From the NCBI GenBank assembly GCA_016490735.1, contig JAEMWC010000133.1, positions 1 through 64,000 of the forward strand: a DNA stretch of 64,000 nucleotides, in the 5' to 3' direction. The DNA is from Pachyseris speciosa (lineage: Eukaryota > Cnidaria > Anthozoa > Scleractinia > Pachyseridae). Position numbers and translations under genes: made by a program. The notes beneath the pieces were generated by a model, which was given only the letters and a program-made list of their open reading frames with translations, was not told where the DNA came from and ran no database searches. Position 1 is the first letter of the stretch. Each line of letters starts with the position of its first letter. Shown here piece after piece: positions 1 through 64,000 of this stretch.

Positions 1-3000
1 ACTCTGCCCGTCGAGAAGTTGGATTAAGCATAGCTGATTTTATATTACTAAACTTACATTCCAGAGACAAATCGATTCCGACTTGTGTAGTGATGCTTTC
101 GTACTTTCTGTTTTGAACTGTACAGTTAAATTTCACAGTGTGACTCGATATTTTCCAAGATGAACGCTTAACAGTTAAGGTTCCATTGGAGATTCCCAAC
201 ACTCTTATCCCATGTGCTTTTAGTGACTCCGGTAACTTCTTTACCACTGCACATCGTAGATTCTTGTCGCAGAAAGCGACATTATTATAGAACCCAGAGT
301 CCCTCACTTTCCACACGAGCTCGCTGATTTGTTTGGCCTTATTCAGTGCTCCACAACTCATGGTAAAAACCTCATTAGGGCACTCCTTTCGATCCTGTTG
401 CGTGGTACGAGATCCTAAGAAAATCAAGTGTTTGCATTAGAGACTTCCAAGACTTTTCCCTGATGCCTTGGTATCAAAAAAGTACCTGCATGAAACGCCT
501 TCCTTCTGTTCTGTGGAGAGCAATCTCGTCTTAACCGTTTAGGTTGCACCCCGTTGACTAGAGGGAGCAGGAGATATACATAAAGCACGACAAGGGAAGG
601 GTGGAGGGGCGGAGGGGGGGGGGAGTCGGGGTGGTTGCGGGAGAGACTGACACGTAGAAAGCCGAAAAATTGGAAAGTTCTGCATCATTTCGTAATGGCT
701 TTCCAAGGAAAGTAAAAAAAATTCAGATCATGGCATGTCTTACTCCCCCTCCACAAACTACTTCTACGAACCCACGAGCAATCAAGTATTCGTTTTTGTC
801 CGACGCCTATTATCGTCCGCCTGTTATCAAACGATGATGGAGCTGAGCCAAAATTTGCGAAACAAATTGGCTCAAAATGGTTTCGTTATTTTTAAACACT
901 AACTCTTTGATGGATCGATACTCCCACAATTTTTCGTTTCTTTCCCTGAACGTGGTATCGAAAAATTTCCCAATTATTTCTCAACAAGCTGTGATCAATT
1001 TTTTGCCATATAAGGTTACCATAGCAACAGTACAGCCTCTTAGAAACATCCTTAATTTGGCTTTATGTGCCTGTAACTCAAAACGAGTCAAATGACCCCC
1101 TTTTTATATGATCGAATTGCAATCAGCATGTGAAGATTCATCTTTTTGCAAAGTTTTAAAAAAGTCGGTACATAAGGTTCGGAGTCACCTTAATTTTCGA
1201 TAATTTAAAGTTGGTCTGAACCCCATGTACAGATTTTTTTAAAACTTTACAGAAAGATGAGTCTGATTGCAATTCAATAATAATAAAAAAACGTCGGACA
1301 TCCGACTCGCTTTTGAGTTACAGGCACAAAAAGACCAAAATTAAGGGTGTTTCTAAAAGGCTGTACTGTTGCTATGGTAACCTTATACAGCAAGAAATGA
1401 TCACAACGCGTTGAGAAATAATTGGGAAATCTTTTGATACCGTGTTCAAGAAAACAAACTAAAACTTGTGGAGTATCGATCCATCAAAGAGTTGGTGTTT
1501 AAAGATAACGAAACCATTTTGAGCCACCTTAATTGACGCCGGTTACTCATACCAGCCCTAAAAGGAAATTTATTGGACTTTGGACAGCTTACGAGGTCGA
1601 GGTAGTCAAATTTCAATTATAGAAAAAAACAAACAAAGACTCGATATTTATCAGAAGCGTGGAAGTTATACTGAGGAAAAAGGAAAAAGCTCGGCTGTTG
1701 CCTGAAGGGAAGTATCGCCCTTGTATTATCTTGCCGGATGTTCTAGGGAATTTCCTAAACTCCAACTTCCCGTTACACTTAATTTGCAGCGTACACAAAA
1801 CACCAGTGCTAATCGTTTAACGCCCGTTTTTTCAATTGATATGACAACGAGTACGACACTGAGCAAATATTGAGATATCAATCACGAGAAAAGAGACAAA
1901 CTCGCTTATTCTCCTGTTAACCATAACGATGCAATTGTCGCTCGCGCGTGGTACACAATGTACTGAATTCGTTCAATATTCTTTATTTCCGACATTAGTC
2001 GTCTGCTCCTAGATAAAACATGTTGCGTAGGGAATTATAAAGATGGTTTAAAAACATTTAGTAGCCAGACAAGGTAATCTTACATGCATCAGTAAACAAA
2101 CAAGCAATGACTGACACGGTTGAGATCCGGTTGAAATCATTTCAACCGGATATATCTCAACCGTGCCAATACTTTGAAACTGCATGCATGCTTAATAACA
2201 CTATACTGCAGCAACCCTTATCAGTGCCAAAGGGCCGAAACCAATTCAAATTGTTTAGTTTAAAATGGTTGAGTAACCTCTTCGAAGAACAATTTAACAT
2301 TTTACGTAATAGGCTTATCATAACAAAGACATTACAAGTATAAACCTAGCTCCCTTCAAAAACACGGTTAATGTTTTTTTTTTTAAACTCAGGAGTGTGA
2401 TTTAATTGATCAGTCAAGAATCGCAAATGATCCGAAAATATTATTTCCTCCTTACGCGCCACCCACATATACCATTTCACTTTCCGGACGGTAACGTAAC
2501 TCGAAATCTTCTATTTCTGCCGAGAGGGTTTTACCCTTTCCCGGTATCGAAACTGAAACTGACTTTTTTGGTCTCAAGAAATAAGACGACGCTATACTTG
2601 ACAAAAAATCAGAGGAAACCGAGCAGAAAATAAAAATAGGCCAATGCATGGAACAATAGTTTTTGAAGTGTACTTCCAAGTGAAGTACCTTACTTCGTTG
2701 TTCAACTTACAAACTTGTGTTGGTGAACTTATCCAAGATTTTGGAGACTGACATCGCACCGCATTACTGCAGGTCACGTAACTTTGTAAGCTTAAAGATT
2801 ACAAGCGGTTTGCACCAGGGTGCAACTGTTTAACAAACAAAGAACCAATTCAAAAAGCTAAAAGAGTCTTATTTATTTAATGGTGGCAAAACGGAGGCTG
2901 AAACTGAAAAATAAACAAAGAAAGCTTTCGAAACTATTATATTTGTACTTTAAAAAATGATTTTAGCGAATCATTTATTTCTGTTTAAAAAAGTGATGTT

Positions 3001-3211
3001 CTCGGAAGACAAAACAGAGCCGGATGGGAAGGGATTTCGGTTATGATTCAAGCAACTTTTCTAGGTAAACAAGGGGTTTGCTTTGAAGTTAGTGTACTGA
3101 GAAAACAATAGGCATTGCATATAGACATGAAAATACTATAATCAAGTGTGCTTTCAACAACTTACCGCAGACAAGGAACATCAGAGTCAAGTGAAAGATG
3201 GTTCTCACCAT
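1..3211 (-). CDS. Secreted or membrane immunoglobulin-like domain protein, 5' part only
   Basis: Two exons can be read. Exon 1 (3211-3166) starts with ATG and encodes a short hydrophobic signal peptide (MVRTIFHLTLMFLVC). It ends in a GTAAG donor after one base of a codon. Exon 2 (414 down to base 1) follows a pyrimidine-rich TTTTCTTAG acceptor, supplies the other two bases of a Gly codon and stays open to the window edge. The exon 2 protein looks like an Ig V-type fold: Cys in a TMSC strand, Trp about 15 residues later (LVWKV), an NGTLTV strand and a second Cys in FNCTV about 64 residues after the Trp. Further Cys residues suggest extra disulfides. The 2.75-kb intron holds a large inverted repeat. 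The role is unknown. Cnidarian Ig receptors, including allorecognition-type ones, are one possibility, but nothing here proves that. The rest of the gene lies left of the window. Confidence 0.6.
869..1525. repeat. Long inverted repeat, foldback or MITE-like
   Basis: The left arm (869 to about 1170) reappears as reverse complement at about 1225-1525. Both arms share the blocks GGCTCAAAATGGTTTCG, GGATCGATACTCC and GGTTACCATAGCAACAGTAC, with scattered mismatches and small indels, around a spacer of about 55 bp. It lies inside the intron of the minus-strand Ig gene and would fold into a long hairpin in that pre-mRNA. I saw no clear target duplication, so it may be older than most elements here. 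Confidence 0.75.
2115..2165. repeat. Short near-perfect palindrome
   Basis: CACGGTTGAGATCCGGTTGA is followed, after a very short loop, by its near-perfect complement ending in CTCAACCGTG, giving a stem of about 23 bp. It lies in the intron of the Ig gene. No function is evident. Confidence 0.7.
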
Positions 3212-3856
3212 GTTCGGCTATTTTTTGTTTTCCGCAAAATCCAATACACATACGGTGCAATGAGGCAGTGTGCTGAAAGAAAACAGTGAAACTGCCTTAT
3301 TTGTAATCAAGTTTTTCGGTAATCACTTTTAATCCCTCTTTCTATTAATTGAATTATCTCAGTTACACATTATCATGATTGTATCTTCCTGTTTTGCTAC
3401 CGTTAGTACAGTTGTTAACAAGACATAATTCCTCCTTTAACGAGGGCTTGATGCGACGTTAACGTTTTTTGAATGAAAATTTACATAATTAAAAGCAACT
3501 TCACTTAACATTGTTTGAGCATCTACTGGCAGCCGGCTAACGGCAAGTATGGCACTGGTAAGTAAACGGTTATTAAAACATATGACTTTCGCTGGTCTTA
3601 CAGGAGCGCGTTGAATTGTGGATAAGTTTAAATGAGCAAAATGCCTAACCATTTGCTGAGGTACTGATTAAGCATTGACAATGCTACCAAAAGAGTTTAA
3701 CTACGGCATAAAAAGCAAATCCGGATTCCCAAATTAACGCTAAAATCGTTGTTTGAATATGAGTTCCAGCTTTTCTGTGCCAGTTTAATTTGGTCAAGAG
3801 ATATTTCCTCTAAAGAAAGAGAAACCCTCTACAACCGTGTTCATATTTGCCGGCAA

Positions 3857-4190
3857 GGGTCTTTCAATAATTGAGGAGAAAGTGCTGCCTTTGTAATGTC
3901 ATCTACAAACGGTTAGACTTTCTAGGCTTCTAGGATAAAGACCATAAACCGTAGATCCCGTAGGACTTTCACTTAATCTGACTCCGTTGGACGTAAAAGA
4001 ACCTCTAGGGACGTAACAAAACTCTGGCTGTGACCAGCCCTAGCTAGTGTCTGTCCTAATTCGATATTCACGTTAAAGGGGTACGTATTTTACTTACTTC
4101 ATTAATTGTCAACTGCTCAAGCAGTCTGATAAAAGTTCCCCTGTCAGTGTTGTATAAACCGCCATGAGAAATAAATACATTACCATAACC
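3857..4190 (+). repeat. SINE-like repeat, body and tail
   Basis: Bases 3857-3960 match, with mismatches, the body of the minus-strand tRNA-headed SINE at 34826-35010: the blocks AATTGAGGAGAAAGTGCT and ATCTACAAACGGTTAGACTT are shared. Bases 4035-4190 match 13997-14160 (TAGTGTCTGTC, then TTCATTAATTGT, then CAGTGTTGTA). These three loci appear to be different pieces of one dispersed family. Confidence 0.6.
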
Positions 4191-5563
4191 AATAAGTTAC
4201 TCGGGTAAAGAGGCCTAAGGCAGGATAAATAAACCTTTAAGCATTGATTTTACCTGACCAAGGTGTACTGCATGCAATGTCCCTTGTGCAGTTGCAAACT
4301 AACTCCTGATTCCTAAGCAGCTTTTAGTTGGCTTTATAGTCACTGCTTGGTCACGTACTATCACGTGACAACAATTAAACGTTACCGCCTCAATATATGG
4401 TGTAACGATGCTATTTATATAAACGTCTTTGGTTCAGCTAGCTCAATCAGTATAAGCTGTGGTTTAAAGCAAGATATCGTTACAGATATAAACAATATCG
4501 TGAAATCGAAACTATTCATTTCCTTTTGTGCATGAATGACTCTTACTTGTAGTTGATCGGGGCGCTTTTAGCGTTGGGGAAATTTACTGATTTTCGGTTT
4601 TACCATTCATTTACCGAAAACAGCACTGGTTAAAATAATTCGATCAGAAAATTCTGTTCAGAAGAGCGCTTTTTATTCAGTTGTTTATTCTGAAGTGAAC
4701 CTCCTCCTCCTCCCGCTATTTTTGACTAACCTGCAATGTGGGGCCCTTGAAAGTCTAAGATCAACACTAGTAAAATATGGGACGTTGTCGATTTTGGCTC
4801 ACGAATGAATTTACATAAGGGACATCTTCGGGAAAACAAAGCGTGTTGTTCAGAGGTAAATTTTCCGGTGGAATACCCTGAAAGAGCGTATAACGTTTCC
4901 GTTAATACGCTATGAGGGTTTGTCTAAGTTGCAGCCGATATTTCCGGACGATTTTAAGGAAACGTTACACAACTTTTATTACCCCGGCAGGAAAGAGTTA
5001 ATGACGGAAAAGAATACTTTCGCTTATGCCATACTTGTTTGCTCAGCGTGCTAAAAATATTTACCTTGTGTTGCACCCCAAACCTTAATTGCACTGATGC
5101 ACTCTGCTATAAACATCCGCGTTGCGCATTCCATGCGCGTCGCTAGAAAAATATAAAATGAAATATACTGACTTCTTCCAAAATGGCCTTTTATGTAATA
5201 ATGGAGTCTCACTATCTGTAAATTATTTAAGTATGGTGACACAACTGTACATGAAAGAGTGCTCTGGCAGCCTTCACGGTGGAATTTTTACAGAATAATA
5301 AAGAGACGAGAGTTTCGATTATAGGAAGAAAGCTCACACACCCTTAAAGTATTCTCTTGATTCCCAGCATCATTCTATGATATGCAAGTTTTATGCAGTA
5401 CAATTTAAGCTACCACGGCTTCATTTTCAAAAACTCAAAAGACCCGGAAGTATACACTCTGTTGGCTACCAGTAAGTGATGTTTCCGAAATTTAACCAGA
5501 ACCTCAAATACCGCAGTTTACCGTAAGCTAAAAAGCGTGTATGTTACCGATTCGAGTTCCAGC

Positions 5564-6117
5564 CGGATTGAATTTCGTTGTGCCTTTTTCAAATGATGTG
5601 ACGTTAAGGTATATGATCATTCAGCGGGAAGGCGAACGATTTTAGTTTATTATAATCTACTTTCGTTGTATGAATGAACGAAAGAATTTGAAAGCGGCAC
5701 GCTTTCTCACGTTACTCGATACAAGCAGGAAGGAAATCATAGAAAAGTTTGGCGAAACTCAAGAATTAGCCAATTTATAAACTTCCTTGATTGGCAGAAT
5801 GATTACATCATGTTACTAGTTCAAAATAGTACAGACAGTACGCCCATTTTCTTTTCCTTCAAAACACCAAGTAGTGAATTCGACGGATTGAATTTCGTTG
5901 TGCCTTCTTCAAATGATGTGACGTTAAGGTATGTGATAATTCAGCGGGAAGGCGAACGATTTTAGTTTATTATGATCTACTATCGTTGTATGAATGAACG
6001 AAAAGAATTAGCCAATTTATAAACTTCCTTGAATGATTGCATCATGTTACTAGTTCAAAATAGTACAGACAGTGCGCTCATTTTCTTTTCCTTCAAAACA
6101 CCAAGGAGTGAATTCGA
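5564..6117 (+). repeat. Tandem duplication of about 320 bp, second copy internally deleted
   Basis: The unit beginning CGGATTGAATTTCGTTGTGC at 5564 begins again at 5884. Copy 1 (320 bp) and copy 2 (234 bp) share their starts, middles (GCGGGAAGGCGAACGATTTT) and ends (ACACCAAG, then GTGAATTCGA). Copy 2 lacks an internal stretch of about 85 bp and has a few substitutions. Confidence 0.8.
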
Positions 6118-8052
6118 CAAGTTATATATCGAGTCAGCAGAGCTCAAGTGTTAGCTAGTTATGTCAACTAAAAGTTTCTCAAAGTAAATTTATGTACTGA
6201 TAAAATTCAAAAGCGCGAACGTGCTTCATGACAGTCTCATTGCGCAAACTGTTGGCGTCAAACTAGCACGTTGAAATGCTGTAAAGCAATTGGTTCATGC
6301 CTAAACTGTGCGTTCATTGAGATATGAAGTACTTGGAAAGTTTAGAGAACATCCAAGAAGCTAGAGTTGCTCGAGGCGTACTCGAGGCTACGCCTCGAGC
6401 AACTCCTTCGCATCTTTCGTGCCGTCCAACCTTCCCTCGTGCTTCAGTCATATCTAGATGAACGCACGCTGACGCATGAACCATGCAATTCTTAATTTGC
6501 GTCTGAAAATTTTCTGTGATGATTCTTTGCATCTGACATCTTTAAAAGGTTATGAGATAATTTTATCCTGTTTCGATTTCCCGCACCCTTGAAACTGAAA
6601 GGGGTAACCGTTTAAATCTGCTTATATACTGAAGCTTAGCTGACTCATTTCGTTTTACGCATTGTGAGTTGTCATCCTTTTCATTTTATTTCAGAAGACA
6701 ATGATAAAGTGATTTTGCGTTCAAAGAAATGTGTAATTAGCTGCACCCTCTACACGTGTATATCTGTACCATATAGAGAGGGTATTCAAAAGATTAAATT
6801 TCTTGAAAAGCGGAAAATAAATTTAGTATCCTGACAACTAGAGTCAGCGTATCTTTTGTTTAGTCTAAGCGAGCAAGTCAAAGATTTTTCTCGTTCATGC
6901 AAATTTAATGAAGTTTCCTTTCAGTGGGGGTTAACTTGACTGTCAATCTTAATATAGAAACTTCACACGGGAATCTTGTTGTGTGCCACGTTTTACTGTG
7001 CATGGCTGCAGTGAAGTGCCCAGGGACTGGGGAAATTATTCGTTATATTGTTCATTAGGTCCTTTTCCATACATTTTAAAAGGACGAGCTGAAGAATATC
7101 GTTCGTTATATCGAGGACTTCATGATATAGAGGTTCGTTAAATCGAGGCTTACTTGTGATTGTTCTCGTCATTTAGCGTTACAACGAGGATTGCATCGTT
7201 GTGACGAACTTCTTTCTCGCCCAAGCGAGTCTCTTTTGAGCTTCCCGTTTTGCCGTGTTGTGGTTCTCTGATTTCGTATTCTCACTCACGGTTCATCGTC
7301 GAGTCACACAAGATTAATAGGAAAAGGCTATGGCTACCACCAAACTGGTGAACGCCCATCGTCACCGACAACTTTGTGATGCTTTGTACTTGCAGCGTGC
7401 ACTCGATTTCAGACAAAGGTCAACATAAGTTCAGTTGTTCATCTTTCATCTTCATTTTAGACTATGCCGGCCTAAAGGCAGCTGAGGGAATACAATATTT
7501 CCAACTAATAATTCATACCTCTCTACGTTCATTGAAAGCCGCAAGAATGTCTCCTTGTGTGCGTGAATGAACAATACGTTAACTCGTCAGTCACTTGAAT
7601 GCACACCGTTAGGACATTCCTCGTGTCAAGCCTTTTGAAATTTGAGGCGCAAAAACGTTTAGAAAAAGGTTTCCGTCTAGCTCTGAAAACGAATTGACAA
7701 GAATATGGTCAAAATCAGGAAAAAAAAAAACGAATTCAATAATGTAACTGGCTACTAGAAAAATAAACTGAAAAATATCTTTATGCACACTGAGTTAGTA
7801 TATACTTCTTCCAAGGTGAACACTGGAAGGTTGTATTATAGTGGCTTCGTTTTGTTTGCAAAACGGCTCCTACATGGCGTGACGACTCGGCTGGGACAAA
7901 ACTAAAATATGCATGCTACTTCAAGTTTATTTGCATTTGTTTTTGCCAGTATACTTTACATCACTGGCATTTACATATGTCAACCTTACAGTGGTAAGCG
8001 GAACCCGAATGTATTAGCATTGATCGCACTAGAAACAGTGCAGAGCATGGTG

Positions 8053-8264
8053 ATCATCAATATCGTACCCAGAGTCCACAGGCGCTTTGGCCAGCGGTTA
8101 GTCGCCAGGAGAGACTCTAGGATAATGGGAAAAAATTCAATTTTTTTGATTGGCTGGCCTGTAACGGCTTCCATTGTTTACCCCAGTAGGCCGGTCCATT
8201 CTCCCAGAGTCTCTCTGGGCGTCCACCCGCTGACCAAACAGCCCTGGGTACGAGATTGGGTGAT
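8053..8264. mobile_element. MITE, about 210 bp
   Basis: ATCATCAATATCGTACCCAG at the left is matched by the complement of CTGGGTACGAGATTGGGTGAT at the right. Inner blocks (GGTCAGCGG and AGAGACTCT) are also inverted. The layout is that of a non-autonomous TIR element. It lies just upstream of esterase copy A and could carry or disturb promoter sequence. Confidence 0.65.
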
Positions 8265-8428
8265 TATTTTCTCGGCCTGTCGGTCAAGTGGACAACCGCT
8301 GTCGACTGTCGATGGGCCATACAATCAAATTGCGGGCCAGTGCGTGTCCGTCTGCCATCACAGATGTCTTGCGAGACTGAAAGTCAACAAACTCTAGGTA
8401 AATAAGCGCCAGCAAAACATTCTTTGAA

Positions 8429-11400
8429 ATGAATTCGGTTATGTTTCGCGGGCTTTGGATATGCATGATGTATGCTGCATTAACTTCACAGCAAATCGCT
8501 CTAGCAGAACTCGACGATAAGCTACGCTCTCCTGTCGTACAGACTGATTCTGGTGCAGTTGTAGGCAAAATTGAAACCCTTCCATACGGCACATCAGTGC
8601 ACGAGTATCTTGGTATCCCGTATGCTGAACCTCCGGTCGGAGAACTGAGGTTTGCCGCTCCGAAACCCGTCAAGCGTTGGTCGGGAACAAAAGATGTCAC
8701 GGAGTATGGAGCGTTTTGTCCTCAGTCGACGAGGAATATCGAGTCAGGTACGTTCAGTGTATGAAACCGATAACATAGCATACATAAGTACTCAACGAAG
8801 CTGTCGGTGAAAGTTCTGAGTTAAATGAAAGGAAGCAGCATTTGGTGAAAACGGTCGATCAAATTATTGTTGGATAAATTACTGAGAATGAATATATGAA
8901 AATCATACATTTGAACCGCGGATTTTAAGAATGAACTGATGTAAATAATCATCGCAGTTATGAGCACTTGTGAAAATAAAGCCTGAAAATATTCAGGCTT
9001 TATTTAATACACAAGCTAAGAAGTACGGGAGTCGAACCCACGACCTCTGCGATACCGGTACAGTACTGCTTTACCAACTGAGCTAACAAGCTAACTGCGA
9101 GCTGGGTATTTTGTTGGTTCGTAATATTTTATGAGAGATTAATATCTGAGAATGAATATATGAAAATCATATATTTGAACTGCTGCTTAAAGGATGAATA
9201 TCTGAGTGATCATCGCAGTTATGAACAAAAAAATTCAGGCTTGTATGGCAGTCGAACCCACGACCTCTGCGATGCCGGTGCAGTGCTCCATGAACTGAGC
9301 TAACAAGGAGGAATTAACCCGGAATTAACTCAGGAGTGTAAGATATATGTCTCCGTAACCGGAAACAGGTAATATGATTCGGCAACCGAAGGCGTCAAAT
9401 GCTGGTGTTTGCTAAACTTTTTCTTGGAGAGGTTATCTGAGATCAAGTTACACTTTCGGACGTGGCTACATTTGCGGCGTAGAATTCATGTGCAATTTGT
9501 TAACCTCAAAAAAAATAAAAATAAATAATAATAATAATAATAATAATGATAAAAACGAAGCCAAAGATACTAACGCGACGGTGTTTTCTTAATTTATCCA
9601 GAGCGAATAAGCGAGGACTGTCTTTTCCTGAACATCTTTGTGCCATCAAGCGTGGAGCCAGATGACAAGGTGGCAGTCATGGTATGGATTCATGGCGGTA
9701 GATTCTTCTTTGGCTCCTCCAGTTATTATCCTGGTGGGGTCTTGGCGGCCTTTAATGACGTAATCGTCGTGTCAATGAACTATCGTTTAGGCATAGTGGG
9801 CTTTTTGAACGTCCCTGGAACGGACGTCAAAGGGAATTATGGGATATTGGATCAGGTAGGAAATCTCTTATGCTTGCAATTCATTCCGTTTCAAAATAAT
9901 ACTGTACACTGGTTAGCCTGGTTGGCATGAAACCGCAGTATTCATTGGCTTGTCACCTGTTACACCTTGACAGACACCGCGCAGGGGGAGAGGCTGGGGG
10001 GGGCTTTAGCCCCCTTCCCCCCCCCCCCCACTTTTCAAAAGTAAAAAGCAAGTAATAGTAAAAAACCATTGAAGTTACTTTTTTATTTAACGTTTTTTTA
10101 CCGAAAACTGATTTAACAAGAAATAACACACAAACTGTGGTGATAAACATGACATTAAAACTTATTGTTGGAAAACAAAAATAAAACTAATATGTTTTAT
10201 TGTCTTGTTAAGCTGCGATGGCCAAAGACAAAGAGTATTTACGAAAACTGATTATTCTTGTTTTAAAACACCTCTTTGTTTGTTGCTGAAAGTTCTCGCG
10301 CCATGTTAGTTTTAAATGCATTTACAGCCATTTCAGAGGACTTTAATTTAAAAATTTTCTGGGGGAACATACCCCCAGACCCTCCTAGTTGACTCACGCT
10401 ATCGCGTTCGAAGCGATTCCTCCCCCCCTTCCCAGTTGCTGCGTGGACCCTGCTTGATGTACCTGTCATTTCTGTATGTGTGTGTGTCCGACATCATTAT
10501 TTCATTGTTCTTAAAAACGGCAGATCCTGGCCTTAAAATGGATTCAAGCCAACATTCACCGTTTCGGGGGCGATTCCAACAGAGTGACCATATTTGGGCA
10601 GGACGCTGGAGCAATTAGCGCTTCCCTTCACTTAATCTCGCCGTTGTCCAAAGGTTTATTTCACCGAGCCATCATACAGAGCGGAGCATCCTCAACTCCC
10701 CTTTTCAATGGAAAAGTTACAAATACAGAGCAGCTGGAGCTATTTGCATCGACGATGAACTGTGGCTTAGGACCAAATCTTATCGAATGCATCCGAGACA
10801 GAAAATTTGAAGACATCGTAGAAGAGCAGTGGACTTTCACGTTTGAAAACTACCTATCGAAATCAATCCAAGATATTGTAGGTCCAACAGTTGATGGGGA
10901 GGTGCTACCAGATATACCTGAAAACCTGTTTAAAACAAGTAAATTCCACAGTGATGTTACTGTCATGACAGGTGTTACTTCAGACGAAGGAGCTCTATTT
11001 GCTCTCATGAGGCCTCTTGCTCAATGGGATGATCGTTTTTCGATTGAAAGCCACATTCGTTTTCAGTTGCTGTATGCTCGGGAGACTAACGAGGTTGTTG
11101 AAGACCTGATTGCATTTGAGTACAAAAACCATACAGGAGAAACCCCTTGGGCTGCTAGGGACGCGATATTGGAAGCTGCTGGCGATTCAGCTATTGTTGC
11201 ACCTGTTATCCTTGAAGCAACAGCGATGGCAAAGGTGAGTCATTAGAACAAGTTAAATCTATTGGCTTGTACTTGGTAAACTCTGATGAGTTTGTCTTGA
11301 GCATGAGATCAGCAATGTAGATATACTGAAAATCCGAGGCCCCATGAAAGGTCAAAGCCATGACCATCCACTAGCAGGTCTTTCGGATTCTATACTGAAT

Positions 11401-13653
11401 CTTAAAGTAAGATGGAGATTTTTGAGCATGTGAATGGTCATCGCAGTTATGAACACTACTTAAGCAGTAGTGAAAATAAAGCCTGAAAAAATAAACATTC
11501 AAATATATGATCGATGTTCATATTTTATTATATTCATTATCACATATTCATCACTCACGGGTATATTACGAACCAACAAAACGACCAGCTAACAGTTGGC
11601 TTGTTAGCTCAGTTGGTAGAGCACTGCAGCTGTATCGCAGAGGTCATGGGTTTAAACCCCGTACAAGCCTGGCTTTATTTTCACTACTGCTTAAGTAGTG
11701 TTCATAACTTGGCTTGTTAGCTCAGTTGGTAGAGCACTGCAGCTGTATCGCAGAGGTCATGGGTTTAAACCCCGTACAAGCCTGGCTTCATTTTCACTAC
11801 TGCTTAAGTAGTGTTCATAACTGCGATGATCATTCGCATATACTCATTCTTTAATCCTCAGTTTCAAATATATGATCTTCATATATTCATTCTCACATGG
11901 AGAGTTTTGGCAATATCCGTTTTTTTTTTTTACTTTGTGACGCACGTCTTTCATACTACTAAGATCAGTCATCCAGGATAGTGTCCTGTGCAGGGACAAA
12001 AAAACAACCAAAAAAACACAAATGATATGAGAATGCCAAGTAAACCGTTTTTCACTTTTTAAAGACTGGAGAGGAAAAGCTAGTCTAACCTTGAGTTTAT
12101 AGTTGGCCTTAATTTCTAAATTTTTGTTTCTATTATCATGTACCATTTTTCAACTCAAGGTAACAGAGGCAATTCACATCCCTTAGGGAAAGCTCTAGAT
12201 CTCCCTCAAATGAAGCTATCACTGTGAAAACATTTTTTCCACATTCATCCTTATTATAACTATTCTCTACAGTAGGGATACTTCATATAAATCATCTAAT
12301 TAGTTCCTTATAATTAGCACTGACGGAAGAAGGCAGACTTTTCAACATGCATGTAAAGTTGTTTTAATTTTCATGATTAATTTTGTCTTTGCATCCCGCG
12401 AGACTGAGAACATAACCCTATATTAACCTTCATCTTTCCTGGAACTTCGTTTTGAAAAACAGAATTGTAAACTGATGGCCATTTCCAGGCCATTTTCTTT
12501 ATTGTCTGGCCATCCTGATAGAGTTCTGATAGGCTCTGTCGTTTCAAATTTCGCGCTTGTCATGCATGAAAGTCCCGGATGATGTCGCCTCATTCTGGGC
12601 GATGCCTTACAGAGTGTCCCGTTAACACTGTTTGACACCCTCAGCTCATACAATAGTATGTATATGATGTGTTACAGGGAGGAAGGCCACCTTATGTTTA
12701 CGTTTTTGATCATTGTGCTGCCCATACCAACTTTCCAGAGACGACTGGTGCAGTTCATTACATGGATATTCCTTTTGTGTTTGGAGCACCTTTTAAGGAC
12801 ATTCCCGATCCGATCACCAACAACGTGGTAAAAGGATATTCTGAAACAGAAAAGGGCTTTAGTTTCTACGTTATGAAACTGTGGACAGACTTTGCAAAAT
12901 ATGGGTAAGAAGCTTTCATAAAATTAAATTTAATCTAAAGCAGTCAAGGAAGACCTCCAACTCACTTGGATAAGATGGCGCCCTAAGGCTAATGGCTTAG
13001 GCCGAGAGAAGGGGATGAAGGTATCGTTATTATCTCGCGTGTGGCAGTAATTATGAAGGTCATGCATCGCCACTGCCTTCATTATTATCGGCATCATTGT
13101 CACTGTCACTATCACGAACACTAACGCGGATACTCACACCAACACTAACACCTATTCCCACACCAAGATTACCGGCGTTACGACCTCTGGGAGGAAGGGA
13201 GGGAGGGAGGGAAGGAGAAGTGGAGCTCGTCTTAGGGTGTGTCACCATTCCGGGGGTACCCCAGAAAAATTGGGTCGGGGTTTGTGGCCCGCTTCCTCAA
13301 ACCCTATCCTAGTCACTAAGGGACTAGAATGTTACTGATGCTGCCAGTAAGCTGGCATGGTACAATGTTAGTAATACAGGTTTTCTTTTATTATCCCCAG
13401 TTCTCCAAATCCTCCACCGGAATCTGGCCCTGCACCAGTTACGTGGCCTGCATTTACTAAAAAAAACCAGGAATATCTTGTCATCGGCTTGAAACCTAAA
13501 GTAGAGCGTAGATACAAAGCAAAAAGGATGGCGTTTTGGAACGAAATTGTGCCTAAAGTTCACGAGTTCACGAAAGAGATAACTACTAAAAAAATTGATG
13601 ACATGCAAACTGAAGAGGTGACTGAAAGGGAGGTACAAAAGGAGGAGTTGTGA
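8429..13653 (+). CDS. ER-luminal carboxylesterase-like protein, copy A, catalytic Ser replaced by Asp
   Basis: Five exons: 8429-8747, 9602-9855, 10524-11234, 12678-12904 and 13401-13653. All junctions are GT-AG with phases 1, 0, 0 and 2, giving 587 residues. A signal peptide (about residues 1-26) precedes a full alpha/beta-hydrolase of the carboxylesterase type B family. Visible marks are EYLGIPYAEPPVGELRF, the CPQ...SEDCLFLN cysteine pair, the oxyanion region HGGRFFFG, acid Glu346 (TSDEG) and His455 (GAVHYMD). The nucleophile motif, normally GxSxG, reads GQDAGA with Asp at residue 218, so ordinary serine hydrolysis is not expected. The C-terminus is KEEL, a KDEL-like retention signal, placing the protein in the ER lumen as in mammalian carboxylesterases. 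Introns hold tRNA-derived repeats. It may be a catalytically dead binding or chaperone-like paralogue, or it may be decaying. Confidence 0.88.
8880..9307 (-). repeat. Two partial copies of a tRNA-derived SINE, intron 1 of copy A
   Basis: Both units read GAATGAATATATGAAAATCAT, an ATCATCGCAGTTATGA block and then a reverse-strand tRNA-like body. The tRNA-like parts are about 9022-9091 and 9240-9307, with a B-box complement (GTCGAACCCACGACCTCTGC) and A-box complement (ACTGAGCTAACAAG). The second is shortened. They belong to the same family as the copies at 11598-11822. Confidence 0.75.
11598..11822 (+). repeat. Tandem pair of tRNA(Thr)-like SINE units, intron 3 of copy A
   Basis: Two nearly identical units with a 113-bp period carry 72-nt tRNA-like bodies at 11598-11669 and 11711-11782. 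Each has a perfect 7-bp acceptor stem (GGCTTGT with ACAAGCC), a perfect D stem (GCTC/GAGC) and a paired T stem (ATGGG/CCCGT). The anticodon stem has one mismatch, and loop positions 34-36 read TGT, which would be Thr. Position 33 is C, and the T loop is TTTAAAC rather than TTC-type, so this is more likely tRNA-derived repeat than working tRNA. Flanking blocks ACTACTTAAGCAGTAGTG and CACTACTGCTTAAGTAGTG are inverted around the pair. Confidence 0.75.
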
Positions 13654-13923
13654 ACCAATGGTTGAAGAGAAACCGGTGACACAAATCAAAACCAGAAGCC
13701 GTAAAGTAAAACGCTATTAATAATTTTTTCTTCGTCTATTTAAAGGGATATTTATTCTTTTCAGTGTAGTACATAAACTGACTGATCAGAGTCAATTCGA
13801 ATATTGACAGTAAACTTGAACAACTTGCGATCAGTAATAACCGATTAATGCGCATGCCTTCATTTCAATATATATATATATTTAATACCTGTTTTTTTTT
13901 TTTAAGCTTAGTACTACTTGACC

Positions 13924-13996
13924 TAGCCTCCCACACAGTCGGTGCCAGAGGAGGAGGTGAAACACGAGTCCCCTAAAAACGACTGCCTGGGAGGCT
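13924..13996. mobile_element. Tiny MITE with TAGCCTCCCAC ends
   Basis: The 73-bp sequence opens with TAGCCTCCCACACAGT and closes with ACTGCCTGGGAGGCTA. A 43-bp relative with the same ends lies at 19884-19926, and a related end opens the element at 51801, so the window carries at least three members. Confidence 0.6.
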
Positions 13997-14158
13997 ATAC
14001 TAGTGTCTGTCTTAATTTGATATTGACATTACGGGGACACTTATAACTCAACTTCATTAATTGTAAACTGCGTTATAAGCAGTCTGGCAAAGTCCCCCGG
14101 CCAGTGTTGTAATGCGCATTTGAATATTGTATAGAAAATGCGCAATATAAATGTGATA

Positions 14159-14217
<59 letters not shown>
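13997..14217 (+). repeat. SINE-like tail ending in an (ATT)n microsatellite
   Basis: Bases 13997-14160 match the tail at 4035-4190. They continue into about 60 bp of pure ATT repeats, the 3' end form typical of elements mobilised by CR1/L2-type LINEs. It lies downstream of esterase copy A. Confidence 0.65.
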
Positions 14218-14218
<1 letters not shown>

Positions 14219-14746
14219 GTCCATTAATTCATTGGCGGACCGGGAAAAGCCATGCACGTGTCCTGTCTCTCGCACTGTGTTACAACGGTGGAAAAGCGTT
14301 CGTGTGACTTGTCAGAACTGTTTAACATGTTGGACTTTTCAACGAGCAAAGTAGTTCTTCTTGCTCATTTAAATACTTTTCAAATAAAATAGATGGAGTA
14401 AAAGTTTTGCCCTTGTTCAAAACGACTACTCTGGTTTAGGCGTGCGATCTTTAAATAAATATGCAAATAATACTATTTCACGTAACAAATACCTAATGTG
14501 CATTATAACATTTTGTTTAATTTTAAGCGAACATAAGTTTCTGATAGGCATGGTAACAATGATTTCAGTGCTATTAGTCTTTCTAATATTAATATCCCAT
14601 TTGCTAACTGAACCTTTTCTATGAAAAAACTCATTGAGCTAGTCTATACACAGTGAAATACAAACGTTTTTGTTCTTTGCTTTTAGAGCCTTATGGTTTT
14701 AATTCCTTACTGCTTGAAGGTACAAATAAATTAGTTGTCCTATATT

Positions 14747-15077
14747 ATGCACATGTCATCGGCTTCCTTGTGGGGTCGACCCCTGGGCCAACCAGAGGGT
14801 TGTAAAATCTGTCAAGCAAAGTTGAGGAATTTCCCCGGGGATCGGGGAATGTCTCAAGACAAAGTACCCTGGGTGAGGTGTCTCTCACCTGAAAATCCCC
14901 ATGACATGCTTTCCAAACTTGTGAATTCTCCTACCCCCTAATCTTTGCTTGTAAAACAATGTCAAGATTTTCCCCTACCCTCAGGCAAAGAATCCCATCC
15001 ATCTTCTTATATTCCCTCACATATCTCCCTGGTAGGCTGGGGGGTTGACCCCACGGGGAAGCCAATGATATGTGCAT
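14747..15077. mobile_element. TIR element (MITE)
   Basis: ATGCACATGTCATCGGCTTC at the left end is complementary, with small differences, to GAAGCCAATGATATGTGCAT at the right end. The inner TGTGGGGTCGACCCC and GGGGTTGACCCCACGG blocks are also inverted. About 330 bp, non-coding. Confidence 0.7.
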
Positions 15078-15965
15078 TACTCTCACACTTACCTCCAGCC
15101 TCATTCACTCGTGAGTATAATTTCCCAATCACTGCGGAACAATATTTGCAAGCTCATAGGTGGCTAGTTGGAGCTTTGAAATTTCTAGATCTCCTTCCGA
15201 AGTTTTTCTTGAGTCTCGAGAACAAATGAACTAAAAAAACAGTTAAATTAAGTATTTTTAGAGCTGGTAAGCCTCAAAAGTCATTTTTTAATTTTTATTT
15301 TCAAACGCAACGTACAATGTAACTTCTCCCTGATTGCAGAAATGAACTCAATATAAACTGATGCTGTTTCCATAAAGATTCTTCATCTTATCATATATTA
15401 TTGCTGGGGAATAAAGGTTTCTTATATCACTTATGCGTTACACATGCAAAGCGTAGAACTGAAATTAATCTACAGCTTGCCACTGGGCCTATGTTTTCCG
15501 AATTTTACTTCTACTGTAACCAAAAAATTACTTAAAATAAACTCAGACGTCGAAGCACTCATCAAAAGACCTGAAGGTGGTCTTTGATCACCGGGCATGG
15601 AAATGTTGTAGAAAGGGAAAAATGTACCCGGTGACACAGAGTAACATGTCAGCGCAAATATAATGGGATAATATTACGTTTACCTTCCAACGGCCTACGG
15701 GGTAAATTTTGTCGGAGGAGGGGTGGGGTTGAGCGTTGTTTGCCCAAACGAAACTATCTCCCGCTCATGTTGCCTTCGATAAATAGTCTCTCCAGAAGAA
15801 AATTCGTAAATATTGCGTGACTTTAATCAGACAATTTATGCAGTGTGCCCGTATCGTCCTCATGCTAATCATCACCCGTGTATCGCTTGAGCGTGGTCAT
15901 TATAATATTGGCCAGTATTGCAATTGTACTTGTTAGTTAATACACTCGTTTTCATATCATTCGCC

Positions 15966-18900
15966 ATGAAATCAGGTTTTGTTCGAATGCATAGCATATC
16001 TTTAATCTATGCTGCAGTGTTACTTATTTACGTGAAGCAAACAACTGGAGCTGAACGAGAAGAGAAGCATCGCTCTCCCGTCGTGCAGACGGAGTCTGGT
16101 GCAGTTGTAGGCAGGATTGAGACCCTTCCACACGGTAAATCAGTGCACGAGTATCTTGGCATTCCGTACGCTGAACCTCCGGTCGGAGAACTGAGGTTTG
16201 CTGCTCCAAAACCCGCTAACCCTTGGTCAGGAATCAAAGATGCAACTGAATACGGAGCGTCTTGTCCGCAGCCGGTAACCCGACTGATAGATGAGCAGAA
16301 ATTAGGTATGTTTGGTGCCAAATAAATTGTCTCAATAGCCTGCAGAACAGGCGTTATTCAACTTGTTTGTTATAGAGATTCTCGGTGCGTTGTTCCAGAA
16401 GTGATTCTTTTCGTTTTTTCTTCAGACGAACCGAAAATGTTAAAGTAGTCGGAATCAGCGCCATAACAATTAAGTATTGCTTGTTATCATATAATCACGT
16501 AATCTTGTAGAAAATAGTAACGCAAGCGCAAGGCGGCGTGAGCGGGCCCGATTTAAGTCCACATTTAACGGGTTGACATGAGCCGGTCGGGAAATTCCGT
16601 CCGAGCCCGCTCGAGCAACCTCATTTGGCTTTTCTTCAACTTATTAATTTTGTGCCAAAAAATGAGCAACAGCAGGGAAAACGAAGAAAGAGAGTTTAGG
16701 ATCCAGAAAAACTCGATTGGATAGCAATCGCTTGGAGCAGTGACGGGGGAGCCATTCTGCAAGTTACTTTTTTCCATGATTGTTATATTGACATGTTAAA
16801 AGCCTCGTTTTGACTTGTTTCTATATCAAATAGATATATCTAGCACTGCAAATTGGATGTAAATGTCAATAAAAGCTTTGTAATTGTCTGCCTTTACGGT
16901 GGGGGTACACCTGAATACAGCTTCGCTTAACATGGATTTAACTTTAATATCTTGTTCGTGTTTCAAGCAATTATGCTCATCTCACGATGCTCATGTTGTG
17001 GGATATTTTGTGAATTTTTTGGTGATTTTTGGGTATATTTGGGAAGAGATAATGTTTCTCAAAGGATTAGTTAAATTTAGGCAAATAGGAAATATGGAAG
17101 ATTTAATGAAAGTTTGAAGTTAGAAGTTAGTAGACGGACACCAAACAGTTCCCAGCAACCAGGAGTGCGCTTTTGGGGGTGTCAACTGTCTGGTGGTGTT
17201 TCAAAACATTTTCTTACATTTCAGTCCTTTCTTTAAACTCCCTAAAATTTTACTCCAATTCATGTCCAAGTCCCACCTTAAATGCCTTGTTTTGCCTTTG
17301 TTTCAGCAATTTTTCTTCAAGATCTCGCCCAGATTTCATTCAATCGAAAACTGTATCCATCAGATCAGAGTCCTTGGCACAGTCAATGTTTGAGAATTTT
17401 TTGATGATTTTTGGATTGTTTTAGAGAAATAAAAGTTGGGGTGGTGGGCAATGTGGAAAATAGTAGAAAATTGGAAAATATTGGATTTGAAAGGGATGAA
17501 AATTAAAATTTAAAGTGAATAATTAGGCCAAACAGTCCGCCAACACAACAAGGTGCCCTTGATCAGGATTATGTGTGTATTCATTCAGTCTACCCTCCCA
17601 TCTTTCATGGACGTTTCTTAAAAAAAAAATTGGCAAAGTAACCGCAAACAGTGAGGGAGACAAATTGCAAACCAATTTTTGAAAGGAGTACGAATCTGAC
17701 AGTTAAGATCAGTTTAAGTGGCTAACATTAATTCACTCAGAACGCAGAGCTGCATGCAGGCGCCATTTCGCACAAATTAAAATCGTTGCTTGACTACGTA
17801 GCGGCAAAACCCTTAAGTGCCTTGATAGTACCGCTGTTGCTTCCCATGTCCAACGAGAAAGCTTCTTGAATTAAAGATTCTCAGCGGCAAAATGTCATCC
17901 AGTTAAACACAGCAACGAAGGCTGCAATCTACGACCTTCCCAAACCACAGCCTTTTAATTTTCTGACTCGCGCGCATATCCACATACTTTAAAATTAGCA
18001 AAGCCAGCCAACCCATTTCGGCCGAGACTTCAGGGGCACCCAACGACAACTTTCGGTAGATATCTGTTCGGTGGAGGGTAATTCGCCTTGGGTTTTCGGC
18101 GTCGATTAAAGAGTGCACTCGGATTTTCGTAACTAAAACGTGGCCGAAAATATTCGCAATTGAGAAATCACAGCCCCTGAGATTTTCGTAATTGCTGTTT
18201 TTGGCAGTCAAAAACGTCAGCTAGCATTTTCGGAAAGAAAATAGTTCCCTAGAAAGCTCGTGGAAAGTTCATTTCAGCTTGCATTTTCTCAAAGGAAGAT
18301 TTTGTTCCCTAACATTTTCGGGCAATTAAACTTTCAGCTGGGGAATCCGAACAGATGAACTTTTTCTAGCTTATGAAAACATCACTTTAAACAGACTTCA
18401 AACACCACAAGGTACTTAAAAATTCCTTTCTACAGCTTTTGGTTGATTTGGCTCGTTGGGTGCCCCTGAGACTTAATCAAGTTAGACTGTGAAACTGCCT
18501 CCGCTTACTTTTTTTTTTTTATTTCTGACAACTTTCTGTCAGATTTGAAGACACCTGATCGACTTTTTCTCTCTAGTTTGTATCGCGCAAGCAATAAGAT
18601 TGCTTTCCTTTTTACAAGATTTGCGAGGGCTTGATCCCTGCCGTGTAAGTGCACCTGGGACAAAAACTCAGTATTTTGTATGTCCAAGGGCCTAAAGGAT
18701 CCCCTCAGCTTTTGAGTGGCCTTCCACTGGAGCTAAGGTTGTGCAATTCCGTAGGTAGTTTCCAGAACGTCCTGAAGACCTTCCTTTTTAGAAAGGCTTA
18801 TTGGTAAATTTTCATCTAATCAACTAAACTGTGTTAAGCAAAACGAGTCATAGTACCACTTTAAATCACAAGTTTTGCTGTATCCGTGCCAAGCACAAGT

Positions 18901-21900
18901 CATACAGCACTATAATTGCTAAGAACATCCTTACTTTTTGGACAGTCATTTGAAAACAAACATTGGATGAATAAAATACGGTCTATGTCGATAACACAAC
19001 AACATGATATCTATTCTTTCAGAGCGAACAAGTGAGGATTGTCTATTTCTGAACGTGTTTGTACCATCAACCGCGGTGACAGCCGACGACAAGATGGCGG
19101 TTATGGTGTGGATTCACGGTGGCAGATTTGCTTTTGGTACGTCCAGTCGCTACCCCGGTGGTGTCTTGGCGGCCTTCAATGACGTAATTATCGTGTCGAT
19201 CAACTATCGTCTCGGGATACTTGGTTTCTTTAACGTTCCCGGAACTGAAGTTAAAGGGAATTATGGTATTTTGGATCAGGTATGACTGATGCCAAGCTAC
19301 ATTTCGCGTGAAGTTCATTGCGGTCGATAATTTGCAGTATTGAAATATACAGAAATGCATCCGCGGTTATGACACGCGATATCAGGCGGAATAGTCTGAT
19401 CGTGACTAAAACACCACACGAGTACTACGAGTTACACACGAGTAACATCCAAGTACATACGAGTGACGTACGGGTACATACAGATACATACGGGTAACAT
19501 ACAAGTAACATACAAATACATACGAGTAACACACAGGTAACATACGGTCAAATGTGGGTCATACGCATGAAATCTACAAAGTAAAATACAAGAAATTGTT
19601 ATGGGGATAGGGGTAAGGGCTTGATGGGATTCTCAGTTGTCCCTGAGTCAAGAAATTGGATCTTTCTCCGAAATCTTTGATTTGTTTTATTATTGCTCGG
19701 TGTATTTATTGATGCAAGGGTATAGTGTGGGGAGAAAGTAGCATTTGAGGGTGTGAGTATTTGCGTGTGTGGTGGGAGTGGGGTAGGATGGGGGGTGGGG
19801 GTGGGGGTGATGCGATCGGTTTGTTCTGAGAAAACGTGTTTGCATTTACAAATTTCTATTTTTCGTACTAGCTTCAGTCCTCTTAGCCTCCAACGCACTC
19901 GTTTTTAGGGGACTGCGTGGGAGGCTACAGTCCTCTTGGCTTTTGGCCGAGCGTAATCTATCCAGTCAGCGAGCCTAACAATCCGGAAATTTTAGGCAAA
20001 TGGTAAATAATACGTACCGTTCCTAACCGAAATTTCAGGATTTTTTTTTATAAATGGTAAACAACCTTGCAGATACCACAGTGGAAGCTGTATCACCCTC
20101 CCTCCCCCACCCTTCCCATCACACACCCTCAAATGCTAATTTCTCCTTACACTACACCCCTGAATTAATAAATACACCAAGCTGTATCACCCTCCCCCCC
20201 ACCCCTCCATCACACACCCTCAAATGCTAATTTCTGCCCACACTACACCCCTGAATTAATAAATACACCAAGCTGTATCACCCTCCCTCCCCCACCCCTC
20301 CCATCACACACCCTCAAATGCTAATTTATGCCCACACTACACACTTGAATTAATAAACACACCAAGCTGTATCACCCTCCCCCCACCCCTCCCATCACAC
20401 ACCCTCAAATGCTAATTTCTGCCCACACTACACCCTTGAATTAATAAATACACCAAGCTTTATCACCCTCCCCCCCACCCCTCCCATCACACATCCTCAA
20501 ATGCTAATTTCTGCCCACACTACACCCCTGAATTAATAAATACACCAAGCGGTATCACCCTTCCCCCCCCCCCACCCCTCCCATCACACACCCTCAAATG
20601 CTAATTTCTGCCCACACTACACCCTTGAATTAATAAATACACCAAGCTGTATCACCCTCCCTTCCCCACCCCTCCCATCACACACCCTCAAATGCTAATT
20701 TCTGCCCACACTACACCCTTGAATTAATAAATACACCAAGCTGTATCACCCTCCCCCCCACCCCTCCCATCACACATCCTCAAATGCTAATTTCTGCCCA
20801 CACTACACCCCTGAATTAATAAATACACCAAGCTGTATCACCCACCCCCCCCACCCCTCCCATCACACACCCTCAAATGCTAATTTCTGCCCACACTACA
20901 CCCCTGAATTAATAAATACACCAAGCTGTATCACCCACACCCCCCCCCACCCCTCCCATCACACACCCTCAAATGCTAATTTCTGCCCACACTACACCCT
21001 TGAATTAATAAATACACCAAGCTGTATCACCCTCCCCCCCCACCCCTCCCATCACACACCCTTAAATGCTAATTTCTGCCCACACTACACCCTGAATTAA
21101 TAAATACACCAAGCTGTATCACCCACCCCCCCACCCCTCCCATCACACACCCTCAAATGCTAATTTCTGCCCACACTACACCCTTGAATTAATAAACACA
21201 CCAAGCTGTATAAACACAAATCAAAGATTTCGGACAAAAATCCAATTTCTTGTATTTTACTTTGTAGATTTCATGCGTTTTACCCACATTTGACCGTATA
21301 TATGTTACCCGTGTGTTACTCGTATGTATTTGTATGTTATTTGTATGTTACTCGTATGTATCTGTATGTACCCGTATGTCACTCGTATGTACTGGTATGT
21401 TACTCGTGTGTTACCCGTAGTACTCGTGTGGTGTTTTAGTCACGATCGGAATAGTCTTGCTTTTTTGTGTGGCTCTAGTTGTGATCGAAATCTAAACATT
21501 TCTTTTTTAATGTCATTTTCTCCAGATACTCGCATTAAAGTGGGTTCAAGCCAACATTGCCAGTTTCGGCGGCGATACCAACACAGTTACCATATTTGGG
21601 CAGAGCGCAGGAGGAATGAGTGTTTCTATTCATTTGATCTCGCCATTGTCCAAAGGTTTGTTTCAAAGAGCTATTATGCAAAGTGGAGCATCCTCAACGC
21701 CACTTTACAGCGGAAAAGTTGCCAGCACGAGGCAGTTAGAGTTATTTGCCAGTGACATCAATTGTACCGTAGGGCCTAATCTTGTCCAGTGCGTCAGAGG
21801 CAAGACTGTTGAAGAGATTCTCACCGTCCAGTGGACGTTTATGCTCGAAAACTACACCGCTGGTTCGACACAAGACATAGTAGGACCCGTTGTTGATGGA

Positions 21901-24898
21901 GTGCTGCTATCAGATCTGCCAGAAAACCTGTTCAAAACAGGAAAATTTCAGGCTGAAGTGGACGTCATGGCTGGCTTTACTTCCCATGAAGGAGCTATTT
22001 TTGCTTTTTTTTGGCCACCTGATCGATTTAAGGACGGTTTGGAACAAAATGTGTTTGATAGTATTGTCAGGGAGCAAATGCTGTACGCTAGGAAAACGAA
22101 TACGGTTGTTGAAGACTTGGTTTTATTTGAATACACAAACCATTCCAATCCCGGCGATAAAAACATCACTCGTCGGTCGATACTGGACGTTTTCGGTGAC
22201 GCCGCTTTCGTTGCGCCCGTTCTGCTTGAGACGAAAGCGCTGGCAAAGGTGAATTCTCAAGTAAAACCTTTTACATAGTAAGAAAACTAGATTAAGAAGG
22301 TATGGGAATTCATACCAAAAAAACGCAAGCCGCCAACTAGAGCTTGACTAGCCCATCACCCTCCCATGACCGGCACCGATTGCATGCTCCGTGATGACCG
22401 ATTGCATGCTCCGTGATGACTTCTAGCAAGGTAGATCGAATATATGTTATTCTCTATTGTACTTCATGTTCTATCGATTCGTTGTTAACACGCCAATTCA
22501 TCTCCCTCAACCTTGGTCTGAATGAGCTTGGGGTGCGGGCAGGGAGTAGCCCTGGGATGCTTCATCGTCTTGCCCAGGGGGTGGGCACACTCTTAATGCT
22601 ACAAAGGGAATGAATGAGGGGTTGCTACTGGAAACCGGGATGTATAGACTACTTAGGCTCGTCCTGCCTCGTCCGTTTGATTTTGATCATTTTCGTCAGT
22701 TGATTAAGTGTCCCGCGATGGAAAGTACCGTCAGAGGCATCTGGTTTGATGGTGTATTTGGTTCACCAAGTTTGTGAGCCTGCAAAGACCAAATCTTTGT
22801 CCGATCCTGCCATTACTTATTCAGAGATTTTCATAGTGGTTCCCTTTTTCCCTGAGCAAAAACTGTAGCTTATTATACGGTATACCCCTCCTCCAATAAG
22901 GAGATTCAAGCTTACGTCATTGTTTACATTTTTGCTCATTTGCATACGGCGTTGCTTACAGAAGGAAACATGTTAGATGTGATTTAACTCCAGGCAGCTA
23001 AAGAGGTAGTGAAATTTAATATATTGTGAAATTTTTAGCTCTTTAGGTGTAGTATTCATGGGAGATAATAGGGCTGTTTATACGAAAGAAAATAATCCGA
23101 GGCTTACTCTGGCCGCGGCTTACATAAGACGCGAAAGGAACCATTTATACGAGTAAAAACTCCTAGGCCAGGATAAGCCGCAGCTTGAGAAAGCCGTGAA
23201 CGTAGATTTTGTACCATTTATACGGAGTGCTCGCGTCTTATGTAAGCCGTGGCCAGAGTAAGCCGCGGCTTATTTTCTCTCGTATAAACGGCCCTATTGT
23301 CTTCCAAAAACTGCAAAATGTCTGGGTAGCAAAAGCACTAATGAGCTCTTACATTCTTTGCAAAATTTTGAGATTTTAAACCCGCGTTGCACAAAAAGTA
23401 TTCAATACAAGAGGCTCATATTCATTGGCAGAGTTATTCATACTATGAGCTTTCAATATTCAGAACTTATTTATTTGTAGCTCCATCAGAAACTGAATTG
23501 CTCGTGCTAATGACGCAAATATTGTAAACAAGGATTCCCCTATTGCAAACCACATTCTCATTTACCTGTTTGATCATTTGTTTGTTTGTTTGTTGTATTT
23601 TACAGGGAGGACGACCGCCTTACGTCTACCTGTTTAACCACCGTGCAATGTTTTCTCCTATGCCTGAGTGGGTTGGCGTGATTCATTGCATGGAAATTCC
23701 TTTTTTGTTTGGGGCACCATTCCGGAACGCAACTGACCCAATTACCAACATCTTGGCAACCAAATATTCGGAAACAGAAAAAGGCTTTAGTTTGTACGTT
23801 ATGAAACTGTGGACAGATTTCGCCAAATATGGGTAAGAGCTAATTCAACATCAGCATCATCATTGTCCCCATTTACTTTTACAAACTAGTGATATCAGTG
23901 TCATAGATTATCGATTCACATTAAAGGGGCTTTGTCATTGTGAATTTTATGTCTTCGAGGTCAAAATAAAAACCATTACTTATAACCAAAATGCCCCTAG
24001 AACATCTATGATTTGCACAGCACAGGAGAACGCCCAATTATTTCAAGTTGCAATCCATTTCAATCCTTGCCACCCTCAGCCAAAGACGCTTACTTATTGT
24101 TGTGCTAAACTGGCACAACAATTTTAAACAAAACTGAACTATTAGTTTCAGTTTTCTTTGCCTGCAATATAATTTTCAGCTTTTTAAAGTACATTAAAAA
24201 TTCATGACATAGCTCCTCGAGTTGATTTTCCCTCTCCAAAGATCGAACGAATCCGCTGTTTCAAAAATGTGCAAGAAGTTCATACTTCGAGACTTCAATC
24301 ACACGTGCAATATACCATTTTGCTAATGATCAGTTCCTGGTGAATTGTGGGTAGATCTAGTCCTTTGTGGGGGCAAACGGTCAAAATTACAATTTCAAAT
24401 TACGTCCTAAGATGGCCGTTTGCCCCCACAAAGGACTGGATCTACCCACAATTCACCAGGAACTGATCATCAGCAAAATGGTGTATACGCCGAACACATA
24501 ATGTATTGAATAAATTTAGAATGTAAATACTCTTCTCATGATTATTCCATGCATCGTCGGAATCAATCGCACGGTTCGTGCATACTCTTTAAATAGATGC
24601 ATAGGTAATGCGATTAAGTGTCCTGCGCGGCCTTAACACCATCAAGTTCAGCTGGATACCTTTCTTTTCCCCTTTAAGATCTCCAAATACGCAGGAGTCT
24701 CGTTCTGTACCTGTCATGTGGCCTAAATTCACCGAACAAGAGCAGGAATATCTTGTCCTCGACTTGAACCCGAGGGTGGAACGCAGATACAAGGCGAAAA
24801 AGATGGCGTTTTGGAATGAAATTGTTCCTGGAGTGCTGGAGTTAAACACAAAGAAAACAATGAAAACTGAAAAAAAGACATCAAACGACGAGCTGTAA
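15966..24898 (+). CDS. ER-luminal carboxylesterase-like enzyme, copy B, intact catalytic triad
   Basis: Five exons: 15966-16305, 19023-19279, 21526-22248, 23606-23832 and 24679-24898, GT-AG with phases 1, 0, 0 and 2, giving 588 residues. I chose the ATG at 15966 (GCCATGA) because it gives a compact signal peptide; an in-frame ATG at 15918 would lengthen the N-terminus. Family marks: EYLGIPYAEPPVGELRF, a CPQ...SEDCLFLN cysteine pair, nucleophile Ser226 in GQSAGG, Glu354 in TSHEG and His467 in GVIHCME. The oxyanion loop reads HGGR, so its third Gly is Arg. The C-terminus NDEL is a KDEL-like retention signal. Expected role is hydrolysis of esters or amides in the ER lumen; the substrate cannot be told. 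Of the three copies this is the only one reading as a complete Ser-Glu-His enzyme. Introns carry a hAT-like MITE, a satellite-bearing TIR element and two palindromic MITEs. Confidence 0.9.
18031..18468. mobile_element. Non-autonomous TIR element, intron 1 of copy B
   Basis: The left end CAGGGGCACCCAACGA is the exact complement of the right end TCGTTGGGTGCCCCTG. The flanks repeat AGACTT (18025-18030 and 18469-18474), possibly 7 bp if the boundary is moved one base. The CAGGGG ends suggest a hAT- or P-like family. Open frames across it are not coding-like. Confidence 0.8.
19398..21447. mobile_element. 2.05-kb TIR element carrying a satellite array, intron 2 of copy B
   Basis: The ends GATCGTGACTAAAAC and GTTTTAGTCACGATC are exact inverted repeats, flanked by a perfect 10-bp direct repeat GGAATAGTCT (19388-19397 and 21448-21457). 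The inverted arms continue inward: a roughly 10-bp-period stretch based on ACATACGAGTA (about 19420-19560, complemented at about 21297-21430), then CAAAGTAAAATACAAGAAATT and its complement. Even a degenerate satellite unit lies reversed at about 19690-19800. Between the arms sit a TAGCCTCC MITE (19884-19926) and the satellite array. There is no transposase. A 10-bp duplication fits a MULE-like mobiliser, by inference. Confidence 0.85.
20087..21215 (+). repeat. Satellite array, about 12 units of about 93 bp
   Basis: Each unit begins AAGCTGTATCACCC, passes through a C-rich tract of varying length, then CATCACACACCCTCAAATGC, TAATTTCTGCCCACACTACA and GAATTAATAAATACACC. Variation is mostly in the C tract and in a CCCCTG/CCCTTG site that recurs between units, suggesting homogenisation by unequal exchange. 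The strand is strongly C-rich over more than 1 kb. Confidence 0.95.
23071..23294. mobile_element. Palindromic MITE with TA target duplication, intron 3 of copy B
   Basis: GGGCTGTTTATACGA opens and TCGTATAAACGGCCC closes the element. Inner blocks (ACTCTGGCCGCGGCTTACAT and its complement) make it a nearly complete hairpin. TA flanks both sides. A Tc1/mariner-like origin is possible. Confidence 0.75.
24311..24487. mobile_element. Near-perfect palindromic MITE, intron 4 of copy B
   Basis: The left arm (about 69 bp, including GATCAGTTCCTGGTGAATTG and CCTTTGTGGGGGCAAACGG) is repeated as complement in the right arm with about three mismatches, around a spacer of about 35 bp. It would form a stable hairpin in the copy B pre-mRNA close to the last exon. 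Confidence 0.85.
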
Positions 24899-25102
24899 AC
24901 TGAAAAGAAAACAATCAATCAAAGGAAACTTCGAAACTAATTCGGCACTATGATACCAGCTTGTGCTATTTGCCATGCACCTATTGACCTGTCGTTTATT
25001 TCTTTGTCCAACCGTTTCTGCTATCTTCCTGAATACCCGGGGAAGGGTGTACTCCCTATAATGGCCTATACGGGGAGGCTCCGTCCGAAAGCGGTAACTT
25101 TT

Positions 25103-25300
25103 TCACGCTGTATTGTGTAAATTTGCCATAAAAACAGTAGACTTTTTCTTGTCGCATATGAACAAGAGGTTATACTTCGGAGAGGACGCAATTGCTGATG
25201 GGTACTTGAATATACTTTCTGCACGATTTTGGCGCCAAAATCTGTCGTGTTCAGGAATAAGCGTTGACACCAGAGGATCATCGGGTAAGACACTCAACAA
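25103..25300 (-). pseudogene. C-terminal fragment of an unclassified repetitive gene
   Basis: An open frame of about 65 codons reads SVLPDDPLVSTLIPEHDRFW and ends in KKKSTVFMANLHNTA. It is on the same strand as, and beyond, the other fragments of the decayed gene at 27.7-31.2 kb, from which the 1.9-kb transposon and a duplicated flank separate it. I do not recognise the domain. The ending is loosely like a beta-propeller blade, which is only a guess. Confidence 0.35.
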
Positions 25301-25454
25301 CTCTCCGCTGTTGCCATGTTCATCTGGTCTTTATTTCGACAACAGATTCTGGCTTTTGGGAAGCGAACGAGCAATCGGCTTTGAAATTTCTTCATTCATA
25401 TCTCCACGGGCAGAGCCAAGTAGTTTCAGGCTTATGAAGTAGTCCCACATACTT

Positions 25455-25673
25455 GTCCAGTAATTAAAGAGACCAACTGTTTTAACACGTGAGGTGGATC
25501 TGGAAAGGGAACTTTCCCAGCCTGACTCTGAAGGTTCGTCATGTGTGATCTCTGGGCAGCTTCAGAATCTGAAACCCGAGACATTTCTTGCATGCGAAGA
25601 CATAAGATACCGTCTAGTTAACAAAGTCTGCATTTTCGAAATGATGGGTCAGTTGCATTGTACCCAATGCGCT
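25455..25673. repeat. 219-bp direct repeat, left copy
   Basis: Bases 25455-25673 recur at 27552-27770. I found one difference (CTCTGAAGG against CTCTTAAGG). The two copies exactly bracket the 1.9-kb transposon at 25676-27552. This is far too long for a target duplication. Confidence 0.9.
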
Positions 25674-25801
25674 AGCCTGCATAACAGGCGCTTATTCAGC
25701 CGAGCGCGAGGCGGGAAACATTGAGCGCGAAGCGCGACACGCGAGCGCGGAGCGCAAGACGAGGGAAAGAGAAAAATAAGCGCCTGTCGCCAGTCTATTG
25801 T

Positions 25802-26250
25802 TCATGCTCTTCCAACCGATCGCCTGATGATCGGAAAACGCTGATTGGCCAATTCATCCCACGTGATACTAATGTGAGAAAATACACCACAAACAACTTT
25901 CTGAAGCAATTGTACACAGTGTTCGAGACTATTATCGTAAAAGTGTTTGTAGCCTGCCACGGTTTCCTTTGAAAAATCGATAGCGATATCTACTTCCATG
26001 TCATCTTCGCCTAATTCAGGTACTTGAGCTGTTTTCACCTCCTGTAGGAGGAGGATTTTCTGCTTATTATCTTCGATGGCTTCTTTCCACTGGATAACAT
26101 CTTCGTCAAATTTGAACGCGAACATGTATTGTGGCTGCTGCAAATACCCAGCCGATTCAAACGACAAATATCACGCGCCTTACATCCACCATGCTGAAGA
26201 ATCACTGTGTTTCTAGTTAAATAGGCCGACGACTTCACTCTCGTTGAAAG
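25802..26250 (-). pseudogene. Downstream coding part of the 1.9-kb transposon, broken
   Basis: After the TAA at 26253-26251 the same frame continues coding-like, including ILQHGGCKARDICRLNRLG, and then shifts to a frame (26167-25802) reading FAFKFDEDVIQWKEAIEDNK. One stop and one frameshift therefore separate it from the upstream gene. The shape resembles the start of transposase-like proteins seen in multicopy cnidarian genes, recalled only loosely. It runs into the left TIR. Confidence 0.4.
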
Positions 26251-27269
26251 TTAGGAGGCAGCGCCCAGCGCTATCTTGTTGTAATCCAGAGCATTCTTTA
26301 CAGCACCTTGCAAAGCGGAGTAGAAGAATGGCGTTTTCTCCTCAACTTCTTTCACAAATGCTGAGTTTCTAAACTCAGCATTCAGTGCTGGATCCGTGGT
26401 GTTTAGCGAATTCTTTGAATTAGCAAACTTTCCACACTCAGTTGAAATTTTTACCTTTAACACCTCACGTGCAAGCGCTTCGGTATCCGTCGAATTCATG
26501 ATAGTAAACAACACACTCTTGTAATTTCTTTCTGCCGCTCGTTGAACTATCGATGCCTGAAGTCCGCCGCACTTGATTTCTTTAACCTTCGCACTATTAG
26601 GGTACGCCAAAAACATCTTAGGTATCAGAAACAAAAGAACAAATAAGCAATAAAAACATTTACAATCAATCAATTGATCGATCATTCAATTTATACGATG
26701 AACAACAAAACCAAAACAAAGCTCATTTTTAGGTTAATCACAAATATTACCTTTGTGATTGTTTGCGTTTCCTCCACTGGAATGCTCATCAAACTTTGAA
26801 TTTCCTCTTCCAAACGAGCATTTTGATCTATGGTTTCTTTTTCGTTTGGAGGAAGGTTTTCTTTACCCCACGACAATTTCTTCCTTGATCTTCCTTGCAC
26901 ACTGGATGTATCACCAGCATCACCAGTGGCGTTTGGTGCGGCTGATGGGGAGCTGTTCGCAAGTCTTTTCACTGAAAGTTGCGTTGGCATTGACTTCAGA
27001 CCTTCCTTGATTTCTGACAAAATTTTACATGAAGAAAAAATACGCCTGGCGCATGTAAGGCAAGACCTACTAGACATCGCGTCCTTTTCCACAAAAATAC
27101 CAAATCCCGAAAGAACAGACGATAATTGAAGGCCTTCGTATCCTTTCCTTTGGGTCGTAGAAAAAACTGGGACTGTACTTGAATTTGAATGAAAAGGGAT
27201 TCTACAAAATCTACAGGACGAGTTGCAACTTTCTGATCCATAAATTTTAGTCGGAGTTCGGGAAGACAT
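26251..27269 (-). CDS. Cys-rich N-terminal protein of the 1.9-kb transposon
   Basis: Two exons: 27269-26751 (173 codons) and 26616-26251, with a GTAATA donor and a CCTAAG acceptor around a 134-bp intron in phase 0. Near the N-terminus are two CxxC pairs (CRFC, then CLTC about 58 residues on), a layout like ZAD-type zinc-binding domains that bind DNA or dimerise. Next come a basic Ser-rich linker (GRSRKKLSWGKENLPP) and an acidic stretch. Exon 2 adds about 121 residues ending at TAA. The frame goes on beyond this stop, so the true product may have been longer. A role in recognising the transposon ends is plausible but unproven. Confidence 0.5.
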
Positions 27270-27551
27270 TGCTGACGTACATCGCTGGACCTTCTCGTTT
27301 ATATGGACTTCCTTGGCGCGAGAAATCTGATATTTCCCGCGAATGATTAAAAGCTTTTTGATTGGTCAATTCAATACTGACTGTCAGTTCAATTTTGTGG
27401 GTGTGTCGTGGGGCGGAAGAGCATGAACAATAGACTGGCGACAGGCGCTTATTTTTCTCTTTCCCTCGTCTCGCGCTCCGCGCTCGCGTGTCGCGCTTCG
27501 CGCTCAATGTTTCCCGCCTCGCGCTCGGCTAAATAAGCGCCTGTTATGCAG

Positions 27552-27770
27552 GTCCAGTAATTAAAGAGACCAACTGTTTTAACACGTGAGGTGGATCTGG
27601 AAAGGGAACTTTCCCAGCCTGACTCTTAAGGTTCGTCATGTGTGATCTCTGGGCAGCTTCAGAATCTGAAACCCGAGACATTTCTTGCATGCGAAGACAT
27701 AAGATACCGTCTAGTTAACAAAGTCTGCATTTTCGAAATGATGGGTCAGTTGCATTGTACCCAATGCGCT
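27552..27770. repeat. 219-bp direct repeat, right copy
   Basis: This copy continues without a break into the older minus-strand gene fragment, where it encodes the CQRIGYNATDPSFRKCRLC end. It is therefore the original copy, and 25455-25673 is the duplicate or displaced one. Confidence 0.85.
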
Positions 27771-28749
27771 GGCAGTCTTCGCAAACGAAGCCATCTTCTT
27801 CACATTGCCGACAGGAAGAAACATAGTTTGAAGAACTTAAGAGACACGTTTTACAGGTCTCTATAAGCTCTTGGGTTTTGCTGTCGTAGTTCTTGACCCG
27901 CTCGGCGCCCCCTTTGCGCGATCTGAAATAGCATCCAGCCGGGAAGGAAACCATTCCGTCTAAGCTGGCTACTTAGAACTCTTGTGCCTCAGTAACAAAC
28001 TCGAGCGATTTAAGGTGAGCAACAAGATCTTGTTCACTCATACTACACAGTTCTTGGATATTGTGGAACGCGAGAAAGTGTGGTTCCTCCAAACCAACAA
28101 TCTTATGCAACTGCGGAGCATAGCGTAACGCGCGTTTCAGCTGCATTCCATCGATATCGGTCGATTTGTTCACCAAAAAAAACTTGAAGGTCATTCTTTT
28201 GTGGCTCTACTGGCTTTACTTTAAAGTTAAGTAACAGATCAATGGCCGTCAGGAGTTCTTCCACGTAGGTCCCGCTGTGAAATGTAGGGGGAGAGTTTCT
28301 CTTGGAAATGTTGTTTGGGTGAAGAAATGCAAAATTACGGTTTGCGACATATTCTTGCAACTACAGTGAGCTCTGTCGGCCCTTCCAGCACCACCTGGTC
28401 CTCGAAAAAAATAGCTGCAAGACTTTCCAAATTTAAATTGCACGCGTTCCTGAAACTTGGTTAACGTGTTATACTTCTCAGAGAAGTTGACGACTCTTCC
28501 CTTATTGAATGCTTCCCACAAAAAAGCATGAGTTTGCCGATAAAATAAGTGATCTTTTGCGAGTGCGTTTGACGCCCTAGTAAAGAAGAGAAGAGCGGAT
28601 GCTTCATCTATTCCTGTCATGGAGATGGTGGTATGAACAATTTTCTCTGGATAAGCTGCCTGTTTTAGTTCTTGATATGAGCCATAGGGTCTAAGGAAGC
28701 CCTTTAGAGCAGTTTTCAGTTGAGTGTCGTAAAACCAAAACCAAAGCAA
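27715..28749 (-). pseudogene. Unclassified repetitive gene, middle fragments, Cys-rich end
   Basis: Three neighbouring frames carry protein-like sequence. 28749-28400 reads TISMTGIDEASALLFFTRAS and later FLWEAFNKGRVVNFSEKY. 28360-27973 shows KVKPVEPQKNDLQVFF, a frameshift, and then NKSTDIDGMQLKRALRYAP. 27954-27715 is a Cys-rich block (CKTC, SCRQC, VCEDC, KCRLC) that could bind zinc. Frameshifts and a stop at 27973 show it is dead. I cannot name the family; the repeated Cys blocks suggest a multicopy nuclear or transposon-encoded protein. Confidence 0.45.
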
Positions 28750-28990
28750 TTACTGCATCCAATCACAACAGACAGAAACAGTGCAACGAACCAATCAGTA
28801 TTCGAAGTAATTACACGTAACCGGCGCAAAGCGCGGGAAAATAAGCGCATGCAAATCGCGATTGGTTTTGGTTTTGCTTCTCATTGGTTGAGAAAGTGGC
28901 GCGAGTTTTCCTGGCCAATCACAGAGCGAAGTAATGCAAAACCAAAGCAAAACCAGAATTACTTTCGACACTCAATTGAAAACCGCTCTA
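28705..28990. mobile_element. MITE with TAGAGC ends inserted in the decayed gene
   Basis: The left end TAGAGCAGTTTTCAGTTGAG is matched by the complement of CTCAATTGAAAACCGCTCTA at the right. Inner inverted blocks of AAAACCAAAACCAAAGC type are present. It splits the minus-strand coding sequence: LVLLAAIERF lies on one side and GFLRPYGSYQEL on the other. Confidence 0.8.
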
Positions 28991-29698
28991 TTGCGGCAAG
29001 TAAGACAAGGTAATCAGCTGATGTATCGGTTTTGGTTGACAGTAACCTCTCCAAATTTGCAATCGTCAGTTGCATGTTGTTTGGCATGCTCACTATTTCC
29101 TCAAATTTTGTTTTAATTGCCTGGTCTTGCTCGTTTGAGAATAAAGCCTGCAACTGAACGAGTTTGTCTTTCAATTTCGTGATATGAGCGCCCATTGCCA
29201 GGAAGTATGTCTTTCAGTTTCGTGATATGAGCGCCCATTGCCAGGAAGTATGTCTTTCAGTTTCGTGATATGAACACCCATTGCCAGGAAGTATGTCTTT
29301 CAGTTTCGTGATATGAGCGCCCATTGCCAGGAAGTATATCTTTCAGTTTCGTGATATGAGCGTCCATTGCCAGGAAGTACAGATCGATATTGTCCTAGCT
29401 GCTCCTTACAGCATTTATGTCGCTTAACGTGATCGTTGATGTTAGCCGCTTGAAATGATTTGTTCAGTTGAATGGATCTGTGGCACGACTGACAAAAAGC
29501 TACGTTTGATGATACAACGGTTACTTGGCTTCCATGTTTAACGTGAACACGGAACGCAAATCGCAGAAGGGTATCATCGTCTGCATCATCGGTGTGAAAC
29601 AAAGTCGCTACAGGTAAATACTGTAACACCCGACACACAAAATCAGAAGTTACAACCGAGAGTTTGATTATGTTTACGTCCTGGCCGTGCTTTTGCAT
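28959..29698 (-). pseudogene. Unclassified repetitive gene, zinc-finger-like and coiled-coil-like fragments
   Basis: 29698-29390 reads AFRVHVKHGSQVTVVSSNVA followed by FCQSCHRSIQLNKSFQ and HVKRHKCC, a C-x2-C...H...H/C zinc-finger-like block. After a minisatellite interruption, 29195-28991 reads AHITKLKDKLVQLQALFSNE, a likely coiled coil. The parts are out of frame because the 43-bp repeat unit is not a multiple of three. Function unknown. Confidence 0.45.
29165..29379. repeat. 43-bp minisatellite, five units, within former coding sequence
   Basis: Five consecutive 43-bp units start at 29165, 29208, 29251, 29294 and 29337. Each reads T(G/A)TCTTTCAGTTTCGTGAT and ends CATTGCCAGGAAGTA. The first unit differs at one site (CAATTTC) and is the coding original. 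Expansion throws the minus-strand frame. Confidence 0.95.
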
Positions 29699-29699
29699 G

Positions 29700-32019
29700 A
29701 GTTCATTACAAGTCGATTCAAAACTTGAAACTGCCGCATAGATTTTTGCAAATCCCAGCCAATTACTATATTTAATTGTAAGATCCTTGAAATAAAGAAG
29801 ACAGCCGTATAGATCTTGGGTGCTTCCTATACCATCACGTCCTCACCATCGTAATAGTACATGGCAGTGATGTTTCCGGTGCCGAAATGATCCTTCACAA
29901 TGGTCTTAAAAGAATAGAAATCGTGCGGAGGTAAAGGCAACGAGAAAACATCTTTAAATTCTGCAGTAGAAGATTCGACTCATTTTTAATAACGTCACGA
30001 CATTCCACTTTAAATGCAACAGAACTGTCGTCAATATCCCTAGTGATGTCTACGACTGAAAAGAAAGCGAAACACGAGCCTGTTAATTGGCTACACAGTT
30101 AATTACAGCACTCCTCTTTTATATTTTATGTTCATTTTTTAATACACCAAGCCTTAACTGACCTGACAGAAGACGGAGATCGCAACAAAACAGCTATCAA
30201 TTAAAAAATTATGATGCAGTGGTTTTCTGCTATCTTAGCATGCAGCTATCCGGAATTCTATTCAGTTTCACTGGGAAACTGTTTTACAGGAATTTGGTAG
30301 TTGCTTGCTTTTAATCTGAGTGGAGATTATATGACAGAAACCAAAACAGCACCCAATAAATCAAATCTGAAAATAATGATATTACTGTACTCTGAAGTCT
30401 GGTCTGTATCAGTGTCGACTACAATATTCGGAAAATTTCTCAACACTACCTATCTCCGTTTAACTATTACAAAACACTAACAGCTATTACATATTTCTCC
30501 TTCTACTGCACTTTTCTTGTTGCGTTTTCTTGCGGGTTTCAAATCAAAAATTGTTCATTGTCTTCCAACTGTACACATAATCTAAGCTAAAAATTGTTCA
30601 GTTGATGAATTACTAAGAGGCATCGTCAACAAAAGAATCGTCGCTTTCCGAGCCGCCCACTTGTTCCAGTTTTGGAAAGAAGTCAAACATTGTCCGCCCA
30701 ACGTAAATGTTTCTTAGTCGACATATGGTATTAACGTGCCGCTTTATGTTTCCTAGCCTTCCTTTACCATTGAGGGCCCCCGTCTTTCCACATTGACACC
30801 TGAATTTGTTGTGCTCAAGAAGTTGCACATTTGGAAACAGTTTTTGAACTCTCAAGGCTAGCTTTTGGTCGATTTCAGGTGATTGTAATTCACTATCTTT
30901 AATTTAAAAAAAAGCAAAGCAGATGCCTTCGAAAATCTCTTTTTTTTGCGCAGGTGGAAGAGGATGAACCTTTGGGGACTCCACAATATAAAGCCTATTC
31001 ATGTCGACGTGATTAAGAAAATCAATGTATGTCGCTTTAAATCGACTAAGGCAAAAAGTTAGATCTTCTTCGCATAGCAATGGCGTGACTTCAAATCCGT
31101 CATAAAAATATACTTTTAAGTCAACATCAGCCTGCAGGATGTTGTAAGCTTGTTTGACACTTTCCATAAGGCGGGCTTTGAAAGGAAGGAGCTGAAGGCA
31201 TCAGATTTAATTGCAAGCTCCTCTTTGCATTGGCAGGAAACACTGCAGTTTCTGAGAGTGGCCACTTGAGCAATTTAATGACCATCTTTGATACACTTTT
31301 CACTGCAACACTACAAAACCGATAGAAAATAGATACTTATTCACCTGAAAGGGGACCGTAAATATTGATCTGTGACTAACCAATTTGCAAATAATGACAT
31401 TTTGCCGGTAGCAGCATGATGCAACTTTCCCCTGTCTGATGAAGATACAACACTCTGCTTGGCTTGTGCCTTTTTTAACCTGTCATAATTTTAGGATGTA
31501 GGTCGAAGGGCACGTGGTCGTCGAAATTATACCGTACACTCTACGTGTATAATTGTAGCACTAATTGGGAAACGGAGTTAAATATAACAATCACATAAAC
31601 TATATGCCCGACAAAAGTCTTGTGATTATCATTATTATCAATACACAAAGGCAAATCGTACAAATTTATGTAATATGGAAAGATTATTTAACAATGATGG
31701 AGCATGAAATCATATTGCGGGCTGGAAATTCCATTTACAGCCCGTACTCGTTTTTGAGGGGCGGTTTGTCATTTGGCCGCGTGTCGTGATAACAATTCTA
31801 TTCAACGTCTAACCATAAATACCAGAGTGCCCACCTGAATCCTGACGTGGAATTCCCTGAACATTTCGTAACGCATACTCGATGATTTTTTCAAGGGATA
31901 GCAGTCCAGTTCTGAAAATTATGAAATCACTAATTATTTGAATACGTATTTGAAAACCGCGGGACATAATCATGATGTATAAAATTTTCCCTCAAATAAG
32001 TTATATTTCCCGTTTGTCC
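29700..32019. other. Spacer with the 5' remains of the decayed minus-strand gene
   Basis: Apart from the zinc-finger-like fragment at 30613-31167, I could support no exon. Intervals 29.7-30.6 and 31.2-32.0 kb are AT-rich with no repeat I recognise. Confidence 0.4.
30613..31167 (-). pseudogene. Unclassified repetitive gene, 5' fragments with a C2HC-like finger
   Basis: 31167-30904 reads MESVKQAYNILQADVDLKVY and ends in KKEIFEGICFAFF. A likely acceptor (TTTTTTAAATTAAAG) then leads into 30900-30613. That segment continues with ELQSPEIDQKLALRVQKLFP and a finger (FRCQCGKTG, then RHVNTIC), ending in an acidic Ser tail. The finger echoes the one at 29.4-29.7 kb. The start codon at 31167 is only the first Met seen. 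Confidence 0.4.
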
Positions 32020-32217
32020 TAGACTGTTCACAATCCTCTATTTTTCCATGTGATCGTCGAGATCGAGAGCGTCTTATCGAGTGTCAAATCTACTTAGGGG
32101 GCGGGGGACGGTTTGAGGGGACGCCCGTTGACTCGGTACATTTGACAATCAAGATGACGGTAAGACGCGCTCGATCTCGACGATCTCACGGAAAAATAGA
32201 GGACTGTGAACAGTCTA
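32020..32217. mobile_element. 198-bp MITE with 9-bp target duplication
   Basis: The ends TAGACTGTTCACA and TGTGAACAGTCTA invert exactly (one mismatch further in). The arms run about 65 bp and share CCTCTATTTTTCC and GATCGTCGAGATCGAG. Both flanks read CGTTTGTCC (32011-32019 and 32218-32226), a perfect 9-bp duplication typical of MULE-mobilised elements. It sits at the left limit of a LINE fragment. Confidence 0.9.
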
Positions 32218-33900
32218 CGTTTGTCCCTACTAGAAGGCTCTATCAAAGGCATTCAGATCGATAATCAGGAATTAAAAATCGTACAATACGCAGATGACAC
32301 CACTGTTTTCGTGCAGAACAAGGAATCTGTGACACATTTACTTGAGCTTCTAAACGAATTCGGCGCCCAATCTGGACTTGAAATTAATACATCTAAATCT
32401 GAAGCAATGTGGCTGGGACAATGGAGAGAAAATCAAGAAACCCCGTTTGGTTTTAAATGGCCAAAAGATCCTATAAATTCGCTTGGAATCTTCTTCTCGT
32501 ACGACCAAACGAAGCCCGATGAACTTAATTTCGGGGCTAAACTCCGAGAATTAGAGCAAACCCTTAAAGCGTGGGAGAAAAGAAAACTATCGTTGTACGG
32601 GAGAATTAACATCGTTAAAACACTCGGTCTCTCAAAACTGATCTACAACACTTCTGTGCTTAATGTTCCCGATCATTACATAAAACAAATAAACAACATT
32701 GTCTTCAAGTTCATTTGGGAGGGTAAACCAGCCAAAATAAAGAAAAGCACCATTATCGCTGAACGAAACAACGGTGCATTAAAAATGTGTGTTTTTCAAT
32801 CATGGAGAAAGTAATAAAAATTGCATGGGTCGATAGAATTCGGGACCAAACGTTCGTCTCCTGGAAAGTAATTCCAGACCACGGTACAAGGGCATACGGC
32901 AAGTTTGCCTTCTTACTGACCTGCAACTATAATACTGACCTCCTTAACTTAGATAAACTTCCACCTTTTTACAGAACAGTTCTAACCTACTGGCAAGAGT
33001 TCAAGCACTTGTCTAAGAGCAACGCCCGTAATTATAGTTCCGAAATCTTGTGGAATAATTGTAAGATTTTGATCGACAAAAAACCTGTGTTCTATAAGGA
33101 CTGGTACTCAAGCAATATCGTTTACATTAGTGATTTGTGGAACGAAAATAACAATTTTCTTAGCCTTTCGGAATTTAATACAAAGTTCAATCTGAATACG
33201 CCCTTTACTATATACTGTGGTCTGGTCGATGCTATTTTGCTAATCTGGAAGAGGGGCGTAAAAAATCATAATATATCTAACGTAGATGTTTCTCACTCAG
33301 CAATGTCAACAAGAGCTATTTATTCCACAATCCTAGAAACGAAATATGAGCCGCCAACGGCGGAAAGTAGGATTCTGAGACACGGTTTCTCCAAGAATGA
33401 TCTGCATAAGGTCTATAGCTTACCGTTTAAAACCACAAAAGAAGTTAAGCTTCAAATTAATGTTTCAATACAAAATTCTACATAACATACTTCCTACTCA
33501 AGCGAGCTTACATCGAGATGCCATAAAAGACAACGATCTCTGTACCTTTTGCAAAAGCGAGAAGCAAACTCTAAACCACCTTTTAGTCTCTTACAACGAG
33601 ACTGCCTCCTTCTGGAGCCAGTTTCAAACCTGGTGGTACCAAAAATCTAAAGAACATATCTCGTTAAATTTAAGGAAAATCTTGTATGGGTGTTACGAGA
33701 GATCGGCTAAGAGGCAGGCACTAAATTATTGTATTCTTGTTGCAAAATATTATATTTTTGGCGCTGGTGGGCGCGAGGACGGGATACGTTTCCGGGATTT
33801 CCTTCTGCGGCTGCATGAAAAACTAGTCATATTGAAGGAAATTGCTACGGCTGAAAAAACACTTTCAAAGTTCTTCCAAAAGTGGGCTTTTCTTTTCTAA
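32218..33900 (+). pseudogene. Tx1/L1-like LINE, 5'-truncated reverse transcriptase and C-terminus
   Basis: Three frames join into the 3' half of a LINE ORF2. 32218-32814 has the RT catalytic box QYADDTTVF, the thumb and the LSLYGRINIVKTLGLSKLIY region. 32787-33485 carries the connection region. 33397-33900 contains a zinc-knuckle-like CTFCKSEKQTLNHL whose last ligand is lost (YN instead of C). Frameshifts near 32800 and 33480 kill it. An A-rich tail with AATAAT lies at about 34010-34050. The endonuclease and the 5' part of the RT are missing. Confidence 0.85.
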
Positions 33901-34069
33901 TGTTTTTCTTCTTTAAATTTTGATATGTCTTTGATTCAATTGTTACTAAGCTACGTTACGCGCGCTCTACATTGTTCGTGTTTTTCTTGTAATTATTGTA
34001 TCTGTCAAATGAAAATAATAATAATAATAAAAGAAAAAAAAAAAAAGAAGGCATATATACGATCACATA

Positions 34070-34389
34070 ACACCTCTCCTCAAGGAACTCCATTGGCTAC
34101 CTTTTGAACAGTGGATTAAATTTAAAATTCTTCTAATCACATTTAAAGCACTTAACAAGCAAGCTCCAAGTTATATAACTGACCTTCTTATACCCTATAA
34201 ACCTTCAAGATCACTGCGCTCTTCTACCAAAAATCTTTTAACGAAACCTGTGTTCAATCTTAAGTCATATGGTGGCCGGTCTTTTGCGTTGGCTTCAACA
34301 GTACTTTGGAATGACCTTCCACAGTCAATAAAAGATTCGCAATCGGTGGAAACTTTTAAACAGAAATTTAAGAGACATTTATTTTTACA

Positions 34390-34460
<71 letters not shown>
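34070..34460 (+). pseudogene. CR1/L2-like LINE, C-terminal fragment with (ATT)n tail
   Basis: An open frame reads LLKELHWLPFEQWIKFKILL and later LTKPVFNLKSYGGRSFALAS, ending in KQKFKRHLFLH. This is the conserved extreme C-terminus of CR1/L2-type RT proteins. It runs directly into about 68 bp of ATT repeats, the usual 3' end of that LINE group. Everything 5' of this is missing, so it is a severely truncated insertion just after the Tx1-like tail. Confidence 0.8.
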
Positions 34461-34462
<2 letters not shown>

Positions 34463-34825
34463 CAAGTTATGCAGGGTTTGCTCTTACTTAATATTTTCGG
34501 CGAAGTCTTCTCTCTCGCAAACAGAAAAAGCCTGCATCGTTGTTTACTTTTTTTTTTTTTTAGTTCCCGCTTTTGTCCGCTTGCAGTTCGTGTATCGGCT
34601 TTGCTCTTGTACGCTTTAAAAAAAAAAACAAGTTCAGTACTGTTGTTTTAAGTTATTCGGTTCGCCTTTACAAATCTCAAGTAATTTGTTATTTATCATG
34701 GGGAGGCACATGGTTATAAGCTCTGCTTTTTTTGTGTCTCCTTGCCTTATTTTATGTTGCATAATATGTGGTATGTGTAAAATGGCAAAACAAATAAACT
34801 GAAACTTGGTGGTAACGTACACCCT

Positions 34826-35010
34826 ATTTCTACGGTTTATCGTCCTTATCCGAGAAGACTAGAAAGTCTAACCGTTTGTAGATGTCATTACAAAGGAAGC
34901 ACTTTCTCCTCAATTATTTAAAGACCCTGAGTGTTGGTCCGGCCGGGGCTCGAACCCACGACCTCCCGCACGGTAGTCCGGTGCTCTACCACTGAGCTAA
35001 CCGGTCGGCG
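34826..35010 (-). repeat. tRNA-derived SINE
   Basis: Read on the minus strand, a tRNA-like head occupies 35006-34935: A box TTAGCTCAGTGG, B box GGTTCGAGCC, acceptor GACCGGT facing GCCGGAC with one mismatch, anticodon stem degenerate. It is followed by the body containing CCTCAATTATTT and AAACGGTTAGACTTTCTAGT (34826-34925). The body recurs on the plus strand at 3857-3960. The degenerate anticodon arm argues against a working tRNA. Confidence 0.75.
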
Positions 35011-35169
35011 TTTTAAATGGAAATCTCCGCTAAATTTGGGCGGCATAATGCATGCATACATTATGAGATCAGTTTTAGATAAAGACCAATCAGAATTTGC
35101 TCGAACAAAGACCACTATCTGGCTACCAATCACAGTTCTCTCCCAAGATCCTGGGAAAACAGCAGGATA

Positions 35170-35512
35170 CTGGGGGTGCTTACCATTTGTCAGAAAAATC
35201 CGGAAATTTCGGTTTGAAGTCAAATGGTAAGGTAATTTTCCGGAAAATATTTTCGGGAATTGTGGACAACCTCCAGAGGTAGTCTTCTTTTCCCGTTCGG
35301 AACGGAATTTCGGAAAATTACTTACCATTTGACCGAACCGTTCCGTTTCCAGGTCCTTTTGCGCCAGAACGAGTGAGTGCGCATGATGGTACGCCTTGCA
35401 GTAAATGGTAAGCTCCAATCTCATCCGATTGGTCAGTAAATTTGGAAAATCGCTTACCATTATTCAACGGTCATTCCATCCAGATTTTTCTGGCAAATGG
35501 TAAGCACCCCAG
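35170..35512. mobile_element. MITE with CTGGGGGTGCTTACC ends
   Basis: CTGGGGGTGCTTACCATTTG at the left and CAAATGGTAAGCACCCCAG at the right are inverted, continuing with CAGAAAAATC and GATTTTTCTGG. The interior repeats TTACCATTT and TTTCCGGAAA motifs several times. About 340 bp, non-coding. Confidence 0.75.
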
Positions 35513-37843
35513 AACACGATTAGCGACGCTGTTTCGCAGACGTCCCTTTTCCTCGTGCAACAAAGGAAATAGGAGACGTCTGCACGCAGGCTTTGTAGGT
35601 CTAACATGAAACAAAAGAAACTACTAAGAAACGGGGAAATGGAACGTGATTAATGAAGTCAGACAAAATAGACTGAAACGGTAATTTATAGTCATGTGGA
35701 ATTGCAGGCGGGAAATATTTATTTCATTACAAATCTCACTGCATCACTGAAATCTTTCTATCATTACCAGAAACGTGCTAATATGGTCACATATGAGATA
35801 GGCACCTAAAGTACTAAATGGAATAGAATTAAAACAATATTCATATTCTCAGAAGATAACCGAGATCCAACAGTACAGCTATTTCTAGTTGTTCTACGAA
35901 TCGAAATACAAGGGCAATCTCAAACCTCATGCGATATTCACTTGACTTTGACCTTGACCTCGCATGCGACCTTACAGACTGACGTCTCGACCTAAAATAA
36001 AAGTAAACCATGCACACTAGCCCACGTCACATGCATAAATAACTATCTGTTTTACAGTTTTAATCGCATCCACAATGTAGCTTCGAAAAAAGGAAACAAT
36101 CTCGGTTGTGGCATAGTAATTACAATCTTTCCTCTCTTTGCACGTCTTTAGCCTGCAGGAAATGCGGTTAAACGATGCTGTATAAAACAGGTGATAAAAC
36201 GCAACACAAATGCACACATCTCCTTTCACACCTTTGCAGTGCCTTTGTGACGCGTTCAAGACTCGCACAATGCGCGTACCAAAACATCAATAGCCTCCGC
36301 GCAATAGAGTGCGGGGTAATGTTTAGGGTGTTTGTGGATAGTGGGCACTGAGAGGAAAGCGACAAAAATTCCAAAGCATTCTTTTAATTAATAGTTTTAT
36401 ACTGCAAAGTTCTGACCTGTGTTTGTCTTCATGTCTGTCTCTGTCTTCCAATAGCGACGCGCACTAATGACGTCACAAAATTGGAGCCCCCTGGGTGACT
36501 CAGACAAACAAATCGCTTTTCTGTAAGAGGGTGACTTGAAATTATGTCGTTCGCGAGCAGTTCTCTTCCCTCTTTAACCGTTCTGACTGAAGATGACGAT
36601 GTTCCCTTCTCCAGATTTTGAAGAGAACCAGAAGACAACACTGTGGGGCAGTTAAAACGGTGGTTGAAGTGCCGGGGTTTCAAATTGAGTGGAAAATGCG
36701 ATGAACTTGTGTCCGACTGCATCAGAGAATGAAAGAGTGGACATCACCACACGCTTGATCCGAGTATTAAAGGAACCTCCTGAGTTGGGCTAACTGCGGA
36801 AAAATGGCATTTTGCATGTCTCTAAATGTTAAGCTTACATAAATCAGCTGAATGAACGCAGTGAAAATTTTGTGCACATGATTGTTCGATTTTCCTTTCT
36901 GGAAACAGATAAATACATGTAGTCTCTATCTTATCGAAAACTCACATGTTCGACTAGTTTTTGCATTTTTTCCATTGCAGAAGAATCCTTACAAGTCCGA
37001 TAGTTGATGGTATGCAAAGGGCAAACGTGGTCGAGAAAATTAAGCAGAATTTATTTGTGTGATCTTCGCAACGAAGTGTTCCATAACAGCTGGAATCCGC
37101 CCCGGCGATATTATCGTAGCAGAGACTACTCACGACTCTGGGAGCATTGCGAACAAGCCCGAGAGACTTGCTCGCAGGCTACCTTCGCTGTCGGCCGTTA
37201 TAGATTTTCCTAACATGTTAGTTGGTATAGATTCGGCAAAATTCTTGTCGACTAGGTTTTCTATCTTTGCCAGTGGCTCTGGTGTTGTTTTCTGGGGCCT
37301 TTCTCAGTTGGGGCAGACACGCGCATTGTTTGGTGTGAGATTAGCTCAGTGGATCGGAAAATTTAGTAGTGGGACCGTTTTCTCTGGGCCAGTGAAGGGA
37401 ACAAAGAGAAGCTTATGCTTCTGGCACAAATGTATGTATTTCTGGCCGGGAGATGTTTCTCTCTGTAAAGAATTCCCGTGAACAAGCTATTAGCCAACGT
37501 TCGCACTTCCCAATATGTTGCGAAGATTTTGAGAATGGAATAAATACCCAGATTCTTGTCAATATGAGGGATTTTTGGCATTTTTTTGGATACCTCCAGT
37601 CCGTTTTGCACTCACACAAACAGCAGTGTTTGGTGCCCTTCTGTAAAGCAAATACCACGATTTTACCGATTCTTTCGTGTTTTTGTTCAAAAATTGTCAC
37701 TCGCGCCTACACATTTTCCTTTAGCGAACTGCAGTGTTTGTCCGAGTCACGGCGGGGGACTAAAGTGACAAAATCTATTTATAGTAATAGTGCGCGTCGC
37801 TATTGCCACGGTCTGCCACGTGGCTCTGGAGAACACGAAAGAG
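35513..37843. other. Spacer left of the BEL element
   Basis: No host exon could be supported. It contains a broken SAP-domain-like fragment at 36590-36731. The remaining sequence has several short open frames without recognisable domains or coding-like ends. Confidence 0.4.
36590..36731 (+). pseudogene. SAP-domain-like remnant
   Basis: One frame reads DDDVPFSRF, a TGA stop, then EDNTVGQLKRWLKCRGFKLS and CDELVSDCIRE before a terminal TGA. The pattern (TVxxLKxWLxxRGxxxxGxKxxLVxxV) is that of the SAP helix-extended-helix DNA-binding motif. With an internal stop and nothing recognisable after it, this is likely an old piece of a SAP-containing multicopy gene. Confidence 0.5.
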
Positions 37844-38269
37844 TGTCGCGCTCCCAACTCTGTAAGTGGTTAGGGTCAGGATACGCCGCTTTAACCAAGT
37901 GCCACAATTCTTACATTTACTGCGGTTTATTGAACAACCTCGCTGACAATATTTGCTCTCATGACACGTGGTGGGAAAACTACAATCACAATAATCGAAT
38001 ATACAATCAGCTACAGAGAAAAGACTAAGGAAAACGAAACGAAAATAATTACTTACACTGTCCACTTCCTAGCTCGATGGGGTAAGAAAGATCTGGATCA
38101 TTACTTCACTCAGAATAGACGATTATCTTAATCAACGTTCTAATAATACTCCTAAAGCAAGTCTCTGTGGCGTGGCCAAGTGAAGGCTCCGATTACGCGT
38201 AAAATCTTTTTGTTAGTAGGTTAGTAATTAATTAAATGATAGAACGGAAATAGCGTGACGTGCGTTACA
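37844..38269 (-). repeat. BEL/Pao LTR, 3' LTR of the element
   Basis: 426 bp, starting TGTCGCGCTCCC and ending GTGCGTTACA on the plus strand. Reading both by eye, I found no difference from the LTR at 44833-45258. Confidence 0.93.
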
Positions 38270-38316
38270 CTCCTCGCCCAAGGATCAAACTGAGATCCTT
38301 GCTATAACTAATAATG

Positions 38317-39849
38317 TCAGTCGGCCTTAGCGGACGGAGGGTCGTCAGAGGGGACCAATAATACTAGTGAACCGATGGGCCGCTCGTATGTCCTTCTCTG
38401 TCCATCTCTGCAAACCAACACTGACGCCTTCCTCACTCTTCCATCTCCACTCCTTTTCGCTTGTACCACCCTGCCCAATGGCCAGTTGTTCCTGTGGGCT
38501 TCGTCGTCCTTCATCAAGACAACGTCTCCGACACTTAGGTTTCGGCATTCTTGGTTCCACTTTGTCCTTACTTGCAAGTTCTGGAGGTACTCTCGTCTCC
38601 ACCTCGTCCAGAACTGTTCGGCTAGATATTGGACTCTTCTCCATCTCCGTCGGGCGTAGGCATCCTGTGCGATGAACTTGCCTGGGAGAGGACCTAATGG
38701 GCGAGTCTTCTGTGTCAGCAGCATGGATGGTGTTAAGGGTAGTGGCTCGTCAACATCGGACGGAATGGCCGTGATAGGGCGGGAGTTTACTATGGCAGTA
38801 ACCTCAGACATGAAGGTAACGAGCAGCTCGTGGGTCAATCGCTGCGTTCCTACCTCTAGCAGCATGGCATTGAGGATGCGCCGGATTGTGCCTATTTGTC
38901 GCTCCCAAACACCACCGAAATGGGACGCATGAGGTGGGTTGAACTGCCATTTACATCCTTGCTTGGATAGGTATCTCTCCACTGACTCCTTATCCATTTC
39001 TGCCAAGGCTTTGTCCAGCTCGGTCTTCGCACCCACAAAATTGCTACCTCGGTCACACCTTAGAAGGAGAGCAGGTCCTCGCAGGGAAAGGAAGCGCCTC
39101 AGAGCACAAATAAATGAACTGGCATCCATTGTCTCCAGGAGCTCGATGTGGATTGCTCTACTGGTCAGACACGTGAAAACAAGTCCCCAGCGTTTTGAGT
39201 CGGCAACTCCTCCTCTGGTTTTCCTTGTTTGTACTGACCATGGTCCGAATACGTCGAACCCTACGTTGGTGAAGGGGGGCCCAACTTCTGCCCTGTCAGG
39301 GGGTAGATCTGCCATTTTCTGATCCAGTAGGGGACCTCGTAGCTTCTTGCACGTAACGCAAGAACGAATCAGGCCTGAAACGGCCGCGTGACCGCCTACG
39401 AGCCAGTATCCGGCATTTCGCAGTGCTCCATGGGTGATCTGACGACCCTGATGGTGTACTTCTTCATGGTAATGTTGCAATATCAGCTTTGATACGTGGT
39501 GCCGTTTAGGTAAGACCAGTGGGTGCTTCTCATCCGAACTCAGGTTGGTCTGGCGAAGGCGGCCGCCTACTCTCAGTAGTCCGGCATCGTCAACGTAGGG
39601 GTCTAGCCGGTAGAGACTTAACTTTTTCAAAGACTTCTTTCTCGCTTTGGCACCGCTGCGGCCGTCATTGTTTTCCGGGATACTTCGCGACATCACGCCA
39701 AACTCTTTCTCAAAGGCTTCATTCTGGACTGCCTTGATGATAATCGTGGTTGCTTGAGCAATTATTTCGGATGATCGGTGACTGTGATGCTGTGATGGGT
39801 TGTTCTCTGTTTTTCTTTTCTTTAACGACTTCGCCTTTGCTATAAGCAC
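38317..39849 (-). CDS. BEL/Pao integrase region
   Basis: 510 codons on the minus strand, read -1 relative to the upstream gag-pol frame. The order is that of BEL integrase: an H...H/C-x2-C zinc domain (HHVSKLILQHYHEEVHH, then CVTCKKLRG); a DDE core with FDVFGPWSV (first Asp), LLRCDRGSNFVGA (second Asp) and NPPHASHFGGVWERQIGTIR (Glu); and a C-terminal DUF-type tail with VGDVVLMKDDEAHRNNWPLG and a basic region. The same frame is open upstream of 39849, where ERFKRFSSWSSLRQTIA continues the usual BEL junction, so the true product is fused to gag-pol. It would insert the cDNA into host DNA. Confidence 0.9.
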   Translation of the reverse strand: MLIAKAKSLKKRKTENNPSQHHSHRSSEIIAQATTIIIKAVQNEAFEKEFGVMSRSIPENNDGRSGAKARKKSLKKLSLYRLDPYVDDAGLLRVGGRLRQTNLSSDEKHPLVLPKRHHVSKLILQHYHEEVHHQGRQITHGALRNAGYWLVGGHAAVSGLIRSCVTCKKLRGPLLDQKMADLPPDRAEVGPPFTNVGFDVFGPWSVQTRKTRGGVADSKRWGLVFTCLTSRAIHIELLETMDASSFICALRRFLSLRGPALLLRCDRGSNFVGAKTELDKALAEMDKESVERYLSKQGCKWQFNPPHASHFGGVWERQIGTIRRILNAMLLEVGTQRLTHELLVTFMSEVTAIVNSRPITAIPSDVDEPLPLTPSMLLTQKTRPLGPLPGKFIAQDAYARRRWRRVQYLAEQFWTRWRREYLQNLQVRTKWNQECRNLSVGDVVLMKDDEAHRNNWPLGRVVQAKRSGDGRVRKASVLVCRDGQRRTYERPIGSLVLLVPSDDPPSAKAD

Positions 39850-39863
39850 AGCAATGGTCTGTC

Positions 39864-42800
39864 TCAGAGAAGACCAAGATGAAAATCTCTTAAATCTCTC
39901 CGTTCCGAGAGTGGGGACTCCGACAGCATGACACTTGTTGCGCGAGATTTCAGCTCTTTTCGTACTTCCGGGTCGTCTTTAATTAGCTTTGCTTGTTCTT
40001 CGCCACGTGTAGTAGCGTCTTTGGCATTTCGCAGGAACTCGGGACCGTTTATCCAGTCGGACTCCATGAGGCGTTTTGGCTGTAAGCCACGTGTACCCAG
40101 ATCGGCGGGATTGTTGGCACTCTCAACGTACCTCCACTGGTCGGGGGTCGATATCTTGCGAATAATCTGGACGCGATTCGCTACATAGATATGGAATCTC
40201 CTGCTCTCGTTACAGATGTAGCCGAGGACAACCTTAGAGTCGGTGTAGAACACTGCCTTCGATATCGGAATATGTAATTCCTTCGTGACTTTGTCTGCTG
40301 CCTGAACTGCCAGCACGGCTCCACAGAGTTCAAGTCGTGGGATACTGGTGGGGTTGGTTGGCGCGACTTTGGCCTGGCCAAATACAAGGGATACAGCCAT
40401 ATCGCCGGCGCTGTTAAACAGACGGAGGTAAACGGCTGCTCCAATTGCTTTCTGGCTTGCGTCTGAAAATACGTGCAGTTCGGCCCTTATGGAAGGGCCG
40501 AACTCTCTCGGATGATAGCACCGCTGTATGGAGACTTTCTGGAGGTCTGAGAGCCCGTTCTTCCAGCATTGCCATTCACTTGCTAGTCCCTCTGGAAGTG
40601 GGTCGTCCCATCCTAGGGGTTCAGCTGTTGTTGTCCTCTTGCCCATTGCCACTAGCTGTTGGAGCAAGAGCCTCCCCTCCAGAAGGACTGGTGCGGCTAG
40701 TCCGAGGGGGTCGTAAATCGAGTTCACCAGTGCTAGGACTCCACGTCGTGTGAACGGTCTATCGGGCACTGACACCTTGTAGGTGAACGTATCTGACTCC
40801 AAATCCCAAAATACACCGAGGGAGCGCTGAGCTGGCAACTCGTCGTGGCGCAGATCCAAGCTGCGGATGTCACTCGCAAGATCTTCTGTCGGGAAGGCTT
40901 CCATTACGGTCACGGAGTTTGACACCACTTTATGCAGTCTCAGGTTTGCAGTGGCGAGAGCTGCTTGTGTGTCTGACACTAGTTTGATGATCTCGTCTGC
41001 GGTCGGTCGGGAAACCAAACCGTCGTCGACGTAAAAGTTCCTTTGCACGAAATCCTTCACTCCATGATCGAACTCCTCGCCGTCTTCTACTGTTCTTCTC
41101 AGACCATAGGTAGCCACTGCGGGGCTTGGTCCGTTCCCGAACAGGTGGACTGTCATCCTATGCTCCACGATGGGTTTTGAAGGGTCGTTGTCTTTAAACC
41201 ACAAGAAGCGCAGGAAGTCTCGATGCCTTGGTGCCACGTGAAATGAATGGAACATTTGCTCCACGTCGCACATTGCGGCTACATCTTCGCGGCGGAAGCG
41301 CATAAGAACGCCAACTAAACTGTTCGTGAAATCTGGGCCTGTCAGCAGCTCTCGGTTGAGGGAGTGGCCTTGATACTCAGCCGAAGAGTCGAATACCACT
41401 CGAATTTGGCCTGGCTTCTTCGGGTGGTATACTCCAAAATGAGGAAGGTACCATACTTGACCGGAATCTACACAGGGCGAGATTTCTTTATTGGGAACTG
41501 GGACTGCGTGCCCTTTCTCCAGGATCTTTGCCATAAAGTCAACGTAGTCTTTCTCCATCTGTGGTTTGCGTTTTAGAGTACGCAGTAGGCTATTCAGACG
41601 TTTGATTGCATAGCTCTTGTTGTTTGGCATCGATACACTACGTGAGCGGAACGGTAGGGGCATTTCCCAATTTCCGAGTTCGTTCTTGCGGATGCCTTTC
41701 TCCATGATCTCAATAAATCTCCGATCTTCGATTGACAGGCCTGTGTCGTTGTCGTTCCGTGTGACATGGTAGATGTCTTCTGCTGGTCTGTTGTCTTCAC
41801 TGGGCTCTTTGTAGCTTTCTCGGAAGTCGAATGTATTTGGACATCTCACGATCTCGTACTCTGTCTCGGTGCCCTTTCCCGTATGAACTGTATGGACTTG
41901 CCGATTACAGAAGGTTAGGTTGCTACCAAAGGGTATGTCCGCGCTTTCGTTAGTCGTAACACAGGTTCGCTTGGCTTGTACATGGATAGCCCCGTTTGTG
42001 AAGTCTAAGCAGGTCTGGCCAGAGATGGTCCACCCCAACACTAACTTCTGAGCCCATGGTGCTCCTTTTGGGCCATTCTTGAATGCCCTTACTTTTAGGA
42101 GTTCTGGTGCGTCTCTGCCGATTAACAGCTGGACTTTCGCCTCCTTATCGAGAGGGGGTAGCTCTTCGGCAATGCTCGCAAGGTGGGGATACTGCATTGC
42201 GATCTCCGGGGTCGGTATCTCTTCTTTGTCTTGTGGAATGTTGTCGCACTCTATGAGGGTGGGTAATTTCGACGTTCTGCCATGGATGGATCTAATGATC
42301 AGTCCTGTTACTCTCCGGCCGTACTTGACCTCGCTGTCGCTTCCGCAGGTCGAAAGGTAGTACTTCCAGTCAGGACCTTGGGCATTTAGCTTGTCTGCTA
42401 ACTCTGTGCTAATTATTGAGGCGTTACTTTGATCGTCTACGATAGCGTAAATGCGATGGACGTCGTCGGGACGGTCTTCGTTGTAGACATCCACGAGCAC
42501 AATCTTGCTACAGGAGAGTCCGCCCGGATTGCCGTTACATATCCAGGTACATTTGGAATTAATCTTTTCCTCGCTCTTAGTAGGCGTCTCTGTCTCTTTG
42601 GCACTCTCCGTCTTATCTTGGCTATTTAAGTGGAGAATGTCTGGGTGTCGCCCGCTGCCACAGATGCTGCACCTTATTTTCTCTTTGCATTCACTGGCGA
42701 TGTGGTTTGGCGAGAAACAGCGGAAACATAGGCGTTCTTCAAGGACCCACTGTTGTCTTTCTGCGACTGTCATCTTGCCGAAGGCCTTACACTCTTTAGT

Positions 42801-44723
42801 TTCGTGACCGTTACTGTCATGAAATATGCAGTGTTTCACTGTAGGCGGTCTCGCGGTTTCCTTTGCTGGGGCTCTACCACCACTAGGTGGGATTGCATCA
42901 GTCTTCAGGACTCGTCTGACCTCTGTCCTTGGTATAGGAGAAGGTCTCCCTTTGTTCTCCTCGGGGCGGCGGTTCGGTACGTGACTGTTTTGTGTGGCGG
43001 CTCCTGCGAACACATTGGGATGATTTTTCTTCCTTGCTTGGTTCTGGACCATGGCTGAGAATACACGAAAGCTGGGATATGCGTCATTGTGCTCTCCTGC
43101 GTAGTGCACTATTTCTTTCTCCCATTTGGCTCCAAGGGAAGCTGGAAGCTTTTGTACGATGGGGCGTATCGCAATTGGATAGTTTAGGCATGCTAAACCC
43201 GGCAAATGTGCCATCTGGCTGTCCACGTCGGCGCACAGGTCTGCTAACCTTTGGAGTTTCACGCTATCTCTCTCGCTAAAGCTTGCTGCTGCTGAAAGCC
43301 GTTCTATAAGGGTTTGGGTCAGGGCTGCTGCGTTACCGAAGCGCCTTTCTAGTTCTGCCCATAGATCAGTAAGGGTTGCTGCGGGGTTGTCACCCTGTCT
43401 CTTTCTGAAGTTGTCCACTAGCTGCTGGGGGTCGCCGCTGGTAAAACGCCTGAGATAATTGAGTTCTTGTTCGGGGGCTATGTCTGCGTCCCTCACCATT
43501 GCTTTGAAGGATCTTTTCCATGAGTGGAACATGGCGACATCTCCGCTGAACGTATCGGGGTGGCATTTAGGCAGGCTCTGTTTAGCGAGGCTTGAGACAA
43601 GTTGTAGGTTTGTTGCGGTGAGAGTTTCTAGGGGAATTCCTGTGATCACTTTATTGGGGGTCGAGGCCATTGCTGGTTGGTTGACTCCGAGTCCTGGTGT
43701 ATGTGATGGACTGAGCGCGTCTCGTTTGCGCGTGGGCTGTTCGGTAGCTTTAGAGCGTTCATTTAGTAAGATCGCTGGTCGCGTGTTCGTATGGATGGCC
43801 CTTGTTTCGGGGGTTGCGTATAGGGGGTATGCTTCTTCAGGGATGTGTTCGTTCGTGATTGTATGCCCGACTTTGGGGGTGTGTACGACTTCTAGGACGT
43901 GTGTGCTCTCGGGAATAAGACTGTCCTTGGGGGTAGAGTTAGTACGGACCCAAGATCTGGTTCTTTCTCGACATTCCGTAATATCCATGTCCGGGAGTTC
44001 TAAAGGGTCACCTAATTCCTCCCCTACAATAGAATCCTGGATTGCCTTGAGTTTTGCGTTTGCTACGGCGATCTTTTTGTTCGCAGACATGATAGCGAGG
44101 TCCCTTTCGTGCTGCGCGCGTGCTTGCTGTCGGCGCTTTTCTTCCTCCGCTTCGCGCTGTTTCATGTCGTTCTCTTTTTCTGCAATTAGTCTTTCGTACG
44201 CGGCCTGCTCCTTAGCTGCTGCCGCTTCTGCTGCGGCCCTCATTCTTGCCACGCTAGACGACGAGGACGCGCGCGACGTGTTACTGCGACGCGAATTACG
44301 AGACCGGACAGACGCTGTTTCTGACGATTTGTCAGATTTCTGGGCATTCTTTATTCTTGTTATTAAGTTACGGGCGCATTGTAAGCTTGTATTTTCTAAC
44401 ACCATGGATGGCACACTTGTGAAAACTCCGTATTTATCTTGCTCGTACAGGCCCGCTAGCTCTTGCAGAATTAACTGAAATTCCTCTGTTGTAGTAATTA
44501 ACTCACGTAGCACGTTGCTTGTGCAGTGTTTGAGTTCTAATGCTTCTACGGATCTAATTACACGCCAAAGTTTTTGCTCTAGCTTATCGGCGTTTCTCCG
44601 TTTTATCTCAACTGTGTACTCCAGGGCGTCCTGAGTCATTATTCGATTTCTTTTCTCCGGTAAGTTATTTCCTCGATCGTGTATTTCTCCGACAGATTGC
44701 GCGTTTTCTCCTTGATGGGACAT
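39864..44723 (-). CDS. BEL/Pao gag-protease-reverse transcriptase-RNase H polyprotein
   Basis: 1619 codons on the minus strand. In order: an N-terminal coiled-coil and charged gag region with an Ala/Glu-rich helix; a gag core; two zinc knuckles near residues 665-700 (CFRCFSPNHIASEC, then CSICGSGRHPDILH); an aspartic protease with VDDQSNAS near residue 760; an RT with the YVDD box near residue 1230; and RNase H with FSDASQKAIGA and YTDSKVVLGYI near residues 1450-1500, ending NPADLGTRGL. It is almost entirely open. Integrase follows in the -1 frame after an overlap of at least 50 nt, so either one base is missing near 39905-39930 or a programmed shift joins them. Confidence 0.93.
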   Translation of the reverse strand: MSHQGENAQSVGEIHDRGNNLPEKRNRIMTQDALEYTVEIKRRNADKLEQKLWRVIRSVEALELKHCTSNVLRELITTTEEFQLILQELAGLYEQDKYGVFTSVPSMVLENTSLQCARNLITRIKNAQKSDKSSETASVRSRNSRRSNTSRASSSSSVARMRAAAEAAAAKEQAAYERLIAEKENDMKQREAEEEKRRQQARAQHERDLAIMSANKKIAVANAKLKAIQDSIVGEELGDPLELPDMDITECRERTRSWVRTNSTPKDSLIPESTHVLEVVHTPKVGHTITNEHIPEEAYPLYATPETRAIHTNTRPAILLNERSKATEQPTRKRDALSPSHTPGLGVNQPAMASTPNKVITGIPLETLTATNLQLVSSLAKQSLPKCHPDTFSGDVAMFHSWKRSFKAMVRDADIAPEQELNYLRRFTSGDPQQLVDNFRKRQGDNPAATLTDLWAELERRFGNAAALTQTLIERLSAAASFSERDSVKLQRLADLCADVDSQMAHLPGLACLNYPIAIRPIVQKLPASLGAKWEKEIVHYAGEHNDAYPSFRVFSAMVQNQARKKNHPNVFAGAATQNSHVPNRRPEENKGRPSPIPRTEVRRVLKTDAIPPSGGRAPAKETARPPTVKHCIFHDSNGHETKECKAFGKMTVAERQQWVLEERLCFRCFSPNHIASECKEKIRCSICGSGRHPDILHLNSQDKTESAKETETPTKSEEKINSKCTWICNGNPGGLSCSKIVLVDVYNEDRPDDVHRIYAIVDDQSNASIISTELADKLNAQGPDWKYYLSTCGSDSEVKYGRRVTGLIIRSIHGRTSKLPTLIECDNIPQDKEEIPTPEIAMQYPHLASIAEELPPLDKEAKVQLLIGRDAPELLKVRAFKNGPKGAPWAQKLVLGWTISGQTCLDFTNGAIHVQAKRTCVTTNESADIPFGSNLTFCNRQVHTVHTGKGTETEYEIVRCPNTFDFRESYKEPSEDNRPAEDIYHVTRNDNDTGLSIEDRRFIEIMEKGIRKNELGNWEMPLPFRSRSVSMPNNKSYAIKRLNSLLRTLKRKPQMEKDYVDFMAKILEKGHAVPVPNKEISPCVDSGQVWYLPHFGVYHPKKPGQIRVVFDSSAEYQGHSLNRELLTGPDFTNSLVGVLMRFRREDVAAMCDVEQMFHSFHVAPRHRDFLRFLWFKDNDPSKPIVEHRMTVHLFGNGPSPAVATYGLRRTVEDGEEFDHGVKDFVQRNFYVDDGLVSRPTADEIIKLVSDTQAALATANLRLHKVVSNSVTVMEAFPTEDLASDIRSLDLRHDELPAQRSLGVFWDLESDTFTYKVSVPDRPFTRRGVLALVNSIYDPLGLAAPVLLEGRLLLQQLVAMGKRTTTAEPLGWDDPLPEGLASEWQCWKNGLSDLQKVSIQRCYHPREFGPSIRAELHVFSDASQKAIGAAVYLRLFNSAGDMAVSLVFGQAKVAPTNPTSIPRLELCGAVLAVQAADKVTKELHIPISKAVFYTDSKVVLGYICNESRRFHIYVANRVQIIRKISTPDQWRYVESANNPADLGTRGLQPKRLMESDWINGPEFLRNAKDATTRGEEQAKLIKDDPEVRKELKSRATSVMLSESPLSERRDLRDFHLGLL

Positions 44724-44832
44724 GCTGGATGATTTCCGCTCGGGCGACGGTAATAAAAACTGCTAATGTACGGCTTACCTCCAAGTTTACTCCGACGGTT
44801 TCTTGACTGTGTTGAACGTCAGTTTTTCCCAC

Positions 44833-45258
44833 TGTCGCGCTCCCAACTCTGTAAGTGGTTAGGGTCAGGATACGCCGCTTTAACCAAGTGCCACAATTCT
44901 TACATTTACTGCGGTTTATTGAACAACCTCGCTGACAATATTTGCTCTCATGACACGTGGTGGGAAAACTACAATCACAATAATCGAATATACAATCAGC
45001 TACAGAGAAAAGACTAAGGAAAACGAAACGAAAATAATTACTTACACTGTCCACTTCCTAGCTCGATGGGGTAAGAAAGATCTGGATCATTACTTCACTC
45101 AGAATAGACGATTATCTTAATCAACGTTCTAATAATACTCCTAAAGCAAGTCTCTGTGGCGTGGCCAAGTGAAGGCTCCGATTACGCGTAAAATCTTTTT
45201 GTTAGTAGGTTAGTAATTAATTAAATGATAGAACGGAAATAGCGTGACGTGCGTTACA
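44833..45258 (-). repeat. BEL/Pao LTR, 5' LTR of the element
   Basis: 426 bp, apparently identical to 37844-38269. It would hold the promoter for minus-strand transcription of the element. The sequence to its left (44832 downwards) begins the untranslated leader before the ATG at 44723. Confidence 0.93.
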
Positions 45259-45772
45259 AGAGAACGCGACCTTCGGCTGAAAATGGTACCAAAAAATGAA
45301 TAGTATCAAATAAAGACACACAAGAACAAGACGGCTTCAATGGATAAACAAGATACTGACTTTTTAATTACATGAAATAATGAAACGAGCGAACTCGCTA
45401 CAGTTGAAGAGATCAGTGCAACACTCACGCTACTGAAACCTCCCAAGGAAAATTCCTCATTTCATGTCATCAGAAACAATTTTCAGTGAAATTTCAAAAC
45501 GAAAACCGTACTAAGCTACGTTTTTCTCTGTGTTTCTGAGACTGTCCGCGTGACTCGGACGATCGAGAGTGGGAACGTGACCTGTTTTGACGAATAAATT
45601 CAGGAAAATAGGTTAATACGACCCAGATGTATGCTAATTTCACCTAGCCTTGCGTGACAGCCGATACGCTTTCATGCGGATATCGCCTTGAGATTGCTTG
45701 AAAGCTCATGGTCAAGCCATTGGTTTTACACTATTGACGTTATTATTTCCTCAGAAGAAACCCTTCTTTGAT
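45259..45772. other. Upstream region of esterase copy C
   Basis: About 510 bp between the BEL insertion and the copy C start. I see no exon and no confident core promoter element. The 5' LTR of BEL therefore lies about 0.5 kb upstream of this gene, facing away from it. Confidence 0.4.
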
Positions 45773-46168
45773 ATGAAGCTTAGTCAGTTTCGAGTGTTTG
45801 GTATATGGATGACTTTAACTACCCTGCAGGCACTAAAATTGGCTCAAGCAGAAATTGATGAGAAGCAAACTTCACCCCTCGTAATGACCGAGTCCGGTGC
45901 AGTTGTAGGCAGGATTGAGAATCTTCCACACGGGAAATCTGTGTACGACTATCTTGGTATCCCGTATGCTGAACCTCCGGTCGGAGAACTGAGGTTTGCT
46001 GCTCCAAAACCCGCTAAAGCTTGGTCAGGAACCAAAGATGTCACGGAGTACGGTCCCTCGTGTCCACAACCCATGTCGCTCGTCCTTCATGCGGACGAAC
46101 CGCCAGGTATGTATTTTTATCAAGATCATCGTTTCAATCCAAATGCTGACCATTTACATGGAGCAACC

Positions 46169-47085
46169 ACAGAATACAGGGCCAAATTTGAGGATAAGTG
46201 CTTGGCAGTGGCTCAACGGCTCGGCAGTGACTTGAGCACATGAAGAACGTGGTAAATATACTAGAGATTGGCTCGGTGGCTCGACGGCTCGGCACTCAGT
46301 TATTAAGTGCTTTAAGAACGAGGTAGATATACTACAGAGGGGCTCGACGGCTCGGCAGTTGCTTTAGTGCTTTAAGAACGAGGTAGATATATTAGAGAGT
46401 GGCTCGGTGGCTCGACGGCTCGGCAGTCGCTTTAGTGCTTTAAGAACGAGGTAGATATATTAGAGAGTGGCTCGGTGGCTCGACAGCTCGACGGCTCGGC
46501 AGTCGCTTTGGTGCTTTAAGAACGAGGTAGATATATTAGAGAGTGGCTCGGTGGCTCGACGGCTCGGCAGTCGCTTTGGTGCTTTAAGAACGAGGTAGAT
46601 ATATTAGAGGGTGGCTCGGTGGCTCGACGGCTCGGCAGTCGCCTTAGTGCTTTAAGAACGAGGTAGATATATTAGAAAGTGGCTCAGTGGCTCGACGGCT
46701 CGGCAGTCGCTTTAGTGCTTTAAGAACGAGGTAGATATATTAGAGAGTGGCTCGGTGGCTCGACGGCTCGGCAGTCGCTTTAGTGCTTTAAGAACGAGGT
46801 AGATATATCAGAGAGTAGCTCGGTGGCTCGACGGCTCGGCAGTCGCTTTAGTGCTTTACGAACGAGGTAGATATATTAGAGAGTGGCTCGGTGGCTCGAC
46901 GGCTCGGCAGTCGCTTTAGTGCTTTAAGAACGAGGTAGATATACTGGAGAGTGGCTTTATGGCTCGCCAGCTCGGCAGTCACTGGCGAGCCGCCGAGTCA
47001 TTCAAGTTGACTGGCGAGCCGTTTGACTGGCGAGCCACCGAGCCGGTTGAAAATAAAACCCTACAAAATTGGCCCTGTATTCTGT
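46169..47085. mobile_element. Satellite-bearing inverted-repeat element, intron 1 of copy C
   Basis: ACAGAATACAGGGCCAAATTT at the left end is complemented by AAAATTGGCCCTGTATTCTGT at the right. Just inside the right end lie reversed copies of the GGCTCGCCAGT-type motif, which complement the array. I found no clear target duplication. The layout repeats that of 19398-21447, but the sequence is unrelated. Confidence 0.7.
46203..46975 (+). repeat. Minisatellite, about 11 units of about 68 bp
   Basis: Units read GTGGCTCGGTGGCTCGACGG, CTCGGCAGTCGCTTTAGTGC, TTTAAGAACGAGGTAGATAT and ATTAGAGA. Lengths are 66-76 bp because the GGCTCGACGGCTCG part varies in repeat number. The first unit is the most divergent. 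Confidence 0.93.
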
Positions 47086-47624
47086 AGTTTAGGCAAATTC
47101 ACCAGGCAGCGAAAATCTATCGCCGACACTGCTTAAAAGAGCTGTGCTCACAAATTAGCAAACTGGCCAAGTTTGAGATTTTATCAACAACAACAACAAT
47201 TTATTTCGGTACTTCCATATATATACAGGGCATTACCTATTACAAGTATAAATTTCTAATAAAGTCTAATTTCGAAATAGCATTGTATTTCTATAATTTG
47301 TCATGTCATAAACAAAGGCAGCAACTGATCTACAAATAAAGGGGTCAATATTGTTAAAAAGAAACACTATCTTAGAATTGATATCTAAGTCATTGAAGAA
47401 ATTATATTTTTCAATAACTGCATCATAAAATTTGGAGCGAAACGTATTATAAAATGAGCAAGAAAACATGACGTGATATTCATTTTCAATTTCATTGGAC
47501 TGGCACAGGGTGCAGATTCTAAAGTGTTCGGGTGTCTTAGGTACAGTGTATCTCCCTGTTTCAATTTAAAGTCGATGATTACCTAGTCGAAATTTGTTGA
47601 TAGCAGACCTGGGGGACCTAAGGA

Positions 47625-47910
47625 GGCAGGAGTGGCCGAGCGGTTAGTGCGCTGGATTTCAATGCGGTTGTCCCGGGTTCAAATCAAGCTCTGGCCACTA
47701 GCTGGTGTTGTTCTGGGTAGTCCCTGGTTCAACTCCTCGGTCATCCTTGTAAATAGTCAACTGGTTTGCCTCCGGTCAGTTGGGATTCTTATCATGTTGA
47801 GTTTATTTGAATTATTTGTTTCTCACATAGTTTGTATTTGTATCATTATCCCTGAAAAGCCCCGATGGGGAGAGGAGAATTAAGTAAAAATAAATAAAAA
47901 AAAAAAAAAA
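47625..47910 (+). mobile_element. tRNA(Leu/Ser)-like SINE with poly(A) tail
   Basis: The head GGCAGGAGTGGCCGAGCGGT carries a class II-type A box (GTGGCCGAGCGG) and a B box (GGGTTCAAATC). About 210 bp of body follow, ending in AAATAAATAAAAAAA up to 47910. It is complete from head to tail. It lies in intron 1 of copy C. Confidence 0.8.
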
Positions 47911-48582
47911 TTTGATGCTATTTAAGAATTCAGCATTTTTGGTGTCTGTTTTAAAAGTGGTATAAAAATTAAGTTTTCTGTTTGAGTTCAGGAGTGATAA
48001 TTGTGCTTAAGTAAAGCTTTGGATATGTTTCCAGTGACATGAGAGATGAAAACTTTACTATTGTTTTCATGCAAAATCATGGAGTTTGAATTATACTTAT
48101 CACATAGAATTTTAACTTTTTGCGAGATCCCCGATTGATTCTATTGAAAGTTGTAAACATTGTTTTGCAATATTATAATCTGGCAAGTTTTGTAAATGAA
48201 TCCAGAATTTTAAAATACTACTGTCTATATTAAGAGTTAATGTCAGCAACGATCAAACAACTGGCGGCAAAACTCGAAAAATCGATTTCGCTCAAACTTT
48301 GTACTTTGGTAGGGTATTGTATGGTGGCCTAGAACTGCCATAAGGATTTTTGGTGTTTTTTTGTTTTTGTTTTTTTACATCTTTTTCTTTTATATTTTTT
48401 TTTATTTTACTTATTCACTTTATTGTTTTTGTTTTATTTCATTTCATTCGTTTGATTTGATTTTATTTCATTTTCAAAAACAATTTCTTATGAAAAAGAA
48501 ATTAAAGCAAATGAAAACGCTCTGTCTCAAATGAAGTTAATATGAAAGTAAAGTCAATTGAAAACTGATTAAATTAAAAGCA

Positions 48583-48585
<3 letters not shown>

Positions 48586-48618
<33 letters not shown>

Positions 48619-50009
48619 GATTTTATTAGTAGTACTTCCACAAGGTGGCTCTTCGCCTACTAATGCCTAACTACTACAATATTTTGAATTAAAAATTATA
48701 TACACAATAGATTAAGAAAAAAAACAGAAGACTAAAAGGAAAGTCACATATTTATAAAAAAAAAAGGAAGTACAGCAAGGAAAGTAATTAAAAAGGGTTC
48801 GATAAAAAATATGTACAATAGAGGAAGCGTAATTATAATCATAATAATAGTAAATGTCAGTCATACGCTTCCTCCTCCGGAGAACATGAACTTCTTCGCT
48901 TGCCTGATGAACTTGTTGTAGTCAGGTTCCTGCCTTAACCTATCAGGTAGCTTATTAAATAAACGCGCTGCTGAGTCCTGAAAGGTGCCACTTTCGGTTG
49001 GGATAGCCAATTTTGGCCCGTCAAGAGATCTGACAGTATGGAATGTAAGGCGTAAGTAATCAGGCCAGACGTCATCATAGAGGGCTTTATGAGTGATTTT
49101 CAGTAGTGCCAAGTCTCTCCTTTTAATAATTGGAAGTCAATTTAATTTTTGCAAGTCTTCTAATGCAGCTGATCGCCCAAGTACGTAGCCCGCGCATGTT
49201 GTTTGAACTCTTTGCAGCCGTTTTAGTTGGTATTCTGGGAGCGGATAGAAGACGACGCACCCGTAGTCCAGTTTTGACATCACTAATGAGTCCACTAACC
49301 GCTTGCGGACATGGTATGGTGCGAGGTTGCGCAGTTTCCGGAGAACCGCCAATGCTGCATAACAGGATGAAAGAACTGCAGTCACGTGGTCAGCCCATAT
49401 TAGATGTTCGTCCATGTAAACCCCCAGTATCTTAGCTGTGGTGACACGTTCTAGTAGTTTCTAATTGCAGCTCACAGCTGGATAATAATCGTGTAACGCG
49501 TGAGCGCGAGACATCTGGCGAGTGGAAACAAGCATCCACTTTGTTTTAGTTTCATTTAATGCGAGGTTTGATTCAGATGAGTAATTCCCCAAGCGTGATA
49601 TTGCCTCATTTAATTCCGCGACACCTTTAGCTAAGTTCTTCGTCTTTGAGTGAACGAAAAAAGTTATATCGTCCGCGTACTGGTAACAAGGACACTTAAT
49701 GTGTTTTTGAAGATCAGAAACATATAGGTTGAAAATAAGAGGTCCGAGTATCGATCCCTGTGGGACACCAAACAGTACAGTCTCAATAGACGAGGTCTTG
49801 TCGTCTATTTGAACGAACTGGCGACGATCAGAGAGGTAGTGGACCATCCAAACAAGAAATTCATTTGAAAAACCTAAAGCGTGCATCTTGGTTAGTACTG
49901 TCTTAAAACAAACTGTGTCAAAGGCTTTGAAAGCAAATGAAAATTTTAAAGAATTTGAAAGCAAATGAAAGCAAATGAAAATTTTATCACCGTGGCCTAA
50001 AATTGCCAT
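48586..50009 (-). pseudogene. CR1/L2-like LINE fragment, reverse transcriptase
   Basis: Minus-strand coding in pieces. 50009-49461 begins in the RT fingers (FKAFDTVCFKTVL) and includes FGVPQGSILGPLIFNLYVSD and the catalytic YADDITFFV. 49450-49137 reads ILGVYMDEHLIWADHVTAVL and DYGCVVFYPLP. 49112-48861 is the conserved C-terminus (TFQDSAARLFNKLPDRLR). In-frame stops separate the parts. The 3' end is a short untranslated part and an AAT/ATT microsatellite at 48586-48617. It is 5'-truncated and bordered by GCAAATGAAA repeats. Confidence 0.85.
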
Positions 50010-50395
50010 AGACCAAGATGCCTATCCAGGTGCATATAGCGGCGCGGCGTGTGTTCGAAAGCTGTCAATTCTGTTGCGTGGTTGACATGTTCCATATCGA
50101 TTTTTTTTTCAGGCTTCTTTTCGCTATTGCATAAATTACGTTCACAACTGCGAGGATTATTCTTCATTTGATGACTAATACCCCGTTCACACCAACAAAA
50201 CATGTCCAATTAAACAAAGTTTAATGAAACCATGTTTAGTTAAACATGGTTAAATGATTAACCCGTTTACACCGAACAACAAGAGCTGACAACAACGTAG
50301 CCTCATGTTCATGCTCAGCCTCGCGTTCGTGTAATTGAAATTGACGTAAAATGTTACAACATCAAAACAGCCACAACACGTAAAATGTAAACAAA

Positions 50396-51725
50396 ATGGC
50401 GGATGCACGAAATATTGCGCTTTTGTTTTGGAAAATACGGACAGACAAAAGCCGAAAATTCGCGGAAAATCGCGCAAAGCTTGCCAGGAGACGACTCTAC
50501 CGATATCTCCGCCGCAGAAGTCTTGTGTCATCGGTATTTTTATTGTTGTTGACGCGGCAACTATTTCAATGCGCCCCAAGTTTACGTCAAGTTTGGAGTA
50601 AAAACAGGTCTCAGTCCTTTTGGGAGGAGACCTGCCAAGGCTGGAGTGATAATGATTGGGTAGAGAACTTCAGGATGTCGAAGAATTCGTTTGAATATCT
50701 GTGCGCTGAACTATCACCCCATATCGCGAAACGGAACACGAACTTTCGTAAAGCAATTGCAGTTCGCCATCGCGTTGCAATTACTTTGTATTGGCTTGCC
50801 GACTCCGCTCGCTACAGAACTACTGGAAACTTGTTTGGCGTTGGAAAATCCATAGTGTGTACCATCGTGAAACAGGTATGCGAGGTACTTGCAGGTGTTC
50901 TTCTTCCTCGGTATATTTTCTTTCCGCAAAATCAGCAGGAAGTACAAGATCAGATCGATGGCTTTAGAGATCGTGCGGGGTTTCCCCAAGTAGTGGCCGC
51001 TCTTGACGGTTGCCATGTGCCTATCACTGCACCTCTCCAAAGTCCGGAAGATTATGTGAATCGAAAAGGATTCTACGCAGTAACACTGCAGGGATTGGTT
51101 GACAGCAACTATCGTTTTGTTGACATTTTTGTTGGATGGCCGGCGAAAGTTCGCGACGCGCGCGTATTTAAAAATTCACCGCTGTTTTCCCACTGCTGTG
51201 CGAGGACTTTCCTACCGGTTCAATTATCCAAGTCATATCTGGTGTGAGGGTTCCGCCCTTGATAGTTGGAGACTCTGCGTATGCGCTCAGTGAGTGGCTA
51301 ATGAAGCCGTATACTGATAATGGGAACTTAACGCGAGAACAAGTGAATTTCAACAAAATCCTCAGCATGACACGAGTGGTGGTTGAGAATGCCTATAGGT
51401 GGTTTGCAGCCAATCTCTAGGGACACAGATAACAATGGTGAAACGAACAAATGCTGGTGGACGAACAAAAAGGAGCTAATGAGAGATGTATTGTTTACGT
51501 CCACCAGCATGGCGGCGATGACGTAACGTGCAAACCACCTATGGAAGGCTAAAGGGTAGGTTCAGAAGCATTGCAAAGAGGCTGGACCTTAATGTTGAGA
51601 CTGTTTGTCTTGTCATTGCTGCTTGTTGTGTGTTGCACAACTTCTGTGAAGTCATGGGTGATGACTTTAATGAGGAGTGGCTGCAAGCTGTGCAGCTCCA
51701 CCTTGGTGTTTTCCCAGTCGGCTGA
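50396..51725 (+). pseudogene. PIF/Harbinger transposase (HARBI1-like), broken
   Basis: It starts at ATG 50396 (AAAATGGCGG). The N-terminal part has a helix-turn-helix-like region (FRMSKNSFEYLCAELSPHI). The DDE nuclease follows: first Asp in VVAALDGCHVPI, the DIFVGWPAKVRDARVF block, second Asp in IVGDSAYALSEW and Glu in VVENAY. A -1 frameshift near 51198 separates the first from the second catalytic block. A 144-bp MITE (51397-51540) interrupts VENAY|GRLKGRFR, and coding resumes to TGA at 51723-51725. All three catalytic residues survive, so inactivation is recent. Normal role: cutting and joining transposon ends after nuclear import by the Myb-like partner. Confidence 0.88.
51397..51540. mobile_element. 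144-bp MITE inside the Harbinger transposase
   Basis: The ends AGGTGGTTTGCA and TGCAAACCACCT are exact complements; TGCTGGTGGAC and GTCCACCAGCA inside are also inverted. Flanking AT on both sides. Removing it with one AT restores GCC TAT GGA AGG, the conserved AYGR of the transposase. That supports a precise insertion. Confidence 0.88.
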
Positions 51726-62325: not shown

Positions 62326-63248
62326 TAGGCCTGTCCCGATTGCGCTGGGCACTTTTTCGAATTTGGAGCACTATTTTACATTTCCAGCACTCTTGAGCAC
62401 TTTATGGACTTTTGAACAGAATTTGAGCACTTTTTCTCTTTTTGGGAAACATTTCAGCACATTTTTCACAATTTTCCATAGGTTAAATGAATATATTTGT
62501 CTTTGAAACGTTTTCAGTAAAGCCGAGTAACCGTGGAAACAGTCCATTTTGTTTGGTTCGTGACTTCGTGTTTCTCAGAACTTTTAGCGCTGTTATGACA
62601 ACAACAACAACTTTCTTACCCTTCTCCTAACAGAACAAGTTACAATAAACAAAATGAAATTATAAAAAGAGTAATGGCTTCCTTAATAACTGCTCTTTTT
62701 TGTTCAGTGCAGCTGCTGACGAAATTAAGCATCACAGTTGTAGCTATACATACGGTTGATTGCATACAGTTCTGTGATGCTGTGTGCTTTAGAAACTATG
62801 CTGCAGAACAAGTTACAATAAACAAAATGAAATTATAAAAAGAGTAATGGCTTCCTTAATAACTGCTCTTTTTTGTTCAGTGCAGCTGCTGACGAAATTA
62901 AGCATGACAGTTGTAGCTTTACATACGGTTGATTGCATACAGTTCTGTGATGCTGTGTGCTTTAGAAACTATGCTTGACTAATAATAAAGGGTTTTTGTT
63001 CGAGAAACGTTACACTTTATGGTCACCTCAGTATTAGAAAATTGAGAATTAAAAGTTTAATAAAACTAGGAATAATTACGTGTGAATATCTGCTAGGAAA
63101 TAATAATAAAAAAAACTGCGAGCAACTTTCGTGCACTATTTCTAAATTTCAAGCACTTTTCATAAAAGTCGAGCACTATTTGAGCACTTTTTTGCCATAT
63201 TTCAGAGCACTTTTTGGTGATTTTTTCAGCGCAATCGGGACAGGCCTA
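62326..63248. mobile_element. hAT-like non-autonomous element with 8-bp duplication
   Basis: The ends TAGGCCTGTCCCGATTGCGC and GCGCAATCGGGACAGGCCTA are exact complements. The flanks read ACTGCGAG (62318-62325) and ACTGCGGG (63249-63256), an 8-bp duplication with one change. GAGCACTTTTT motifs recur inside both ends. The centre holds a 173-bp tandem duplication. Confidence 0.85.
62631..62976 (+). repeat. 173-bp tandem duplication inside the hAT-like element
   Basis: Copies at 62631-62803 and 62804-62976 start CAGAACAAGTTACAATAAAC. I saw two or three differences (GCATCACAG against GCATGACAG, GCTATACAT against GCTTTACAT). Confidence 0.95.
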
Positions 63249-63420
63249 ACTGCGGGTAGTCTCTAATTTCGGCGATGGATTGTGGGCGGGCGAAAGACAC
63301 GCACGCGCGCGAAGTTGCGAGGAGACGCGACGCGAGGGGAGCGTCCCTCGCAACTTAGCGCGCGCGCGTTCTTTCGCCCACCCCACAATCTATCGCCGAA
63401 ATTAGAGACTACTCGCAGCC
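63249..63420. mobile_element. GC-rich palindromic MITE, target of the hAT-like element
   Basis: GGTAGTCTCTAATTTCGGCG and CGCCGAAATTAGAGACTACT are complements. The arms continue through GGCGAAAG, CGCGCGCG and AAGTTGCGAGG. Its left end has the hAT-like element inserted in it. Confidence 0.8.
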
Positions 63421-64000
63421 TAGCTGAAAACAACAATAAAACCTGCCCCTATTTCAGATCTTATCAGTTGCCAGGCCTACTCATTAACTGTCAATGTCTC
63501 AAGTCATTTAAAGTTGTTTTATGGTCAAACACAACTCCATCTGAAGTACAAAATCCTCTTTCCCCGACTAAAAGCAAGCCCTCTCCGGGAATGAAAGAGT
63601 AGACCGGAGTACGGTCCCTAGTTATTGCTCGTCGTTCCTGGCGCTCCGCCAGGTACGTGTAGTTTCAATCTAAATACTCGACCTTCAATTTATTACAATA
63701 CTCGTTTTGAAAGTTCCTATCTCGTATAGCTAAGCGGAAACACAATTTCACAGTTTGAAATACAATAGACTGAGGGTAGCAAAGGAGGGGGTCGGGGATT
63801 CCCGAATCACGTATACTTTTAACAAACTTTCACGAGTCTCGAATTGAAATGACCGTAAACCCCAGCGTTCACCTTGTCTTGCATCAGAAACAAGGAGCTA
63901 AGAGACCAGGGTCATATGTGGAAGTTGTTCATCGCGGCAGATGCAATAATAGTAACTAGTTTCGACCGTTTACTGCTAGAGTTTCATGAGGCCATGAGAG
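63421..64000. other. Right-edge sequence, nothing recognised
   Basis: I see no exon, RNA gene or repeat structure that I can support. A fourth esterase copy could begin beyond the window. Confidence 0.4.

Follow-up and report, generated by a model that had tools for sequence, protein, structure and literature searches.

A satellite array carried by a foldback-like DNA transposon of the stony coral Pachyseris speciosa and its probable origin from one transposon arm

To characterize a satellite array found in Pachyseris speciosa, we analyzed the first 64,000 nucleotides of contig JAEMWC010000133.1 (the window) and compared them with the rest of the genome. A carboxylesterase-like gene occupies positions 19026..22278 of the plus strand, as judged from the sequence by eye, from paralogous exons and from the Pfam family PF00135; its outer exon limits are approximate, and the array-bearing element lies in one of its introns. 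Splice-like junctions were recognized by eye on both sides of the element, GATCAG/GTATGA near 19280 and TCTCCAG/ATACTC near 21526. The host exon matches PF00135 with an E value of 6e-52. Its closest database proteins are unnamed, and the named matches come from Desmophyllum pertusum (74% over half of the exon), Montipora capricornis (56% over 58%) and the sea anemone Actinostola (41%).

The window holds several other features. A second tandem array (46208-46980, about 9-11 copies of a 68-bp unit) is located at the end of an open reading frame (ORF) that by eye resembles the start of another carboxylesterase. Two direct copies of 113 bp, 99% identical and each with a tRNA-Thr(TGT)-like gene, are found at 11596-11822. 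The ORF at 50384-51247 carries a DDE_Tnp_4 endonuclease domain and is presumably Harbinger-like, and a Myb/SANT-like ORF (55620-56168) is placed on the opposite strand. Two long overlapping ORFs of the minus strand (38317-44762) have the look of a gag-pol retroelement, which we take to be of the BEL/Pao kind from the appearance of the ORFs.

The element itself is a non-coding sequence of 2,050 bp at 19398-21447. It is flanked on the plus strand by GGAATAGTCT at 19388..19397 and by its copy at 21448..21457, identical in 10/10 positions, and these are the only two occurrences of this 10-mer in the window, counted on the plus strand. The outer left terminal inverted repeat (TIR) (19398..19598, plus strand), delimited by the arm alignment and by the tips found across the genome, begins with the tip GATCGTGACTAAAACACCACACGAG and contains subterminal 10-11 bp repeats of the ACGAGTAACATAC type. 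The outer right TIR (21243..21447, minus strand) is identical to it in 191 of 205 aligned positions (93%), with no mismatch between the two in the first 32 bp. The inversion reaches inward past the outer TIRs and across one satellite unit (19649-19755 against 21146-21252, 87%). On the left, the inner arm segment L2 (19599..19694, plus strand) has an inverted counterpart in the right arm only for about 19649-19690, which is the inner right arm segment at 21211..21252 on the minus strand. It is followed by a single reversed satellite unit (19695..19755, minus strand) with four diagnostic differences from the array consensus, and by a middle segment M (19756..20084, plus strand) that 18 of the 20 long genomic regions described below contain completely or partially (it is absent from L021 and L025). 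The tandem array occupies 20085..21211 of the plus strand, within the right arm; repeat and unit mapping gave a period of 92 bp, 12.1 copies and a start-to-start spacing of 91-97. The first-pass annotation had described a perfect 10-bp duplication, long TIRs around an array of about twelve 93-bp units and a reversed unit in the left arm, and all of this agrees with our analysis, with a unit length correct to within one base. By sequence structure the element is foldback-like, with long inverted arms that carry subrepeats, each made of a 205-bp TIR and one inverted satellite unit.

The genome search covered 983,672,442 bases in 2,368 contigs (about 984 Mb). Both haplotypes seem to be present in places in this assembly, so the copy counts may be inflated. 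The 23-base tip has 219 matches with at most one mismatch (111 forward and 108 reverse), against 0 for the reversed tip used as a control, and positions were listed for 100 of the 219. Loci were selected from the search matches and not at random: 20 regions of 9-10 kb, 24 shorter regions and 8 further loci. The query for the 20 long regions was the whole element, and such a search is biased towards arm-bearing loci.

We examined 29 inward tip pairs, allowing up to four errors per tip. Flanking duplications of 9-10 bp, with one mismatch or none, are present in 21 of them. As a control, mispaired flanks gave such a match in 9 of 812 cases, and all nine of these control positives are, by hand inspection, loci that share one site. 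Perfect duplications were found at 10 bp in eleven pairs and at 9 bp in two, and a hand count assigns the 21 pairs to 16 distinct sites. This test applied to recognizable tips in the expected order, and loci such as L017, L019, L021, L022, L028 and the composites fell outside it. Eight pairs showed no duplication (L027, L034, L035, L040, L042, L045, L048 and L050). Four of these seem to occupy the same site as a copy with a duplication: for L040 and L042 it is the site of L041, with two mismatches, and L048 and L050 agree with L033 in the right flank. The remaining four (L027, L034, L035 and L045) have neither a duplication nor a site shared with such a copy. No empty site was found in the window: within it, the joined flanks match only themselves and exons of paralogous genes, with no intron match. 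The expectation of many loci that combine TIRs, an array and such duplications is borne out by loci with tips, arms, an array or a unit and duplications of 9-10 bp. They also refute the explanation that no insertion took place, in which a local inverted duplication would have made the arms and the two 10-mers would match by chance: with 219 tips across the genome, duplications at 16 distinct sites and no observation in its favour, we leave this explanation practically no probability.

Mutator elements generate target duplications of about 8-11 bp, mostly 9-10 bp, and 9-10 bp is the length observed in 21 of the 29 tip pairs. Because of the duplication length and the arm structure, which are also the characters of Tetris as far as the available text on that element goes (PMC4079207), the present element is probably a non-autonomous, foldback-like, cut-and-paste DNA transposon of the Mutator type. 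Other types were rejected. Tc1/mariner elements, the type of the Xenopus element miDNA4, duplicate a TA target, and the duplications found here are 9-10 bp long and varied in sequence. A CMITE or piggyBac type does not agree with the tip GATCGTGACTAAAACACC and the 9-10 bp duplications. Helitrons and Helentrons, which may carry repeats, have neither TIRs nor target duplications, and long TIRs and duplications are both present here.

No transposase was seen in the two longest inward tip pairs (3.6 and 4.4 kb) among the 100 of 219 tips with listed positions. The long tip pairs L035 and L036 were considered as autonomous copies and rejected, since they hold reverse-transcriptase genes and are therefore read as nested retroelements. 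In a further copy, a 4.4-kb insert inside the array (L023, about 2126-6560) has its own inverted ends, TACCCCTCACGGAA, recognized by eye, and is a nested DNA transposon; none of its seven scanned ORFs exceeded the Pfam cut-off, and one weak bZIP match (E 8e-5) fell below it.

The plan of the window element (T-L2-reversed unit-M-array-L2'-T') was recognized, by our own reading and with some parts truncated, in 10 of the 20 long regions (L009, L010, L016, L017, L018, L020, L022, L023, L024 and L026), and the other 10 are without one or more of its parts. L027 has no reversed unit, and neither has the first element of each composite (L011, L012 and L014). L019, L021 and L028 keep only one arm, as do the composites' second elements together with L013 and L015, which overlap them. 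Unit counts had been predicted to vary, and the right arm indeed holds 1, 3, 4, 7, 9, 10, 11, 12 or 14 units in some copies and 20, 24, 26, 36, 39, 43, 51 or 67 in others (the counts of L011a, L019 and L023 differ by one or two between scripts). Short forms of 382-442 bp (L029, L030 and L037-L039) have one unit in all, and the relatives L031, L032 and L033 have one unit in each arm. In the one-unit copy L033 another part of the left arm forms four tandem repeats with a spacing of 115-120 bp (297-723), which indicates that other arm segments can amplify too. The composites contain two elements about 560 bp apart and occur in three genome copies (L012, 1870-9972; L011, 3122-9722; L014, 2252-10000) with left flanks 98.6-98.7% identical; it is possible that the pair forms a larger mobile or duplicated unit.

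With regard to long arrays free of arms, as in a classical satellite, we found arrays of 1-67 units and, among the 20 regions, a single small array without TIRs. This array (L025, 4408-5447) has about 10 units and a scrap of the left arm. It is possibly a freed satellite; our own reading is that it is a decayed copy of the element, because a piece of the left arm is retained. Arrays without TIRs had been named beforehand as the observation that would speak against satellite and arms moving as one unit. One region of the 20 is of this kind as to its TIRs and still carries an arm piece, and several further arrays retain one arm only. Apart from these limits, the first-pass interpretation is supported on its main points.

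To explore the origin of the array, we compared the reversed unit with the array consensus and found four differing sites, 23, 29, 47 and 63. At these sites most copies have C, C, C, G in the reversed unit, the exceptions being L022 (C, C, T, G) and L031 (C, C, A, G). The array reads A, G, A, A, and its site 29 varies (240 G of 303 units). Among the eleven single units, six show A, G, A, A (L031, L033, L037, L039, L040 and L042), one shows A, A, A, A (L032) and four show A, C, A, G (L029, L030, L043 and L045). L029 and L030 have no middle segment, and for this reason their units cannot be assigned to an arm. L043, a divergent copy with units in both arms, reads T, C, C, G and A, C, C, G on the left and A, C, A, G on the right, and L045 clusters with it in both trees. 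Thus, the array state of sites 29 and 63 is limited to the array family's right-arm lineage; left arms and the divergent right arm of L043 have the non-array state in common. Since the right-arm unit of L043 is intermediate between the reversed unit and the array, the founder is taken to be the right-arm unit. The simplest reading of these sequences, which uses two sites and one copy whose arm is known from its own anatomy, would be that the unit was once present in both arms and that the array was founded by the right-arm unit after further change. The suggestion that the array had grown from the element itself is therefore favoured.

The same data bear on the possibility that units of a pre-existing satellite were captured, once in each orientation, and are now only carried. 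Capture has been proposed for miDNA4 in Xenopus, according to the accessible part of a review (PMC12628747), and the TIR-free array of L025 would agree with it. However, the unit is placed at the same position inside both inverted arms, the diagnostic sites of L043 place its right unit between the reversed unit and the array, L025 itself retains a left-arm piece, and one or both outer arms are present in 19 of the 20 regions, although the whole-element query favours such loci. We consider capture very unlikely; most likely the array came from the right-arm unit, was moved as an array and is still changing in length.

A further comparison concerns the timing of amplification. In ten elements the distance of the reversed unit to its own array (12.0%) equals that to other arrays (12.0%), which indicates that amplification preceded the spread of the family. 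Homogenization of arrays across the genome, initially suggested by divergences of 4.9% for array units against 8-11% for arms, was rejected: in the same columns, divergence between elements is 5.2% for array units against 7.0% for the reversed unit, larger for the latter in 32 of 44 pairs, and the idea was dropped because the bootstrap interval includes zero.

For 14 arrays treated as independent (303 units; both arrays of L012 were counted, the second of them cut by the end of the locus), no fixed substitution relative to the common consensus was found, with a mean of 1.9 substitutions per unit. This absence of fixed private changes in spite of 1.9 substitutions per unit suggests that the arrays were probably already arrays at or soon after insertion. 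It likewise argues against an independent origin of each array, after insertion, from a one-unit copy: amplification from separate single units would be expected to fix private substitutions, the eleven single units lie 0 to 9 substitutions from the consensus, and 49 element-by-variant cases, with the variant in at least two units in both elements, recur among the 14 arrays. An independent origin has points in its favour. In the tree, one-unit copies are interspersed with many-unit ones, and its star-like shape leaves ancestral and contracted one-unit copies indistinguishable; 25 variants present in at least two units of an array are private to one element. Moreover, 14 bases from the end of the unit are found a second time in front of it in five one-unit copies (L031, L032, L040, L041 and L042); this direct repeat could be a start for tandem growth by slippage or exchange, or the scar of a contracted array. 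The long branch of L019 in the right-arm tree set is an artefact, since its right arm is missing. On balance we regard independent origins as unlikely and favour arrays that moved as arrays.

Changes of array length after insertion are indicated by apparent copies of one insertion that differ in units and by variants that have spread locally. The window locus (12 units) and its copy on C1626 (11 units) have the same duplication and flanks 99.3% identical over 3,006 bases and 99.9% over 2,986; we take them as two haplotypes, and a recent duplication is possible. Arrays of 9, 36 and 67 units on C924, C1754 and C288 apparently occupy one site, with flanks of 98.1% and 93.0% identity for L019 and L024, and of 95.2% over 602 and 95.9% over 146 bases for L018 and L024; the C1754 copy has lost its right arm. 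Likewise, two places on C279 and one on C1271 have left flanks of 98.6-98.7% identity and 24, 51 and 39 units. Two variants occur in 18 and 17 units of the 51-unit copy; neither is found in at least two units of the 39-unit sister, and the 24-unit sister has only one of them, in 3 units. Carriers of a variant are closer to each other than in shuffled arrays in 4 of 9 arrays (L017, L019, L012a and L016; p 0.04 or less) and not closer in the other 5. Assembly error possibly contributes to the differences in array length.

Taken as a whole, it is very probable that the family is a foldback-like transposon whose right-arm unit was amplified, moved as an array and has undergone length turnover since. 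The ancestral arms would have had one unit of about 92 bp each, as one-unit relatives still do. The diagnostic sites suggest that the right-arm unit of one lineage gained substitutions and was then amplified in tandem. Array-bearing elements would have been copied to many sites, the movement being indicated by the duplications and the transposase presumably acting in trans, and after insertion units are added and lost, probably through unequal exchange or slippage during replication. By analogy with Galileo, the outer 10-11 bp subrepeats are probably transposase binding sites. A more tentative extension is that transposition itself enlarges the array, with units added when the hairpin-prone, one-armed array is repaired at excision or insertion; we think this rather improbable, and if it were so the element would be a mobile satellite generator that delivers ready-made arrays of tens of units to new sites in a stony coral genome, introns included.

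Several known elements resemble this family, and we compared them from those parts of the literature that were available. Tetris, a foldback element of Drosophila virilis placed in Mutator by its authors, has 8-10 bp duplications, is likewise non-autonomous with long inverted arms and internal tandem repeats, and its repeats also occur in longer satellite-like arrays (PMC4079207). By description it differs in repeats of about 220 bp within the TIRs, whereas here units of 92 bp are amplified in one arm with a single reversed unit in the other, and the host belongs to another phylum. Tm1, a Mutator/Foldback family of root-knot nematodes with mostly 9-bp (8-10) duplications, shares composite arms, short subrepeats of variable number and MITE-like as well as longer forms (PMC3169594). 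It has copies with a MULE-domain transposase, of which none was seen in the element loci examined here, and its subrepeats are of 13-15 bp, with no 92-bp array mentioned in the text at hand (PMC3169594). The monomer of miDNA4, a Xenopus MITE of the Tc1/mariner type, occurs singly or in arrays of variable copy number inside the MITE, and short direct repeats have been proposed to drive its growth (Scalvenzi and Pollet, as excerpted in the review PMC12628747); in the present family, by contrast, the unit belongs to the inverted arms, and duplications are 9-10 bp long. Galileo, a foldback-like P element of Drosophila, has TIR tandem repeats that vary independently at the two ends, as a likeness, but in the sections available shows 7-bp bounding sequences and 2-3 repeats of about 210 bp (PMC3573991). 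In corals, CMITE elements are non-coding and in some cases arranged in tandem arrays, but are described there as about 100 bp long and piggyBac-related, with TTAA duplications and CCCTTT-type tips (PMC2872659).

Our search of the literature on foldback elements, MITEs and satellite-bearing elements found no description of this family, which is no proof of absence; the only coral MITE met in it was the TTAA-type CMITE, and the available part of a coral karyotype paper (PMC9005458) has nothing on a 92-bp repeat. The formation of satellites from foldback elements and MITEs is already in print, and the general picture is unchanged. The present family is a well-resolved case, in which the founder unit of a satellite is probably traceable to one transposon arm, array and element move together, and unit number varies several-fold among what appear to be copies of a single insertion. 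A traceable founder together with a travelling, varying array makes the order of founder change, amplification, dispersal and turnover testable. As for the proposal that such elements seed satellites across a genome, the extent observed is that of dispersed arrays with up to 67 units, which fall short of megabase satellites. The family is clearly a new example of a known route by which mobile DNA can spread satellites.
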